A stretch of DNA of 64,000 nucleotides from Rhodoplanes sp. Z2-YC6860 (GTDB lineage: Bacteria; Pseudomonadota; Alphaproteobacteria; Rhizobiales; Xanthobacteraceae), in assembly GCF_001579845.1 (NCBI RefSeq), contig NZ_CP007440.1:6346029-6410028 (forward strand), read 5' to 3'. The notes under the pieces were generated by a model. The model searched no databases. It had not been told where the DNA came from and worked only from the letters and a program-made list of their open reading frames with translations. The translations under genes and the position numbers were made by a program. Of this stretch, positions 1-64,000 are shown piece after piece (position 1 is the first letter of the stretch; the number at the start of each line of letters is the position of its first letter).

Positions 1-519
1 ATCCTGCTCTGCTACGAGATCACCCGCGATCTGCCGCTCGATTGGGTCGAGATCGAAACGCCGATGACCAAGATGAAAGCCCCGGTCATCGCCGGCAAGA
101 AGCTCGTGTTCGCGCCGATCCTGCGCGCGGGTCTGGCGCTCGTCGAAGGCATGCTCGACCTCGTGCCGGCCGCGCGCGTTGCGCACATCGGGCTCTATCG
201 CGATGCCGACACCAAGGTGGCGGTCGAATATTATCTGAAGACCCCGGCCGATCTTGCGGCGCGCGATGTGGTCGTGGTCGCGCCTGTCGTGGCGACAGCC
301 AACACCATGGTGGCGGCGATCGACCGCCTGAAGGAGCGCGGTGCGAAAAGCATCCGTGCCGCCTGCCTGCTCGCGGCGCCCGAAGGCCTCGAGCGGCTTC
401 TCGGCATCCATCCCGACATCCAGTTGTGGACCGCCGCGATCGACGAGCACCTCGACGAGGACGCCTACATCATTCCGGGCCTCGGCGACGCCGGCAATCG
501 CGCCTACGGCACCGAATAG
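1..519 (+). CDS. upp: Uracil phosphoribosyltransferase (5' end outside window), degenerate PRPP loop
   Basis: The frame is open from base 1, so the N-terminus lies outside the window; about 172 residues are visible. UPRTase normally makes UMP from uracil and PRPP in pyrimidine salvage. Family signatures seen are YEITRDLPL near the start, [27 protein letters not shown] and the C-terminal uracil-binding [15 protein letters not shown]. The PRPP-binding loop, DPMLATGGS or DPMLATGNS in typical family members (family knowledge), reads APVVATANT at 280-306. The loop Asp and the invariant Gly are therefore gone. The fold is clearly kept and the frame is intact, so this is either a divergent paralogue with altered activity or an enzyme early in decay. 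It ends 84 bases before the Liv binding protein gene. Confidence 0.85.
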
Positions 520-560
520 CGCTTTAGTCGGGTTTGCGCCCCCTCGTCGTGACCGTCTAC

Positions 561-586
561 CATGAGCCAAAGCCTTAAGGCTCATG
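561..586. promoter_or_regulatory. Inverted repeat just upstream of the Liv operon ribosome binding site
   Basis: CATGAGCC at 561-568 is repeated in inverted orientation as GGCTCATG at 579-586. The centre also holds a perfect 12-bp palindrome AGCCTTAAGGCT at 571-582. The repeat lies between upp and the GGGAGGGA ribosome binding site of the binding protein gene. It could be an operator or an mRNA hairpin that controls translation. No T-run follows, so it does not look like a rho-independent terminator. Function is inferred from position only. Confidence 0.4.
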
Positions 587-603
587 AACCGTGGGAGGGA
601 ACG

Positions 604-1743
604 ATGAAGCGCACAATTTCTGCGATCGGTGTTGCTGCGGTTTTGTTGACCGCGAACTCGGCCTTTGCCGACATCAAGATCGGCGCGGTGCTGTCGGCGA
701 CCGGACCGGCATCCTTCCTCGGCGATCCCGAGAAGAAAACCATCGAGATGTACGTCGCCGACATCAACGCCAAGGGCGGCATCAACGGCCAGCAGATCAA
801 GCTGTTCGTCTATGACGACGGCGGCGATCCCAACCAGGCGCGCACCTTCGCGATCCGCGCGATCGAGGAAGACAAGGTCGACGCGCTGCTCGCGGGCTCG
901 ACCACGGCGACCACGATGCCGATCATCGCGCTCGCGGAGGAAAACCAGATTCCGCTCATTAACTTCGCTGGCGCCGTGCAAGCCGTGTCTCCGGTGAAGA
1001 AGTGGAACTTCAAGACGCCGCACACCGACCTGATGGCCTGCGAGAAGATCTTCGAGGACCTCAAGAAGCGCAATCTGACCAAGGTGGCGCTCATCTCCGG
1101 CGCTGATGCCTTCGGCAAGTCGATGCGCGACCAGTGCATGACCGTCACCGGCAAGTACGGCGTCGAGGTGCTGCACGAGGAGACCTATCAGCCACGCGAC
1201 AGCGACATGACGCCGCAACTCACCAACATCAAGGCCAAGGCCGGCGTGCAGGCCGTCATCAATCCGGGCTTCGGCCAGGGGCCGGCGATCGTGACGCGCA
1301 ACTACAAGCAGCTCGGCATCAATGTGCCGCTCTATCACGGCCATGGCGTCGCGACGAAGCAGTTCATCGAGCTGGCCACGCCCGCCGCGGCCGAAGGCGC
1401 GCGGCTGCCGGCCGCGGCGCTGCTCGTCGCCGAGAAGTTGCCCGACAGCGATCCACAGAAGAAGGTCGTCGTGTCCTACAAGCAGACCTACGAGAGCAAG
1501 ACCGGCCAGCCGGTCTCGGCCTTCGGCGGACACATGTATGACGGGCTGATGATCCTCGCCGGCGCGTTCGAGCGGGCCAAGAGCACCGACAAGACCAAGG
1601 TCCGCGACGAGATCGAGAAGACCAAGGGCTTCATTGGCACCGGTGGCGTGGTCAACATGAGCCCGACCGATCACCTGGGCCTCGATCTGACGGCCTTCCG
1701 CATGCTGGAAATCCGAAACGGCGACTGGACCCTGGCGCAGTAG
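604..1743 (+). CDS. Liv-type ABC transporter substrate-binding protein
   Basis: Periplasmic binding protein of the branched-chain amino acid / aromatic acid (HAAT) family, 379 residues. The start at 604 is chosen because GGGAGGGA precedes it and the product opens with a clean Sec signal peptide (MKRTISAIGVAAVLLTANSAFA, cleavage before DIKIG). An in-frame ATG at 562 would place extra residues ahead of the signal. The mature part has the family pattern IKIGAVLSATGPASFLG, a central ALLAGSTTATTMPI, and a VALISGADAFGKS segment at the start of the second lobe. It heads a coupled livHMGF operon. The ligand cannot be read from the sequence; the neighbouring CoA ligase and oxygenase suggest an aromatic acid. 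Confidence 0.9.
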   Translation: MKRTISAIGVAAVLLTANSAFADIKIGAVLSATGPASFLGDPEKKTIEMYVADINAKGGINGQQIKLFVYDDGGDPNQARTFAIRAIEEDKVDALLAGSTTATTMPIIALAEENQIPLINFAGAVQAVSPVKKWNFKTPHTDLMACEKIFEDLKKRNLTKVALISGADAFGKSMRDQCMTVTGKYGVEVLHEETYQPRDSDMTPQLTNIKAKAGVQAVINPGFGQGPAIVTRNYKQLGINVPLYHGHGVATKQFIELATPAAAEGARLPAAALLVAEKLPDSDPQKKVVVSYKQTYESKTGQPVSAFGGHMYDGLMILAGAFERAKSTDKTKVRDEIEKTKGFIGTGGVVNMSPTDHLGLDLTAFRMLEIRNGDWTLAQ

Positions 1744-1768
1744 CGGTTACCCTCGCCTCACAGGCACC

Positions 1769-2641
1769 ATGCCGGAATTCCTCCAGTTCCTGTTTTCCGG
1801 GCTCACGGTCGGCGCGATCTACGCGCTGATCGCGGTGGGCTTCACGCTGATCTACTCGTCCTCCGACGTCATCAACTTCGCCCAGGGCGAGTTCGTGATG
1901 ATCGGTGGCATGGGCACATTCTTCCTCGGCCTCGCCGGCGTGCCGCTGCCATTGGCGGCGGTGCTGGCTGTCGTTGCCGCCACGGCCGTGGGCCTGCTGC
2001 TGCATCGGCTTGCCATCGATCCCGCAAAGGACGCGTCCGCCGTGACGCTGATCATCATCACCATCGGCGCCTCGATCCTGATGCGCGGCATCGCCGGCGT
2101 GGTGTTCGACAAGAACTTCCACAGCCTGCCGCCCTTCATCGGCGCCGAGCCGTGGATCATCGGCGGGGCGGCGGTCCTGCCGCAAAGCGTTCTGGTGCTG
2201 ATCGGCACCGGCGTGATCGTTCTGCTGCTCTGGCTGTTCATGAGCCGCACCATGACCGGCAAGGCGATGATTGCGACCGCAGCCAATCGCCTCGCCGCGC
2301 GGCTCGTCGGCATCAACACTTCGCGGGTGGTGGCCACGGCCTTCGCGATCTCGGCCGCGATCGGTGCGATCGGCGGCATTCTGGTCACGCCGATTGCGCT
2401 CACGAGCTACGACGCCGGCACGCTGTTGGCGCTGAAGGGCTTTGCAGCCGCGATGCTCGGCGGCATCGGCAGTCCCATTGGCGCGGTCGTTGGCGGACTC
2501 ATCGTCGGCCTGCTCGAGGCGTTCGGCGCGGGCTACGTGTCCTCGGCCTACAAGGACGCCATCGCGTTCCTGGTGATCCTCGCCGTGCTGTTCGCCATGC
2601 CGCAGGGCCTGTTCGGGCGCGGCGCGATTGAACGGGTGTGA
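1769..2641 (+). CDS. livH: Liv-type ABC transporter permease, LivH family
   Basis: Inner-membrane permease of 290 residues with about eight hydrophobic segments. It opens with the LivH-type sequence FLQFLFSGLTVGAIYALIAVG and continues with VINFAQGEFVMIGG, which is highly characteristic of LivH. The segment GFAAAMLGGIGSPIGAVVGG near residues 225-245 matches the LivH cytoplasmic coupling region. It follows the binding protein by 25 bases, and its stop codon overlaps the first base of the livM start (TGATG), so translation is probably coupled. It forms a heterodimeric channel with LivM. Confidence 0.92.
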   Translation: MPEFLQFLFSGLTVGAIYALIAVGFTLIYSSSDVINFAQGEFVMIGGMGTFFLGLAGVPLPLAAVLAVVAATAVGLLLHRLAIDPAKDASAVTLIIITIGASILMRGIAGVVFDKNFHSLPPFIGAEPWIIGGAAVLPQSVLVLIGTGVIVLLLWLFMSRTMTGKAMIATAANRLAARLVGINTSRVVATAFAISAAIGAIGGILVTPIALTSYDAGTLLALKGFAAAMLGGIGSPIGAVVGGLIVGLLEAFGAGYVSSAYKDAIAFLVILAVLFAMPQGLFGRGAIERV

Positions 2642-3597
2642 TGGGCCACGCGCTCAAAAGACTGATCGAGAACCGTTACGCGGCGATTCTGACCATCGCT
2701 GTGGTCGTGATCGCTTTGCCTTTCGTCGTGCCGTCAACCTTCTACCTTCGCATCGCCACGCTCACCTTCATCTTCGCGCTCGCGGTGCTCGGCTTGAACC
2801 TCCTGATGGGATTCGCCGGCCAGGTCAGCCTCGGCCACGCCGGCTTCTTCGCCATCGGTGCCTACGCGGTCGCGATCGGGCCGACGCACCTTGGCGTGCC
2901 GGCCTGGGCTTCGCTCATCGCCGGCGCGGCGGTCGCGGCGCTCATCGCCTTCGTGGTCGGGCGGCCGATTCTGAAGCTCAAAGGCCATTACCTCGCAGTC
3001 GCCACGCTCGGCATGGGGCTGCTCATCGGCATGGTGTTCACCAATGAAGCGCGCTGGACCGGCGGCCCTGACGGCATGCCGGTGTCGCGTCTCGTTCTGT
3101 TCGGCTGGATCGCACGTGGCACACAGACCTGGTACTGGATTTCCGGCGTCACGCTCGCGCTCGGCGCCCTGCTCGCCACGAACCTGATCAACAGCCCGAC
3201 CGGACGCGCCTTCCGCGCCATCCACGACAGCGAAGTGGCGGCGGCCGTGCTGGGCGTCGACGTGGCGCGCTACAAGCTCATCGTGTTCGTTTTGTCCGCC
3301 GCTTACGCCGCGGTCGCGGGCGCCTATCTCGCGCTGTTCGACGGTCTTGTCACCCCGGCCACCGCCGGCTTTCTCCGCTCCATCGAATTCGTCACCATGG
3401 CGGTGCTCGGCGGCCTGGGCTCGGTGCTCGGTAGCGTCGTTGGCGCCGCGGTGCTGACCGTGCTGCCGCAGGTGCTGACGGTATTCCACGACTACGAGAC
3501 CATCGCGCTGGGCGCGCTCATGATCGCATTCATGATCTTTCTCCGGAGCGGCGTGGTGCCGGGCTTGGCCGCGCTCGTCGGGCGGCGGTCGTCATGA
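2641..3597 (+). CDS. livM: Liv-type ABC transporter permease, LivM family
   Basis: Second permease, 318 residues with about nine hydrophobic segments. LivM hallmarks are NLLMGFAGQVSLGHAGFFAIGAYA in the first third, RAIHDSEVAAAVLGVDVARYK (the EAA-like ATPase contact loop), and EFVTMAVLGGLGSVLGSVVG. The ATG at 2641 is used; a GTG lies one codon upstream. It overlaps livH by one base and livG by four bases (ATGA). There is no fused ATPase domain, unlike some LivM proteins. Confidence 0.92.
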   Translation: MGHALKRLIENRYAAILTIAVVVIALPFVVPSTFYLRIATLTFIFALAVLGLNLLMGFAGQVSLGHAGFFAIGAYAVAIGPTHLGVPAWASLIAGAAVAALIAFVVGRPILKLKGHYLAVATLGMGLLIGMVFTNEARWTGGPDGMPVSRLVLFGWIARGTQTWYWISGVTLALGALLATNLINSPTGRAFRAIHDSEVAAAVLGVDVARYKLIVFVLSAAYAAVAGAYLALFDGLVTPATAGFLRSIEFVTMAVLGGLGSVLGSVVGAAVLTVLPQVLTVFHDYETIALGALMIAFMIFLRSGVVPGLAALVGRRSS

Positions 3598-4382
3598 GCG
3601 CGCTCGCGGCCGAGCATCTGACGATCGAGTTCGGCGGCATCAAAGCCGTCAACGACGTATCGTTCGCCGTCGAGCCCGGCGAAATCTTTGCGATCATCGG
3701 CCCGAATGGCGCCGGCAAGACAACGCTGTTCAATCTCCTGTCGGGCATTTACGCGCCGCGCGGCGGCCGCGTGGTGCTTGGGGGCGACGACGTCGCAGGA
3801 ACGGCACCGTATCGGCTGGCGCAACTGGGCCTATCACGCACCTTCCAGAATTTGCAGATTTTCGGCCGCATGACCTCGGTCGAGAACGTCATGGTCGGGC
3901 GGCATCGGCACGAGAAGCGTAACGTGTTCGCGCATCTTCTGGCCTTACCCAGCGTAAGGCGGCAGAACAACGATACAAAGCAACAGGCCGAAGCTTTGCT
4001 GGAACGCGTGGGCCTCGCAAGCCTCGCGTCGCATCCCGCAAGCGCCCTGCCCTATGGCGCGCTGAAGCGGCTCGAAATCGCGCGTGCGCTTGCGAGCGAA
4101 CCCAAAGTGCTCCTCCTCGACGAGCCTGCGGCAGGATGCAATGCGGTCGAAGCCGCGGAGCTCACAACCATCATCCGCAGCATCGCGCGCGACGGCATCA
4201 CCGTGATCCTCGTCGAGCACAACATGCACATGGTGATGAACCTTTCCGATCGCATCCATGTGCTGGCAAACGGCCGTACGCTCGTTGAAGGCCGTGCCGC
4301 CGAAGTTCGTTCCAATCCTGCGGTCATCGAAGCCTATCTCGACACCCAAACCGCAGAGGGCGCTGCGCATGCTCGTCATTGA
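3594..4382 (+). CDS. livG: Liv-type ABC transporter ATPase, LivG family
   Basis: Cytoplasmic ATPase subunit of 262 residues. Walker A is GPNGAGKTTLFNLLSG. The Q-loop region RTFQNLQIF and the signature-type LPYGALKRLEIARAL follow, and Walker B is VLLLDEPAAG. The H-loop lies in ILVEHNMHMVM. The LPYG form in place of LSGG and the NLQIF element are typical of LivG. The ATG overlaps the livM stop (ATGA). The 3' end overlaps livF by 14 bases. Confidence 0.92.
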   Translation: MSALAAEHLTIEFGGIKAVNDVSFAVEPGEIFAIIGPNGAGKTTLFNLLSGIYAPRGGRVVLGGDDVAGTAPYRLAQLGLSRTFQNLQIFGRMTSVENVMVGRHRHEKRNVFAHLLALPSVRRQNNDTKQQAEALLERVGLASLASHPASALPYGALKRLEIARALASEPKVLLLDEPAAGCNAVEAAELTTIIRSIARDGITVILVEHNMHMVMNLSDRIHVLANGRTLVEGRAAEVRSNPAVIEAYLDTQTAEGAAHARH

Positions 4383-5070
4383 GAACCTGCGCAGCGGATA
4401 CGGCCGGATCGAGGCGCTGCACGGCGTTTCGCTCAACGTGGCGAAAGGCGAGATTGTCGCACTGGTCGGCGCCAACGGCGCCGGCAAGACAACCCTCATG
4501 CGAGCCATTTCCGGGGTGCAGCCGATTTTCGACGGCCGCATCCAGTTCAACGGCAAGCCGGTCGAACGGCTCGCGCCGCACGCCCGTGTCGTGCTCGGCA
4601 TCGCCCAGGTGCCCGAAGGCCGGCAGGTGTTCGCGCCGCTGTCGGTCGAGGACAACCTGCGACTCGGCGCCTGGACGCAAGCCACATCCAGCATCGAAGC
4701 AAGCCTCGCATCCGTCTACGCGCTGTTCCCGATGCTCGACGAGATGCGTAACATCCCGGCCGGCGCGTTGTCCGGCGGCCAGCAGCAGATGCTTGCGGTC
4801 GGCCGGGCTCTCATGGCAAAGCCCAGGCTTCTGCTGCTCGACGAGCCGTCGATGGGGCTGGCGCCCAAGCTTGTCGATCAGATTTTGAAAGCGGTGGCGG
4901 ACTTGCGCGGCACGGGACTGACGGTGCTTCTGGTCGAACAGAACGCAAGGGCGGCGCTGGCCATCGCCGACCGTGGTTATGTGATGGAAACCGGCCGGAT
5001 TGCGACCAGCGGCTCGGGCGCAGAGCTCCTCGCCGACAACCGGATTCAAGAAGCCTATCTCGGAGTTTGA
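4369..5070 (+). CDS. livF: Liv-type ABC transporter ATPase, LivF family
   Basis: Second ATPase of the importer, 233 residues. The start at ATG 4369 gives the normal LivF N-terminus MLVIENLRSGYGRIEALHGVS; a longer reading from 4258 would run far into livG. Walker A is GANGAGKTTLMRAISG, the signature is LSGGQQQMLAVGRAL, Walker B is LLLLDEPSMGLAP, and the H-loop is LLVEQNARAAL. VPEGRQVFAPLSVEDNL is a LivF hallmark. It is the last transport gene in the operon, and a thioesterase gene follows after 7 bases. Confidence 0.92.
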   Translation: MLVIENLRSGYGRIEALHGVSLNVAKGEIVALVGANGAGKTTLMRAISGVQPIFDGRIQFNGKPVERLAPHARVVLGIAQVPEGRQVFAPLSVEDNLRLGAWTQATSSIEASLASVYALFPMLDEMRNIPAGALSGGQQQMLAVGRALMAKPRLLLLDEPSMGLAPKLVDQILKAVADLRGTGLTVLLVEQNARAALAIADRGYVMETGRIATSGSGAELLADNRIQEAYLGV

Positions 5071-5077
5071 AACTGTA

Positions 5078-5491
5078 ATGAAAGCCACTCTGCAACCCGG
5101 CGTCACCAAAGTCCGGCAGATCACCGTCGATCGTCCGCGCACCATCGGCTTCATGGGCGAGGACGGGCGCGTCTATGGCACGCCGTACATGATCCTGGAC
5201 GTCGAGGAGACCTGCCGTCTTTTGATTGTGGATCACGCTGATGCCGGTGAGGATTCAGTCGGCATCGAGGTCAATGTGAAGCATCTCGCAGCCACACTTC
5301 CCAACATGACGGTCGAGATCAGCGTCAAGGTTGCGAGCGTTGAAGGCCGCAAGGTCACGTTCGAGATTCACGCCAAAGACGAGCTCGACACCATCAGCAC
5401 AGGCACGCATGCGCGCTTTGTCGTCGACAAAGCCAAGACCGCCGAGCGTCTGAAGGCCAAAGCCGCCAAGCTCGCCGCACGGAAAAAGTAG
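5078..5491 (+). CDS. Hotdog-fold acyl-CoA thioesterase, FlK-like
   Basis: Small cytoplasmic protein of 137 residues resembling the fluoroacetyl-CoA thioesterase (FlK) branch of the hotdog superfamily. FlK uses Thr, Glu and His (Thr42, Glu50, His76 in the Streptomyces enzyme; family knowledge). The matching stretch here reads YGTPYMILDVEETCR followed by VKHLAATLP, so all three residues appear present. The C-terminal ISTGTHARFVV is also family-typical. It follows livF by 7 bases, which makes it a likely operon member that hydrolyses or proofreads a CoA thioester made by the nearby ligase. The substrate is unknown and fluoroacetyl-CoA need not be it. The tail is Lys/Ala-rich. Confidence 0.75.
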   Translation: MKATLQPGVTKVRQITVDRPRTIGFMGEDGRVYGTPYMILDVEETCRLLIVDHADAGEDSVGIEVNVKHLAATLPNMTVEISVKVASVEGRKVTFEIHAKDELDTISTGTHARFVVDKAKTAERLKAKAAKLAARKK

Positions 5492-5492
5492 C

Positions 5493-6833
5493 TCAGGGCT
5501 TCCGGTTCGCCGCGTCCCAGTAGCGTTCCAGGTTGCCGATCAGCGCCGGGCTGAAGTGACAATAGGCCTGCTCGCGGGCGTAGACCGCGAAATACTCCCG
5601 GAACATCTCCAGCGGCTCCTGAGTGATGCGTAAGGCGCGGCGGTTCGACGCCGCACTGACCACGCCGGAGCTGGTCAGCCCCTTCACGACCCGCTCGATC
5701 GCGTCACCCATCGCGCCCGTCTCGACGATCTCGTCGCACACCAGCCGCCCCTCCGGGCTGTCGCATTCGAGCCGCTTCTCGTACTGGATCGCCTGGCGCG
5801 CAACACGGTCGCCAACCGCGCGCGGCAGCCGCATGTTGGCGGCGCCGGGGATGATGCCTTCCTTGCGCGCCGGCAGCGTGAGGTAGGCGGATTTCTCGGC
5901 GAGCACGTAATCGACCGCCAGCAGGATCTGGCAGTGGCCGCCGATCGCGAAGGCTTCGACCGCCGCGATAAACGGCTTCTCGATCGTCTGGCCGCCGAAC
6001 TCGTCGGGCGGCGCGTCATCCGGCAGCGCCAGCCCGCGATAGAGCTTGTTGACGTAGCCCAAGTCACGTTCGAGGTACCAGAGAAACGGAATCCGGCCGT
6101 GATAGAGATGCGTCAGGTTGATGCCCGCGCCGAACACATGCCGATTCTTGTACTTTGGGTGCTCGACCGGCATGCCGCGCAGCACGGCGACTTCGATGGC
6201 GTCATCGAGCAGCGCCAGATCGACGCAAGTCTCCATGCCGGCGAGCGTGGTCTGATCCTCGGCGTTGAGAAACCGCGGATTGCGGAAGGTGATGATCGCG
6301 GCCTTGCCGCGCCGCTCGATCGAGCCTCCCGGCAATTCGAGCCGGCCTTCCTTGATGAATTGCGGCAGCCGCGCCTTCGCATCTTCGAGCGGCAGCAGCA
6401 TGGCATGGAGAAGATGACGGCCGGCGCGCTCGCTCCGCAGCACCGCCGAGACGAACAGCCCCTGATCGATTTCCAACCCGGCCTTCTGGCTTTGGCGCAA
6501 CCCCTCCTCTGCCGCGAGGCTCTCCCGCGACGGCACCAATCCGGGAAATTTTTGCGCGGCCGCTGCAACCAGATCGACGACACGAACAAAGCGCGTGCGC
6601 TTGCCGGTCAGTTCGTCATAGACCGCGTCGACATGCTGCCGGAGAAACTTCACCCGCGACGGGCGTCCCTGTTCCAGGATTGCGCGTGCGGTCTTGCGAT
6701 CCGCGTCCTGCCGCTGCGACGGCGGCGGCAATTGGCCCAGAAGCCGCGACTGCTGCGCCCAGTATTTCTCAAAAGCCGCGCGGTCCGCCGTGAAGTCGCC
6801 CGACACCGCGGGTTCTGGAGAATTCTGAGTCAT
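5493..6833 (-). CDS. DpgC-like crotonase-fold oxygenase ((dihydroxyphenyl)acetyl-CoA dioxygenase family)
   Basis: A 446-residue protein, far longer than ordinary enoyl-CoA hydratases (about 260) and close to DpgC (about 430). The first 170 or so residues form a helical domain. The crotonase part follows, with oxyanion elements in FGAGINLTHLY and AFAIGGHCQILLAVDYVLAE. YLTLPARKEGIIPGAANMRL, ECDSPEGRLVCDEIVE and LTSSGVVSAASNRRA closely match DpgC as I know it. DpgC is the cofactor- and metal-free enzyme that oxidises 3,5-dihydroxyphenylacetyl-CoA to the arylglyoxylate in glycopeptide biosynthesis. Here it sits with a PaaK-type ligase (divergent, 91 bases away), a thioesterase (convergent, 1-base gap) and an importer, with no polyketide synthase in view. 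A catabolic role is inferred. Confidence 0.82.
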   Translation of the reverse strand: MTQNSPEPAVSGDFTADRAAFEKYWAQQSRLLGQLPPPSQRQDADRKTARAILEQGRPSRVKFLRQHVDAVYDELTGKRTRFVRVVDLVAAAAQKFPGLVPSRESLAAEEGLRQSQKAGLEIDQGLFVSAVLRSERAGRHLLHAMLLPLEDAKARLPQFIKEGRLELPGGSIERRGKAAIITFRNPRFLNAEDQTTLAGMETCVDLALLDDAIEVAVLRGMPVEHPKYKNRHVFGAGINLTHLYHGRIPFLWYLERDLGYVNKLYRGLALPDDAPPDEFGGQTIEKPFIAAVEAFAIGGHCQILLAVDYVLAEKSAYLTLPARKEGIIPGAANMRLPRAVGDRVARQAIQYEKRLECDSPEGRLVCDEIVETGAMGDAIERVVKGLTSSGVVSAASNRRALRITQEPLEMFREYFAVYAREQAYCHFSPALIGNLERYWDAANRKP

Positions 6834-6865
6834 CGTTTCGCTCCCGGCGCCGGCATCAAACTGGG

Positions 6866-6895
6866 TTCACGCCGACTGTGTGACTGATACTATAG
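6866..6895 (+). promoter_or_regulatory. Candidate sigma-70 type promoter of the CoA ligase gene
   Basis: In the 91-base divergent gap, TTCACG at 6866-6871 could serve as -35 and TACTAT or CTATAG at 6888-6895 as -10, with a spacer of 16 to 18 bases. Transcription would start near 6902, just ahead of the ATG at 6925. This is a motif match by eye, with no experimental basis. Confidence 0.3.
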
Positions 6896-6924
6896 CCCCG
6901 TCGATTTCCGGGTGCGACCTTGGC

Positions 6925-8250
6925 ATGAACCATCAAGCCTCTTCCGATACGCTCGCCGACATGTTCGACCGCTCGGCCGAAACCATGCCGCGCGCCGATC
7001 TCGCCGCACTGCAATTGTCGCGGCTGAAGCAGACGCTGCACAATGCCTACGCCAATGTGCCGCACGTGCGCGCCAAATGGGATGCAGCAGGCGTCCGGCC
7101 GGAGCATCTCAAATCGCTGGCCGACATTGCGCGCTTTCCCTTCACCACCAAGGCCGACATGCGCGACACCTATCCGTTCGGCCTGTTCGCGGTGCCGCGC
7201 GAACAGGTGGTGCGGCTGCATGCCTCGTCAGGCACCACCGGCAAGGCCACGGTGGTCGGCTACACGCAGAACGACATCGACCTGTGGTCAAATCTCATGG
7301 CGCGCTGCATCGCCTGCGCCGGCGGGCGGCCGGGCGATGTGCTGCACAACGCCTACGGTTATGGCCTGTTCACCGGTGGGCTCGGCGTGCACTACGGCGC
7401 TGAGCTCTTGGGCTGCACCGTCGTGCCGGTGTCCGGCGGGCTGACCGAGCGCCAGGTGACGCTTCTTCAGGATTTTGGTGCGCGCATCATCTGCGCGACG
7501 CCGTCCTATGCGCTGAACATCGCCGAAGTGGCCGAAGCGATGGGCGTCGACGTTCGCAAGCTGCCGGTCCAGATCGGAATCTTCGGCGCCGAGCCCTGGA
7601 GCAACGAGATGCGCCACGATCTCGAAGCGCGGCTTGGGATCGCTGCGGTCGATCTCTATGGGCTCTCGGAAATCATCGGGCCGGGTGTTGCGGTCGAATG
7701 CGGCGTCGCCCGCAACGGATTGCATGGCTGGGAGGATCACTTCCTGTTCGAGGTGATTGACCCCAAGACGCTCGAACCGGTGAAACCCGGCGACGCCGGC
7801 GAGCTGGTGATGACCACGCTCACCAAGGAAGCGCTCCCGATGGTGCGCTACCGCAGCCGCGACATCACGCGGCTCACGGACGAGCCCTGCGCCTGCGGCC
7901 GTACGCACCGGCGCATTCTGCGTGTCACCGGCCGCGACGACGACATGATGATCATCCGCGGCGTCAACGTCTATCCATCCCAGATCGAGGCGCTGCTGAT
8001 CGGGCTGCCCGACATCTCGCCGCACTATCAGATCGTGCTGATGCGCGACGGCGCGCTCGACTCGATGACGGTCGAAATTGAGGTCGCGCCCGGCGCGCCT
8101 CACGACGACGCGCAGAAATGCACCGATATCTCCGGCCGCATCAAGTCGCGACTCGGCGTGAGCTGCACCATCGCCCTGAAAGCCTCCGGCGAGCTGCCGC
8201 GCTCGCAAGGCAAGGCGGTTCGCGTCAAAGACCTGCGCAAGAAGCCCTAA
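6925..8250 (+). CDS. paaK: Phenylacetate-CoA ligase family (PaaK-type) aryl-CoA synthetase
   Basis: Adenylate-forming ligase of 441 residues, the usual PaaK length. It activates an aryl-acetate or benzoate-type acid with ATP and CoA. The P-loop is LHASSGTTGKATVVGYT. GIFGAEPWSNEMR, VDLYGLSEIIGPGVA, GELVMTTLTKEALPMVRYRSRDIT, and the hinge/C-terminal RVTGRDDDMMIIRGVNVYPSQIE are all PaaK signatures. An acceptor-Lys region appears as ELPRSQGKAVRV. A GTG at 6880 would add 15 residues; ATG 6925 is preferred on family length. No other paa genes lie nearby. The partner DpgC-like gene suggests a hydroxylated phenylacetate substrate (inference). The stop overlaps the convergent RND gene by 4 bases. Confidence 0.88.
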   Translation: MNHQASSDTLADMFDRSAETMPRADLAALQLSRLKQTLHNAYANVPHVRAKWDAAGVRPEHLKSLADIARFPFTTKADMRDTYPFGLFAVPREQVVRLHASSGTTGKATVVGYTQNDIDLWSNLMARCIACAGGRPGDVLHNAYGYGLFTGGLGVHYGAELLGCTVVPVSGGLTERQVTLLQDFGARIICATPSYALNIAEVAEAMGVDVRKLPVQIGIFGAEPWSNEMRHDLEARLGIAAVDLYGLSEIIGPGVAVECGVARNGLHGWEDHFLFEVIDPKTLEPVKPGDAGELVMTTLTKEALPMVRYRSRDITRLTDEPCACGRTHRRILRVTGRDDDMMIIRGVNVYPSQIEALLIGLPDISPHYQIVLMRDGALDSMTVEIEVAPGAPHDDAQKCTDISGRIKSRLGVSCTIALKASGELPRSQGKAVRVKDLRKKP

Positions 8251-11200
8251 GCGTGCCCTGATCCCGTCGCAGGTTTCGCGAAACGTGCCGTCAGCGACTT
8301 CACCCAGCGCTGCCGCTTGAGCTTCATCTGCTCGATCGCCATGAGCGCCGCGGGTGTCACGATCAGCGTCAGCACGGTGGCGAAGCCAAGTCCGAACACG
8401 ATCGCGGTCGAAAGGCTGATCCACCATTGCGTCGCCGGTGCGCCAACCGACACCTCGCGGGTCAGGAATTCGATGTTGACGCCGAACGCGATCGGCAGCA
8501 CGCCGAGAATGGCGGTGACGGCGGTCAGCACCACCGGACGGGCGCGTTCGCGGCAGGTCTCGATGATCGCCTCGTAAGCCTCCCAGCCCTCGCGGCGCAG
8601 GCGGTCGTAGGTGTCGATCAACACGATGTTGTTGTTGACGATGACGCCGGCGTTGGCGATCACGCCGATGCCGGTCATCACCACGCCGAACGGCTGGCCC
8701 ATCACCAGAAGTCCGAGCAGCACGCCGATGGTGGAGAGCAGCACGGCTGAAAGAACGAGCGCCACGGAAGTGAGCCGGTTGAACTGCGCCAGCAGGATCG
8801 CGAAGATCATGAACATCGCGGTGCCGAACGCCTTCATCAAGAAAGCTCCGGCCTTGGCGCGCTCCTCGTCCTCGCCCTTCAATTTCCAGATCACGTTGGG
8901 GCCAAGATCGGCGGTCGCCAGTTCCTTGGCGATCTCCTCCTGCACCTTCGCGGTCTGCACACCTTGCGCGACGTTGGCCGACACCGTCATCACGCGATTG
9001 CCGGCGACGCGGTTGATGTAACCCACCCGCGGTGCGGCCTCGCGGTTGATGAAGTTGCCGATCGGCACCGAGCCCGACTGTGTCTGCACGCGCAGATCGT
9101 CGATCTGGTCGAGGCTTCTGCGGTCCTCCGGGAAACGAATGAGAATATCGACCGCCTTGTCGCTGCTGGAGGGCCGGTACTCGGTCGCCTTCACGCCGTT
9201 GGTGACGAGTTGCACGGCGGTGCCGACCGTCGCCGGATTGGCGCCGTACTTCGCGGCCTCGGCCTGGTCGACATTGATCTTCCAGTCGATGCCGGGAAGC
9301 GGCAGGCCGTCATCGAGATCCTGGATCTCGCTATGGCGGCTGAGAATGGCGGCGACCTTCTTGGCGACACCCGGCAGCACCTCGGGATCGAGCGCGCCCA
9401 GTTGCACCTGGATCGGCTTGCCGGTCGGCGGACCGGCGCGCGGCGCCGTCACCTCGACCAGAATGCCCGGGATATCGGCGGTCGCCTCGCGGATACCGTC
9501 CATGATTTCGTGGGCGGGCTTGCGGACGCGCCAATCGGCGAACTCGAACTGGATCACGCCGATGGTGTCCTCGGTGATCTCGTTCGATCCGCGCGGCTGC
9601 TCGCCGACTCGGGTGTAGACGGTCTTCAGCCCCTTGGCCTCCAGCACTTTCTTTTCGACCGCCGTGAGAAAGCGGTTCTTCTCGTCGAGCGAGAGATTGC
9701 CGCGGGCATGCACGATCACCTGTCCGTAGTCGGGCTCGACCGCCGGGAAGAATTCGACGCCGCGGCCGAACTTGCCGTAGCCGACCTGCACCACGATCAG
9801 GAGCAGCGCGGCGATGCCGAGTGTCGCGCCGGGCCGGCTCAGCGCCAGACGCACGGTGCGCATGTAGAGGCCGGTGTCCTTCGAACGTTCGTCATGCGGA
9901 TGCGGCGAGGCGCGGCCGAACAGCGCGCCCAGCGTGGGCGTGAAGAACAGCGCCACGGCGAGCGAGGCCGACAGCGTCGCGATCAGCGTGATCGGCAGAT
10001 ATTTCATGAACTCGCCGACCACGCCCGGCCAGAACAGCAGCGGCGAGAACGCTGCGACACGGGTGGCGGTCGCCGCGATCACCGGACCGGACATGCGCCT
10101 CGCGGCAAGCGCATAGGCCTCGCGCGGCGCCATGCCCTCGGCCATGCGCCGTTCGGCGAATTCCGACACGATGATGGCGTCGTCGACCAGCATGCCGACC
10201 GCAAGAATGAGCGAGAACAGCACCACGATGTTGACGGTAAGCCCCGCGAGCTGAAGCCCGAGCACGCCGGCCAGGAACGAGGCCGGGATCGCAATACCGA
10301 TGAACAGCGAGGCGCGAAAGCCCAGCGCGAAGAGGATGATGACCGCGACCAGCAGCACGCCGGTCGCAACCGAGTTCTGCAGGTCCGAGAGCATCTGCCG
10401 GATGACCTTCGACTTGTCCTGGGTGAACGTCACCTGGACCTGGTCGGGCCAGCTCTTGCGCAGCACGTCGACGACCTTCTTCACCCCGTCGACGGTGTCG
10501 ATCAGGTTCGCGCCGGTGCGCTTCGACACCTCGATGGTCATGGCCGACAGCCCATTGACGCGCGTCACCGAGGTCGCGTCCTTGAAGGTCGGCTTGATGT
10601 GCACCACGTCGCCCACGGTCACGGCGGCGCCCGAAGACGCCGCCACCGGGATTTTCGTGACGTCCTGCGGCCGCTCGATCAGGCTCGGCACCTTGACGGC
10701 AAACCGGCCGGTCGAGCCTTCGAGGGCGCCCGCCGCGATCAGGCTGTTGGAGGCGTTGAAGCCGGTGATGAGCTGGTCGAGCGAGACGCCGTAGCTCTTC
10801 AGCAGCATCGGCTCGGCGATGATCTCGACCGCCTCGTCACGCGCGCCGCGCAGCTCGGCCGACAGCACGCCCGGAACCTGCTCGATGGCGTTCTTGGCGC
10901 CGCGGGCGATCTGCAGCATGGTCCGCTCCGGCAGTTCGCCGGACAGCGCGACCACCAGCACCGGATAGAGCGACAGGTTGACCTCCTGCACGCTCGGCTC
11001 GTCGGCGTCCTTCGGCAGATCGCGCTTGGCCTGATCGACCTTGGCGCGCACGTCGGCCAGCGCCGACTTGGAATCGAAGCCCGCTTCGAACTCCAGGAGA
11101 ACGTAGCCGCCGCCTTCATAGGCCGTGGAGCGCATCTCCTTGACGTTGCCGACCGACTTCAATTGCGTCTCGACCGGCCGCAGCAGCAGCCGCTCGGAAT

Positions 11201-11375
11201 CCTCCGGGCTGATGCCGCGCTGCGTGAGCTGCACATAGACGATCGGAATGCGGACATCGGGCTCGGCCTCCTTCGGGATCGTGATGTAGGCCGTCAATCC
11301 CGCAAGCAGCAGGAACGCCAGCGTCACGATGGTCAGCCGCGCGTGGCTGATCGCGTAGTCGATGAGCGCGAACAT
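8247..11375 (-). CDS. RND efflux transporter permease
   Basis: Inner-membrane, proton-driven efflux pump of 1042 residues. The N-terminal helix and porter start (LLAGLTAYITIPKEAEPDVRIP) and the repeated architecture of two six-helix halves with large periplasmic loops fit the RND family. The TM4 proton-relay pair is seen as GMLVDDAIIVSEFAERRM. In TM10 the AcrB-type KNA motif is replaced by NNN (VIVNNNIVLIDTYDR), as in several RND branches outside the AcrB group. The gene lies 21 bases downstream of its membrane-fusion partner on the same strand. There is no outer-membrane factor gene, so a shared TolC-type channel is likely. The substrate is not evident. Confidence 0.93.
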   Translation of the reverse strand: MFALIDYAISHARLTIVTLAFLLLAGLTAYITIPKEAEPDVRIPIVYVQLTQRGISPEDSERLLLRPVETQLKSVGNVKEMRSTAYEGGGYVLLEFEAGFDSKSALADVRAKVDQAKRDLPKDADEPSVQEVNLSLYPVLVVALSGELPERTMLQIARGAKNAIEQVPGVLSAELRGARDEAVEIIAEPMLLKSYGVSLDQLITGFNASNSLIAAGALEGSTGRFAVKVPSLIERPQDVTKIPVAASSGAAVTVGDVVHIKPTFKDATSVTRVNGLSAMTIEVSKRTGANLIDTVDGVKKVVDVLRKSWPDQVQVTFTQDKSKVIRQMLSDLQNSVATGVLLVAVIILFALGFRASLFIGIAIPASFLAGVLGLQLAGLTVNIVVLFSLILAVGMLVDDAIIVSEFAERRMAEGMAPREAYALAARRMSGPVIAATATRVAAFSPLLFWPGVVGEFMKYLPITLIATLSASLAVALFFTPTLGALFGRASPHPHDERSKDTGLYMRTVRLALSRPGATLGIAALLLIVVQVGYGKFGRGVEFFPAVEPDYGQVIVHARGNLSLDEKNRFLTAVEKKVLEAKGLKTVYTRVGEQPRGSNEITEDTIGVIQFEFADWRVRKPAHEIMDGIREATADIPGILVEVTAPRAGPPTGKPIQVQLGALDPEVLPGVAKKVAAILSRHSEIQDLDDGLPLPGIDWKINVDQAEAAKYGANPATVGTAVQLVTNGVKATEYRPSSSDKAVDILIRFPEDRRSLDQIDDLRVQTQSGSVPIGNFINREAAPRVGYINRVAGNRVMTVSANVAQGVQTAKVQEEIAKELATADLGPNVIWKLKGEDEERAKAGAFLMKAFGTAMFMIFAILLAQFNRLTSVALVLSAVLLSTIGVLLGLLVMGQPFGVVMTGIGVIANAGVIVNNNIVLIDTYDRLRREGWEAYEAIIETCRERARPVVLTAVTAILGVLPIAFGVNIEFLTREVSVGAPATQWWISLSTAIVFGLGFATVLTLIVTPAALMAIEQMKLKRQRWVKSLTARFAKPATGSGHA

Positions 11376-11396
11376 GGACTGCTCCCCCGCGACGGC

Positions 11397-12491
11397 TCAG
11401 CGCTGCGCCGACTTTTCGGGCGCGACGTCGACCGGCTCGACCGCAACGCCCTCGCGCACGAAATCCTGGCCCTGCACGATGACACGCGCGCCGTCCGGCA
11501 CGCCGGCCACCCACATGAAAGCCTGATCGTCCTCGATGATCGACGTGGCAAGGAAGCCGACCTTGCCGTCCTGGTCGACGAAGCGCACGCCGAGATCGCC
11601 CGCCGACGAGAATGTCAGCGCCGAGCGCGGCACGCGCGAGGCCTCGACCGGCGCGAGCGGGATCGTCACCTCGGCGGTGATGCCATCGGGAATGAGATAA
11701 TCCGGATTCTCGATCTCGACTTCGACCCGATAGGTGCGCGTGCCGTCGCTCGCCGACGGCGAGACATAGCGGATGCGCCCCTGCCGGGTGAGGCCGTTGG
11801 CGAGCCGCACATCGGCCATGGTGCCGACCTTGACCCGTGCGGCATTGCGCTCCGACACCTCGACCAGAGCAAGCACGGGATCGAGCCCGACCATCTTGAT
11901 GATCTCTTTGCCGGTGAACGAGAACGCCGCGGTTCCGACCTCGGACGTTTCGGTGACGACACCATCCCACGGCGCGGTGATGACGCTGCGGTCGCGCTCA
12001 GCCTCCGCGGTCGCAACCGCGGCTTCGGCAACCTTGACCTGCGCCGCGAGCGTGTCGAAATCGATTTTCGGCACGGCATTGGTGGCGAGCAGCCGCCGTT
12101 TGGCCTCGAGTTCGATGCGCTTCTGCTCGAGCGTGGCCTTGGCCTGCATCACCATCGCGGCGCGGTCCTCGACCGCGAGAACGGCAAGCACGTCGCCCTT
12201 TTTCACGCGCGAGCCGCGGCGGACATTCAGCTCCTGCAGGACGCCGTTGGTCCGCGCGAAGATCACGACCTTCTTGTCGGCTTCGGTGCGGCCGGACAGC
12301 ACGAACTTGCGGCTGTGCGAGGCGAGCTTGGTCTCGACCACGCCGACGCGGAATTTCTTCGGCGCATCGGTCGCGGGGCCTTGCAGCGCGGCGCGGCTTT
12401 CCGTCGACTCATGCGGGATGAGATGTCCGGAAGCGATCCACAGCGCGGCCGCGGCGACGAGGCCCAGCGCAGTGATACGGCTTGCTTTCAT
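11397..12491 (-). CDS. RND efflux periplasmic adaptor (HlyD/AcrA-type membrane fusion protein)
   Basis: A 364-residue protein that links the RND permease to an outer-membrane channel. The ATG at 12491 follows a strong GGGGGGAA ribosome binding site and gives an N-terminal membrane anchor or signal (MKASRITALGLVAAAALWIASG). The order is: lipoyl half (FARTNGVLQELNVRRGSRVKKGDVLAVLAVEDR), a coiled-coil hairpin (MVMQAKATLEQKRIELEAKRRLL and onward), the second lipoyl half (SVITAPWDGVVTETSEVGTA), then beta-barrel and proximal domains. There is no obvious lipobox Cys. The start overlaps the end of the tetR gene by 4 bases, which suggests a tetR-adaptor-permease operon. Confidence 0.92.
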   Translation of the reverse strand: MKASRITALGLVAAAALWIASGHLIPHESTESRAALQGPATDAPKKFRVGVVETKLASHSRKFVLSGRTEADKKVVIFARTNGVLQELNVRRGSRVKKGDVLAVLAVEDRAAMVMQAKATLEQKRIELEAKRRLLATNAVPKIDFDTLAAQVKVAEAAVATAEAERDRSVITAPWDGVVTETSEVGTAAFSFTGKEIIKMVGLDPVLALVEVSERNAARVKVGTMADVRLANGLTRQGRIRYVSPSASDGTRTYRVEVEIENPDYLIPDGITAEVTIPLAPVEASRVPRSALTFSSAGDLGVRFVDQDGKVGFLATSIIEDDQAFMWVAGVPDGARVIVQGQDFVREGVAVEPVDVAPEKSAQR

Positions 12492-13117
12492 TGTGAATTT
12501 CCCCCCGCGGCTCGCGCATCCTGCGAGCGGCTGCGCAGCAGATGCCGCGCCACATCCATGAACACCGGAATCATTGTGTCGGCTTTGACGTTCGGATCGA
12601 GCGCTCTCCGCCACCACATGCCGTCGGCGATCAGCATCAGCATGTCGACGGCGCGCTCGAAGTCGGCATCCTTGGGAATGTCGCCCTGCTCAGCTGCGGC
12701 GCGGAACATGTCGAGCAGCCACTTGCGCACGTCGGTGTCGAACGAACGGGAGATGCGCGCGATCTCGGGATTGTGCCGCGCCTCCGCCATCACCTCGGTG
12801 CAGAGCAGCACCTCCTCCACCGGGCGAACGCTGAAGTGGTGACGCATCATGCCTTCGATCACCGCGAACAGGCCCTGCGAGAGATCGGCGCGGGCGAAGT
12901 CCTGCGCCAGCTCGGCGCGGTCACGCTCGGCAATGGCGGAGATGATCGCTTCCTTCGAAGGGAAGTAGCGGTAGAGGTTGCCTGCGCTCATGCCAGCCTC
13001 GGCGCAGATCTCCTGCATCGAGGTCTGGTGGAAGCCCGAACGCACGAAGCAGCGTCCCGCCGCCTCAAGGATGTCGTCCCGGCGGTCGGATTGCCGCTGG
13101 AGTTTGGGCTGGCTCAT
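12488..13117 (-). CDS. TetR/AcrR family transcriptional regulator
   Basis: A 209-residue regulator with an N-terminal TetR helix-turn-helix: RRDDILEAAGRCFVRSGFHQTSMQEICAEAGMSAGNLYRYFPSKEAI is the canonical pattern, at about residues 12-60. The rest is an all-helical ligand-binding domain. ATG 13117 is used; an upstream in-frame ATG would add six residues. It is first in the efflux operon, and a perfect palindrome lies 23 bases ahead of it, so it most likely represses itself and the pump until an effector binds. The effector is unknown. Confidence 0.93.
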   Translation of the reverse strand: MSQPKLQRQSDRRDDILEAAGRCFVRSGFHQTSMQEICAEAGMSAGNLYRYFPSKEAIISAIAERDRAELAQDFARADLSQGLFAVIEGMMRHHFSVRPVEEVLLCTEVMAEARHNPEIARISRSFDTDVRKWLLDMFRAAAEQGDIPKDADFERAVDMLMLIADGMWWRRALDPNVKADTMIPVFMDVARHLLRSRSQDARAAGGNSQ

Positions 13118-13139
13118 AGAAATGTTGCGATGCACAATT

Positions 13140-13163
13140 GTGAGAATGAACGTTCATTCTCAC
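13140..13163. promoter_or_regulatory. Perfect 24-bp palindrome, probable TetR operator
   Basis: Twelve-base arms (GTGAGAATGAAC and its exact reverse complement) meet with no spacer. The core GAATGAACGTTCATTC has the spacing usual for TetR/AcrR-family operators. It lies 23 bases upstream of the tetR start, inside the expected promoter region. Nothing else in the 250-base gap up to 13369 looks like a gene. Confidence 0.75.
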
Positions 13164-13369
13164 GGCGCCCCCTCGCAGTCAAGCAGTCTCAGGCTGCGGC
13201 GAGTTGCCGCCACGCCGACCCGGATTTACCCAATAAAGATCAACATCTTAGATGCGTTGAGCGCCCTGGTACCGTCAGCCAGCCGAAACGTTCGCGCCGC
13301 CCATCTTTGGAACTTTCCGCTGCGCAATGCGGCTGGGGACTGAGTCGGAACGCGGTCTCCAAAGCCGCC

Positions 13370-13558
13370 TTATTCACCGCCCGCTGGTTCGCCGGGAGAC
13401 TGCTGCTGCGTGAGCGCTGCTTCCTTCTGCGCCTGCTCTCCCGCCTCTCCCGCCTTGCTCTTGTCGGCAGACGAGCCGCCACGGCGATCGGCCGAAGCCG
13501 GCTTTTGCTGATCACTGCCCCGCGCGCTGTCGCTCTGTCGGTTTGCTGACTCGCTCAT
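13370..13558 (-). CDS. Small hydrophilic hypothetical protein
   Basis: A 62-codon reading frame starting MSESANRQSDSARG with an AGCGAGG-like ribosome binding site upstream. The product is low-complexity, rich in Ser, Gln, Ala, Gly and Lys, with no hydrophobic segment and no Cys, so it would be disordered and soluble. I recognise no family. It sits alone between the tetR operator region and a gene-free stretch. It could equally be a chance frame. Confidence 0.35.
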   Translation of the reverse strand: MSESANRQSDSARGSDQQKPASADRRGGSSADKSKAGEAGEQAQKEAALTQQQSPGEPAGGE

Positions 13559-13707
13559 CGCATGCCTCGCTCTGGTTACGGAGAAAACAGGCCTGAAATC
13601 ACGCGGTTCCTGTGCGTTTGGTGCAGCGTGACAGCAATGCACCAATCGGCTTCCGATGCAGGAACAAATGCACACACCCACCATTGTCACGCCGCCGGAT
13701 GGTGAGC

Positions 13708-13756
13708 GCCTGAAGCCTGAAGCCTGAAGCCTGAAGCCTGAAGCCTGAAGCCTGAA
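13708..13756. repeat. Heptanucleotide tandem repeat, 7 copies of GCCTGAA
   Basis: Seven exact, head-to-tail copies of GCCTGAA run from 13708 to 13756. They lie in a non-coding gap, about 65 bases upstream of the small secreted protein gene at 13822. Perfect short tandem copies such as these change number by slippage, so this is a possible variable locus and could alter spacing in the promoter of the downstream gene. Confidence 0.9.
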
Positions 13757-13821
13757 GAAGCGCCGCCCCGCGGCCCCGCGCGAACGCAGAAGCGGGGCGC
13801 CCTGTCGGCACGGAGGCAAGC

Positions 13822-14205
13822 ATGCGCGTTCGTATTGTTTGTCGTGTTCTTGGTTGTGTTGTCGCAATCGCCCTTGCGTCACAGGCGCAAGCCACCTGGA
13901 AGCCGGAATATGCCGACAATCCACCCGAGGTGCAGGACTGGTATCGCAACGCCGAACTCACTGAGGCTGCGAAGGTCCGTTTCCCATTCAAGAAATGCTG
14001 CGATCACGCCGATGTCGTGAAGACGAAATTCAACGTCAGTCGAACCAATAGCGGGGACGAGTGGTATTGGCTCGACGGCGACCACTGGCGCCGCATTCCC
14101 AATGACGTGATCCATTGGGGGCGCCACGCGCCTGGCGGCCAGCCCACACTGTTCATCTATTCGGGCAAGGAGACCTGTTTCTTCCCAGGAGACGGCGGGA
14201 TTTGA
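13822..14205 (+). CDS. Small secreted hypothetical protein
   Basis: A 127-residue protein with a Sec signal peptide (MRVRIVCRVLGCVVAIALASQAQA, cleavage before TWKPEY). It is preceded by a CGGAGG ribosome binding site. The mature region is rich in Trp and aromatic residues, with a CC pair (KKCCDHADVV) and a third Cys near the end (KETCFFPGDGG), so one disulfide is possible in the periplasm. YWLDGDHWRRIPNDVIHWG looks like a compact, conserved core. I recall similar short proteins in Hyphomicrobiales but no function. It precedes glgP by 83 bases on the same strand, with no sign of shared function. Confidence 0.7.
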   Translation: MRVRIVCRVLGCVVAIALASQAQATWKPEYADNPPEVQDWYRNAELTEAAKVRFPFKKCCDHADVVKTKFNVSRTNSGDEWYWLDGDHWRRIPNDVIHWGRHAPGGQPTLFIYSGKETCFFPGDGGI

Positions 14206-14288
14206 GAAATTCTGCCCCGGGGCACGGCGGAACTTTTTGGATGACTTAAAGTTTGACATGGGTTGCGTGCCCTCATGCCGGACTGGGA

Positions 14289-16754
14289 ATGCCGAAACCG
14301 TCGAATGTTCTCTCGCATCCTGCCGAGAGCGCCGATATCGCCGCGTTTCGCGCAGCGGTGCTGGACAAACTCGCCTACTCGTTCGGCAAGACTCCCGACG
14401 TCGCGAGCCTCAACGACTGGTATATGGCAACCGCGCTGGCGTTGCGCGACCGCATCGTCGCGCGTTGGCTGAAGACCGGTCAGCGCCCCGACGCCGAGGG
14501 CCGCAAGAGAGTCTACTATCTCTCTATCGAATACCTGCTCGGGCAGCTTTTGTTCGACGCGCTGATCAATATGCGGCTGTTGAATGTCGCCCGCGCAGCG
14601 CTGGCCGATCTCGACGTCGACATCGATCAGTTGCGCAAGCTCGAACCGGACGCTGCGCTCGGCAACGGCGGTTTGGGGCGACTGGCAGCCTGCTACATGG
14701 ACAGCATGGCGGCGCTCGCCGTGCCGGCCTATGGCTACGGCATCCGCTACGAGAACGGCCTGTTCGTGCAGCAGATCCGCGACGGCTGGCAGAACGAGTT
14801 GCCGGAGCGTTGGCTGTCGCTCGGCAATCCGTGGGAGTTCGAACGCACCGATACCGAATATTCGATCTGCTTCGGCGGCAGCGTCGAATATGTCGGCGAC
14901 GGTCACGGCAACGGTACGGCGCGCGGGCTGTGGTATCCGGACGAGCGTGTGCTCGCAGTGGCCTATGACACGCCGATCGCCGGCTGGCGCGGCCGCCACG
15001 TGAATACTCTGAGGCTGTGGTCGGCGCGCGCCACCACGCCGGTGCAACTTGCGGCGTTCAACGAAGGCGACCTCGTGGGCGCCACCGCGCCGCGTGCGCA
15101 GGTCGAGGCGATCTCGCGCGTGCTCTATCCGAGCGATGCCACGGCCGCCGGACAGGAGCTGCGGCTGCGGCAGGAGTATTTCTTCACCTCCGCATCGCTG
15201 CAGGACATCACCCGGCGGCATTTGGAGCAGCATGGCGACCTCACGTCGCTGCCGGACCATGCGGCGATCCAGCTCAACGACACCCATCCGGCCATCGCGG
15301 TGGCGGAGTTGATGCGCATTCTGGTGGACGAGCACGAACATGCGTGGGACGAGGCCTGGCGCATCACCAAGGGCACGCTGAGCTACACCAATCACACGCT
15401 CCTTCCCGAGGCGCTGGAGAGCTGGCCGGTGCCGCTGCTCAACCGGCTTTTGCCGCGGCACATGCAGATCATCTATCTGATCAACAAGGCGCATCTCGAC
15501 GATGCCAGCGCCAAGGGCTTTGTCGAGCCCGGCATGCTCGCCTCGATCTCACTGATCCAGGAAGGGCATGAGAAGCGTGTCCGCATGGGGCACCTCGCTT
15601 TCGTCGGCTCGCACCGCATCAATGGTGTCTCGGCGTTGCACACTGACCTGATGCAGAAGACGGTGTTCCGCGATCTCAACCGCGCCGCTCCAGGCCGCAT
15701 CGTCAATGTCACCAACGGCATCACCTTCCGCCGCTGGCTCTACGAAGCCAACCCGTCGCTCACGGCCTTGCTGGTGAACACGCTCGGGGAGCGGGTGCTC
15801 GACGATCCGGCCGAACTCCTTCGGCTGAAAGGCTTTTGCGACGATGCCGGGTTCGTCGAGGAATACAAGGCGCAGCGTCGCAGAAACAAGCAGGCGCTGG
15901 CCGGCCGCATCCACCAGCTCACCGGCGTCCGCGTCGATCCGACCGCGCTGTTCGACGTGCAGATCAAGCGCATCCATGAATACAAGCGACAGCTCCTCAA
16001 CATCCTCGAAGCCGTCGCGGTCTATCTCGCGATCCGCAGGGAGCCCGAGCGGAGCTGGGTGCCGCGGGTCAAGCTGTTCGCCGGCAAGGCCGCCGCGAGC
16101 TACGAACGCGCCAAGCTGATCATCAAGCTCGCGGGCGACGTCGGCCAGGTGATCAACAACGATCCGCTGGTCGGCGACAAGCTCAAGGTCGTGTTCATGC
16201 CGAACTACAGCGTGAGCCTCGCCCAATGCATCATCCCGGGCTCGGACCTCTCCGAGCAGATCTCGACCGCCGGCATGGAAGCGTCCGGCACCGGCAACAT
16301 GAAGCTTGCGCTGAACGGCGCACTGACCATCGGCACGCTCGACGGTGCCAATATCGAGATTCGCAACGAGGTCGGCGCGGACAACATCTTCATCTTCGGG
16401 CTCACCGCGGAAGAGATCGACGACCGCCGCCGGGCCCATTTCACAGGCCGGCAGGCGGCCTCTCCGCGGCTGATGGAAGCCATCAAATCGATCGATGACG
16501 GCGTGTTCTCGCCGGATCAGCCGGACCGCTTCAAGCCGATCGCTCAGGCATTGCTCGGCTACGATCATTTCATGGTGGCGGCCGACTTCGACGCCTATTG
16601 GGACGCGCAACGCAAGGTCGACCTGGCGTTCGTGCAGCCCGGCTGGTGGCGGTCGAGCATCCTCAACACGTCGAGGATGGGCTGGTTCTCGTCGGATCGC
16701 GCAATCCGGGAATACGCCAGTGAGATCTGGTCGGTGCCGGTCGTGGAGTCATGA
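14289..16754 (+). CDS. glgP: Glycogen/alpha-glucan phosphorylase
   Basis: PLP-dependent GT35 enzyme of 821 residues that releases glucose-1-phosphate from alpha-1,4-glucan. Seen are RVYYLSIEYLLGQLL near residue 75, LGNGGLGRLAACYMDS, the active-site ESSNP-like and QLNDTHPAIA segments, FDVQIKRIHEYKRQLLN, and the PLP lysine in EASGTGNMKLALNGA. The ATG at 14289 gives the usual N-terminus; a TTG at 14253 would add 12 residues. The 3' end overlaps the convergent malQ by 6 bases. It is the degradative partner of the glucan genes that follow. An upstream palindrome (14213-14224) then TTTTT might end the previous transcript. Confidence 0.95.
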   Translation: MPKPSNVLSHPAESADIAAFRAAVLDKLAYSFGKTPDVASLNDWYMATALALRDRIVARWLKTGQRPDAEGRKRVYYLSIEYLLGQLLFDALINMRLLNVARAALADLDVDIDQLRKLEPDAALGNGGLGRLAACYMDSMAALAVPAYGYGIRYENGLFVQQIRDGWQNELPERWLSLGNPWEFERTDTEYSICFGGSVEYVGDGHGNGTARGLWYPDERVLAVAYDTPIAGWRGRHVNTLRLWSARATTPVQLAAFNEGDLVGATAPRAQVEAISRVLYPSDATAAGQELRLRQEYFFTSASLQDITRRHLEQHGDLTSLPDHAAIQLNDTHPAIAVAELMRILVDEHEHAWDEAWRITKGTLSYTNHTLLPEALESWPVPLLNRLLPRHMQIIYLINKAHLDDASAKGFVEPGMLASISLIQEGHEKRVRMGHLAFVGSHRINGVSALHTDLMQKTVFRDLNRAAPGRIVNVTNGITFRRWLYEANPSLTALLVNTLGERVLDDPAELLRLKGFCDDAGFVEEYKAQRRRNKQALAGRIHQLTGVRVDPTALFDVQIKRIHEYKRQLLNILEAVAVYLAIRREPERSWVPRVKLFAGKAAASYERAKLIIKLAGDVGQVINNDPLVGDKLKVVFMPNYSVSLAQCIIPGSDLSEQISTAGMEASGTGNMKLALNGALTIGTLDGANIEIRNEVGADNIFIFGLTAEEIDDRRRAHFTGRQAASPRLMEAIKSIDDGVFSPDQPDRFKPIAQALLGYDHFMVAADFDAYWDAQRKVDLAFVQPGWWRSSILNTSRMGWFSSDRAIREYASEIWSVPVVES

Positions 16755-18494
16755 GCGGCGCGCGGCGCGGCCGGCCTCCTCGAGCACTGCGGCGATGCGC
16801 TCGAGGCGCGGTTCGGAGGCGAGCGCTTCGAGCGTGAGCGGCCAGCGCCGGCGCCAGTTCGGATACTGCGTGACCGTGCCCGGCATATTGATCTGATCGC
16901 GCACATCGAGAATGTCTTCGATGGAGACCGACACGAGCCGTGTCGGCGTACGGGCAAGAAAGCGCACCACGCCTTCGAGCCCCTCACCTTCGATCGCTCG
17001 CTTCAGAGCCTCGCGTGAACGGTGGCGCTCTTCGTCGCTTTCGCCCGGATCGACGCCGATCGAACGCTTGTGCTGCAGGTCATGGCCGCTCATCCAGCCG
17101 ACGAAGGTTGGCAGATCGTGCGTGTTCAATGTGGCAATCGCCATGTCGGGATATTCGGACGGCGGACGGAACGAGCCGTCCCAGTTCCGTTCGAATAGCA
17201 TCACGAGATAGGACCACAGGCCCCAGGACGCGAGCGTGGTCCGGAAGCCCTCCGGTACCGTGCCAAGATCTTCGCCGATCACCGCACAGCGGAAACGGTG
17301 GCTCTCCTCCGAGACGACCTTGAGCATCGAAAAGAACGGCCCGCGCAGATACACGCCATCGGCGGCGCCAAGCCCGTGCGGAATGACGAACAATCGCATC
17401 AGGCCGAGCACGTGGTCGATCCGGATCGCGCCGGCATACCGCATGGCGGCGCGCAACATCCTTCGGAACGGCTCGAACTTGCTCGCGATCAGCCCGTGCG
17501 GATTGTAGGCCGTGAGTCCCCAGTCCTGCCCCGCGGGATTGTACTGATCGGGCGGCGCGCCGACCGAAAGGTCCTGCAGCACCGCGCGTTGCGCCATCCA
17601 GGCGTCGGCGCCTGAGCCATCGACACCGATCGCGGTGTCGAGATAAAGCCCGACCGGCATGCCGTGATGCTTGGCGACATCGCGGCAATCTGCGAGCTGG
17701 CGATCCGCAACCCATTGCAGATATTCGTGGAACGCAAAGTCGCCGGCATGGCTTTGACGCAAGTGGTCGACGATCTCGTCGCTGGGCACGCGCCATTCGT
17801 CCGGCCAGTCCGGCCAGTGGCCGGCGTGCATGCTGCGCAGCGTCTCGAAGGCCGCGAACATCGCGAGCTCGCGGCCGCCTTCGCGGCGAAACGCTTCGAA
17901 GTCGGCTTTGGCGCTGGCATCGCGCAGCGTGAAGAAATCGCGGCAGGCGATGTGCAGCGCGGCGAGCTTCAGCTTCGCGACCGCGAGATAATCCACGAGT
18001 TCGCCAGCTCGCAGCCGCTCGATCTCGCTGGCGAAGCCTTCGATCTGGCGCGGCTTGAACCCTGGCGCTCGTGTCACGTCGATGTAGAGCGGATTGATGA
18101 ACAGCCGGCTGCTCGGCGAATACGGGCTGCCAATGGCGGAACGGTCGTAGAACAGCGCGTGCAGTGGGTTGAGCCCGACGCCCGCGCCGCCAACCTTGGC
18201 GACGATCTCGAGCAGCGCCGCCAGATCGGTGAAATCGCCATGGCCCCAGTTGCGGGCCGAGCGCACGCCGTAAAGCTGCACCGCCAGAATCCAGACGCGC
18301 CGGCCGTCACCCTGGAAGGCTGGCTCCGCAAGAACGCCGGTATCGGGATAAACCGCTGGCTTGGATTGCGATTTTTGGAGCGCTGCGATCACGCGCCGCA
18401 GCACCTCGGGGCTGGCCTCATGGCGGCCGCCCTGAACGTCGAAATAGGAGGTTTCGACGCCCCAATGGGCCGCCAGCTCCGGCAGATTTTCCAT
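16749..18494 (-). CDS. malQ: 4-alpha-glucanotransferase (amylomaltase, GH77)
   Basis: About 581 residues from ATG 18494; an ATG at 18563 would add 23 residues but has no ribosome binding site. The enzyme transfers maltosyl and longer units between linear alpha-glucans. GH77 features are the nucleophile Asp in AIRIDHVLGLMRLF, the acid/base Glu in VIGEDLGTVP, the third Asp in TLNTHDLPTFVGW, and SPYSPSSRLFINPLYID near the start. It is the only gene of the glucan cluster on the minus strand, divergent from glgE and convergent with glgP. It would rework maltodextrins released by phosphorylase and GlgX. Confidence 0.93.
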   Translation of the reverse strand: MENLPELAAHWGVETSYFDVQGGRHEASPEVLRRVIAALQKSQSKPAVYPDTGVLAEPAFQGDGRRVWILAVQLYGVRSARNWGHGDFTDLAALLEIVAKVGGAGVGLNPLHALFYDRSAIGSPYSPSSRLFINPLYIDVTRAPGFKPRQIEGFASEIERLRAGELVDYLAVAKLKLAALHIACRDFFTLRDASAKADFEAFRREGGRELAMFAAFETLRSMHAGHWPDWPDEWRVPSDEIVDHLRQSHAGDFAFHEYLQWVADRQLADCRDVAKHHGMPVGLYLDTAIGVDGSGADAWMAQRAVLQDLSVGAPPDQYNPAGQDWGLTAYNPHGLIASKFEPFRRMLRAAMRYAGAIRIDHVLGLMRLFVIPHGLGAADGVYLRGPFFSMLKVVSEESHRFRCAVIGEDLGTVPEGFRTTLASWGLWSYLVMLFERNWDGSFRPPSEYPDMAIATLNTHDLPTFVGWMSGHDLQHKRSIGVDPGESDEERHRSREALKRAIEGEGLEGVVRFLARTPTRLVSVSIEDILDVRDQINMPGTVTQYPNWRRRWPLTLEALASEPRLERIAAVLEEAGRAARRS

Positions 18495-18563
18495 AGGGTT
18501 ATGCAGCGCTTCAGGAGTGCAGTTCTGAACGGGCAAAACCCGATATGGCCTTAGCTGTTCCAT

Positions 18564-20660
18564 ATGGAATTAAAGGGAACCAATCCGGTTCCCGGGCCGT
18601 TGACCGGGCGTCGATCCATTTCCAGCCCCAGCGGTGACGACGTGACGCGGACGCTTACTGCATCCCATCCGCTTGCTGCATCCCATCATCGCACGGTGAC
18701 GGTCCCCCATTTGCCTGAACTGGCGCCCAACGATCCGACCGGGCCGCGTTTTCTTGTCGAGGACGTCTATCCGAGCATCGACGGTGGCCGCTATCCGCTG
18801 AAGCGGATCGCGGGTGAGCCCATCGAGGTCTGGGCCGACATCCTGCGCGAGGGCCATGACCAGCTCGCCGCGGAGTTGCTCTGGCGCAATGAGAACGGCC
18901 CGGTGTGGCAGCGCACCCGAATGGCGTTCCACAGCAACGACCGTTGGCGCGGAAGCTTCACGCCGCCAGAGCCGGGCCGGTATCTGTTCGAGATCGAGGC
19001 GTGGACCGATCAGTTTGCCACCTGGCGGCACGGACTCATTCTGAAGCGGGACGCCGGGCAGGACATTTCGGTCGACGCTCTGGAAGGCCGCGAACTGCTC
19101 GAAGACCTGCGACCGACCGATGCCAACGCCAAGCGCATTATCAACAACGTCAAGCGCGATTTCGATCGCACGCGTAACGTCGCGTTGTTGCTTGACGACG
19201 AGCTGGCGGAGGCGGTCGCCGCCGGCGACCCGCGGAGCGACATGATCCGGAGTCTGTCGATTCCAGTCACAGTCGAGCGCGATAGGGCACGTGCCAGTGC
19301 CTGGTACGAGTTGATGCCGCGGAGCCAGTCGCCCGTACCGGGCCGCCACGGCACGTTCGGCGATGCGATGGCACGATTGCCCGAGATCGCCGCGATGGGT
19401 TTCGACGTCGTTTATCTGACGCCGATCCACCCGATCGGCCAGATCAACCGCAAGGGCCGCAACAATTCGCTGAAGGCCGCTCCGAACGATCCCGGCAGTC
19501 CCTACGCGATCGGCAGCGCCGAAGGCGGCCACGACGCGATCCATCCGCAGCTCGGCACCTTCGACGACTTCGAGAGATTCGTCGCAGCGTGCCGTCAGCA
19601 CAACATGGAGGTGGCGCTCGATTTTGCCATCCAGTGCGCGCCTGACCATCCGTGGCTGAAACAGCATCCCGAATGGTTCAAGAAACGGCCCGATGGCAGC
19701 ATCAAATACGCCGAAAATCCGCCGAAGAAATACGAAGACATCGTCAACGTGGATTTCTACTGCGCTGACCGCGTCGCGCTGTGGCAGGCGTTGCGCGACG
19801 TGGTGCTGTTCTGGGTCGAAAAGGGCGTGAAAATCTTCCGCGTCGATAATCCGCACACCAAACCGTTCCCATTCTGGGAATGGCTCATCCATGAAGTGCA
19901 GGAGCGCGATCCCGACGTGCTGTTCCTGGCGGAAGCCTTCTCGCGGCCGAAGATCATGAAGGGGCTCGCGAAACTCGGCTTCACGCAGTCCTACACTTAT
20001 TTTACATGGCGCACCCACAAGTGGGAGTTCGAGCAGTATCTGAGCGAACTGACGCGCTATCCCGAGCGTGACTACTTCCGGCCGAACTTCTTCGTCAACA
20101 CGCCGGACATCCTGCCGGTGCACCTGCAGAAGGGTGAGCCCTGGATGTTCAAATCGCGCTTCGCGCTCGCGCTGACGCTGTCGTCGAACTACGGCATGTA
20201 CAGCGGCTACGAGCTTCTGGAACACGAGCCGATTCCGGGGCGCGAGGAGTACATCAACTCCGAGAAATACGAACTGAAATTCCGCGACTGGAACCGGCCC
20301 GGCAATATCAAGGACTACATCACACGGCTCAACCGCATCCGCCGCGAGAACCCCGCGCTGCTGCAGACCGCCGATCTGCGCTTTGCCCAGGTCGACGATG
20401 GCGAGGTGATCGGCTTCGTCAAGGAATCGGTCAAGCACGACAATGCGGTCGCTTGCGCGATTGCGCTCTCCGGCCAAGGCCCGCGGAGCCTCTGGTTTCA
20501 CTTCGGCGACATCACCATCGGCCAGCCGGACGACCGGCATCCGGTGCGATCGATCGTCAACCTCGTCACCGGCGAACGGCACGCGCTGGAATGGGGCGGC
20601 GTCAGGCTCACCATGGACCCGGCCGCCGATCCCGCGCTGCTGTTCCGCTGTGAAATTTGA
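18564..20660 (+). CDS. glgE: GlgE, alpha-1,4-glucan:maltose-1-phosphate maltosyltransferase (GH13_3)
   Basis: About 698 residues. GlgE lengthens alpha-1,4-glucan by two glucose units using maltose-1-phosphate. The N-terminal domain starts near PRFLVEDVYPSIDGGRYPLKRIAGE, a GlgE signature. The GH13 core has GFDVVYLTPIHPIG and IGSAEGGHDAIHPQLG, the nucleophile Asp in KIFRVDNPHTKPFPFW, and the acid Glu in VLFLAEAFSRP. FTQSYTYFTWR is also GlgE-typical. The true start is uncertain: ATG 18564 lies in CATATG back to back with a minus-strand ATG and has no good ribosome binding site; GTG 18642 is possible. It leads a six-gene co-directional operon. Confidence 0.93.
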   Translation: MELKGTNPVPGPLTGRRSISSPSGDDVTRTLTASHPLAASHHRTVTVPHLPELAPNDPTGPRFLVEDVYPSIDGGRYPLKRIAGEPIEVWADILREGHDQLAAELLWRNENGPVWQRTRMAFHSNDRWRGSFTPPEPGRYLFEIEAWTDQFATWRHGLILKRDAGQDISVDALEGRELLEDLRPTDANAKRIINNVKRDFDRTRNVALLLDDELAEAVAAGDPRSDMIRSLSIPVTVERDRARASAWYELMPRSQSPVPGRHGTFGDAMARLPEIAAMGFDVVYLTPIHPIGQINRKGRNNSLKAAPNDPGSPYAIGSAEGGHDAIHPQLGTFDDFERFVAACRQHNMEVALDFAIQCAPDHPWLKQHPEWFKKRPDGSIKYAENPPKKYEDIVNVDFYCADRVALWQALRDVVLFWVEKGVKIFRVDNPHTKPFPFWEWLIHEVQERDPDVLFLAEAFSRPKIMKGLAKLGFTQSYTYFTWRTHKWEFEQYLSELTRYPERDYFRPNFFVNTPDILPVHLQKGEPWMFKSRFALALTLSSNYGMYSGYELLEHEPIPGREEYINSEKYELKFRDWNRPGNIKDYITRLNRIRRENPALLQTADLRFAQVDDGEVIGFVKESVKHDNAVACAIALSGQGPRSLWFHFGDITIGQPDDRHPVRSIVNLVTGERHALEWGGVRLTMDPAADPALLFRCEI

Positions 20661-20669
20661 GAGCGTGTC

Positions 20670-23600
20670 GTGAACGTCCTGCCGCAGATCGATGTGCAGC
20701 CCAAGGCTCAGAACGAGCTCTGGTTCAAAGACGCCGTCATCTATCAGCTCCACGTCAAAGCCTTTGCCGACAGCAACAATGACGGAATCGGCGATTTCGC
20801 AGGGCTGACCGAGCGGCTCGACTATCTGCAGGACCTCGGCGTCAACACGCTGTGGCTGTTGCCGTTCTATCCGAGCCCCGGCCGCGACGACGGCTACGAC
20901 ATCGCCGACTACCGGCGCATCAACCGCGATTTCGGCACGCTGCGCGATTTTCGCCGCTTCATGAACGAGGCGCACCGCCGCGATCTGCGGGTGATCACCG
21001 AGTTGGTCATCAACCACACCTCCGACCAGCATCCGTGGTTCAAACGCGCGCGAAGGAGCGGACCGCACACTGATGCACGCAACTGGTACGTCTGGAGCGA
21101 CAACGACCAGAAATATTCCGGCACGCGGATCATCTTCAGCGATACCGAGAAGTCGAACTGGAGCTGGGACCCGCAGGCCAATGCCTACTACTGGCACCGC
21201 TTCTTTTCGCATCAGCCGGATCTGAATTTCGACAATCCACGGGTGCTGTGGGCCGTGATCCAGGTGATGCGGCGCTGGCTCGACATGGGCGTCGACGGGT
21301 TCCGGCTCGACGCGATCCCTTATCTCTGCGAGCGCGAGGGCACCAACAACGAGAATCTCCCCGAGACGCATGCGATCATCAAACAGATCCGCCGCGAGCT
21401 CGATTCCTACGCGCCCGGAAAGCTGCTGCTCGCCGAGGCCAACCAGTGGCCCGAAGACGTCGCAGCCTATTTCGGCGATGGCGACGAATGCCAGATGGCC
21501 TACCATTTTCCGTTGATGCCGCGCATCTACATGGCGATCGCCCAGGAAGACCGCTTCCCGATCGCCGACATCCTGCGGCAGACGCCGGACATTCCGGCGA
21601 ACTGCCAGTGGGCGCTGTTCCTGCGCAACCACGACGAGCTGACATTGGAAATGGTCACCGACGTGGAGCGCGACTATCTCTGGTCGACCTACGCCAACGA
21701 TCCACGCGCCCGCATCAATCTCGGCATCCGTCGGCGGCTCGCGTCGTTGATGGACAACGATCGCCGCAAGATCGAGCTGATGAACTCGCTGCTGTTCTCG
21801 CTGCCCGGTACGCCGATCATCTATTACGGCGACGAGATCGGCATGGGTGACAACATCTATCTCGGCGACCGCAACGGCGTCCGTACGCCGATGCAGTGGA
21901 CTTCGGACCGCAACGCCGGCTTCTCGCGCTGCGATCCGGCGAGGCTCTATCTGCCGGTGATCATGGACGCGGTCTATGGCCACCAGTCGGTCAACGTGGA
22001 GGCGCAGCAGCGCAGCCCGTCCTCGCTGCTCAACTGGCACAAGCGCCTGATCGGCGTGCGGCGCTCCACTCAGGCCTTCAGCCGCGGCTCTCTCACCTTC
22101 GTGCGCCCCGCCAATCGCACCGTGCTGGGCTACATCCGCTCGTACGAGAACGACACCGTGCTGTGCGTGGCAAACCTTTCCCGTTCGGCGCAGTCGGCGC
22201 TCTTCGATCTGCGGCCATGGAAAGGCCGGATACCGATGGAGATGCTTGGCCGCAGCACCTTCCCTCGCATCGGCGACGAGCCTTACGCCATCACGCTCGC
22301 GCCTTATGGCTTCTTCTGGTTCCTGCTCACCGACGCGCCACAGGAAACCAAGCCCGCGCCGATTTTGCGGGAACACACCACACTGGTCTGGACTGCGGGT
22401 TGGAATTCCCTTCTGGCGAGCCGCGAACGCAATGCGCTAGAGAACGACGTGCTGCCGGCCTTCCTGCGCGAGCGCCGCTGGTTCGCCGAGAAAGCTCACG
22501 GCGTCGAGGTGGCCAAGCTTGAAGCGCTCATCCCGGTCGAGCGCGAAAACCTGTCGGCAGGTCTCGCACTGGTGAGGGTGGCTTCCTCGCGCGGCGCCAC
22601 TTCGCTCTATCAGGTGCCGCTGACCCTGCGATGGGCGCGACCCGACCGGCTCGATGCTTCGATGACACCCAATGTGCTCGCTGCCATTCGCCGTGGCCCA
22701 CGGGAGGGCGCGCTGGTCGATGCCGCAGCAGACAAGGACGCCATCACCGTGTTGCTGACGGCCGTCCATGACAGCCACGCGATCGAGGAAGGCAGGTATC
22801 GGATCGAGTTCACTCCGACCAGCGTCTTCAAAGACGCGCCACAGCCGACGATCGAGAAGGCCACCGCGCTCAATCGCGAACAGTCCAACACCACGGTGAT
22901 CGCGGACCGCGATTATGTCGTCAAGGTGCTGCGCAAGGTCAACGAAGGCATCCATCCCGAAATCGAGATGGGACGCTTCCTGATCGAGCACACCAGCTTC
23001 CGTAATGTGCCGGACCTGCTCGGCTCCGTCGAACTGGTTGAAGGCAGCGCGCGCAGCGCGCTTGCCGTGGTGCATCGCTTCGTCGAAAACCAGGGCGACG
23101 CCTGGACCGTGACCGGCGCCTTTCTCGATCGCTACATCGACGACCAGCGGGTGCTGACGGCCGCCAACGCTGAAGAAGATATGGAGCTGACGTCCTATCT
23201 CCAGCGCATCCGGCAGCTCGGCCGCCGCACCGGCGAATTCCAGACGGCGCTCGCGAGCCGTCCCGACGTTCCCGACTTTGCGCCCGAGCCGATCCGTCCC
23301 GAGGATGTCTCGGCCTGGACCGAGCGGCTCGTCGAGCGCTCCGGCCACGTGCTCGATCTCCTGACTTCAAAACGGGCGAGCCTCGAAGAGGCCGTCACGG
23401 CCGACGTCGACCGGCTGCTGCAGGTGCGCCCGGCGATCGAAGCGCATATCCGCTCATTGCTGCCGGGCTGTGCCAACGCCTCAAAAGCGCGCCATCACGG
23501 CGACTTCCATCTGGGCCAGGTGCTGATCGTCAAGGATGACGCCTTCATCCTCGATCTCGAGGGTGAGCCCGGCCGCTCGTTGGACGAGCGCCGGCAGAAG

Positions 23601-23950
23601 GTTCCGGCGGCGCGTGACATCGCCGGCATGCTCCGCTCGATCGACTATTCGACCACTGCGGCGCTCGCCAACGCGACCAACCTCACCGCCGAGGAGCGCG
23701 CAATCCTGAAACCCAAGCTCGACATCTGGCGGCAGAAGGCGACGGAGGAGTTCTGGAACGCCTGCCGGCAGACCGCCGATGCAGCGCTGTGGCCTGCAGA
23801 CGCCACGGAGGCGCGCGATCTCCTGGAATTCTTCCTTCTCGAGAAGGCGTTCTACGAGATGGAATACGAGCTGATGAACCGTCCGGCGTGGTTGCACGTT
23901 CCCCTTGAAGGGACGTTACGCATCCTTGCCCATCACGGTGTCGTGCAACC

Positions 23951-23954
<4 letters not shown>
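20670..23954 (+). CDS. treS: Trehalose synthase / maltokinase fusion (TreS-Mak)
   Basis: A 1094-residue two-domain enzyme. Residues 1 to about 560 are TreS (GH13_16), which interconverts trehalose and maltose: [21 protein letters not shown], nucleophile [11 protein letters not shown], acid [13 protein letters not shown], and [13 protein letters not shown]. The C-terminal half is the aminoglycoside-kinase-like maltokinase (Mak/Pep2), which makes maltose-1-phosphate with [14 protein letters not shown] (catalytic Asp) and [12 protein letters not shown] (metal-binding Asp). The start is GTG at 20670, 9 bases after glgE. The fusion feeds GlgE directly with its donor. The stop overlaps the glgB start (ATGA). 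Confidence 0.95.
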
Positions 23955-26107
<2,153 letters not shown>

Positions 26108-28192
26108 CCAGCGGATTTCCGCCGGCTCGCCGCATCCGCTTGGCGCGACCTGGGATGGCCGCGGCACCAACTTCGCGCTGTTCTCGTCGACCGCCGAGAA
26201 GGTGGAGTTGTGCCTGTTCGACCGCACCGGCCGCACCGAGTTGGAGCGCCTTCCGCTGCCGGAACGCACCGACGACGTCTGGCACGGCTACGTGCTGTCC
26301 GCCCGGCCGGGCCAGCTTTACGGCTATCGTGTGCACGGGCCGTACGATCCCGAACGCGGCTTCCGCTTCAACCCGAACAAGCTGCTGATCGATCCATACA
26401 CCAGGCAGTTCGGCGGCGCCTATCACTGGACCGACGCGCATCTGCCCTATCGCATCGGACACAAACGCGAGGACCTCGCCATCGACCGCCGCGACAACGC
26501 GCGCTCGATGATCAAATCCGCGGTGGTCGATCCGGCTCACACCTGGGGCCGTGACATCCATCCCAGCACAGCGTGGGAAGACACCTTTATCTACGAGGCT
26601 CATATCAAAGGCGTGACGCAGCTTCGGGAGGACGTGCCCAAGGAGCTGCGCGGCACGTACCGAGGTCTCGCCGCGCCTGCGATGATCGAACATCTGCGCA
26701 AGCTTGGCGTCACCGCGCTCGAGCTCCTGCCGATCCACTCCTTCATGGACGAGCGCCATCTCGTCGAGCACGGATTGAAGAACTATTGGGGCTACAACAC
26801 GCTGAGCTTTTTCGCTCTGGAGCAGCGTTACGACAACGAGAACGTCCAGAGCGCCTTCCGCTCCACGGTGTCCGAGCTGCACAGCGCCGGCATCGAGGTG
26901 ATCCTCGACGTGGTCTACAACCACACCTGCGAGGGCAATCACCTCGGCCCGACCCATTGCTACCGCGGCATCGACAACACCGCGTATTATTGGCTGGTGC
27001 CCGACAAGCCGCGCTTTTACGAGAATTACACCGGCACTGGCAACGCGCTGAATCTGACGCATCCGCGCGTGTTGCAGATGGTGATGGACTCGCTGCGGCA
27101 CTGGGTCGAGGTCTTTCACGTCGACGGCTTCCGCTTCGATCTCGCATCGACACTCGGCCGCACGCCGGGCTTCGACAGGCACGCGGCATTCTTCGCGGCC
27201 GTGCGTCAGGACCCGGTGCTGGCCAACGTCAAGATGATCGCCGAGCCATGGGACATCGGCCTCGGCGGCTATCAGGTCGGCGGCTTTCCGCCGGGCTGGT
27301 CGGAGTGGAACGACGTCTATCGCAAGACCATGCGGCGCTACTGGCGCGGCGAAGGCAATCTCCTCGGCGAACTTGCCAGCGCGCTGACCGGCTCGGCCCC
27401 GCAATACCGGCACGATGGCCGCGCACCGCAGGCCAGCATCAATCATGTCGTCGTGCACGACGGCTTCACGTTGAACGACCTCGTCAGCTATGAGCACAAG
27501 CACAACGAGGCGAACAAGGAGGACAATCGCGACGGCTCCGACGACAACAACAGCCTCAATTGCGGCGTCGAGGGCCCGACCGACGATCCCAAGATTCTCG
27601 CCTGCCGCAGGCTGCTGCGTCGCAACCAGCTTGCATCTCTGCTTCTCGCCATGGGTGTCCCACTGATGCTGGCCGGCGACGAAGTCGCCAACACGCAAGG
27701 CGGCAACAACAACGCCTATTGCCAGGACGACGAGATCGGCTGGGTGAACTGGTCGAAACTCGGCAGCGAAGATGATGACACCGGATTCGTCGGCGCGATG
27801 GCCGAGTTGAGGCAGCGCTTCCCGCAGATTCGGACGCGGCACTGGCTCGAAGGCAAAAATGGCGACGGCAGCCACGACGTGATCTGGCTGCGCCCCGACG
27901 CGGCCGAGATGAACGAGGAGGATTGGAAATTCCCTGAAGGGCGATTTCTCGCTTATGTGCTGGCGGCGCCCAAAGCCAGCGGCGAGAAGGCCGGCGGCGA
28001 GCCGCTCTACCTCGTGTTCAACGGCGCGCACGATGCCATCGCGGTCACCTTGCCAAAGCTTCCGGGCATCGCGAAATGGTCGCGCGTGCTCAGCACGGCC
28101 GACAACTCGGTGCTGAAGGAAGACGTGAGTGAGGTGCCTGGCGCAAAGCTCACCTCGCCCGCGACATCGATCCTGGCTTTCGCCGGCAAGCC

Positions 28193-29968
28193 ATGACCAG
28201 GGATCGACGCTTTGGACCGGCGATCGGCGCCGACGGCGTGACGTTCCGGCTGTGGGCGCCGGACGCAAAGAGCGTCGCACTCAAGATGCATGGCAAGGAA
28301 GAAGACATCCGTCCGATGCAGCGCGACAGCGAAGGCTGGTTCTCGATCGTGGCGCCGGATGCCAGGCCTGGCACGCGCTACCGCTTCCGCATCGACGACG
28401 AGATCGACGTGCCTGACCCTGCGTCGGGCTTCCAGCCGGAAGACGTCAATGGGCCCAGCGAAGTGATCGACCCGGCCTTCGGCTGGCAGGCCGCCGGCTG
28501 GAAGGGCCGCCCGTGGCATGAATGCGTGTTCCTGGAGATGCACACCGGCACCTTTACGACGGACGGCACGTTCCGCGCCGCGATCGACAAGCTCGACCAT
28601 GTGGTCGAGGCAGGCTTCACGGCGATCGAGCTGATGCCCGTCGCCGATTTCGCCGGCCGCTGGAACTGGGGCTATGACGGCGTACTGCTGTTTGCCCCCG
28701 ACAGCGCCTATGGCCGGCCTGACGATCTCAAGGCCTTGATCGATGCCGCCCATGGCAAGGGCCTGATGGTGTTTCTCGACGTGGTCTACAACCACTTCGG
28801 CCCCGAGGGAAATTATCTCGGCCGCTATGCGCCGCAGTTTTTCACGCCGGCGAACACACCCTGGGGCAGCGCGATCGATTACGGAAATCCGCTGGTGCGG
28901 CGTTTCGCAATCGAGAATGCCCTCTATTGGCTCGACGAGTTTCGCTTCGATGGGCTGCGCCTCGACGCGGTCCACGCCATCGTCGAGCCGGGCCGCGGAC
29001 TTCTCCTGCGCAAACTGAGCGAGGCCGCCGGTGCATTGATCGCGGAAAGCGGCCGGCACATTCACCTGGTCCTGGAGAACGATGCCAATCAGGCGAGCCT
29101 GCTCGATCCCGTCGTCGATCCTCCTGTCGGCAAGTATCGCGCGCAGTGGAATGACGACTATCACCACGCGTTTCACGTCGCGCTGACAGGTGAAACCACC
29201 AGCTACTACGCCGACTATCGCGATCCCGCGCCCTACATCGCGCGAGTGCTGGCACAGGGCTTCGCCTATCAGGGCGAGCCGTCGCCGCATCGCGGCGGCG
29301 AGCCGCGCGGCGAAACCACCGCCAAGTTGCCGCTCACGGCGTTCGTCAACTTCCTGCAAAACCACGACCAGATCGGCAACCGCGCGCTCGGCGAACGATT
29401 GACCGGGCTGGCAACGCCCGAGGCCCTTGAGGCTGCGCTCGCCATCACGTTGCTCGCGCCGGGCCCGCCGCTGATGTTCATGGGCGACGAATGGGCGGCG
29501 CGCGAGCCGTTTCCGTTCTTCTGCGATTTCAAGGGCGATCTGGCACAGGCGGTGCGCGAGGGCCGGCGGCGGGAATTTTCTGAAGCTTATGAAAAGTATC
29601 GCGACGAGGTGCCTGATCCTCTGGCGGAAGAAACAGTACGGCTCGCGACCCTCGATTGGAGCGTGCGGTCACAGTCCGGGCACACCGCACGCCTGACATT
29701 CGTGAAAGACCTCCTCGGGGCGCGCAAGGCTCACATCACACCGCGGCTGCCGCACTTGATGGACGGTCACGGCACGGCGCGTTTCGAGGACGGCGTCCTC
29801 ATCGCTCAATGGCGCATACGTCCCGCCGAGAGGCTGTCGATGCTCGCGAACTTCAGCTTGCAAGCGCGCGAGCGGCCTCACGCCATGTCTGGCCACGCCG
29901 TGTGGGGCGGCCCGCCACCCGATGAACTTCCGCCGTGGTCGGTGTTCGTATGGATCGGGCCGAGCTGA
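28193..29968 (+). CDS. treZ: Malto-oligosyltrehalose trehalohydrolase
   Basis: A 591-residue GH13_10 enzyme that frees trehalose from maltooligosyl trehalose. The N-terminal FGPAIGADGVTFRLWAPDAKSVAL is TreZ-like. The barrel has GFTAIELMPVADFAG and WNWGYDGVLLFAPDSAYG, the nucleophile DGLRLDAVHAI, the acid Glu in IHLVLENDANQASLL, and NFLQNHDQIGNRALG. It overlaps glgX by 4 bases. Its TGA shares one base with the downstream treY start (TGATG). Confidence 0.95.
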   Translation: MTRDRRFGPAIGADGVTFRLWAPDAKSVALKMHGKEEDIRPMQRDSEGWFSIVAPDARPGTRYRFRIDDEIDVPDPASGFQPEDVNGPSEVIDPAFGWQAAGWKGRPWHECVFLEMHTGTFTTDGTFRAAIDKLDHVVEAGFTAIELMPVADFAGRWNWGYDGVLLFAPDSAYGRPDDLKALIDAAHGKGLMVFLDVVYNHFGPEGNYLGRYAPQFFTPANTPWGSAIDYGNPLVRRFAIENALYWLDEFRFDGLRLDAVHAIVEPGRGLLLRKLSEAAGALIAESGRHIHLVLENDANQASLLDPVVDPPVGKYRAQWNDDYHHAFHVALTGETTSYYADYRDPAPYIARVLAQGFAYQGEPSPHRGGEPRGETTAKLPLTAFVNFLQNHDQIGNRALGERLTGLATPEALEAALAITLLAPGPPLMFMGDEWAAREPFPFFCDFKGDLAQAVREGRRREFSEAYEKYRDEVPDPLAEETVRLATLDWSVRSQSGHTARLTFVKDLLGARKAHITPRLPHLMDGHGTARFEDGVLIAQWRIRPAERLSMLANFSLQARERPHAMSGHAVWGGPPPDELPPWSVFVWIGPS

Positions 29969-32712
29969 TGCCGCCCGCCATTCCGCATTCGACTTATCGG
30001 CTGCAGCTGAGCAAAGACTTCGGCTTCGATCAGGCGACGGCGCTTGTGCCTTACCTCAAGGCGCTCGGCATCAGCCATCTCTATGCGTCGCCGTTCCTCA
30101 AAGCCCGGGCCGGCAGCCAGCACGGCTACGACATCATCGACCACAACGCGCTCAATCCGGAATTCGGCGGCGACGAGGCCTTCACGCGGCTGAGCGATGC
30201 TTTGAAGCAGCACGATCTCGGTCTCATTCTGGATTTCGTGCCGAACCACATGGCGGTCGGAGGTCACGATAATCCCTGGTGGCTCGACGTGCTGGAATGG
30301 GGCCCGCAGTCACCGCATGCCGCCTCCTTCGACATCGCGTGGGATCTGCTGCCTTATCGCAAGGGCGGCGGTGTGCTGCTGCCGGTTCTGGGGCAACCGT
30401 ACAACGGGGCTCTCACCGCGGGCGAGATCGAGCTGAAATACGACGCAACCGAGGGAAGCTTCTCAGCCTGGTATTTCGACCATCGCTTCCCGATCAATCC
30501 GCAGCGCTATAGCGATATCCTGAGCACCATTGTCACGGCAGCCGACGGCACAAAGGAGCCCGCCGGCGAAGCGATGCTGGCGCTCGCCGACGAGCACCGC
30601 CACCCCGGCACGCCATCCTATCGCAATACCCCGGCGCTGAAGCGCAGACTCGCCGATATTCCCGATGCGCCTTCTGTCATCGAACGCGGGCTGAAGGCCT
30701 ATCGCCCCGACCACGAAAGCGGGATCAACCTGCTGCATCGCCTGCTGGAGCGTCAGCACTATCGGCTGGCGTTCTGGCGGCTCGCGCCGTCCAGCATCAA
30801 CTACCGGCGCTTCTTCGACGTCAACGAGCTCGCCGGCCTTCGCATGGAAGACGCCGGCACGTTCCAGAAGACCCATGTCCTGGTCGCCCGCCTGATCGCA
30901 GAAGGGCGTCTGCATGGGCTGCGGCTCGACCACATCGACGGCCTTTACGATCCATTGCAATACACCCGCCGCCTGCAGACGCTGACCGCGCAAGCGCGCG
31001 GCCGCAGAGAGCCGTTCTATGTGGTGATCGAAAAGATCGTCGAGGACGACGAGGAGCTGCCGCCGTTTTCCGGCATTGCCGGCACCACCGGCTATGAATG
31101 GCTCAACACGATCTCACGGTTGCTTGTCAACGAGCGCGGACGCGTCGAGCTTGAGCGAACCTGGCGCGACATGGCGCCAGAGCTCGGCCACTTCGAGGCC
31201 GTGCTGGAAAGCGCGAAGCTTCGCGTGCTCAACACCATTCTGGCGAGCGAGTTCAACGTGCTGGCGCAGCTTCTCGCCCGCATCGCGGCCGGGCACTTCA
31301 GCTCGCGCGACTACACGCCAGACCGGCTGCGGGAGGCACTGGAGCTCTATGTGCTCGAATTCCCAGTCTACCGCACGTACGTCTCGCCACGCAGCTGCGC
31401 CGACCGCGACCGCATCGCGATCGACAATGTGATCGCCGCCGCGCGCCGCCGCTGGCAGGGACCCGATATCGACATCTTCGATTTCCTTCGCTGTTGCATC
31501 ACCACCGACCTCAATCATTCGGGCCTGCCCTACAGCCGCACGCGAGTCCGGCAGTTCGCGCTCAAGCTTCAGCAGTTCACCGGCCCCATGATGGCGAAGT
31601 CGCTCGAGGACACGGCGATCTATCGCTATCAGAGTCTGATCGCGCTGAACGAGGTCGGCGGCTATCCGACCCTGCCCGGCCTTTCGACCGATGAATTCCA
31701 TCGCCGGATGGCGCAACGCGCCGGGCATTTCACGCATGGCCTGACGGCGACCTCGACACACGACACCAAGCGCGGCGAGGACGCCCGTGCCCGCATCCTC
31801 GCGCTCTCCGAAATCCCAGGCTTGTGGGAAGAGCATGTCACGCATTGGCGCAGGCTGAACGCGCGCTTCGTGACGATCTCCGACGACGAACGAAGCCCGT
31901 CCGTCGGACACGAGTATCTTCTGTATCAGACACTGATCGGCGTCTGGCCGCACGCCCCGATCAGCGACGACTTCGTCAAGCGCATCGAGGCCTATGCGGT
32001 GAAGGCCGCCCGCGAGGGCAAGCTCGAAACCAGCTGGATCAGCCCCAACGAGGACTATGAGGCAAAGCTCACGGCCTTCGTGCGGCGCATGCTCGACCGG
32101 ACGGAGTCGCTCGAATTCCTCGACACGTTCGGAGACTTTGCGCGCCGGACCACGCTCATGGGTGCACTCAACAGCCTGTCACAGCTCGTGCTCAAGGCCA
32201 CGATGCCCGGCGTGCCGGATTTCTATCAGGGCACCGAATTGTGGGACCTGTCGCTGGTCGACCCCGACAATCGCAGGCCTGTCGACTTCGATGCCCGTCG
32301 CGCAGCGCTCGCCGCCGATGCGGATTGGAACGATCTCGTCGGTCGCTGGTTGGACGGCCATCTCAAGCTCGCGCTCACGCACAAGCTCTTGCAGCTTCGC
32401 AACCGCCACCCGGCTCTGTTTTGCGAAGGCCGCTACCAACCGGTTGAAGTCACAGGCCCCGATCGGGAACACATCACGGCTTTCATGAGGCCTCATCGCA
32501 GCGAGCGGCTCTTGGTCGTGACCGGGCGTCATTTCGCAGCGCTCACCGATCAAGGCAACCATTGGCCGACGGAGGGCTTTAACGCCGAGATCACCATCAA
32601 CGCCGATCATCGCAGCACCTGGGACAACGCGCTGATACCCGGCGCTCCAGCGAGCCTCTGCTGCCGCGAGTTGCTCAACAAGTTGCCGGTTGCAGTTTTG
32701 ATAAGCGGTTGA
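29968..32712 (+). CDS. treY: Malto-oligosyltrehalose synthase
   Basis: GH13_26 intramolecular transglucosylase of 914 residues that converts the reducing end of a maltodextrin to an alpha,alpha-1,1 linkage. It opens with PHSTYRLQLSKDFGFDQA, then GISHLYASPFLKARAGSQHGYDIIDHN, the TreY hallmark. The catalytic region includes LHGLRLDHIDGLYDP and VVIEKIVEDDEELP, and TSTHDTKRGEDARAR and MPGVPDFYQGTELWDLSLVDPDNRRPVD are near-invariant. ATG 29968 gives TGATG coupling to treZ; ATG 29950 (six residues longer) is an alternative. It ends the glgE-treS/mak-glgB-glgX-treZ-treY operon. Confidence 0.95.
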   Translation: MPPAIPHSTYRLQLSKDFGFDQATALVPYLKALGISHLYASPFLKARAGSQHGYDIIDHNALNPEFGGDEAFTRLSDALKQHDLGLILDFVPNHMAVGGHDNPWWLDVLEWGPQSPHAASFDIAWDLLPYRKGGGVLLPVLGQPYNGALTAGEIELKYDATEGSFSAWYFDHRFPINPQRYSDILSTIVTAADGTKEPAGEAMLALADEHRHPGTPSYRNTPALKRRLADIPDAPSVIERGLKAYRPDHESGINLLHRLLERQHYRLAFWRLAPSSINYRRFFDVNELAGLRMEDAGTFQKTHVLVARLIAEGRLHGLRLDHIDGLYDPLQYTRRLQTLTAQARGRREPFYVVIEKIVEDDEELPPFSGIAGTTGYEWLNTISRLLVNERGRVELERTWRDMAPELGHFEAVLESAKLRVLNTILASEFNVLAQLLARIAAGHFSSRDYTPDRLREALELYVLEFPVYRTYVSPRSCADRDRIAIDNVIAAARRRWQGPDIDIFDFLRCCITTDLNHSGLPYSRTRVRQFALKLQQFTGPMMAKSLEDTAIYRYQSLIALNEVGGYPTLPGLSTDEFHRRMAQRAGHFTHGLTATSTHDTKRGEDARARILALSEIPGLWEEHVTHWRRLNARFVTISDDERSPSVGHEYLLYQTLIGVWPHAPISDDFVKRIEAYAVKAAREGKLETSWISPNEDYEAKLTAFVRRMLDRTESLEFLDTFGDFARRTTLMGALNSLSQLVLKATMPGVPDFYQGTELWDLSLVDPDNRRPVDFDARRAALAADADWNDLVGRWLDGHLKLALTHKLLQLRNRHPALFCEGRYQPVEVTGPDREHITAFMRPHRSERLLVVTGRHFAALTDQGNHWPTEGFNAEITINADHRSTWDNALIPGAPASLCCRELLNKLPVAVLISG

Positions 32713-32811
32713 CGACGCGGTCATCCTTCCGGGGCGCCACAATCAACGCTATGCTCCCTTGAAAGAGAGTGGCGCGAACGAATGCCACCTCAATCATCTG
32801 GGGAGGCGATC

Positions 32812-33303
32812 ATGCGACATCACTTTCGACTGCCGCTCTTTGTATGTGTGTTTGTCATGCTCGCCTCTTCGATCATGGCGCATGCGCAGGGCGTGATCTC
32901 CGAACGCAACATCTCGACACCGCTGGCGCGCGCGATTGCAGACGCCGCCATGGAATGCTCCGCGAACGGCGTGGGTCTATCGGTCGCAGTGGTCGATCGT
33001 GCGGGCCTGGTCCGCGTCTGGATTCGCGGCGACGGCTCGCCGCCGCACGGCTTCGATCTGGCGCGTCGAAAGGCCTACACGGCCAGAACATTCCGGCAGA
33101 CATCGCTCGAATGGGCCAAGCGCAGCGAAACCGCACTTGCCGGCCAGCGCGGCCTCGCCGACGTGATCCCGCTCGGCGGCGGCGTGCCGATCAAGATTGG
33201 CGACGAAACCATCGGCGCGGTCGGCGTCAGCGGATCGTCCCAGGAGGGTGACGAGAACTGCGCCAAGGCTGCGATCGCCAAGGTGTCGGATCAGCTCAAA
33301 TAG
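32812..33303 (+). CDS. Secreted GlcG/HbpS-like (DUF336) protein
   Basis: A 163-residue protein. GGGGAGG precedes ATG 32812, and the product begins with a Sec signal peptide (MRHHFRLPLFVCVFVMLASSIMAHAQ). The mature part is the heme-binding HbpS/GlcG fold: ARAIADAAMECSANGVGLSVAVVDRAGLVRVWIRGDG, KAYTARTF, and GGVPIKIGDETIGAVGVSGSSQEGDENCAKAAI are all family-typical. HbpS binds heme extracellularly; many GlcG proteins have no known role. It lies between treY and the amidohydrolase set and may belong to neither. Confidence 0.85.
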   Translation: MRHHFRLPLFVCVFVMLASSIMAHAQGVISERNISTPLARAIADAAMECSANGVGLSVAVVDRAGLVRVWIRGDGSPPHGFDLARRKAYTARTFRQTSLEWAKRSETALAGQRGLADVIPLGGGVPIKIGDETIGAVGVSGSSQEGDENCAKAAIAKVSDQLK

Positions 33304-33451
33304 CCGCGTCGTTTGTTGCGATTGCGCTTGCCGCTTTCCACGGGCGAGAACGGTGCGCCGCATAGCTGATCCGTCAAGTGACGCTTTGACGTTGACGGCA
33401 GCCCCGATAGGCTCCCTCCTTCGCCAGATCGATATGTGCAGGGAGAGCACC

Positions 33452-34156
33452 ATGGCCGACGATTTCGAGAACCATTGCTGGAAGGACACCGTGCCGCCGG
33501 ACGTCCTCGACATCTATAAGCACTATTCGCGGAAGACGTTTGTTGGTCCTTCGCCGGCGCTGCTCGCCATCGACCTCTACGAGCTCGCGTATCAGGGCGG
33601 CGCCAAGCCCGTGGCACAGCTCCACAACACCTATCCGTCGACGTGCGGCGAGAATGCTCATGCGGCGATCGAGCCGACCAAGCGGCTGTTCGCCGCGGCG
33701 CGTGCAGCCGGCATCCCGATCTTCTATACGACCTCGGACACCCGCCTCGACAGCATCCCCTCGCGCGTAACCGCGACGCGGCGTCAGCGCGTGCAGCTCG
33801 ATCCGGATCTCTATCAGATCAGGCCGGAGTTCAAGCCGCAGACCGGCGACGTCGTCATCACCAAGCAGCGCGCCTCGGCCTTCTACGGCACGCCGATCAT
33901 GGCGCATCTGACACAGCTCGGCATCCAGAGCATCATCGTCTGCGGCGAAAGCACGTCGGGCTGCGTGCGGGCGTCTTCGGTCGATGCCTATTCGGCCGGT
34001 TTCCACGTCACGGTGGTCGAGGAATGCTGCTTCGATCGCAGCATGCTGTCGCACAAGGTCAACCTGTTCGACATGCACCACAAATACACCGACGTGATGC
34101 GCGTCGACGAGGTCGTGAAACACCTCGACGGTCTCGCGGTGAAAAAGGCGAGCTGA
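33452..34156 (+). CDS. Isochorismatase-fold cysteine amidohydrolase
   Basis: A 234-residue cytoplasmic hydrolase. GGGAGAG precedes ATG 33452. The catalytic triad of the N-carbamoylsarcosine amidase/isochorismatase family is visible as Asp41 (LLAIDLYELAY), Lys138 (DVVITKQRASAFYGT) and Cys171 (CGESTSGCVRASS), and the non-proline cis-peptide region fits. Such enzymes hydrolyse amides, carbamoyl groups or isochorismate. No siderophore genes are near, so an amide substrate is more likely. It is 2 bases from the next gene, a PuuE/imidase-like hydrolase, which suggests consecutive steps on one substrate. Confidence 0.87.
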   Translation: MADDFENHCWKDTVPPDVLDIYKHYSRKTFVGPSPALLAIDLYELAYQGGAKPVAQLHNTYPSTCGENAHAAIEPTKRLFAAARAAGIPIFYTTSDTRLDSIPSRVTATRRQRVQLDPDLYQIRPEFKPQTGDVVITKQRASAFYGTPIMAHLTQLGIQSIIVCGESTSGCVRASSVDAYSAGFHVTVVEECCFDRSMLSHKVNLFDMHHKYTDVMRVDEVVKHLDGLAVKKAS

Positions 34157-34158
34157 CC

Positions 34159-35085
34159 ATGAAGCCGCGCTCCTACGGTCCGTTTCCCTACTCGCCGATC
34201 ATCGACCGCCCGCGGCTGGAATGGCCGGGAGGCGCGCATGTCGCGCTCTGGATCATTCCCAACATCGAATACTTCTCGATGCTGGAGAAGCCCGGCGGCT
34301 ACGGCGCAGGCGCCAAGATTCCCGACGTCGTGATGTGGAGCGAGCGCGATTACGGCAACCGCGTCGGCGTGTTCCGCATCATGGACACGCTCGACAAGTA
34401 TGACATTCGCGGCACGGTCGCGCTCAACTCGAACCTCTGTGCGGAACATCCTCGCATCATGGAGGAAGGCGAGAAGCGCAAGTGGGAGTGGATGGGCCAC
34501 AACGAGAGCAACACGCGCCGGCTGAATGAGGCTGGTCCCGGTGAAGAGGCGCAGATCGTCCGCAACACCTTCTCGACCATCGAAAAGCACACCGGCAAGC
34601 GGCCCACAGGCTGGCTCAGTTCAGGCCTTCAGGAGACCTGGGACTCGCTCGACCACCTGATCGACAACGGCTGCGAGTATGTCGCCGACTGGTGCAATGA
34701 CGACCAGCCTTACCAGATGACGTTGGACGACGGCCGCACCATCGTCTCCATGCCTTATACCCAGCAACTCAATGACAAATCGGCGATTGAGCGACGTTTG
34801 GTCTCAGCCGACGGCTTCGCCAAGATGATCTGCGACCAGTTCGACGTGCTTTATAAAGAGGGTGCCAAGTCCGGCCGCGTCATGGCGATCGCTTTGCACC
34901 CCTATTTGATTGGTGTGCCGCACCGGATCGGCGCCTTCGACGCAGCGTTGAAATACATCTGTAAGCACAAGAAGGTCTGGAAGGCGACCGGCTCGGAAAT
35001 TGCAAGGCATTACCTGGCTCAGATGGACGGTGTGCCGGAGAGCAAGACGCCCGCGAGGAAGCGGGCGGCAGGAGGGCGAAAATGA
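34159..35085 (+). CDS. Polysaccharide deacetylase-fold hydrolase (PuuE allantoinase / cyclic imidase type)
   Basis: A 308-residue protein of the NodB/CE4 fold. It starts PRLEWPGGAHVALWIIPNIEYF, similar to PuuE-type allantoinases and the P. putida imidase (family knowledge). The CE4 metal motif TFDDG is not present; that strand reads IIPNIEYFSML. The usual HxxxH is HNESN (GHNESNTRRL), so the second metal His is missing. This argues against chitin or peptidoglycan deacetylation and for ring amide hydrolysis. LHPYLIGVPHRIGAFDAAL is the family C-terminal motif. The tail is Lys/Arg-rich. The stop overlaps the next start by 4 bases (ATGA). Confidence 0.82.
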   Translation: MKPRSYGPFPYSPIIDRPRLEWPGGAHVALWIIPNIEYFSMLEKPGGYGAGAKIPDVVMWSERDYGNRVGVFRIMDTLDKYDIRGTVALNSNLCAEHPRIMEEGEKRKWEWMGHNESNTRRLNEAGPGEEAQIVRNTFSTIEKHTGKRPTGWLSSGLQETWDSLDHLIDNGCEYVADWCNDDQPYQMTLDDGRTIVSMPYTQQLNDKSAIERRLVSADGFAKMICDQFDVLYKEGAKSGRVMAIALHPYLIGVPHRIGAFDAALKYICKHKKVWKATGSEIARHYLAQMDGVPESKTPARKRAAGGRK

Positions 35086-36056
35086 CGTACTCGCGGCGCG
35101 TTGCCTTGGCGCTGTTGCTGCTCGGTTCGAGCTTGGCGACGCAGCCATCCGCACGCGCCGCCGATACGGTCACCATCGGCACAGTGGGCTCGGCCTCGTC
35201 CAATATCTGGCCGGTGTTCATCGGCCAGAAGAAGGGCTTCTTTGCCGCCGAGAACATCAACCTCGACGTCGTTTACGTACAGTCGAGCGCAAATCTTGTG
35301 CAGCAGCTCGCAGCAGGCTCTCTCGACATCACCATGTCGACCGGCCTGGTTGATCCGATCCGCGCGGCATCACAGAAAGCGCCGGTGGCGATCGTGCGGC
35401 TCGAACTGCAGGCACCACCCTATGCGCTCATCTCCAAGCCTTCGATCAAGACCATCAAGGATCTCAAGGGCAAGGTGATCTCGATTGGCGGTCCCAAGGA
35501 CATCACCAAGATCTACATCGAGCGCATGCTTGAGCCGAACGGCGTCAAACCCGGCGAGTTCGACACTGTGTTTGCCGGCGCAACTGCGGCGCGCGCCTCT
35601 GCCTTGCAGGCCGGAGCCGTGGACGCGACTCTCGTGGTGCCGCCATATAACTTCCAGGCAGTGGCGGCGGGCTACAACGAACTTGGACTAACCGTCGACT
35701 ACGCGCCCGAGCTGCCGTTCTCGGGCTCGATCGTCAATCGCACCTGGGCAGGGAACAACAAAGACCTGTTGCGGCGGATGCTCGCCGCTCATCTGAAGAG
35801 TGTGGCTTGGTTCTACGATCCAGCCAATCGGGCCGAAGCCGTGCAGATTCTGGCCGACGTAAGCAAAATCAAGCTCGAGGATTGCGAAAAGTCCTACGAC
35901 TTCCTGATCAAGGGCAAGTTCTTCGAGTCGAAGGGCGAGCTGTCACGCACCAAGCTGAATGCAATCGTCAAGGCCATGCAGCAGCTCGGCGATCTGCCAG
36001 CGGATTTCGACACCACCACGCTGGTCTTGCCCGATATCGTCAAGCTCACCGATTGA
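35082..36056 (+). CDS. NMT1/TauA-family ABC substrate-binding protein (first of a tandem pair)
   Basis: A 324-residue periplasmic binding protein. GGAGGG precedes the ATG, and a signal peptide (ALLLLGSSLATQPSARA) is followed by ADTVTIGTVGSAS. NMT1 features are the IKTIKDLKGKVISIGG hinge and LQAGAVDATLVVPP. It is translationally coupled to the imidase-like gene upstream. It shares long stretches with the next gene, for example NGVKPGEFD followed by FAGAT, and YDFLIKGK, so the two arose by tandem duplication. It likely delivers the same class of small ring compound or amide to the permease at 37044. Confidence 0.9.
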   Translation: MTYSRRVALALLLLGSSLATQPSARAADTVTIGTVGSASSNIWPVFIGQKKGFFAAENINLDVVYVQSSANLVQQLAAGSLDITMSTGLVDPIRAASQKAPVAIVRLELQAPPYALISKPSIKTIKDLKGKVISIGGPKDITKIYIERMLEPNGVKPGEFDTVFAGATAARASALQAGAVDATLVVPPYNFQAVAAGYNELGLTVDYAPELPFSGSIVNRTWAGNNKDLLRRMLAAHLKSVAWFYDPANRAEAVQILADVSKIKLEDCEKSYDFLIKGKFFESKGELSRTKLNAIVKAMQQLGDLPADFDTTTLVLPDIVKLTD

Positions 36057-36082
36057 TCAGACCGCAAGCGATGGGGCCCACG

Positions 36083-37042
36083 ATGAAGCGTCTGATGTCT
36101 GCGGCAATTATTCTCGCTCTGGCATCGTTCGCGCGGCCCGCGACAGCCGCCGAGACTGTCACGCTGATCTCGGTCGGCTCGTCATCGGCGAATTTCTGGC
36201 CGAGTGCGGTCGCGCAGGAGAAAGGCCTCTTCGCAGCGGCCGGCCTGACGCCCGACATCGTCTACGCACAGTCGAACGCCGCGGTGATCCAGCAGGTCGC
36301 CGCGGGATCGGCGAATTTCTCCACAAATTCCGGGCTGGTCGACCCGATCCGCGCCATCGAAAAGGGCGCGCCGCTCGCGCTCATCCGGCTCGAGGTCCAG
36401 GCGCCGCCCTACGCGTTGCTCGGCAAGCCCGGCCTGAAGAGCATCGGCGAGCTCAAAGGCAAGATGATCTCGGTCGGCGGCGCCAAAGACATCACGCGCA
36501 TTTTCGTCGAACGGATGCTCGCGCCGAACGGCGTCAAGCCCGGCGAGTTCGATATGACCTTCGCCGGCGCCACGTCGGCACGCTACTCAGCGCTGCAGGC
36601 CGGCGCCGTCGATGCGGCGATCCTGACGCCGCCGTTCAGCTTCAACGCCCAGTCGGCGGGCTTCACGCTCCTCGGCAACACCGTCGATTATGTCGACATG
36701 CCGTTCGCCGGCATCAGCGTGAACACCAACTGGGCCGCCAGCAACAAGGCCACGGTGCAGAAGGTGATCGAGGTCTACAACAAGAGCATGGCTTGGCTCT
36801 ACGATCCGGCCAATCGCAACGAGGCGGTGCAGATTCTGATGAAGGTCTCAAAAATCAAGCAATCCGACGTTGAGCTCGCCTACGACTTCCTGATCAAAGG
36901 AAAGTATCTCGAAGCGACCGGCAAAATTTCCAAATCGAAACTCGGCACGCTGGTCGATGCGCTGAAGTCGCTGGGCGACATTCCGCAGGACTTTTCCGTA
37001 GACCGGCTGTTCCTGCCCGGCGTAACGCAGATCGCCGACTGA
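36083..37042 (+). CDS. NMT1/TauA-family ABC substrate-binding protein (second of a tandem pair)
   Basis: A 319-residue paralogue of the preceding protein. ATG 36083 opens a signal peptide (MKRLMSAAIILALASFARPATA, then AETVTLI); an ATG four codons earlier is possible. It shows IGELKGKMISVGGAKDITRIFVERML and LQAGAVDAAILTPP, and near the C-terminus DPANRNEAVQILMKVSKIKQSD, almost identical to its neighbour. Two binding proteins with one permease and one ATPase suggest either two related ligands or subfunctionalised copies. It is followed by the permease after 1 base. Confidence 0.9.
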   Translation: MKRLMSAAIILALASFARPATAAETVTLISVGSSSANFWPSAVAQEKGLFAAAGLTPDIVYAQSNAAVIQQVAAGSANFSTNSGLVDPIRAIEKGAPLALIRLEVQAPPYALLGKPGLKSIGELKGKMISVGGAKDITRIFVERMLAPNGVKPGEFDMTFAGATSARYSALQAGAVDAAILTPPFSFNAQSAGFTLLGNTVDYVDMPFAGISVNTNWAASNKATVQKVIEVYNKSMAWLYDPANRNEAVQILMKVSKIKQSDVELAYDFLIKGKYLEATGKISKSKLGTLVDALKSLGDIPQDFSVDRLFLPGVTQIAD

Positions 37043-37043
37043 C

Positions 37044-37805
37044 ATGCTGAAGCATCTGCGCGAGAACTATCTGGCCAGCTTTCTTTCCGTTGCGGGAGGC
37101 CTGCTGCTTTGGGAGCTGGTGAGCCGCTTCCTGATCGCCAATGCGCTGTTTCTGGCGTCGCCATCGCAGATCGTCGTGGCGATCTGGAAGCTCAGCCTGA
37201 CCGGCGAGTTGGGGCGCCATATCGTCGTCAGCGCGCAGGAGTTCGCGCTGGGCTACGTGATCGCAAGCGCGATCGGCATCGCCTTCGGCTTCGGCATGGC
37301 GAGCAGCGTGCGCTTCAAACAGGCGCTGCAGCCCTGGATCTCCGGCTTCTACGCGACGCCCACGATCGCGCTGGCGCCGCTGTTCATCCTGTGGCTAGGC
37401 ATCGGCATCTGGTCGAAGGTGCTGGTGGTGATCTTCCTGGTGCTGTTCCCGGTGACGATCAACACCGAGGCCGGATTGCGCACCACCAGCGACCGGCTGG
37501 TCGAGATGCTGCGGAGCTTCGGTGCGAGCGGCAGCCAGATCTTCTTCAAGGTGTCGCTGCCCTCGGCCCTGCCCTTCATCCTGGCCGGCCTTAAGCTCGG
37601 CATCGGCCGCGGTCTCATTGGCGTGGTGGTGGCCGAGTTGTTCGGCTCCCGCGCCGGCCTCGGCCGGCTGATCAGCCAGTCGGCCGACGCGTTCAACATG
37701 CCGGACCTGTTCGCCGGCGTGATCATTCTGGCGATCGCCGGCATCGCCATGACGGCCGGCTTCGGCTGGATGGAAAAGAAACTCGTGCCCTGGACGAAGG
37801 ACTGA
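37044..37805 (+). CDS. NMT1-type ABC transporter permease (SsuC/TauC-like)
   Basis: A 253-residue inner-membrane protein with about six transmembrane segments. The characteristic sequence SGFYATPTIALAPLFILWLGIG precedes the EAA loop LVEMLRSFGASGSQIFFKVSLPSALPFILAGLKLGIGRGLIGVVVAELFG. The gene begins 1 base after the second binding protein and ends 3 bases before the ATPase. It forms a homodimeric channel in this family. Confidence 0.92.
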   Translation: MLKHLRENYLASFLSVAGGLLLWELVSRFLIANALFLASPSQIVVAIWKLSLTGELGRHIVVSAQEFALGYVIASAIGIAFGFGMASSVRFKQALQPWISGFYATPTIALAPLFILWLGIGIWSKVLVVIFLVLFPVTINTEAGLRTTSDRLVEMLRSFGASGSQIFFKVSLPSALPFILAGLKLGIGRGLIGVVVAELFGSRAGLGRLISQSADAFNMPDLFAGVIILAIAGIAMTAGFGWMEKKLVPWTKD

Positions 37806-37808
37806 ACC

Positions 37809-38585
37809 ATGGCGCGCAAGCTCGAAATTACAGGCCTCAGCAAGCGGTTCGGCGATCTCGAAGCGCTCAGAGAACTCAGCCTCGCGGTCGACAGCGGCGA
37901 GTTCATCGCCGTAGTCGGGCCGAGCGGCTGCGGCAAGACCACGTTCCTGCGCATGGTCGCGGGGCTCGAGCCCCCGACCTCGGGCACCATCATGCTGGAC
38001 GGGCAGCCGCTGCGCGGCCCGGGCGGCCGCCGCGGCTTCGTGTTCCAGAACGACAGCCTGCTGCCCTGGCGCACCGTGCTGTCGAACACGCTGATCGGAC
38101 CCGAAGTGGCTGGCCGCGTCGGCGCGGCGGAGCGCAAGCGCGCCCTCGACCTGCTCAAGCTCGTCGGACTCGCCGGCTTCGAGAACTACCACCCGCGCCA
38201 GCTTTCCGGCGGCATGCGGCAGCGCGTGAACCTCGCGCGCGCGCTCGCGATCGATCCCGAAGTGCTGCTGATGGACGAGCCGTTCGCGGCGCTCGACGCC
38301 CAGACCCGCGAGATCATGCAGACCGAGCTGCTGCGCATCTGGGAGCAAGGCCGCAAGACCGTCGTGTTCGTCACCCATCAGATCGACGAAGCGGTGTTCC
38401 TCGCCGACCGCGTGCTGGTGTTCGCGCGACGGCCAGGCCGCCTCCAGGAGGCCGTGAAGATCGATCTCCCCCGCCCGCGCGAGCTCGACATCAAGCGCAA
38501 GCCGGAGTTCGTCGCCTATGTGGATCACATCTGGAAGCTGATCGAGGACGACGTGCGGGCGTCGGTCATCGAAGAGCACGGCTGA
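37809..38585 (+). CDS. NMT1-type ABC transporter ATPase (SsuB/TauB-like)
   Basis: A 258-residue ATPase. Walker A is GPSGCGKTTFLRMVAG, the Q-loop is FVFQNDSLLPWRTV, the signature is LSGGMRQRVNLARALAIDP, Walker B is VLLMDEPFAALDAQTR, and the H-loop is VFVTHQIDEAVFLADRV. The C-terminal VFARRPGRLQEAVKIDLPRPR is typical of the taurine/nitrate/sulfonate group. It is the last gene of the 33452-38585 operon. Confidence 0.93.
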   Translation: MARKLEITGLSKRFGDLEALRELSLAVDSGEFIAVVGPSGCGKTTFLRMVAGLEPPTSGTIMLDGQPLRGPGGRRGFVFQNDSLLPWRTVLSNTLIGPEVAGRVGAAERKRALDLLKLVGLAGFENYHPRQLSGGMRQRVNLARALAIDPEVLLMDEPFAALDAQTREIMQTELLRIWEQGRKTVVFVTHQIDEAVFLADRVLVFARRPGRLQEAVKIDLPRPRELDIKRKPEFVAYVDHIWKLIEDDVRASVIEEHG

Positions 38586-38675
38586 CGGATGATCTGCCTC
38601 CGGGTTAGTACGGATGGCAACACTCCCGCGAGCGGCTAAATTCAGCGACATTGAACACTCTCACGAGAGGTTCCC

Positions 38676-38807
38676 ATGCGAAAATTTTGGCGCGACATCG
38701 TCAACTTCTTCCTTGCGGCGCTTGGCGCAGAACCGGTCCTGGTGCCGATCAGGTCCACGGCGCACGCGCAGATGCAACGCCGGCTTCGGCAGCTTCGCCA
38801 GCGGTAA
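38676..38807 (+). CDS. Short 43-codon reading frame, possible small protein or leader peptide
   Basis: An ATG at 38676 has ACGAGAGG placed 6 bases upstream, better than chance. The product (MRKFWRDIVNFFLAALGAEP to RRLRQLRQR) has a hydrophobic N-terminal half that could form one membrane helix, and a strongly basic C-terminus. It lies between two transporter operons and is directly followed by a run of hairpins (38896-38993). It might be a small membrane protein or a leader peptide for attenuation. No family is recognised. Confidence 0.4.
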   Translation: MRKFWRDIVNFFLAALGAEPVLVPIRSTAHAQMQRRLRQLRQR

Positions 38808-38895
38808 TCCCCCCCTCCCGACCAGACCGCGGCCAGCGCCACAGTTCCCGCGGAACGTATCGGTTGCCGGCGGGTTTGCTGGTTGTCCGGACAGA

Positions 38896-38993
38896 TGGGG
38901 GTCACAAGCCCCCACAGCGAGAGGCCCGACTGCCGAGTGCAACGGGCCTCTTGTCGTTTGGCCCGCCGCCTGGGCCGACGGCGCAAAAGCGCC
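38896..38993 (+). other. Run of hairpins upstream of the TRAP operon, possible terminator or structured RNA
   Basis: In the 303-base gap 38808-39110 I see TGGGGG/CCCCCA (38896-38901 with 38909-38914), then AGAGGCCCG/CGGGCCTCT (38920-38928 with 38943-38951) followed by TGTCGTTT, then GGCCC/GGGCC around 38960-38975, and GGCGC-AAAA-GCGCC (38980-38993). The second resembles a weak rho-independent terminator. As a set they could be an attenuator or a small RNA. The rest of the gap holds no gene I can support. Confidence 0.45.
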
Positions 38994-39110
38994 CCGAATA
39001 GCCGGGACAGCCGCCGGCTTTGAGCTACAATCCCCTGTCGGTGTTTGGAACTTGCGGTCGCGCCTGCAGCGCCCGCCGCCAGTTCCGATGGCGTCATTGG
39101 GGAGACAGGC

Positions 39111-40103
39111 GTGAACTCGATCCTTCGCATCGGCGGACTGGTGCTGGCCGCCACCATCGCAATCACCCATCCGGCGAGCGCACAGGACAAGATCCTGCTG
39201 CGCTTCTCGACCGCAGCACCGCCTCCCGACTTCCTTTCCAAATCGCTGGAACGCTTCAAGGAAGAGGTTGACAAGGCCGCGCCGGGCCAATTCGAGGTGC
39301 GGTTGCATCCCGGATCGAGCCTGTTCCGCCAGGGCACCGAAGTGCCGGCGATCCAGCGCGGCAATCTCGAAATGAGCACCATGACGACCTTCGAGGTCGC
39401 GCAGCAGATCCCGGAATGGGGCTTCCTCAACCGCGCCTTCCTGTTCCGCGATTGGGACCACGTCGCCAAGGTGATGAAAGGTCCGATCGGCGAGCGGTAC
39501 AAGAAAGACGTCGCCGACAAGATGGACATCGTGATCCTCGCGCCGACCTATCTCGGCACGCGGCAGCTCAATTTGCGCACCAAGCGCGACGTCAAGGCGC
39601 CGGCCGATCTCAACGGCGTCAAGCTGCGCATGACCGGCGGTCCGGAGTGGCTCCTTCTCGGCGAGGCGCTCGGCGTCACGCCGACGCCCATGGCGATGCC
39701 GGAGGTGTATCTGGCGCTCAAGACCGGCTCGATCGACGGCCAGGAAAATCCGCTGACCATCATGAACGCGGCAAAGTTCTATGAGGTCACCGAGCAGGTG
39801 GTGCTGACCGCTCACCTCGTTCAGCCGGTGTTCTATGCGCTTCGCAAGCAGACCTGGGACAAGCTCTCGGCCGAGCAGAAAAAGGTCGTGACCGCCGCGG
39901 CCGCGACAGCCGCGACGCAGAACAACGAGGCGCGGCTGAACGACGAGAAGCAGGTCGCCGAGCGGCTGAAGACGCAAGGGCTGATCGTCAGCACGGTCGA
40001 CCTGAAGCCGTTCACCGATCACGCCGACAAGGTCTACGCCGCCTCGGACTTCGCCAAGGCCTGGAACAAGGACCTGCTGCAGCAGACTGTCGCCACGAAG
40101 TGA
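39111..40103 (+). CDS. dctP: TRAP transporter substrate-binding protein, DctP family
   Basis: A 330-residue periplasmic binding protein. GTG 39111 follows GGGGAGA and opens a signal peptide (NSILRIGGLVLAATIAITHPASA, then QDKILLRFS). DctP hallmarks are HPGSSLFRQGTEVPAIQRGNLEM, the Arg-containing ligand loop LNGVKLRMTGGPEWLLLGEALGVTPTPMAMPEVYLAL, and TGSIDGQENPLTIM. The ligand is probably a carboxylate or sulfonate held by that Arg (family knowledge). It overlaps dctQ by 4 bases (GTGA). Confidence 0.92.
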   Translation: MNSILRIGGLVLAATIAITHPASAQDKILLRFSTAAPPPDFLSKSLERFKEEVDKAAPGQFEVRLHPGSSLFRQGTEVPAIQRGNLEMSTMTTFEVAQQIPEWGFLNRAFLFRDWDHVAKVMKGPIGERYKKDVADKMDIVILAPTYLGTRQLNLRTKRDVKAPADLNGVKLRMTGGPEWLLLGEALGVTPTPMAMPEVYLALKTGSIDGQENPLTIMNAAKFYEVTEQVVLTAHLVQPVFYALRKQTWDKLSAEQKKVVTAAAATAATQNNEARLNDEKQVAERLKTQGLIVSTVDLKPFTDHADKVYAASDFAKAWNKDLLQQTVATK

Positions 40104-40621
40104 TCGCACGGCTGCTCCGTTATTCGAGCACCGCGGCGGAGGCTATCTCGGCCGCAGCCTTCGCGGCGATGTTCCTGTTGTTCCTCGCCGGCATCGCGGC
40201 GCGCTACCTGTTCGGCAAGCCCATCATCTGGGCCGACGAAGTCATCATGGTGATCTTCCTGTGGCTCGTCTTCCTCACCGAGGCCTTTGTCATCACCGAG
40301 CGCGAGCAGGTCACCTTCGACGGCATCTATGACCTGGTCGGCGAGCGCGGGCGCCGCATCATCCAGGCGCTGGGCGCGCTTCTCGTTGCCGTGATGTTCC
40401 TCGTGGCGCTGCCGACCGTCTACGACTTCGTGCGCTTTCTCTGGCGCGAGCGCACCAACGCGCTGCAATGGCGGCTCGACATCGTCTACTCCTGCTTCGT
40501 GGTGTTCTGGATCTCGGTGATCGTTCGCGCCACGCTCAAGCTCGTGCGGCTCGCCTGCCCGAACTGGCGCGACGAGGTCGCCGTGGTGCGCGCCGACGAG
40601 CGCGCCAACGTGCTGGGCTGA
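40100..40621 (+). CDS. dctQ: TRAP transporter small permease, DctQ family
   Basis: A 173-residue membrane protein with four transmembrane helices, the DctQ number. RYLFGKPIIWADEVIMVIFLWLVFL is the conserved DctQ region with the W-x-DE motif. It starts at a GTG overlapping the dctP stop and ends 12 bases before dctM. It forms the inner-membrane complex with DctM. Confidence 0.92.
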   Translation: MIARLLRYSSTAAEAISAAAFAAMFLLFLAGIAARYLFGKPIIWADEVIMVIFLWLVFLTEAFVITEREQVTFDGIYDLVGERGRRIIQALGALLVAVMFLVALPTVYDFVRFLWRERTNALQWRLDIVYSCFVVFWISVIVRATLKLVRLACPNWRDEVAVVRADERANVLG

Positions 40622-40633
40622 GGGGCCGCCGAC

Positions 40634-41932
40634 GTGCTGCGCGATCCGATCCTCCTGATGTGCGCGGCCTTCATCGTGTTCGCGATGCTGCGCTTTTCCA
40701 TCGCGCTGATGATGTTCGGCTGCGGCCTCGTCTATCTCTGGACGAGCCAGCAGGACATCGGCCTGATCGTCGACCAGACGCTCAATTCGGCGTTCCAGCT
40801 CAACGTGCTGCTGGCGATTCCAATGTTCGTTCTCGCCGGCAACGTGATGAACGCCGCGACCATCTCGGAGCGCATCTGGGCCGCGGCCGACGCGGTGATC
40901 GGCCGCACGCGCGCCGGCCTCGGCCACGTCACCGTGCTGATGAACGTCGTGATCTCGAGCATGTCGGGCAGCGCCGTGAGCGACGCCGCCGGCGCCGGCA
41001 TGGTCGCAATCCACATGATGCGCAAGGTCGGCAACTATCCGGGCGGACTTGCGGTCGCGATCACGGCTGCGGCCTCCTGCCTCGGCCCGATCATTCCGCC
41101 GTCGATCCCGATGGTGATCTACGCGATCCTGAGCGGCGTCTCGGTCGGCGCGCTGTTCCTGTCGGGCGTGATCCCCGGCCTCCTGATGGCGGTAAGCCTG
41201 ATGCTGCTCATCGCCTGGGTCGGCCGCCGTCGCGGCCTCCCCTACGGCAATGCCGTGCCGCTTCGCGAATTGCCGGGCGTGTTCGGCCGCGCACTCATCC
41301 CGTTCTCGCTGCCGGTGGTGCTTCTCGGCGGCATTTGGGGCGGCATCTTCACGCCCACCGAAGCCGCCGCGGTCGCGGCGTTCTGGGCGATGCTCATTGG
41401 CGTCGGCATCTACCGCAATCTCGGACTGAAAGCCCTCTACGCGGTGTTCGTGCTCTCCGCGCGACAATCCACCGTGGTGATGATGCTGATCGTATCGTCC
41501 TTCATCGTGAACTTCGCGCTGGAGCGCGAGGGCGTGGCGCAAGGGCTTGCCGCATGGATCACGAGTTTCAACTTCACGCCGCTCGGCTTCCAGCTCGCCG
41601 TCAACGTGATGTTCCTGATCCTCGGCACCGTGCTCGACGGCGCCGTGATGCTTTTGGTGTTCGTGCCGGTGCTGCTGCCCGCCGCGAAGAGCCTCGGCAT
41701 CGACCTCGTTCACTTCGGGCTCGTCGTCATCCTCAACTTCATGATCGCGCAGATCACGCCGCCTTATGGCTTGATCCTGTTCGTGCTGTCGGCGCTGACC
41801 GGCGTGCCGATGCGCGAGATCAATCGCGAGATCTGGCAGTTCTGCGTGCCGCTGACGATCGTGCTGTTTCTCCTGATCCTGTTCCCGGCGATCACGCTCT
41901 GGCTGCCCTGGACCTTCGGCTACAAAGGCTAA
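40634..41932 (+). CDS. dctM: TRAP transporter large permease, DctM family
   Basis: A 432-residue sodium-coupled permease with about twelve transmembrane segments. DctM features include IPMFVLAGNVMNAATISERIW, GHVTVLMNVVISSMSGSAVSDAAG, ASCLGPIIPPSIPMVIYA, GGIFTPTEAAAVAAFWA, and the C-terminal ITPPYGLILFVLSALTGVP. The start is GTG 40634 with AGGGG upstream. It completes a dctPQM operon. Confidence 0.94.
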   Translation: MLRDPILLMCAAFIVFAMLRFSIALMMFGCGLVYLWTSQQDIGLIVDQTLNSAFQLNVLLAIPMFVLAGNVMNAATISERIWAAADAVIGRTRAGLGHVTVLMNVVISSMSGSAVSDAAGAGMVAIHMMRKVGNYPGGLAVAITAAASCLGPIIPPSIPMVIYAILSGVSVGALFLSGVIPGLLMAVSLMLLIAWVGRRRGLPYGNAVPLRELPGVFGRALIPFSLPVVLLGGIWGGIFTPTEAAAVAAFWAMLIGVGIYRNLGLKALYAVFVLSARQSTVVMMLIVSSFIVNFALEREGVAQGLAAWITSFNFTPLGFQLAVNVMFLILGTVLDGAVMLLVFVPVLLPAAKSLGIDLVHFGLVVILNFMIAQITPPYGLILFVLSALTGVPMREINREIWQFCVPLTIVLFLLILFPAITLWLPWTFGYKG

Positions 41933-42722
41933 AGCGTTTTCCACTTGCGTAGCAGCGCATCCGCGCAACACGCAGGCTGTCACCCCCGGGCAGGTGCGGC
42001 GTATGGCGCCTCGATCAACAAAGGCGGTCGTCACCCCCGCGCTTGACGCGGGGGCCCATACGCTGGTGCGACAAAGCACACGCGTACGACTGCCTGCGCA
42101 GAAGCTGCTCATGGATTGCCGCGTCAAGCGCGGCAATGACACCGCCTTGGGGTTGGCGGCGACGACTAAAGATTCAATTGTCAAACAGCCCGCGCTCCTG
42201 AGCGCATCCCATCAACATCCATCCAGGCGTGATTCATCGGCCCCTTCAGATCAGGCGCGGGGCCAGCGCCTCTCTCTTTTCCTTCCCCTCACAGAGTGAG
42301 GGAGCGGAGCGCCGAGACGGCGCAGATATCTGGGCGCTTTGCGAGGGCGCCCGCGGACCTTTGCGATCAGGCCCGCTCGCCTCCCGGCGCTCCACTTGTG
42401 GCGATTTATTGCGAGGCCACCGTTCGAGATTCGATCGGACCGGCTGGGCTTTCACCCACCATGCTCCAGGGGCATTTGCGCCCGCTTTCACCCGACCGCG
42501 CCCTGCCACTGAAGGCGGCCCCCTCATCGGGGACGGACGATGACCTCGCACCCTGGGACGTGGTCACGAGCCACGCCTGCAGGCGCCACACCCCGCTCCG
42601 CCAAATAGACGTCTCTAGATGACGCCCTCAACGAACGAGGCAAGTTCGCGTCTACACGTGATTTGCGGGAATGCAAACGAAAAAAGCGCTCGCGAGGCCG
42701 ACCAACATTGATGCGGCGCGCT
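41933..42722. other. 790-base intergenic stretch without a supported gene
   Basis: It holds the MITE/BIME-like element at 42023-42146. The part from 42200 to 42660 is GC-rich, contains a 7-bp hairpin CCCTCAC-AGA-GTGAGGG at 42286-42302 and a GGTGGG/CCCAGCC-like stem (minus strand, about 42447-42465), but has no codon structure, ribosome binding site or recognisable product. It may be decayed mobile or repeat DNA. Confidence 0.5.
42023..42146. repeat. MITE/BIME-like element with two mirrored hairpins
   Basis: Ends are near-perfect inverted repeats (GGCGGTCGTCA against TGACACCGCC). Inside are CCCCCGCG-CTTGA-CGCGGGGG (42034-42054) and ATTGCCGCG-TCAAG-CGCGGCAAT (42115-42137). The two loops, CTTGA and TCAAG, are reverse complements, so the element is roughly symmetric. 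This is the organisation of paired REP units (BIME) or a small non-autonomous transposable element. Confidence 0.65.
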
Positions 42723-43562
42723 TCAGGCTGCCACGGCTGGGATCGGCCGCTGGCCGCGGATCGCCATGCGGCGGAGGACGCGCCGCTCGGCCGGATCGAA
42801 GTCGGTGCGCGCGTGGAGCGTGCAGCGGTTGTCCCAGATGAGAAGATCGCCCGGACGCCAGACATGCTCGTAGATGTGCTCGGGCTTCTCCGAGGCGAGG
42901 CAAAGCTCCTCGATGATCGCATCGCTTTCCGCGCGCGGCAGGCCGACGACACTATCCGCCATCAGCCGGTTCACCAGAAGGCAGCGCCGGCCGGTCTCCG
43001 GATGCACAATCACAGCCGGATGGATGTAGCGTGGCGCATCGGCCCAGTCGGTCGGCGCCTTGCGGTTGGCGTTCTTCTCGTAATCGTAGAGGAACAACAC
43101 CTGCATCCGCTCGGCACGCTGGCGCAACGCAGCCGGCAGCGAGTCGTGGGCCGCATAGGTGCTGGAGAACAGCGTGTTGCCGCCCTTCGATGGAATCTCG
43201 ATGCCATAGAGCACGGCGCCCTTGGCCGGGTTCTCGTAGTAGCACTGGTCGGCGTGGAACTGCATGTCGCCTTCCGGCAGTTCGCCGCGCTGGCCGTCGA
43301 TGGTGGCGTTGGCGATCCACATCACCGGGTTGTTGGGATCGCGCTGACCGGGCCGCGACCGCGGCGGCTGGATCTCGCCGAACATCGTCGTAAAGCGGCG
43401 CTGGTCGTCGGCGGTAAGGTTCTGGCCGCGGACCACGAGCACCAGATGCTTGAGCCAGGCGGCATAGAGCGCGTCGCGAGTCTCCGCATCGACCTCGCGG
43501 GAGAAATCCACGCCGCGGATTTCCGCGCCCACGTGAGCGCTCAACGGGATGACCTCAAACAT
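42723..43562 (-). CDS. TauD/TfdA-family 2-oxoglutarate-dependent dioxygenase
   Basis: A 279-residue Fe(II)/2-oxoglutarate oxygenase. The start at 43562 has GGAGG directly upstream and gives the family N-terminus MFEVIPLSAHVGAEIRGVDFS. The metal facial triad appears as His and Asp in MQFHADQCYY and the distal His in CTLHARTDF; the 2-oxoglutarate Arg is in RRVLRRMAIRG. Enzymes of this family hydroxylate taurine, sulfonates, phenoxyacetates and others. Neighbours on the same strand encode a sulfopyruvate-decarboxylase-like enzyme, so a sulfonate-type substrate is possible but unproven. It lies 67 bases downstream of the decarboxylase pair. Confidence 0.9.
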   Translation of the reverse strand: MFEVIPLSAHVGAEIRGVDFSREVDAETRDALYAAWLKHLVLVVRGQNLTADDQRRFTTMFGEIQPPRSRPGQRDPNNPVMWIANATIDGQRGELPEGDMQFHADQCYYENPAKGAVLYGIEIPSKGGNTLFSSTYAAHDSLPAALRQRAERMQVLFLYDYEKNANRKAPTDWADAPRYIHPAVIVHPETGRRCLLVNRLMADSVVGLPRAESDAIIEELCLASEKPEHIYEHVWRPGDLLIWDNRCTLHARTDFDPAERRVLRRMAIRGQRPIPAVAA

Positions 43563-43629
43563 GTTCGCCTCCATGTTCTGTTCGCACATGTCCTGCGCGC
43601 AAATCTGTGCGCATCCCGGACCGGCTCGA

Positions 43630-44241
43630 TCAGAGCCGGTAGCCGAAGATGTCGCAATCGGTGCGCTTCTCGACGTAACGGCCGAACCGGAATTTGAGCT
43701 CCGGTCCATCGAACGGCGGCTGCTCGAGCTTCTGCTCGGCGTCCGAGAACGGCTCGACCTCCAGCACCACGAAGGTGTGCCCGCTGCTGTTGCCGGACAC
43801 GACGCTCGGGAAATCCCGTTCGAGCGCGTTCAGATCGCGGAACTCGAACACCCGCTCCAGCCCCATCGCACGCGCGATGGCGCCATAGTCGTTGTCGGAG
43901 AAATTCGGCAGCTCGGCGTTGGATGTGGCGCCATAGACGCGGTTCGACACCAGGATGTGCGTGAGGTTCGGCAGGTTCATCTGCCGCTCGACCATCAGCA
44001 TGCCGGGATTCATGCAGAACGCGCCGTCACCCATGAAGGCCCAGATCTTCAGCTCGGGCCGCGCCAGCGCCAGTCCCGACGAGAACATCGTCGAGAGGCT
44101 CATCGAGGCATCGAGATAGAACGTCGCTTCGGTGTCGCGCGTTGCGGCCCACCAGGCCTGGCCGGAATTGCCCGCCGAGGTGACGACGATTTCGTCCTTG
44201 CGGTGCTTGGCGAGCGTGCGGAAGGCGTCGAGATATTTCAT
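43630..44241 (-). CDS. ThDP-dependent decarboxylase, PP-domain subunit (sulfopyruvate/phosphonopyruvate decarboxylase beta-like)
   Basis: A 203-residue protein with only the pyrophosphate-binding half of a ThDP enzyme. The ThDP/Mg motif GDGAFCMNPG continues to Asn in ILVSNRVYG, spaced as in the GDG-x(25)-N motif. Separate alpha (Pyr) and beta (PP) chains are typical of sulfopyruvate decarboxylase ComD/ComE. Its start touches the end of the alpha subunit gene (shared base 44241), so the two are coupled. The likely substrate is a 2-oxo acid with an anionic group; sulfopyruvate is the best guess. Confidence 0.82.
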   Translation of the reverse strand: MKYLDAFRTLAKHRKDEIVVTSAGNSGQAWWAATRDTEATFYLDASMSLSTMFSSGLALARPELKIWAFMGDGAFCMNPGMLMVERQMNLPNLTHILVSNRVYGATSNAELPNFSDNDYGAIARAMGLERVFEFRDLNALERDFPSVVSGNSSGHTFVVLEVEPFSDAEQKLEQPPFDGPELKFRFGRYVEKRTDCDIFGYRL

Positions 44242-44765
44242 CAGTGTCCTCCCGCCTGCCCGCGGAGCAGATCGCGCGTGAGCAGCACCACCATCGGGCG
44301 CGAGAACGTGCGCGTGTGATGATAGCTGCGAGAGATCAGGCCGATATCCTCGGGATCGTCGATCACCTGATATGGCATGTTGATCGCATCGAGCACCGGC
44401 CGCAGATACAGGCCGTTGGAAATGTGGTGCTTGTGATGGTCGCCGCCTGCGCCGCGCAAGGTCAGCAGCAGGAACAGCGGGATCTCATAGGTGTAGTTGA
44501 TCTTGGTGATGGCGTAGATCACCGTCATGAAGCCCGAAGCGCCCATCAGCGCCGCCGAACCCATCGCGCCCATATAGGCGCCGGAGCAGAGCCCGATCGC
44601 CGACTCCTCGCGATTGACCGGCACGTGGGTGAAACGCTTGTCGGCGTCGATCAGCTTGATGACGTTCATCAGCCAGTTGTCAGGCAGGCTCGCGACGAGC
44701 TTGACGTCGCAAGCCGCGAGCTCGTCGGCAATCCGCTTGGCGACATCGGGCGCTTTGCTGTTCAT
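44241..44765 (-). CDS. ThDP-dependent decarboxylase, Pyr-domain subunit (sulfopyruvate/phosphonopyruvate decarboxylase alpha-like)
   Basis: A 174-residue partner of the preceding protein. It contains the ThDP-activating Glu in PVNREESAIGLCSGAYMGAMG and the GAGGDHHKHHISNG loop seen in ComD-like subunits. ATG 44765 is preferred; a longer reading would extend into the molybdenum hydroxylase gene. It lies 31 bases downstream of that gene on the same strand. Confidence 0.82.
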   Translation of the reverse strand: MNSKAPDVAKRIADELAACDVKLVASLPDNWLMNVIKLIDADKRFTHVPVNREESAIGLCSGAYMGAMGSAALMGASGFMTVIYAITKINYTYEIPLFLLLTLRGAGGDHHKHHISNGLYLRPVLDAINMPYQVIDDPEDIGLISRSYHHTRTFSRPMVVLLTRDLLRGQAGGH

Positions 44766-44796
44766 CGGTTGAGGTTTCCACTCTTGAATTGCATCG

Positions 44797-47205
44797 TCAA
44801 CGTGATGATCCCTTTCGGCCATGCGCCTCGCGCATCGCACGCCAGACCGTTTCGGAGGTGATCGGCAGCGTGATGTCGCGCACGCCGAGATGCCACAGCG
44901 CGTCGATCACGGCGTTGCCGATCGCGGCCGGCGCGCCGATCGTTCCGCTCTCGCTACCGCCCTTGACGCCGAGCGGGTTGCTCGGCGCCGGTGTCTCGAT
45001 GAACGTCGTATGGAATGACGGCATGTCGTGGGCCCGCGGCATGCCGTAGTCCATGAAGCTCGCGGTCAAAAGCTGGCCCGAGCCAGCCTCGTAGACGATG
45101 TGCTCGCGCAACGCCTGGCCGATGCCTTGGGCAAGCCCGCCATGGACCTGGCCCTCGACGATCATCGGATTGACCACGACGCCGCAGTCGTCGGCGGCGT
45201 ACATGTCGCGAAGCTTCACCGTTCCGGTGTCCGGATCGACGAGAACCACCGCGAGATGCATCGCCTGCGGGTCGTTGGTGTCGGGCGGATCGTAGAACTC
45301 GGTGATCTCGAGCCCCGGATCGAGCGAGCCGTCGGCGGGAAGCGCCGCACCGTGATAGGCGACGTCGGCGACATGGGCGAAGGTGACCTGCCGATCCGTG
45401 CCACGCACCCGGAACATGCCATCGCGGTATTCGATGTCGTCCGGCGCGCACTCCATCATATGGGCGGCGAAGCGCGTCGCCTTGACGATCACCTTGTCGG
45501 CCGCGCGATAGATCGCGGTGCCGCCGACCGACAGTGAGCGCGCGCCCCAGGTGCCATTGCCGAACGGGATGCGGTCGGTGTCGCCTTCGACCAGCTGAAT
45601 GTCGTCGATCGGCAAGCCGAGCCGGTCCGCTGCGATCTGACAGAAGGTGATCTCGTGCCCCTGCCCGTGCGAATGGCTGCCGGAAAAGATCGTCGCCTTG
45701 CCGTCGCTGTGCACCCGCACCACGGCGCACTCCCAGCCGCCGTGGAGTCCGCCGCGCTTGGCGAGGTTGCCGCTCGGCCCGGTGCCGGCCTTGTCGATGA
45801 AGGCGGCAAGGCCGATGCCCATCAGCACGCCCTGCTTGCGGAGCGCGGCCTGCTCCTGGCGAAGCTTCAGGTAGTCCGCAAGCTCAAGCAGCTTTTGCAA
45901 CAATGCGGGCGGGTCGCCGGAGTCGTAAACGCGACCGCCGGGCGCCGGATACGGAAAATCAGCGGGGCCGATGAGGTTGCGCTTGCGCATCTCGACCACG
46001 TCGATGCCGAGCTCGCGCGCACCGCGCTCCAGCAGCCGCTCGTTGTTCCAGGTGGCCTCCGGCCGGCCCGAGCCGCGATAGGCATCGATCGGCACGGTGT
46101 TGGTGTAGACGCCGCGCACCCGCAAATGCAGGTTCGGCGTGCGGTAGAGCCCGGTGACGGTCTGCGGATAGGAATTTCCGGGGATGCTCGGCGCGAAGTT
46201 TGAGAGATAGCCGCCGAGCGCCGCGAGCGTGTCGACCTGCATGGCGACGATGCGGCCGTCGTCGGCAAAGCCCATCCGCGCGATGGTGTCGTGGTCGCGC
46301 GCCTGCGCGTCGGACAAAAAAGTCTCGGTCCGCGTCGAGGTCCATTTGACGGGGCGGCGCAGGATTTGCGACGCCCAGACGACCGTCGAGACTTCGGTCG
46401 CGAAGAAGCCTTTGACGCCGAAGCCGCCGCCGACATCGGGCGAGATCACCCGGATTTTGTGCTCAGGGATGTGCAGCGTGTAGATCGACAGCCAGCGGCG
46501 CAGGTAGTGCGGCTGCTGGCTCGTGGCATAAAGCGTGTAGCGGTCGTTGGCGGCGTCGTAATCGCAGAGATAGGCACGCGGCTCCATCGGATTGGCCGAG
46601 AGCCGGCTGTTCTTCAAGCTGAGCTCGACCACCTTGGCGGCGCCAGCGAGCGCGGCTTCGGCCTTGTCGCGGGAGCCGCGCTCGATCTCGAACACGAGGT
46701 TGTTGCCGAACTCCGGATGAACCAGGGGAGCATCGGGGGCGACCGCCTCGCGCGTGGTGGTCACGGCGGGCAGCGGCTCGTATTCGATCGCAACCGCCTC
46801 GGCGCCATCCTCGGCGGCGAAGCGCGTCTCGCCGATCACCGCGGCGACGATGTCGCCGACGTGATGGACAACATCGCGCGCGAAGGCCGGCCGCGGCGAG
46901 CAGTTCATCGGCCGGCCGTCGCCGAACGGCATCGGATGCACGACGGTCAGTTCGCCGTGGCCAGCCTTATCCCAGTCGGCGGCCGTCAGAACCAGCAGCA
47001 CGCCCGGCAGACGCGAGGCCGCCCCGGTCGCAACCGAGCGAATGCGCGCGTGAGCATGGGGGCTGCGCACGAACGCGCACCACGCGGTGCCGGGCAGTTG
47101 CACGTCATCGACGTAACGGCCCTTGCCCTGAACGAAGCGGATGTCCTCGCGGCGACGCAGCGGCTTGCCGATCAGTCCGCCGTCATTGGTGCCGCGCGAT
47201 GACAT
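44797..47205 (-). CDS. Molybdenum hydroxylase large subunit (xanthine dehydrogenase / CoxL family)
   Basis: An 802-residue molybdopterin-binding subunit. It starts GLIGKPLRRREDIRFVQGKGRYVDD and shows SPDVGGGFGVKG, the active-site loop IDAYRGSGRPEATW, GQGHEITFCQIAADRLG, VEGQVHGGLAQGIGQAL, and the base-catalyst region GVKGGSESGTIGAPAA. The AYRGSGR loop is of the form II/aldehyde-oxidoreductase kind, not the AYXCSFR of true CO dehydrogenase (family knowledge). Such enzymes oxidise aldehydes or N-heterocycles. No iron-sulfur or FAD subunit gene is next to it, unlike usual coxMSL sets. It is 9 bases downstream of the aldolase gene. Confidence 0.9.
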   Translation of the reverse strand: MSSRGTNDGGLIGKPLRRREDIRFVQGKGRYVDDVQLPGTAWCAFVRSPHAHARIRSVATGAASRLPGVLLVLTAADWDKAGHGELTVVHPMPFGDGRPMNCSPRPAFARDVVHHVGDIVAAVIGETRFAAEDGAEAVAIEYEPLPAVTTTREAVAPDAPLVHPEFGNNLVFEIERGSRDKAEAALAGAAKVVELSLKNSRLSANPMEPRAYLCDYDAANDRYTLYATSQQPHYLRRWLSIYTLHIPEHKIRVISPDVGGGFGVKGFFATEVSTVVWASQILRRPVKWTSTRTETFLSDAQARDHDTIARMGFADDGRIVAMQVDTLAALGGYLSNFAPSIPGNSYPQTVTGLYRTPNLHLRVRGVYTNTVPIDAYRGSGRPEATWNNERLLERGARELGIDVVEMRKRNLIGPADFPYPAPGGRVYDSGDPPALLQKLLELADYLKLRQEQAALRKQGVLMGIGLAAFIDKAGTGPSGNLAKRGGLHGGWECAVVRVHSDGKATIFSGSHSHGQGHEITFCQIAADRLGLPIDDIQLVEGDTDRIPFGNGTWGARSLSVGGTAIYRAADKVIVKATRFAAHMMECAPDDIEYRDGMFRVRGTDRQVTFAHVADVAYHGAALPADGSLDPGLEITEFYDPPDTNDPQAMHLAVVLVDPDTGTVKLRDMYAADDCGVVVNPMIVEGQVHGGLAQGIGQALREHIVYEAGSGQLLTASFMDYGMPRAHDMPSFHTTFIETPAPSNPLGVKGGSESGTIGAPAAIGNAVIDALWHLGVRDITLPITSETVWRAMREAHGRKGSSR

Positions 47206-47214
47206 TGAGCGCTC

Positions 47215-47952
47215 TCAACAGAACAGCGGCGCGGGTGAGCCGTCGCGGCGCTCACCCAGCGCTTTCAGCTTGCGGCAGAAATAATTCCAGGAATGCTCCC
47301 AGTGCACCGGCGTCATGATCTGGCCGTGACGCTTGACCCGCGTCTTCTGCGGCAGAGATTTCGACTGGAAACCCGCGCTCAGGCCGGCAAGCTGCGCTTT
47401 GCAAGCCTTCTCCAGGAAAATTCCGACACAGGTGGCGTGCGGCACCGACGTGCCGCAAAACGTCACGCCATGATTGCTCATCAGCACCGCGAAATTCTGC
47501 CCCAGCGTCGTGGCGAGCGCCGCGCCTTCCTCCTTCGTGGTGATCAACGCCACATCGTCCTCATGCCGCGGCACTTCGAGGAAATAGTCGGCATCCACCG
47601 TGAAAGGCTGCAGCGGTTCCAACGAGGACGAGAACACGCACGCATGGAACGGATGCGTGTGAGCGACCACCTTGACGTCCGCGCGCATGCGGAAAATCTC
47701 GGAGTGAATCGGCCATTCCGAATGCCGGCCGCCCGAGCCCGCAATCTGCTTGCCGTCCCAGTCGACCAGCACGAAATCGTCGGGTCCGAGTATTTCGCCG
47801 AGGCCGGCCCGATTGCGCTTCATCCAGAAACCGCGCCCGGCAGGATCGCGCACGGACAGATGCCCAAGCGACATATCGCCGTGGCCTTCCATTTCCAGGA
47901 TGCGGCAGGCGCGGGCCAGATCGGTGAGTGAGGTCTGCAAATCGTCCTTCAT
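47215..47952 (-). CDS. Class II aldolase/adducin-family protein
   Basis: A 245-residue Zn enzyme of the fuculose-phosphate aldolase/adducin fold. The zinc ligands appear in VVAHTHPFHACVF, with a third His in LMSNHGVTFCG, and the catalytic Glu is likely in WPIHSEIFRM. The family includes aldolases, epimerases and decarboxylases. It lies between the permease genes (6 bases away) and the molybdenum hydroxylase, all on the minus strand, so it probably acts on the imported compound. The exact reaction is not readable. Confidence 0.85.
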   Translation of the reverse strand: MKDDLQTSLTDLARACRILEMEGHGDMSLGHLSVRDPAGRGFWMKRNRAGLGEILGPDDFVLVDWDGKQIAGSGGRHSEWPIHSEIFRMRADVKVVAHTHPFHACVFSSSLEPLQPFTVDADYFLEVPRHEDDVALITTKEEGAALATTLGQNFAVLMSNHGVTFCGTSVPHATCVGIFLEKACKAQLAGLSAGFQSKSLPQKTRVKRHGQIMTPVHWEHSWNYFCRKLKALGERRDGSPAPLFC

Positions 47953-47958
47953 GATCGC

Positions 47959-48735
47959 TCAAGCCGTTTCGCGTTGCCAATAGACCGCGCGGCGGCGCAC
48001 CAGCATCAGCGCCTGGTCGAGCACCAGACCGCACAGGCCGATGACGATGATCGCCGCATAGACATTGGAGAACGAGAACCGCGTGCTCCAGATCGTGATG
48101 TAGTAGCCGAGGCCGATGGAGTCGCCGATCATCTCGGTGATGACCACAACGATAATGGCAACCGGCAAGGCGATGCGTAGCCCTGAGAAGATGCTCGGAA
48201 GCGCGGCCGGCAGGATCACCCGCCTCAGGATGGTGGCTTTGCTGGCGCCGAAGTTCTGCGCGGTCCAGACCAGCCGGGTCTGGATGCCGCGGAAACCGAA
48301 GTAGCAGGTCACAACGATCGGATAGAGGCATTCGAGAACCGTGAAGGAGATCTTCGATGGCGTGCCGATGCCGAAGATGTAGGTGAACACCGGGAACAGC
48401 GCGATCTTCGGCACCGGATAACCGAGGAAGAAGATCGGCTCGAACAGGTTGCGCCACGTCTCGGAGCGCGCCATCGCGGCCGCGAACGGGATGCCGATCG
48501 CAGCCGCGAGTGCGAACCCAAGCAGCGCGCGGGAGATCGTGACGGCGCCGTGATAGACGAGCTGGCCGTCGGCGATCTCGGCGACCAGCACCGACCAGAC
48601 CTGCATGGGGCTCGGCAACAGCCGCGACTCGACGAAACCGCCGCCGACCGCGACCTGCCAGATGAGCAGCAGCAACGGAATCGAGTACCAGCGGCCGATC
48701 AGGTTCGCGGCTTGTGACGTGATTTGCGCGATCAT
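47959..48735 (-). CDS. NMT1-type ABC transporter permease
   Basis: A 258-residue SsuC/TauC-like permease with about six membrane segments. FFLGYPVPKIALFPVFTYIFGIG is followed by the EAA loop LVWTAQNFGASKATILRRVILPAALPSIFSGLRIALPVAIIVVVITEMIG. The start overlaps the stop of the adjacent permease (ATGA). Together the two probably form a heterodimeric channel, a less common arrangement in this family. Confidence 0.9.
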   Translation of the reverse strand: MIAQITSQAANLIGRWYSIPLLLLIWQVAVGGGFVESRLLPSPMQVWSVLVAEIADGQLVYHGAVTISRALLGFALAAAIGIPFAAAMARSETWRNLFEPIFFLGYPVPKIALFPVFTYIFGIGTPSKISFTVLECLYPIVVTCYFGFRGIQTRLVWTAQNFGASKATILRRVILPAALPSIFSGLRIALPVAIIVVVITEMIGDSIGLGYYITIWSTRFSFSNVYAAIIVIGLCGLVLDQALMLVRRRAVYWQRETA

Positions 48736-49508
48736 CGCACCACCTGCTCTTCGGTGCCGATGAGATGGCCTTTCAGCACGTGACCGCGGATCGCCATGAG
48801 GATGCGGTCGCTGAGAAAGCCCAGAATGGCAAAGCACGTGATACCGGCGAGCATCTGGTCGAAGCGAACCCATTCCTCGCCAGCGCTGATGATGTTGGCG
48901 AGGCCGACCTTCGAGCCGATCAGCTCGGCGGCGAACAACACGACAAAGGCATGCGCCAGCCCGATGCGGATGCCGGAAAAGAGCTGCGGTGCCGCCGCCG
49001 GAATGATGACACGGAGGAAGATCGTGCGCTTGGGCGTGCCCATGTTCTGTGCCGCCCAAACGAGAGTCCGGTTGATCGACAGAATGGCGTGGCGCGAGGC
49101 GATGAAGATCGGAAAGAACACCGAAAACGCGATGATGCTGATCTTCGAGGCGTGCCCGAGACCGAACAGCAGCAGGAACACCGGCAGGAACGCGATCTTC
49201 GGAATCGAAAACAGAAACGATACGAGTGGATCGAAGAAATGCCGCACGCCCGGCACCATGCCGGCGCCAAGTCCCGCCACGATGCCGGTCACCATGCCGA
49301 TGAGGAATCCGAGCGCCACACGATAAAGACTCGCCGCAAGCGCAGTCGGCAATTCGCCCGACGCCGTCAGCTCCCACAGCGCCGCAATGATGTCCGACGG
49401 TACCGAGAGATAACGCGGCAGGAGGTCGAGACGGCCGAACACCTCCCATGCGACGAGCGTCGCGACAGGAATCGTCCAGTTCAGCAGCAGGGCCCGGTTG
49501 AGCCTCAC
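48732..49508 (-). CDS. NMT1-type ABC transporter permease
   Basis: A 258-residue permease paralogous to its neighbour. GTG 49508 overlaps the ATPase stop (GTGA). It shows LFSIPKIAFLPVFLLLFGLG and the EAA loop LVWAAQNMGTPKRTIFLRVIIPAAAPQLFSGIRIGLAHAFVVLFAAELIG. Membrane segments are as expected for six helices. Confidence 0.9.
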   Translation of the reverse strand: MRLNRALLLNWTIPVATLVAWEVFGRLDLLPRYLSVPSDIIAALWELTASGELPTALAASLYRVALGFLIGMVTGIVAGLGAGMVPGVRHFFDPLVSFLFSIPKIAFLPVFLLLFGLGHASKISIIAFSVFFPIFIASRHAILSINRTLVWAAQNMGTPKRTIFLRVIIPAAAPQLFSGIRIGLAHAFVVLFAAELIGSKVGLANIISAGEEWVRFDQMLAGITCFAILGFLSDRILMAIRGHVLKGHLIGTEEQVVR

Positions 49509-50287
49509 GCCTCCTCCAGCGCTCGCGCCTTCAGCACCTCGTCGCGCAGCAGGTCCCAGACCTGGACCCGCAGATCGAGATATTCCTTCGACTTGCGGAA
49601 CTCGCCACTCCGCTCGATCGCGGGAATCCGGATGTCCGCCTTGATGCGGCCCGGCCGCGCCGCGAACACGATCAGGCGCGTCGCGAGATAGATCGACTCG
49701 TCGATATCGTGGGTGACGAACAGCGCGGTCTTGCGCGCGTTCCGCCAGATGGACTGCAATTCCTCCTGAAGCAGTTCGCGCGTCTGCGAATCCAGCGCGC
49801 CGAACGGCTCGTCCATCAGCAGCACATCCGGATCGAGCGCGAACAACCGCGCCAGCGCGACGCGCTGCTTCATGCCGCCGCTGAGCTGTCCCGGATAGAG
49901 ATCGGCGTAACGCGCGAGATGAACGAGATTGAGATAGTCGCGCGCTCTGGCGAGCCGCTCGGCCTTGGCCATGCCCTTCATTTCCAGCGGCCAGGCGACA
50001 TTCTCCAGTGCGGTCAGCCAAGGAAACAACGACAGATCCTGGAACATCATGCCGCGGTCGGGGCCCGGCGCGCCGACCGGCCGCCCGTTGAGGCGCATCT
50101 CGCCGCCCGACGCCGGCTCGAAGCCGCCGACGATATGCAGGAACGTGCTTTTGCCGCAGCCCGACGGCCCGACGATCGAAACGAACTCGTGTTCCTCGAT
50201 CGACAGCGAGAGCTTGTCGATGGCCGTGACGGTGCGACCATTGCTGACGAACGTCTTGTCGAGGTCTTTCACTTCGAGCAGCGGCAT
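49505..50287 (-). CDS. NMT1-type ABC transporter ATPase
   Basis: A 260-residue ATPase from ATG 50287; an ATG at 50341 or 50359 would add a Lys/Cys-containing leader with no family match. Walker A is GPSGCGKSTFLHIVGG, the Q-loop is MMFQDLSLFPWLTA, the signature is LSGGMKQRVALARLFALDP, Walker B is VLLMDEPFGALDSQTR, and the H-loop is LFVTHDIDESIYLATR. It starts the minus-strand cluster that runs down to the TauD-like gene. No binding protein gene is attached. Confidence 0.91.
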   Translation of the reverse strand: MPLLEVKDLDKTFVSNGRTVTAIDKLSLSIEEHEFVSIVGPSGCGKSTFLHIVGGFEPASGGEMRLNGRPVGAPGPDRGMMFQDLSLFPWLTALENVAWPLEMKGMAKAERLARARDYLNLVHLARYADLYPGQLSGGMKQRVALARLFALDPDVLLMDEPFGALDSQTRELLQEELQSIWRNARKTALFVTHDIDESIYLATRLIVFAARPGRIKADIRIPAIERSGEFRKSKEYLDLRVQVWDLLRDEVLKARALEEA

Positions 50288-50400
50288 CACCAACTCTTGC
50301 AGGCATGACGGCTTTCGACAAGACTTCAGTTTGTCACTCATCGTTGGTTTGTCGGTCATCGTTCCGCTTCGCGGATACTTGCAGTTGAAAGTTTCGCGCC

Positions 50401-52020
50401 GTGCCCAGCACGCCTGAATTCGATTACGTGATTGTCGGCGCGGGCTCCGCCGGTTGCGTGCTCGCGGGGCGCTTGAGCGCCGATCCTTCGGTGCGCGTGC
50501 TGCTGCTCGAAGCCGGCGGCTGGGACTGGCATCCGCTGATTCGCATTCCGCTCGGGGTCGGGCGCATCTGGGGCTTCGATCGTTTCGACTGGGGCTACGA
50601 GACCGAGCCGGAGCCTCATGCCGGCGGCCGCCGCATCGAGACCGCTCGCGGCAAGGTGATCGGCGGCTCGCATTCGATCAACGCGATGGGTTACATCCGC
50701 GGCCATCGCGGCGACTATGACCGCTGGGCATCACATCAACTGCCCGGCTGGTCCTACGAAGACGTGCTGCCCTACTTCAAGCGAGCCGAGACCTGGGAAG
50801 ACGGCGAGACGCCTCATCGCGGCGGCAACGGCCCGCTCTATGTGCGCAAGACCAAGGACCTCGATCCGCTCTACGGCGCCTATATCGAGGCAGGTTTGCA
50901 GGCCGGGCATCCGTTCACCGAGGACTACAACGGCGCCGAGCAGCATGGTTTCGCCTGGGCGCAATGGACCATCCGCCGCGGCCGCCGCGACACCACGGCG
51001 CGCGGCTATCTGCATCCGGCGCTTCGCCGCGGCAATCTCGCGGTTTGTACGAACGCGCCGACGCAGCGGATCGTGCTGGAGGGCCAGCGTGCGGTCGGCG
51101 TCGAATTCCGCCGTCATGGCGCGAGCCAGATCGTGCGCGCCGCGCGCGAGGTGATCGTCTGCGCGGGCTCGATCAACACGCCGCAGTTGCTGATGCTGTC
51201 GGGCATCGGCGATCCGGATCATCTGCGGCAGTTTTCCATCGACGTGCGCGTGCCGCGGCGCGACGTCGGCTGCAATCTTCAGGATCACTATTCGACCGGA
51301 CTCGCGCATGAGCGCCGCGAGCCTGGACCGTTTGTCGCAGCGACCCGCTTCGACCGGCTCGCCTTCAACTTCGCGCGCGCCTATGTGGCCGGCACCGGTC
51401 CCGCGACCGATGTGCCGAGCGGCTTCATGGCCTTCGTGAAGACCGACCCGGCGCTCGCGATGCCGGACATCCAATTTCTGTTCCGTTCCGGACCTTCGAA
51501 CGCGGGCCCGTGGTTTCCGGGAATTCGTTCGGCATGGCAGGACGCGTTCATCTGCCGGCCGATCCTGCTGCGGCCGAAGAGCCGCGGCACCATCCGGCTG
51601 CGTTCGGCCGATCCGAACGATCGGCCGCGCATTCAGCAGAACTTCCTGAGCGACGGGCGCGACCTGCCGGTGCTGCGCACGGGCCTGCGACTCCTTCGCG
51701 AGGTGGCGGCACAGCCGGCGCTGAAGCCGTTCTGCGGGCGCGAGATCGGCCCGGGCGATGCGACAAAAAGCGATGCGGAGGTGGACAACTACATCCGCCA
51801 GAATGGCGCCACCGCGCATCATCCCTGCGGCACGTGCCGCATGGGCGCGGACAGCGAGGCCGTGGTCGATGCTGAGCTCCGCGTGAACGGCGTCGAAGGT
51901 TTGCGCATCGCCGATGCATCGGTGATGCCGGATCTCGTCGGCGGCAACATCAACGCCGCCGTCATCATGATCGCGGAGAAGGCGGCAGACATGATCCGCG
52001 GCACCATCAAACCGCGATAG
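50401..52020 (+). CDS. GMC-family FAD oxidoreductase (choline dehydrogenase-like)
   Basis: A 539-residue flavoenzyme that oxidises an alcohol. The ADP-binding motif is DYVIVGAGSAGCVLAGRLS, followed by VLLLEAGGWD. GKVIGGSHSINAMGYIRGHRGDYDRW is the GMC signature 1 region, and VCAGSINTPQLLMLSGIG is signature 2. The C-terminal catalytic His pair lies in ATAHHPCGTCRMG and the FAD-contact VVDAELRVNGVEGLRIADASVMP. The start is GTG 50401. It is divergent from the ATPase gene, sharing a 113-base gap. The natural alcohol is unknown. Confidence 0.92.
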   Translation: MPSTPEFDYVIVGAGSAGCVLAGRLSADPSVRVLLLEAGGWDWHPLIRIPLGVGRIWGFDRFDWGYETEPEPHAGGRRIETARGKVIGGSHSINAMGYIRGHRGDYDRWASHQLPGWSYEDVLPYFKRAETWEDGETPHRGGNGPLYVRKTKDLDPLYGAYIEAGLQAGHPFTEDYNGAEQHGFAWAQWTIRRGRRDTTARGYLHPALRRGNLAVCTNAPTQRIVLEGQRAVGVEFRRHGASQIVRAAREVIVCAGSINTPQLLMLSGIGDPDHLRQFSIDVRVPRRDVGCNLQDHYSTGLAHERREPGPFVAATRFDRLAFNFARAYVAGTGPATDVPSGFMAFVKTDPALAMPDIQFLFRSGPSNAGPWFPGIRSAWQDAFICRPILLRPKSRGTIRLRSADPNDRPRIQQNFLSDGRDLPVLRTGLRLLREVAAQPALKPFCGREIGPGDATKSDAEVDNYIRQNGATAHHPCGTCRMGADSEAVVDAELRVNGVEGLRIADASVMPDLVGGNINAAVIMIAEKAADMIRGTIKPR

Positions 52021-52104
52021 CCTCGTGGATGAACAGAACAAGGCGGACACAGGAGTTGCATCGATGCCTAACAGGATGCACTGCGCTGATCGATCGGGGG
52101 AGCC

Positions 52105-53109
52105 ATGATCCGTTCCTTTGAAAATTTTTCCCGACATGTCGCATTGATTGTACTGGCGACAGGTTCGGCCTGGATGTGGCCTGCGACTGCCAGCCGCGCG
52201 CAGGACAATTATCCGTCGAAACCCATTCAGGTCGTCGTCACGACCGCAGCCGGCGGCGCTCTCGATCTCGTCGCGCGAACCACCACCGACCGTCTGGCCG
52301 AGGCCCTCGGGCAGCCGATGATCATCGACAACCAGCCCGCCGGAAACGGCACCGTCGCCGCTGGCCAGTTTGTCAGGGCCGTGCCGGACGGTCACACGCT
52401 GATGATGGTCGTCGACAGCACCGTGACCATCAATCCGCATCTCTACAAGAACATCGCATACGACCCGTTTCGAGATTTTGCGCCGGTGAGCCTGATCACC
52501 CGCGTGCCGCTGGTTCTGGTCGGAAATCCGACGCTGCCGCCCAAAGACCTGCGGGAGCTGATCGCCTACGCCAAAGCCAATCCGGGAAAGCTCAACTACG
52601 CCTCCACCGGCGTCGGGACACAGCTTCACATCGGCATGGAGCTGTTCAAGCTTCAGTCCGGCACCGACATCGTCCACGTGCCCTATCGCGCCACGACCGG
52701 CGCCATCGCCGACCTGCTCGGCGGCCGCATCGACCTCGGGCTGGTCGGGATCACGTCCGCCAAGACCTATCTGGAATCGGGACAGCTTCGCGCCTACGCC
52801 ATCGCCGCGCCGCAACGTTCGACGCTCCTGCCGAACGTTCCCACCATGCAGGAGGCCGGCTTGCCGGGCGTCGAGGTGCGTTCGTGGTTCGGCATGTACG
52901 CGCCGGCGAAGACTCCGGCCGCGGTCGTGACGCGGCTCGCGCAGGAGATCAAAAAAGCCGCGACGGATCCCAAATTCGTCTCCGCGCTGACACCGCAAGG
53001 CATGCAGATCATCGCCTCGACGCCGGACGAAATGCTGCAAGCCATGCGCGAGGATTCCGAGAAGTGGGGCAAGGTGATCCGCGACACCGGCACAACCATC
53101 AATCAATGA
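52105..53109 (+). CDS. Tripartite tricarboxylate transporter binding protein (TctC/Bug family)
   Basis: A 334-residue periplasmic protein with GGGGGAGCC before the ATG and a signal peptide ending near ATASRAQDNYPSKPIQ. Bug/TctC features are PIQVVVTTAAGGALDLVARTTTDRLAEALGQPMIIDNQPAGNG, GKLNYASTGVGTQLHIGMELFKLQSGTDIVHVPYR, and LPNVPTMQEAGLPGVEV. No tctA or tctB membrane genes are in the window, so it is an orphan that must pair with distant subunits or serve as a sensor ligand-binder. Confidence 0.92.
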   Translation: MIRSFENFSRHVALIVLATGSAWMWPATASRAQDNYPSKPIQVVVTTAAGGALDLVARTTTDRLAEALGQPMIIDNQPAGNGTVAAGQFVRAVPDGHTLMMVVDSTVTINPHLYKNIAYDPFRDFAPVSLITRVPLVLVGNPTLPPKDLRELIAYAKANPGKLNYASTGVGTQLHIGMELFKLQSGTDIVHVPYRATTGAIADLLGGRIDLGLVGITSAKTYLESGQLRAYAIAAPQRSTLLPNVPTMQEAGLPGVEVRSWFGMYAPAKTPAAVVTRLAQEIKKAATDPKFVSALTPQGMQIIASTPDEMLQAMREDSEKWGKVIRDTGTTINQ

Positions 53110-53172
53110 TCGCGCGAGCAGATCGGCGCGCCCTATAGTGGCCGGCGGCGGAACGGTTCGGAGGACGGTGCG

Positions 53173-53895
53173 ATGGGCTTCACGTTGTGGCGCGGCGTCG
53201 TTGGTCTAGTGAGGCCGACGCGGCGGCCGGGCACGCTGGAAGAACTGATCCGAATCCTGCCGGAAGGCATCGGCGTCATTCCGTTGCTTCTCAACTTCAA
53301 GGCGGGCAGCAACGAGGAATTTCTGAACTCCATCCCGCTATACGAGCAATATGTCGCCGAGCTTGCGGAGCAGGCCGTGGACCTCATCATCCTGTCCGGC
53401 GCGCCGCCGTTCATGCTGCTCGGTCCCGAGAAGGAGGCGGCACTGACGCGCCGGCTGGAGGACAAATTCGGGATTCCGGTCGTGACCGACCCGCAATTGC
53501 AGGTCGCGGGGCTGCACGCGATGAAGATCAAAAAATTCATCGGCGCGAGCTATTCGGCGCTGCAGAACAAGATCGTGCTGGACTACATGACGCAGGCGGG
53601 CTTCACGGCGCTTTCCATGGAGCCGATCGACGTGCCCTTCGATCAGGTCGCGCAAATTTCAGTCGAAACGCTCTATGCGCATGTGAAGGGGCTCTATCGA
53701 AAGCATCCCGAAGCCGACGGCGTCTATATCCAGGGCGGCGGCTGGCAGACCGCCCGCGTCGTCGAGCTCCTGGAAAATGATCTTCAGATTCCCGTGGTCC
53801 ATGCGACGATCTGCGAGGCATGGCGGATTCACAAGCAGTTGAGTGTCAGAACGACGACACCGGGCTTCGGCCGTCTGCTGGCCGAGCTGCCTTGA
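53173..53895 (+). CDS. Asp/Glu racemase-superfamily protein (maleate isomerase / arylmalonate decarboxylase-like) lacking catalytic Cys
   Basis: A 240-residue protein resembling AMDase and maleate isomerase: ADGVYIQGGGWQTARVVELLENDLQIPVVHATICEAWRI matches their C-terminal half. In those enzymes the second catalytic Cys sits in SCGG; here that site is QGGG (residues 187-190). The first site, Cys in maleate isomerase or Gly in AMDase, is SGAPP (75-79). The only Cys is residue 214. The protein may therefore use other chemistry or be non-catalytic. It follows the TctC gene by 63 bases with GGAGG upstream. Confidence 0.78.
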   Translation: MGFTLWRGVVGLVRPTRRPGTLEELIRILPEGIGVIPLLLNFKAGSNEEFLNSIPLYEQYVAELAEQAVDLIILSGAPPFMLLGPEKEAALTRRLEDKFGIPVVTDPQLQVAGLHAMKIKKFIGASYSALQNKIVLDYMTQAGFTALSMEPIDVPFDQVAQISVETLYAHVKGLYRKHPEADGVYIQGGGWQTARVVELLENDLQIPVVHATICEAWRIHKQLSVRTTTPGFGRLLAELP

Positions 53896-53914
53896 TGCGG
53901 GACGGGCGCGTTCG

Positions 53915-54904
53915 CTAGTTCGGCAGATAGCTCGCGTCGACCAGCGCCTTGATGTCGGCGGTCTTCTTCTGAAAGCCCGCCTTGATCTGAAACTCCTGCA
54001 TCTTGGCAAGAGCTTCGGCGTCGGGCCGCAGCGTCGGATCGCGATAGTAGTCGTCCATCGTCAGGTAAACGTCGGGGCTGACCCGCACCATCTTGGCGTC
54101 GATCAAGAGCTGACGCGCCTCTTTCGGCTTCTCGAGATAGTACTTGGTCGTGTCCTTGACGTCGGACAGGAAGTCGCGCACCGCCGCCGCGTTCTTCTTC
54201 AGGAACTCGTCCTTGCCGGCGATGACGATCAGTTCCTCGTCGAACGGCACGCCATACTTGGCGTCGAACAGCTTCCTCACCTTGGCCTGCTTCTCAAGCA
54301 GCGCCGCGAACGGCTGCGGAAACTCGCCGACATCGACCTTGCCGGCGCGCATCGCCTCCTGCATGGCCGGGAACGGCACCGGCGCAATGGTGACGTCCTT
54401 GTCGGTGAGACCGTGCTTCTCCAGCGCCGAGCGGAGCCAGAGATGACCCGCAGTCGAGAAGCCGTTGATGCCGACGATCTTGCCCTTCATATCCGGCACC
54501 GATTTGATCGGCGAGCTGTCCGGCACATAGAATGCCGTGCTGAAGGCGCGCGAGCTTTCCCGCGACAGCGATGCGATGATCTTGGCCGACACGCCTTCGG
54601 CGGCGGCGAACACCACGCCGGTCGCCGAGCCCTGCGACAGATCGATCGCGCCGGCCTCGAAGGCCTGGGCGCGCTTGTCGGAGCCCTGGAAGCGCGTGGC
54701 GTCGAGCTTGTAGGTCTTGCCGTTGTGCTTGCCGAGTTCGGGCTTGGCGATCAGCAGCCACACCTGCTCTTCGGCCGCGCCGCCATAACCGAGCCGCAGC
54801 GTCACCGGATCCGCGGCGCGCGCCGGCGTTGTCGCGAACCCGCCAACGAGACCGGTCGCAGCGAAGCCGCACAGCACGTGACGCCGATGGATGATCGATT
54901 TCAT
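53915..54904 (-). CDS. NMT1/SsuA-family ABC substrate-binding protein
   Basis: A 329-residue protein. ATG 54904 has GCAGGAG upstream and opens a signal region with an Arg pair (KSIIHRRHVLCGFAATGLVGGFATTPARA), possibly Tat-type. The mature sequence begins ADPVTLRLGYGG and has SPIKSVPDMKGKIVGINGF and AMRAGKVDVGEFPQPF. It is divergent from the ABC operon at 55123 across a 218-base gap. That operon has its own binding protein, so this one may be a second ligand receptor for it or may serve the receptor-less permeases at 47959-49508. Confidence 0.9.
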   Translation of the reverse strand: MKSIIHRRHVLCGFAATGLVGGFATTPARAADPVTLRLGYGGAAEEQVWLLIAKPELGKHNGKTYKLDATRFQGSDKRAQAFEAGAIDLSQGSATGVVFAAAEGVSAKIIASLSRESSRAFSTAFYVPDSSPIKSVPDMKGKIVGINGFSTAGHLWLRSALEKHGLTDKDVTIAPVPFPAMQEAMRAGKVDVGEFPQPFAALLEKQAKVRKLFDAKYGVPFDEELIVIAGKDEFLKKNAAAVRDFLSDVKDTTKYYLEKPKEARQLLIDAKMVRVSPDVYLTMDDYYRDPTLRPDAEALAKMQEFQIKAGFQKKTADIKALVDASYLPN

Positions 54905-55059
54905 ATTGGCTCGCTCCTGCAACCGACTGTGCGGCCCGGCGGCCGTGGCGAAGCTTACCGAAATGGGTTGGCATCGCAACATGTCGCGCGCTGCGGCATG
55001 GTCGCACCGGCATGCGCTCAAATAGGCAGCAAAACGCCGCTCCAAACGCCCCGGAAATT

Positions 55060-55093
55060 AGCTTGACACTAAGATAATTCACATCAGGATAGT
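55060..55093 (+). promoter_or_regulatory. Candidate promoter and overlapping operator-like site ahead of the ABC operon
   Basis: TTGACA (55063-55068) is a perfect -35 hexamer; GATAGT at 55088-55093 is a possible -10 with a 19-base spacer. The 16 bases 55060-55075 match the MarR-associated palindrome found at 60306-60321 (read on the minus strand) at 12 of 16 positions, so a shared regulator could cover the -35. Both points are by-eye motif readings. Confidence 0.35.
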
Positions 55094-55122
55094 TCGATCA
55101 CACACGGTTCTCTGGAAGGTCG

Positions 55123-55932
55123 ATGGACGTCTGGGTCAAGGAAGTTCGCAAGGTCTGGAGCGGACGGCTCGGCCATGACGTTGTTGCGCTCGAGACAACC
55201 AACCACCGCTTTCCGTCGGGTCGATTCACCTGCCTGCTCGGCCCCTCGGGCTGCGGCAAGAGCACGCTCATTCAGATCGTCGGCGGGCTCGAGCCTGCCA
55301 CCTCCGGTGAGGTCATCATCACCGGCGCCGACGAGGACCGACCGCAGCCGCTCGGCAAGCACTCGGTGATGATGTGGCAGGGGCTGAACCTGTTCCCGTG
55401 GCGCAATGTCATCGACAACGTCGCTTTCGGACTTGAGATGCAGGGCGTGCCGCGCGAACAGCGTTATGAGCGCGCCCGCGCGCTGATCACGTCCGTCGGC
55501 CTGCGCGGCTTCGAGCAGCACCGGCCCGGCCAGCTTTCCGGCGGCATGCGGCAGCGCGTGGCGCTGGCCCGCGCGCTGATCATGGAGCGGCCGATTCTGC
55601 TGATGGACGAGCCGTTCGCCGCCCTCGACGCCCAGACCAAGATCGTGATGCAGGAAGAGCTCCTTCGCATCTTCGACGAGACACACAAGACCATCCTGTT
55701 CGTCACCCACGCCATCGAGGAAGCCATCCTGCTCGGCGACGAGGTCGTGGTGATGACGGCGCGGCCCGGACGCATCAAGGAGGTGATCCCGGTGCACCTG
55801 CCGCGGCCGCGGCATCTGGAGATGGTCAACACCAAGGAGTTCGGCGAGCTGTTCGACCACACCTTCCACCTGATCCGTGACGAAGTGAACGCCGCCATGG
55901 CGCAGCAGGCCGAAATGGTGGCCCACGGATGA
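55123..55932 (+). CDS. NMT1-type ABC transporter ATPase
   Basis: A 269-residue ATPase. GGAAGG precedes ATG 55123. Walker A is GPSGCGKSTLIQIVGG, the Q-loop is MMWQGLNLFPWRNV, the signature is LSGGMRQRVALARALIMER, Walker B is ILLMDEPFAALDAQTK, and the H-loop is LFVTHAIEEAILLGDEV. It heads an ATPase-permease-binding protein operon; the stop overlaps the permease start by 4 bases. Confidence 0.92.
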   Translation: MDVWVKEVRKVWSGRLGHDVVALETTNHRFPSGRFTCLLGPSGCGKSTLIQIVGGLEPATSGEVIITGADEDRPQPLGKHSVMMWQGLNLFPWRNVIDNVAFGLEMQGVPREQRYERARALITSVGLRGFEQHRPGQLSGGMRQRVALARALIMERPILLMDEPFAALDAQTKIVMQEELLRIFDETHKTILFVTHAIEEAILLGDEVVVMTARPGRIKEVIPVHLPRPRHLEMVNTKEFGELFDHTFHLIRDEVNAAMAQQAEMVAHG

Positions 55933-56723
55933 GCGGAAAGTCGAAAGCAAGCTGGGGCCGCATTGCCGAACTGTCGCTGCCGACGCTCAGTGTCGTGGCC
56001 TTCGTCGTGCTGTGGGAGGTGATCGTGCGCTGGCGCGGCATCGCGCCGATCTTCCTGCCGGCGCCCTCCTCCATCGCGACCACGCTCTGGGACATGATCC
56101 TGAACGGCACGATGGAGTATCACGTCGGCGTCACGGTGCTGCGCATCTTCGCGGGCTTCCTGGTGGCGGCCGTCACCGGCATCGCGCTCGGCATGCTGAT
56201 GGGCATGTCGCGGATCGTCGCGCGCGTCGCCGACATCTGGATCGCGGCGCTTTATCCACTGCCGAAGATCTCGCTCATCCCGCTGCTGATCATCTGGCTC
56301 GGAACCGGCGAGGCCTACCGCATCGTGATCAGCGCGATCACGGCCTTCTTTCCGATCGTGATGAGCACCTATTCCGGCATCCGCCAGGCCGACCGCGGGC
56401 TGATCAAGGCCGCGAAGGACCTGGGCGCCAACACGCGGCAGATCCAGTTCAAGGTGGTGATCCCCGCCGCCATGCCGAGCATTCTCTCAGGGCTCCAGCT
56501 CGGCATGGGCGTGACCATCATCCTGATCGTCGCGGCTGAAATGATCGGCGGCTCGAGCCAGAGCGGCATGGGCTACCTGCTCATCAACTCGGGCCAAGTC
56601 ATGGAAACCGAAAAGGTTTTCGCGAGCCTCGTGGTGCTCGCTGTGCTGGGCGCCGTGATCATCAAGCTGCAGCAATGGGGCGATCGCAAGATCGCGCCCT
56701 GGGCCGAGACCGAAGACCGATAG
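55929..56723 (+). CDS. NMT1-type ABC transporter permease
   Basis: A 264-residue SsuC-like permease with six predicted helices. AALYPLPKISLIPLLIIWLGTG is followed by the EAA loop LIKAAKDLGANTRQIQFKVVIPAAMPSILSGLQLGMGVTIILIVAAEMIGG. It overlaps the ATPase gene (ATGA) and is followed by the binding protein gene after 10 bases. Confidence 0.92.
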   Translation: MSGKSKASWGRIAELSLPTLSVVAFVVLWEVIVRWRGIAPIFLPAPSSIATTLWDMILNGTMEYHVGVTVLRIFAGFLVAAVTGIALGMLMGMSRIVARVADIWIAALYPLPKISLIPLLIIWLGTGEAYRIVISAITAFFPIVMSTYSGIRQADRGLIKAAKDLGANTRQIQFKVVIPAAMPSILSGLQLGMGVTIILIVAAEMIGGSSQSGMGYLLINSGQVMETEKVFASLVVLAVLGAVIIKLQQWGDRKIAPWAETEDR

Positions 56724-56733
56724 CACGAGGAGA

Positions 56734-57789
56734 ATGGGCATGATGGGACTTGCAAGATTGATCGGGGCCGCGGCCATCGCGGTTTTGGCGCTGACGGATG
56801 TGGCTCACGCCGCGGACAAGATCCGGATCGGTGAAGGCCCCTTCATCACCGGCGGCGCATTCTTCGTCGCCCGCGAGAAGGGTTATTTCGCCAAGCTCGG
56901 CATCGAGGTCGAGACCAAGTCGTTCATCGACGGCGCGCTGGCGGTGCCCTCGATGATCTCGGGCGAACTCGATATGTCGTTCATGACGCCGAATGCGAGC
57001 CTGTTCAACAGCATCGCCAAGGGCGCCCCGCTCGTGGTCGTGCTCGACCGCGGCAGCAACAAGAAGGGCTACGCCTATACGATCGTGAATGTGAGCCAGG
57101 CGCTGGCCGATTCCGGGCTGAAGTCGCTCGCCGATTTCGCCAAGCTGAAAGGCAAGAAGATCGGTGTCGGCGCGCTTGGCAGCATCAACCAGTACAACAC
57201 CGCGCAGGCGCTGATTAAGGCAGGACTCGACCCGGCCAAGGACGTGCAGTGGGTGGTTAACGTCTCGCAGCCCGACCTGATGAAGATGCTCGGCGCGGGC
57301 CAGGTCGATGCCACCGATCTGGCGTGGCAATTCGGCGTGTTCGCGCAGCAGAACAAGTGGGGACCGATTGTTGCCAGCGGCGACGAGATCGTGCCGGATG
57401 CCGCGATCGGCATGTATGCGGTGCGCAAGGAGTTCCTCGACAAGAACCGCGACGTCGTGGTGCGCTTCGCGATGGCCTACCTGCACGCCGCGAAGGAATT
57501 CAACGCTGCCGCCAAGGCGCCGGACCAGCATGCCGACATCGTCGAAATCCTCGCCAAGAACACCGCGCTGAACAAGCCCGAGCTGGTGAAGAGCATCGCG
57601 CCGAACTGGTCCTATGTGAGCGAGGACGGCACGCCGCTGGTGAAGTCGATCATGGAAATGCAGGACTTCTGGAGCGGCAAGTACTTCCACTTCGTCGAGA
57701 AGAAGGTGACCGAGGCACAGCTGTTCGATTTGGGTGTCGCGAAAGAGGCCCAGGCGCGGCTCGCGAAGGACAAGCCGTTCGATAAGTAG
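56734..57789 (+). CDS. NMT1/TauA-family ABC substrate-binding protein
   Basis: A 351-residue periplasmic protein with ACGAGGAG before the ATG and a signal peptide (LARLIGAAAIAVLALTDVAHA, then ADKIRIGEGPF). It shows FFVAREKGYFAKLGIEVETKSFIDG, LADFAKLKGKKIGVGALG, and GAGQVDATDLAWQF. It completes the ABC operon. The last 67 bases of this gene are copied with a few changes at 57945-58010, after a palindromic repeat. Confidence 0.91.
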   Translation: MGMMGLARLIGAAAIAVLALTDVAHAADKIRIGEGPFITGGAFFVAREKGYFAKLGIEVETKSFIDGALAVPSMISGELDMSFMTPNASLFNSIAKGAPLVVVLDRGSNKKGYAYTIVNVSQALADSGLKSLADFAKLKGKKIGVGALGSINQYNTAQALIKAGLDPAKDVQWVVNVSQPDLMKMLGAGQVDATDLAWQFGVFAQQNKWGPIVASGDEIVPDAAIGMYAVRKEFLDKNRDVVVRFAMAYLHAAKEFNAAAKAPDQHADIVEILAKNTALNKPELVKSIAPNWSYVSEDGTPLVKSIMEMQDFWSGKYFHFVEKKVTEAQLFDLGVAKEAQARLAKDKPFDK

Positions 57790-57811
57790 GGCTTGCCATC
57801 ACACCACCGCT

Positions 57812-57916
57812 GTCATTCCGGAAACCGCGCGAAGCGCGGTTATCCGGAATCCAGTTCCAAACACCGCCTTCTCGTCTGGATTCCGGGTTCGCCGCTTCGC
57901 GGCGCCCCGGAATGAC
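57812..57916. repeat. Palindromic intergenic repeat, copy 1
   Basis: GTCATTCCGG (57812-57821) and its inverse CCGGAATGAC (57907-57916) bound the element. Inside are an AACCGCGC/GCGCGGTT hairpin, the inverted pair GGAATCCAG/CTGGATTCC, and a GCCGC-TTCG-GCGGC hairpin. Elements of this kind are spread in intergenic regions of Bradyrhizobium-like genomes (from memory). Confidence 0.75.
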
Positions 57917-57944
57917 GACGGAGCTAATCGCCCGCTTCAGTGCC

Positions 57945-58010
57945 GTTCGATCTGGGTGTGACAAAAGAGGCCAGGCGCGGCTCGCGAGGGACAAGCCGTT
58001 CGACAAGTAG
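57945..58010 (+). pseudogene. Duplicated 3' end of the preceding binding protein gene
   Basis: These 66 bases match 57723-57789, the end of the binding protein gene including its TAG, with a handful of substitutions and one deleted base (AGAGGCC-AGG against AGAGGCCCAGG). The deletion shifts the frame, so it cannot encode the same tail. The copy sits between the two palindromic repeats. Confidence 0.85.
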
Positions 58011-58035
58011 AGGCACTGTCGCCCCACCCACCACT

Positions 58036-58142
58036 GTCATTCCGGGGCGCTGGCGAAGCCAGCGAACCCGGAATCCAGTTCTGGCGGCAGTCTTTCCTGG
58101 GCTGGATTCCGGGTTCCGGCCTTCGGCCGGCCCCGGAATGAC
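58036..58142. repeat. Palindromic intergenic repeat, copy 2
   Basis: It has the same GTCATTCCGG/CCGGAATGAC ends (58036-58045 and 58133-58142) as copy 1 and the same inner inverted pair, here AACCCGGAATCCAG against CTGGATTCCGGGTT. The hairpin next to the left end differs (CGCTGGC-GAA-GCCAGCG). It stops 9 bases before the end of the marR gene. With the fragment before it, it forms the second unit of a roughly 222-base duplication. Confidence 0.75.
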
Positions 58143-58150
58143 GCCGGAGA

Positions 58151-58735
58151 TCAATCTTCCGCGCCAGCGTCCGCCTGCTCGTTCTCGAACGTCGCGAGCA
58201 GCTTGCCGAGCAGCGCGCCGAGTTCGTCGCGGTCGGCGCGTGTCATCCCGCCGAGCAGCTTCGACAATTCTCGAAAATGGATGTCGATCGCCTTGTCGAC
58301 CACCGTCTTGCCGGCCGGGGTCAGCCGCACGATGGTCACGCGCCGGTCCACCGTGTCGTGACGCCGCTCGACCCAGCCTTTGCGCTCGACGCCGTCGATC
58401 CGGTTGGTGATCGCCCCCGAACTGAGCAGCGCCTCGCGATACATATCGGTCGGCCGCAGTTCGTAGGGCTTTCCGGAACGCCGGAGCGCCGCGAGGATGC
58501 TGAAGCTCTCCCAGGTCAGGTCCATGGGCTTGAGCCATTCCTCGGCGCGGTCGCGAAAGTAGATCGACAGCCGCTGGATGCGGCCCAGCACCCCGAGCGG
58601 CGACACGTCGAGGCCGGGTTTCTCGGCCCGCCATTGCGCCATGAAGGTCGCAATCGAATCGTCGGCGCCGTTGCGCCCCATGCTTCGGCTCCTGGCGCGG
58701 CTTGCGGAGGGCTGCGCTTCCTGCGTGGACTTCAT
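58151..58735 (-). CDS. MarR family transcriptional regulator
   Basis: A 194-residue winged-helix regulator. ATG 58735 has GAGG 7 bases upstream; an ATG at 58681 is an alternative. The DNA-binding part reads LTWESFSILAALRRSGKPYELRPTDMYREALLSSGAITNRIDGVERKGWVERRHDTVDRRVTIVRLTPAGKTVVD, with the wing DTVDRRVTIVRLT. The N-terminal 30 residues are polar. It follows the amidohydrolase gene on the same strand, with a palindrome 62 bases upstream that also occurs ahead of that gene, so it probably controls both. Confidence 0.92.
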   Translation of the reverse strand: MKSTQEAQPSASRARSRSMGRNGADDSIATFMAQWRAEKPGLDVSPLGVLGRIQRLSIYFRDRAEEWLKPMDLTWESFSILAALRRSGKPYELRPTDMYREALLSSGAITNRIDGVERKGWVERRHDTVDRRVTIVRLTPAGKTVVDKAIDIHFRELSKLLGGMTRADRDELGALLGKLLATFENEQADAGAED

Positions 58736-58754
58736 GGCCGGCCTCGTCGGTCAC

Positions 58755-58766
58755 GATTCATGAATC
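58755..58766. promoter_or_regulatory. 12-bp palindrome upstream of marR
   Basis: GATTCATGAATC is a perfect palindrome 20 bases ahead of the marR start codon. It lies between the start and the CTTGATGTCAAG site and could be a second regulator site. Short palindromes of this length also occur by chance. Confidence 0.3.
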
Positions 58767-58796
58767 ATCGCGAGCGAAGATATCGTGATGTTTATA

Positions 58797-58812
58797 ATCT
58801 TGATGTCAAGTT
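58797..58812. promoter_or_regulatory. Probable MarR operator ahead of marR
   Basis: ATCTTGATGTCAAGTT contains perfect CTTGA/TCAAG arms around a 2-base centre. It matches the minus-strand reading of 60306-60321 (ATCTTGATATGAAGAT) at 13 of 16 positions. AT-rich spacer and position 62 bases before the start fit an autoregulatory operator. Confidence 0.55.
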
Positions 58813-58828
58813 GATTGCACACCGGCGG

Positions 58829-60250
58829 CTAAGCCACCGCGGTCCGCCGCCACTCCGGCTGCAACCGCGCCTCGAGACCGGCGTCGCGCAGCATAGCGCG
58901 CGCCACGCGCTCGGCCTCGGCGATCGTCGCCATGCCGTCTTTCAGGTGCTTGAACTGGCCGTCGCGATAGACGATCTCGCCGTTGACCATCACGACGCGG
59001 GCGTCCGAGCCGCGGCCGGCGCTGATGAAGGTCGAGATCGGGCGAAGCTGCACGCCGATCTGGGGCTTCCTGGCATCGAACACCGCGATGTCGGCGAGCT
59101 TGCCCACGGTCAGCGAGCCAATCTCCTTGTCGAGTCCCAGCGCCCTGGCGCCGTTGATGGTCGCCATTTCGATCGCGATCTCGTAGGGGATCCGCGTCGG
59201 ATCGAGATGCCGGACATGCTGCAGATAGGCGCAAGCCTTCATCTGCTCGATCATGTCGACCGAGTAGTCGACCATCGGCCCGTCGGTGCCGAGCGCGACG
59301 TTCATGCCGGCACGCACCGCGTTCGAAATCGGCCCGATGCCGCCGCCGCGGATCGACTCGCTGGTCGGCGTGTAGACCAGTGTCGCGCCGACGCGAGCCA
59401 TCTGCTCGATGTCGAGATCGGTGCAATGGATGCCGTGGATCATGAGCCATTGCGGATCGAGGATGCCGAGCTGCATCAGGTAGCGCACGTCGGTGCGGCC
59501 GGTCTCGCGAAGATACCGGAGCATGCCCTTTTCCAGCGAAAAGGTGCCGCCCGAGATGTGGTTGCTGATCTTCACGCCGAGCTTCTTCGCAAGCTCATAG
59601 CCGCGGCAGATCAGCTCCTCGGTGCTCATGCCGGCCGCGACCCAATGCGCGTTCGACTCGATCACCATGGCCATGTGGACGAGACCGTTCGAAGCGCCCT
59701 GCCAGCGCCGGTGTTCTTCAGCGAATTCGGCGAGCGCCTCGTCGAGGCTCAGCGGATGGTTCGGATTGCCGGGTGTGCAGCAACGGAGATCCTTGGCGAA
59801 CACCTGGCGGATGCCGAGCTCCGCTTGCGGCTCGATGGTGGCCTTGACCTTGGCCTGCGTGGTCGTGGTGACGGAGTGATTGAGCGAGCATGTGGTGCCG
59901 GTGGCGAGCATCTCCATGCTGGCAACCGTGCTGCCAAGCCTCAGTCCCTCCTCCGACATCCGCGTCGCGAGCGGCAGGAGAAGCCCCGTGACCCAGTCCT
60001 CCAGCAGCATGCCGTCCGCCGTCCCCTTGAACAGCGTGTACCAGTGGTGCTGGTGCATGTTGATCAGGCCGGGCATCACGATCGAGCCCGAAACGTCGAT
60101 CACCTCGTCGAAGCCCGCTTCGCTTGCGGGCGCGCCTGCGCCCACCGCCTCGATCCTGTTGCCGTTCACCGCGACATAGCCGCGGGGATGAACCGCCCTC
60201 GTCTCGTCGACGGTGACGACATACCCGTTCTTCAGCAGCGTTCGGCCCAT
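58829..60250 (-). CDS. ATZ/TRZ-type amidohydrolase (guanine/8-oxoguanine deaminase-like)
   Basis: A 473-residue metal-dependent amidohydrolase. It starts RTLLKNGYVVTVDE and has the metal motif MPGLINMHQHHWYTLFKG, a His in KISNHISGGTF, another in MIHGIHCTDLD, and the metal Asp in NVALGTDGPMVDYS; LADIAVFDARKPQ is the C-terminal beta-domain signature. Relatives deaminate or dechlorinate s-triazines, guanine, 8-oxoguanine or S-adenosylhomocysteine. The ring compound handled here is unknown. A palindrome lies 56 bases upstream. A RidA-like gene precedes it on the same strand. Confidence 0.9.
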   Translation of the reverse strand: MGRTLLKNGYVVTVDETRAVHPRGYVAVNGNRIEAVGAGAPASEAGFDEVIDVSGSIVMPGLINMHQHHWYTLFKGTADGMLLEDWVTGLLLPLATRMSEEGLRLGSTVASMEMLATGTTCSLNHSVTTTTQAKVKATIEPQAELGIRQVFAKDLRCCTPGNPNHPLSLDEALAEFAEEHRRWQGASNGLVHMAMVIESNAHWVAAGMSTEELICRGYELAKKLGVKISNHISGGTFSLEKGMLRYLRETGRTDVRYLMQLGILDPQWLMIHGIHCTDLDIEQMARVGATLVYTPTSESIRGGGIGPISNAVRAGMNVALGTDGPMVDYSVDMIEQMKACAYLQHVRHLDPTRIPYEIAIEMATINGARALGLDKEIGSLTVGKLADIAVFDARKPQIGVQLRPISTFISAGRGSDARVVMVNGEIVYRDGQFKHLKDGMATIAEAERVARAMLRDAGLEARLQPEWRRTAVA

Positions 60251-60305
60251 GGCACTTTCCTCGGGATTTCCTCAGCAATCCACGACAACAGTCTCCATGG
60301 TATTT

Positions 60306-60321
60306 ATCTTCATATCAAGAT
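60306..60321. promoter_or_regulatory. Probable MarR operator ahead of the amidohydrolase gene
   Basis: ATCTTCATATCAAGAT has perfect ATCTT/AAGAT arms around a 6-base centre, extending one base more on each side. It lies 56 bases upstream of the amidohydrolase start (minus strand), in an AT-rich island, and shares 13 of 16 bases with the site in front of marR. Confidence 0.55.
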
Positions 60322-60345
60322 ATTTTCAACCGAGCGATGACCCGC

Positions 60346-60753
60346 TCAGCGGTCCAGCAGCGCGACCGCCTCGATCTCCACCATCAGATCGGGATGCGAC
60401 AGACGGCGCACCTCGACCGTGGTGCTGGCGGGGAGGCCAACGCCCAGATAGTCGTGGCGCACGTCGACGTGCTTGAAGAACTCGTCGATGTCGGTGACGA
60501 AGGTGGTGGTCTTCACCAGGTCGCTGAGCGTCGCACCGACCGACTCCAGCGCCGCCTTCAGGTTCTCGCCGACCTGCTTGATCTGCGCCCGCATATCCTT
60601 CGGCCCGACGATGCTGCCGTCCTTGGCGCGCGCGAGCTGGCCGGAGATGAAGGCGAAGTTCTGCCCGGTGGTCACGACGACATGGCTGTAAAGCAAATGA
60701 CCGTTGACGACGCGCTGGGGCAGTTTGTCCGGCTGAACTTTCTTGACGGGCAT
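60346..60753 (-). CDS. RidA/YjgF-family protein lacking the catalytic Arg
   Basis: A 135-residue Rid-fold protein. ATG 60753 has AAGGAG well placed upstream. RidA enzymes hydrolyse reactive enamine/imine intermediates. The family C-terminal block PARSCVEVARL (E. coli RidA, with Arg105 needed for deaminase activity) reads PASTTVEVRRL here, so the key Arg is Ser110. NFAFISGQLA and VEIEAVALLD are still typical. It likely belongs to a Rid subfamily with another task and is probably expressed with the amidohydrolase. Confidence 0.85.
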   Translation of the reverse strand: MPVKKVQPDKLPQRVVNGHLLYSHVVVTTGQNFAFISGQLARAKDGSIVGPKDMRAQIKQVGENLKAALESVGATLSDLVKTTTFVTDIDEFFKHVDVRHDYLGVGLPASTTVEVRRLSHPDLMVEIEAVALLDR

Positions 60754-60873
60754 GGTTTGCTCCTTGCTCATGGATAATCGGGCTGGCAATGTAACGGCGA
60801 CCCGGGCGCGCACGACAGGATAAACTCCGGCACGGCGCGGTTTAAGCACGCAACCCTGCATGGAGATTTTGCA

Positions 60874-61926
60874 ATGGTGTCGTCCTCCGGTCCCCTTTCA
60901 CGGCGCGGGATTCTGCGCGCGGGCATGGCTGCCACAGGCGCCGCAGCGCTCGGCTCGTGGAGCGGACGCGCCAGCGCCGCGCCGGTGACCATCCGCTACG
61001 CCACCGGCGGCGGCATCGGCCCGAACGAGATCGAAACCATCGTCTTTCTCGATTATCTCAAGCAGAACGTGCTGCCGAACTACGGCAAGGCCTACACGCT
61101 GGATATGACGTTCACGCGCGGCACGCCGGAAGCGGCGACGCTTTTGGCCTCCGGCCAAGCCGACCTCGGCACGCTGTCGTCGGCTGTGTTCGCCACGGTC
61201 ATGGCCAAGAATGCCATCCCCGAAGGCATCACCATCATCTCCGACAACTACCAGGACGGTTACAGCGGCTACGCCACCAACAGTTACTTCGTCCTCGAAG
61301 ACTCGCCGATCAAGACCATCGCCGACCTCAAGGGCAAAAAGATCGGCATCAACGCCTTCGGCTCCGCGGTCGATCTCGTGCTGCGCGTGGTGCTGAAGAA
61401 GAACGGCCTCGATCCGCGCCGCGACGTGCAGATCGTCGAGATCGCCTTTCCCAACATCGGGCCGGCGATCCGCGAGAAGCGCATCGACTGTGGCTGTCTC
61501 GTCATTCCGTTCCTGCCGTCCGAAGTCGCCAAGGGCGGCCTGCGGTCGGTGTTCACCAGCGGCGACGCGTTCGGTCCGGCTTCGGTGATCTTCCAGGTCG
61601 GCCGCAACAACTTCATCAAGGAAAACGAGGCGGCGGTCCGCGCCTATCTCGCCGATTTCGTCGCGGGCCAGGCCTGGTTCTACGACCCGGCCAACCGCAC
61701 CAAGGCGATCGAGCTGATTGCCGACTTCACCAAGTCGCCGAAGGCCGTGCTCGAGTCCTATTTCGCCACATCGCGCGATTACTACCGCGATCCGAACGGC
61801 TGCGTGCCGGCATCCAGCGTGCAGAAGCCGATCGACGCCATGGTCGAAGAGAAGCTGATCGACAAGCGCGTCGACGCCGCGAAATACATCAACCTCGGCC
61901 TGCTTCCGAAGCCGTGCGCGCTCTGA
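60874..61926 (+). CDS. NMT1-type ABC substrate-binding protein with Tat-like signal
   Basis: A 350-residue binding protein. The N-terminus PLSRRGILRAGMAATGAAALGSWSGRASA has the twin-arginine pattern SRRGIL, which suggests export in folded form. The mature part begins APVTIRYATGGG and has SPIKTIADLKGKKIGINAFG and REKRIDCGCLVIPF. The ATG at 60874 has TGGAGA upstream. It is divergent from the RidA gene (120-base gap) and overlaps the ATPase gene by 13 bases. Confidence 0.9.
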   Translation: MVSSSGPLSRRGILRAGMAATGAAALGSWSGRASAAPVTIRYATGGGIGPNEIETIVFLDYLKQNVLPNYGKAYTLDMTFTRGTPEAATLLASGQADLGTLSSAVFATVMAKNAIPEGITIISDNYQDGYSGYATNSYFVLEDSPIKTIADLKGKKIGINAFGSAVDLVLRVVLKKNGLDPRRDVQIVEIAFPNIGPAIREKRIDCGCLVIPFLPSEVAKGGLRSVFTSGDAFGPASVIFQVGRNNFIKENEAAVRAYLADFVAGQAWFYDPANRTKAIELIADFTKSPKAVLESYFATSRDYYRDPNGCVPASSVQKPIDAMVEEKLIDKRVDAAKYINLGLLPKPCAL

Positions 61927-62729
61927 GCACGGCCGAAACCACGGCCAAGATCGAGATACGCAAGGTCTCGAAAGCGTACGAAACGAACGACGGTCCGGTG
62001 CCTGCGCTGCGGGCCGTCGATCTTTCGATCCGCGAGGGCGAATTCGTCTCCATCGTCGGCCCGTCGGGCTGCGGCAAGAGCACGCTGCTCTACGTGGTCG
62101 GCGGATTCCTGTCGTCCGAAGGCGAGGTGCTGGTCGGTGGCAGCCGCATCACCGGCCCCGGCACCGACCGCGGCGTGGTGTTCCAGGAATACGCGCTGTT
62201 TCCCTGGCTCACGGTGCGAAAGAACATCCTGTTCGGCCTTGAGCGCACCAGCGTTCCTGTGGCCGAACGCGACAAGACGGTCGAGCGGCTGATCAACGTC
62301 ATCGGCTTGAAGGGCTTCGAGGAGCGCTACCCGCGTGAACTGTCGGGCGGCATGAAGCAGCGCGTCGCCATCGCCCGCACCATGGCCTGCGACCCCGCGA
62401 TCCTGCTGCTCGACGAACCGTTCGGCGCGCTCGACGCCCAGACCCGCGAGGTGATGCAGGACGAGCTTCTTCGCCTGTGGCTCGATATGCGCAAGACTGT
62501 GCTGATGATCACGCACGACGTGAGCGAGGCGGTGTATCTCTCCAACCGCATCTGCGTGATGTCGGCACGGCCGGGCCAGATCGTCGAGGAGTTCGTCATC
62601 GATCTCGACCGCACCGTGCCGCGCGAGACGCTGTTTCTCTCCGACGCGTTCAACCGCATCCGCAACGAGGTGTGGCTCGCGGTGCGAAGGCAATCGCTGC
62701 CGGCAGGACACTCCGATGGCAAAGCGTAG
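61914..62729 (+). CDS. NMT1-type ABC transporter ATPase
   Basis: A 271-residue ATPase. GTG 61914 gives VRALSTAETTAKIEIRKVSKAYE; it lies inside the end of the binding protein gene. Walker A is GPSGCGKSTLLYVVGG, the Q-loop is VVFQEYALFPWLTV, the signature is LSGGMKQRVAIARTMACDP, Walker B is ILLLDEPFGALDAQTR, and the H-loop is LMITHDVSEAVYLSNRI. The 3' end overlaps the first permease by 14 bases. Confidence 0.91.
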   Translation: MRALSTAETTAKIEIRKVSKAYETNDGPVPALRAVDLSIREGEFVSIVGPSGCGKSTLLYVVGGFLSSEGEVLVGGSRITGPGTDRGVVFQEYALFPWLTVRKNILFGLERTSVPVAERDKTVERLINVIGLKGFEERYPRELSGGMKQRVAIARTMACDPAILLLDEPFGALDAQTREVMQDELLRLWLDMRKTVLMITHDVSEAVYLSNRICVMSARPGQIVEEFVIDLDRTVPRETLFLSDAFNRIRNEVWLAVRRQSLPAGHSDGKA

Positions 62730-63507
62730 CCGCCTGCCCCGCCCGCTGCTCTGGCTCTGGAACGCGACGCCACTCGTGCTGTTCGGCCTGCTTTGGCAAG
62801 GCGTCAGCGCATCAGGACTGGTCGATCCGGCATTCCTGCCGCCGCCACGGACCGTGGGCCTGGCGCTGCTCGATCTGCTCGGCGGTCCGCAGATCAGGGA
62901 CAACCTGCTGGTGACGCTCTATCGCTCCATCGCCGGTCTCGCGCTGGGCGCGGCGGCCGGCGTCCTCATCGGGCTGCTGATGGCGCGATCCGCACGCTTC
63001 AACGCCTACGTCGCCCCGATCGTCGGCGGCACCTATTCGCTGCCGAAATCGGCGCTGATCCCGCTTCTCATTCTCTGGTTCGGCGTGGGGTCGGCGACCG
63101 CGATCTGCGCGGTGTTCCTCGCCTGTCTGCTGCCAATGATCGTGCAGACCTTCCATGGCGTCGCCACCACGCCCAACGTGCTGGTGTGGAGTGCCGAGGC
63201 GATGGGCTATACGCCGCGGCAGCTGCTCACCCGCGTCTATCTGCGCCACGCGCTGCCGGACATCATGACCGGGCTGCGCATCGCGCTCGGTTTTTCGTTC
63301 GTGCTCGCGATCTCGTCGGAGATGATCGCGGCCAACAGCGGCATCGGCAAGCTGATCTTCATGTACGGCGAGAATGGCGCCTACGATTACATGTTCGCCG
63401 CCATCGCCTGCGTGGTCGCGGTCGCATATCTCGCCGACCGCGCCCTGCTCTGGGCGACGCGGCTGAGCCTGCACTGGCACGAGTCGGCCGTCGAGGCCGC
63501 CGCATGA
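62716..63507 (+). CDS. NMT1-type ABC transporter permease
   Basis: A 263-residue permease with six helices. VGGTYSLPKSALIPLLILWFGVG and the EAA loop LVWSAEAMGYTPRQLLTRVYLRHALPDIMTGLRIALGFSFVLAISSEMIA identify it. It is one of two consecutive permeases, and the stop overlaps the next start (ATGA). Confidence 0.91.
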   Translation: MAKRSRLPRPLLWLWNATPLVLFGLLWQGVSASGLVDPAFLPPPRTVGLALLDLLGGPQIRDNLLVTLYRSIAGLALGAAAGVLIGLLMARSARFNAYVAPIVGGTYSLPKSALIPLLILWFGVGSATAICAVFLACLLPMIVQTFHGVATTPNVLVWSAEAMGYTPRQLLTRVYLRHALPDIMTGLRIALGFSFVLAISSEMIAANSGIGKLIFMYGENGAYDYMFAAIACVVAVAYLADRALLWATRLSLHWHESAVEAAA

Positions 63508-64000
63508 CGGATCGCCCTGCGCCCAGCAAGCTCGGCCTTTACGCCCGCTCCGCCGTCTCGGTGCTGATCGTCATCATGGCGTGGGAAATCGCAGCGCGGA
63601 TGCAGTTCGTCTCCGCGCTGTTCCTGCCGCCCTTCAGCGCCGTGATGCTGCAGCTCTGGAGCACGATCGCCGACGGCACGCTGTTCACCGATCTTGGCGT
63701 CAGCCTCGGCCGCACCTTCGGCGGCCTCGCGATTGCGGCCGTGGGAGGCATCCTGCTCGGCGTCGCCATGGCGCGCGTCCGTGCGCTCGACTGGCTGCTC
63801 GATCCGCTGGTGGCGCTGGCCTTTCCCGCGCCCAAGATCGCGTTTCTGCCGGTGTTCATTCTTTGGTTCGGCATCGATCATCTCTCCAAGATCCTGCTGG
63901 TGGCGTTCACCTGCGTGTTTCCGGTGATGATCGGCGCCTACAGCGCGGCGCGCTCCGTCAACCGCGTGCTGATCTGGTCGGCATGGTCGCTTGGTACCGG
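63504..64000 (+). CDS. NMT1-type ABC transporter permease (3' end outside window)
   Basis: The frame is open from ATG 63504 to the window end, 165 codons visible. It starts MTDRPAPSKLGLYARSAVSV, then ALAFPAPKIAFLPVFILWFGID, and the beginning of the EAA loop (VNRVLIWSAWSLGTG). As at 47959-49508, two different permeases follow one ATPase, so a heterodimeric channel is likely. Confidence 0.9.
   Translation, partial: MTDRPAPSKLGLYARSAVSVLIVIMAWEIAARMQFVSALFLPPFSAVMLQLWSTIADGTLFTDLGVSLGRTFGGLAIAAVGGILLGVAMARVRALDWLLDPLVALAFPAPKIAFLPVFILWFGIDHLSKILLVAFTCVFPVMIGAYSAARSVNRVLIWSAWSLGT

Follow-up and report, generated by a model that had tools for sequence, protein, structure and literature searches.

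Genome comparisons around a DpgC-like protein suggest an unrecognised route of phenylacetate breakdown in bacteria without the usual one

Introduction

Phenylacetyl-CoA is a central intermediate in the breakdown of aromatic compounds. The usual aerobic route (the Paa hybrid pathway, PaaK and PaaABCE) activates phenylacetate with PaaK and has PaaA as its ring epoxidase. The anaerobic Pad route of Aromatoleum, as generally described, leads from phenylacetyl-CoA through phenylglyoxylate to benzoyl-CoA, and an O2-independent oxidoreductase performs its first step. In glycopeptide antibiotic synthesis, the 3,5-dihydroxyphenylacetyl-CoA dioxygenase DpgC works beside DpgA, DpgB and an aminotransferase; it abstracts the alpha proton, keeps the resulting enolate in the oxyanion hole and adds O2 without metal or cofactor. 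PglA, which belongs to L-phenylglycine synthesis for pristinamycin and virginiamycin, is supplied by the PDH-like PglB/C, feeds an aminotransferase and has the thioesterase PglD as a partner. A passage of PMC7089894 reports that PglA (the ‘Phg dioxygenase’) oxidises phenylacetyl-CoA. The main text of a 2026 survey of the phenylacetate pathway weighs PaaA as a genomic marker for phenylacetyl-CoA catabolism, and a search of that main text gave no hit for DpgC or phenylglyoxylate (PMC13186573).

We analysed a stretch of 64,000 nucleotides (hereafter the window) from Rhodoplanes sp. Z2-YC6860 (NZ_CP007440.1), in which a module at 604-8250 combines a Liv-type importer, an FlK-like thioesterase, a PaaK-type ligase and a DpgC-like protein. 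An earlier note on this DNA knew of no description of the set as a catabolic pathway, and our search agrees with it: no catabolic DpgC route was found in openly licensed PMC papers, among the matches listed. We read the module as one for the catabolic alpha-oxidation of an arylacetate, most likely phenylacetate, which stands in for PaaABCE where the latter is absent, and give this reading a probability of about 0.6.

Results and Discussion

Layout of the module

The plus strand carries livKHMGF-flK and paaK, and the minus strand carries the dpgC-like gene, which, by the ORF coordinates, is transcribed away from paaK and converges with flK. All of these genes lie where the earlier note had placed them, and their Pfam domains agree with its assignments. 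The five Liv components are a LivK-type periplasmic binding protein with a signal peptide (604..1743; Peripla_BP_6, 186.9 bits), a LivH-type permease (1769..2641; BPD_transp_2, 132.5 bits), a LivM-type permease (2641..3597; BPD_transp_2, 149.1 bits), a LivG-type ATPase (3594..4382; ABC_tran and BCA_ABC_TP_C) and a LivF-type ATPase (4366..5070; ABC_tran). The two ATPases miss the NCBIfam cut-offs (278 bits against 362 for the LivG model, 248 against 441 for the LivF model). The closest solved relatives of LivK are 3sg0/4dqd, followed by 7ylt, 3uk0 and others, with the ferulate-bound 4jb0 among them.

The liv run ends with an FlK-family hot-dog acyl-CoA thioesterase (5078..5491), which scores 106.5 bits with PF22636 (gathering score 27) and matches the solved FlK with an E-value of 1.5e-14. 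It retains T, E and H at the sites aligned with what we take to be the FlK triad (T/E/H), and has an Asp at the position of Phe36, presumably the lid residue of FlK. It shares family and aligned triad with the fluoroacetyl-CoA thioesterase, but not the lid Phe36, and specificity for fluoroacetyl-CoA is not expected of it.

The dpgC-like gene (5493..6833, minus strand) and paaK (6925..8250, plus strand) are separated by a short divergent stretch (6834..6924), which is 91 bases long if paaK starts at 6925. The ORFs give likely starts at 604 for LivK, 2641 for LivM, 4366 for LivF, 5078 for FlK and 6925 (or a GTG at 6880) for PaaK. The PaaK-type protein, a probable arylacetate-CoA ligase with AMP-binding and AMP-binding_C_2 domains (Pfam), reaches 603.2 bits with TIGR02155, below the cut-off of 646.3, and matches the solved phenylacetate-CoA ligase 2y4o over nearly its full length (E 5e-155). 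It is the sole full-length PaaK match in its genome; the next match scores 119.5 bits.

The DpgC-like protein

The NCBIfam DpgC model (NF042432) matches residues 29-438 of the DpgC-like protein with 434.8 bits, below the curated cut-off of 530, and the solved DpgC (5kag/2np9) aligns with residues 20-436 of 446 (E about 1e-99, 338 bits), the N-terminal region included. At sites aligned with E189, I235, R254, G296 and Q299 of DpgC, to which we ascribe active-site roles, the protein carries E192, I238, R256, G299 and Q302. These residues are conserved in 86, 83, 85, 85 and 86 of the 86 non-actinobacterial rows, respectively, and E192, R256 and Q302 are also found in all seven actinobacterial DpgC/PglA-like rows. 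On these grounds, a metal- and cofactor-free dioxygenation of arylacetyl-CoA is predicted for the protein. It might instead be a crotonase-family hydratase, isomerase or thioesterase that makes no use of O2, as would suit the missed DpgC cut-off, the single Pfam assignment (ECH_1) and C301 and R323, which are unlike the actinobacterial enzymes. However, the alignments of ordinary crotonases among the matches listed begin no earlier than residue 172, and in most cases near residue 283; together with the near-invariant E192, R256 and Q302 this makes such an activity improbable.

A phylogeny against the glycopeptide DpgC, which the earlier note had proposed as a check, places the protein in a clade that is sister to DpgC and to PglA. 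Full-length homology, the aligned active-site residues and an implied supply of arylacetyl-CoA link it to DpgC, but its partners are a CoA ligase and an importer: dpgA (a type III polyketide synthase gene) and dpgB do not lie beside it, the immediate neighbours being liv, flK and paaK. dpgA and dpgB do adjoin dpgC in two other loci (L147 and L153). DpgC-like genes also sit in pgl-like clusters (L151/L152), where gene order identifies PglA as DpgC-like. Like PglA, the window protein has a thioesterase as a partner; in contrast to PglA, it has an adjoining PaaK-type ligase, and no aminotransferase was seen. Among the DpgC/PglA-type enzymes met here, those with a described role are biosynthetic, and a module of the glycopeptide or streptogramin kind, which makes an arylglycine precursor, would fit that record. 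We consider it very improbable here, with an importer, a thioesterase and a CoA ligase as the Pfam-identified neighbours and, as the earlier note had remarked of the polyketide synthase, with no NRPS or polyketide synthase seen in the window gene list (by eye) or in the scanned neighbour proteins of the compared loci.

Gene neighbourhoods across 82 DpgC loci

In 44 of the 82 loci, a PaaK gene is found no more than 3.5 kb from DpgC, against 0.16 expected if one PaaK occurs per 8.19 Mb, the rate in the window's genome. Most of these PaaK genes are co-directional and upstream (34), with eight divergent and two downstream. A further PaaK 3.9 kb from DpgC (L043) raises the count to 45, and FadD-type ligases are found 1.6-2.0 kb from DpgC in three loci (L035, L102 and L108). 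No PaaK was seen near DpgC in the other 37 loci, several of which end at contig ends. In seven loci, a divergent acyl-CoA dehydrogenase gene takes the place of paaK beside DpgC; L034 and L005, first considered to share the window's architecture, were rejected since the gene adjoining DpgC encodes an acyl-CoA dehydrogenase.

The conserved unit is a CoA ligase with DpgC, to which FlK is added in close kin, and the importer is an exchangeable part. Cultured bacteria among the carriers are Bauldia litoralis ATCC 35022 (L058) and Hyphomicrobium sp. CS1BSMeth3 (L053). L036, the nearest relative, has the same upp and RND borders with a TRAP importer in place of Liv, so the five gene families named in the earlier note do not all recur there. 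They do recur in a betaproteobacterial MAG (L102), where Liv, FlK, DpgC, IorAB and a ligase, although of the FadD type, are encoded on one strand. Because a CoA ligase is the commonest DpgC partner and importers of different classes stand beside DpgC, we regard the module as catabolic and not biosynthetic, as the note had proposed.

The exchange in L036, and the general abundance of Liv systems in genomes of this kind, would also suit a Liv operon that, with FlK, is a mere neighbour unrelated to DpgC and PaaK. This is unlikely, given that flK closes the liv run and that its product shares 60-74% identity with the FlK encoded next to DpgC in eight same-clade loci. The single-strand arrangement of L102 argues the same way, as do the LivK, LivH and LivM of L101, which are 63, 60 and 50% identical to those of the window and lie about 7-10 kb before DpgC.

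DpgC, PaaA and BoxB in the host's family

We surveyed 391 genomes of the host's family. PaaA occurs in 4 of 66 genomes with DpgC and in 195 of 325 without it, a near-exclusion that is the weightiest of the new evidence; outside one genus (g2), the counts are 1 of 63 and 92 of about 221. BoxB is present, outside g2, in 47 of the 63 genomes with DpgC and in 108 of the roughly 221 without, and the 155 BoxB-containing genomes there comprise 47 with DpgC, 55 with PaaA and none with both. The near-exclusion is partly phylogenetic. When the seven genera outside g2 holding both genes are considered at their minimum sizes, one overlap is found against 8.5 expected (P 7e-6); a genus size 1.6 times larger lowers the expectation to 5.35 (P 0.009), and a doubled size to 4.25 (P 0.04). 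The window's own genome has BoxB (907.6 bits) and no PaaA match (TIGR02156) at E <= 1e-50. Several observations stand against our main reading, namely the curated cut-offs missed by DpgC and PaaK, the loci in which no PaaK was seen and the overlap with PaaA in g2, where all three DpgC-containing genomes have PaaA and DpgC is of a type 45-46% identical.

The earlier note had suggested a hydroxyphenylacetate as the substrate. We favour unsubstituted phenylacetate because of the PaaA near-exclusion, the sole full-length PaaK of the genome and the PglA precedent. The same chemistry on hydroxyphenylacetate or indole-3-acetate is a less likely alternative. PobA (4-hydroxybenzoate 3-monooxygenase) adjoins DpgC in L069 and L084 with 645.2 and 643.9 bits, over the cut-off of 538.7, and two PobA-like genes below it (521.6 and 512.8 bits) are found in the window's genome. 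The upstream regions of L101 and L102 contain IorA- and IorB-type genes, which would fit indolepyruvate no less than phenylpyruvate. However, the near-exclusion of PaaA best fits phenylacetyl-CoA, and PobA accompanies DpgC in two of the 82 loci only. These two are close relatives of each other. We rejected a 4-hydroxybenzoate hydroxylase as a partner for the loci at large: in the set formed by the 82 loci plus the window, only L069 and L084 have the L069 type.

The proposed route

On the favoured reading with phenylacetate, the Liv system would import the arylacetate and PaaK, judging from its family, would couple it to CoA. The DpgC-like enzyme would take the alpha proton, with the enolate held in the crotonase oxyanion hole, and add O2 without metal or cofactor, releasing CoA and the aryl glyoxylate; it is the residues that speak for this mechanism here. 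Phenylglyoxylate could then pass to benzaldehyde and benzoate by decarboxylation, or to benzoyl-CoA by oxidative decarboxylation, and the products would presumably enter the box pathway, for which BoxB is at hand. FlK may hydrolyse stalled arylacetyl-CoA, or arylglyoxylyl-CoA in the manner ascribed to PglD. The route would thus run from phenylacetate through phenylacetyl-CoA and, with O2, phenylglyoxylate to benzoate or benzoyl-CoA in place of PaaABCE. It would have activation by PaaK in common with the Paa hybrid pathway, but an alpha-oxidation enzyme is present instead of PaaA; it would share the sequence of intermediates with the Pad route, but the enzyme that acts on phenylacetyl-CoA would use O2.

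Whether a PaaK and DpgC-family route of this kind is a further aerobic phenylacetate pathway that replaces PaaABCE in many alpha- and betaproteobacteria and feeds the box pathway, with DpgC and PglA as the biosynthetic branch of a mostly catabolic family, seems to us an even bet. If so, PaaA-lacking genomes that use the cofactor-free enzyme are now misread as unable to use phenylacetate, and a source for the enzymes of antibiotic synthesis would be indicated. The family would also offer a large natural set for the study of O2 use by the crotonase fold without metal or flavin (one scan gave 360 candidate relatives, and we retained its best 80).

Candidate later steps

The window cluster contains no downstream decarboxylase, and the best benzoylformate decarboxylase match in the genome reaches 424.4 bits, below the cut-off of 493. 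ThDP-type genes lie near DpgC in seven of the 82 loci (L039, L065, L067, L068, L097, L101 and L102) scarcely more than the five expected by chance, and a ThDP decarboxylase was rejected as a fixed partner. In L039, the ThDP enzyme gene directly follows paaK, with a 1-base gap between the longest ORFs. It adjoins paaK in this locus only among nine loci of the genus, is followed by a VOC protein gene in eight of them and is also accompanied by an FAD monooxygenase gene in seven. The L039-type protein reaches no NCBIfam cut-off among the models listed. A link of this enzyme to the module is a lead only: a protein 86% identical to it is encoded about 41 kb before dpgC in the window's own genome, and the type occurs in 22 of the 391 genomes, 12 of which have DpgC (p 3e-5, but from three genera only).

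Gene organization of the module

The window opens inside upp, which is followed by a tightly packed plus-strand run of livK, livH, livM, livG, livF and the gene of an FlK-family thioesterase. The dpgC-like gene lies on the minus strand, its stop codon one base from that of flK, and the paaK gene starts divergently from it. Beyond paaK lies what by eye is an RND efflux operon, with a TetR gene. The families that the earlier note had named together at this locus (window 604-8250) are indeed present, with strong family matches for all eight genes. We use the names DpgC-like and PaaK-type because both proteins miss their curated cut-offs (434.8 versus 530 bits and 603.2 versus 646.3 bits, respectively).

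Conserved residues, phylogeny and substrate

The alignment with solved DpgC spans residues 20-436 of 446 in the DpgC-like protein, and active-site positions were placed through 5kag. We take I235 and G296 of DpgC to form the oxyanion hole, and E189, R254 and Q299 to belong to the active site. These are retained in nearly all of the 86 non-actinobacterial rows (E 86, I 83, R 85, G 85, Q 86) and in the seven actinobacterial rows (E, R, G and Q in 7/7, I in 6/7), while C301 and R323 (85/86 each) characterise the non-actinobacterial clade. A quick phylogeny of the 93 rows, which the earlier note had asked for, splits the 86 from the 7 with a support of 99; it is an unrooted tree with SH-aLRT support only, in which L035, L148, L147 and L153 are flagged as long branches. 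The window pairs with a locus of another genome, L036 (100), within a clade of 15 rows (97).

The E, R and Q residues are common to both enzyme types and are therefore uninformative on the substrate. DpgC acts on 3,5-dihydroxyphenylacetyl-CoA (PMC3849588). In a suggested pathway, the Phg dioxygenase PglA oxidises phenylacetyl-CoA (PMC7089894). Two actinobacterial plasmid records (L147 and L153) carry dpgA-dpgB-dpgC clusters. In two others (L151 and L152), a DpgC-like gene is followed by genes for PDH alpha and beta, an alpha/beta hydrolase, MbtH and an aminotransferase, flanked by NRPS genes; from this pgl-like order, their DpgC-like genes may be PglA. Given this order and the PglA precedent, some members of the DpgC-like family plausibly act on phenylacetyl-CoA without ring substituents. 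In two Afifellaceae loci (L069 8622-12645 and L084 8616-12696), co-directional PaaK and DpgC genes have a convergent 4-hydroxybenzoate 3-monooxygenase gene (over its curated cut-off) just behind, which hints at a hydroxylated substrate there.

Conservation of the neighbourhood

We then investigated 82 loci: the best 80 kept from 360 relatives in a named-genome scan (tblastn, E <= 1e-3), plus L034 and L035. Most are MAGs, named by their depositors (one record title bears the name of a known pathogen, a label to which we attach no weight), and many are truncated where their contigs stop. In 44/82 loci the midpoints of PaaK and DpgC are at most 3.5 kb apart; these are not 44 independent events because the loci are related. 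By chance, 0.16 PaaK would be expected in the 1.32 Mb of loci if PaaK were as frequent as in the window's genome, with one full PaaK per 8.19 Mb. At least three arrangements of the pair are seen, with PaaK upstream on the same strand (34), upstream and divergent as in the window (8) or downstream (2). In L043 the distance to PaaK is 3.9 kb, and L035, L102 and L108 have a FadD-type ligase at 1.6-2.0 kb. FlK is near DpgC in 10/82 loci: L102, L108 and eight of the window's clade, where it takes one of two positions. The remaining surroundings differ between loci; in seven, an acyl-CoA dehydrogenase is divergent from DpgC instead.

As a five-family set, the grouping proposed in the earlier note recurs in L102, but with a FadD-type ligase. 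That locus encodes, on a single strand, an IorA-like protein (280.6 bits, below the cut-off), an IorB family protein (567.3, over 348), the ligase, DpgC, FlK, LivK, LivH, a fused LivM-LivG and LivF. L036 keeps the upp and RND borders, but a TRAP importer (DctP assigned by cluster only) replaces Liv. In L101, LivK, LivH and LivM (63, 60 and 50% identical to those of the window) are followed by IorA (704.2 bits, over 650.9), IorB and an alpha subunit (both by eye), TPP_enzyme_C, a POR subunit, an amidohydrolase and DpgC.

DpgC and PaaA across the family

The same 391 genomes of one family, apparently Xanthobacteraceae, were scored for DpgC (66 positive), PaaA (199) and BoxB (262). PaaA occurs in 4/66 DpgC-positive versus 195/325 DpgC-negative genomes (Fisher p 3e-17; this and the following co-occurrence p values are too small because the genomes are related). 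Three of the four overlaps belong to one genus, g2, and are its only DpgC-positive genomes (DpgC 45-46% identical); PaaA is nearly universal there (106 of at least 107), and in g2 the two genes are not mutually exclusive. Outside g2, PaaA is found in 1/63 DpgC-positive versus 92/~221 DpgC-negative genomes (p about 1e-11). DpgC-positive genomes show no shortage of aromatic genes: outside g2, BoxB is commoner in them (47/63 versus 108/~221, p 3e-4). The 155 BoxB-positive genomes outside g2 include 47 with DpgC, 55 with PaaA and none with both (p 9e-12). Seven genera outside g2 hold both genes, with 1 overlap versus 8.5 expected (P 7e-6) at minimum genus sizes, hand-counted from the genomes listed; the expectation becomes 6.5 (0.001), 5.35 (0.009) and 4.25 (0.04) at 1.3, 1.6 and 2 times these sizes.

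The DpgC gene in L035, from g2 (product 44-45% identical), adjoins the FadD-type ligase gene, with an enoyl-CoA hydratase, an SDR, a Baeyer-Villiger-type monooxygenase/esterase fusion, LivK and an iron alcohol dehydrogenase (by eye); this is perhaps another DpgC pathway, in genomes also keeping PaaA.

In the window's genome, PaaA gave no match at E <= 1e-50. The genome has one full PaaK (runner-up 119.5 bits), BoxB (907.6 bits), two PobA-like genes (521.6 and 512.8 bits, under 538.7) and a benzoylformate-decarboxylase-like gene (424.4 bits versus a cut-off of 493).

Proposed route and importer

DpgC chemistry consists of enolate formation and then O2 attack. What is directly observed is the set of genes, their homology, the conserved residues, the linkage to a ligase and the near-exclusion with PaaA; beyond this, we propose the following route. 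The Liv system would take up the acid and PaaK would activate it to the CoA ester; on the DpgC-like enzyme an enolate would form and be attacked by O2, as in DpgC, freeing CoA and phenylglyoxylate. The latter could then enter the box pathway after plain or oxidative decarboxylation, and FlK may have an editing role. The nearest solved relatives of the binding protein are 3sg0/4dqd, whose ligands we take to be benzoylformate and phenylpyruvate. More distant is 4jb0, a ferulate-bound structure (PMC3610893). Among the matches listed, all openly licensed papers, we found no published description of a catabolic DpgC route.

Other clusters

Two small adjacent minus-strand ORFs (window 43630-44840), one with a Pfam TPP_enzyme_C domain (43630-44241, 48.2 bits) and the other without a Pfam match, resemble a split two-subunit thiamine-diphosphate (ThDP) decarboxylase (the second by eye). 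They adjoin minus-strand genes for a molybdopterin hydroxylase large subunit (MoCoBD_1/2) and a class II aldolase-family protein (window 44797-47952), with which they probably form a second catabolic cluster. A complete plus-strand TRAP transporter (DctP, DctQ, DctM; window 39045-41932) is nearby. A plus-strand run of large ORFs (window 18564-32712) appears glycogen/trehalose-like by eye, from first residues only. In a stretch of the same genome (L166 1001-4284), some 41 kb ahead of the window's dpgC, a ThDP enzyme, a VOC protein and an FAD-dependent hydroxylase are encoded consecutively, and a run of this type is found in 7/9 loci of the genus.
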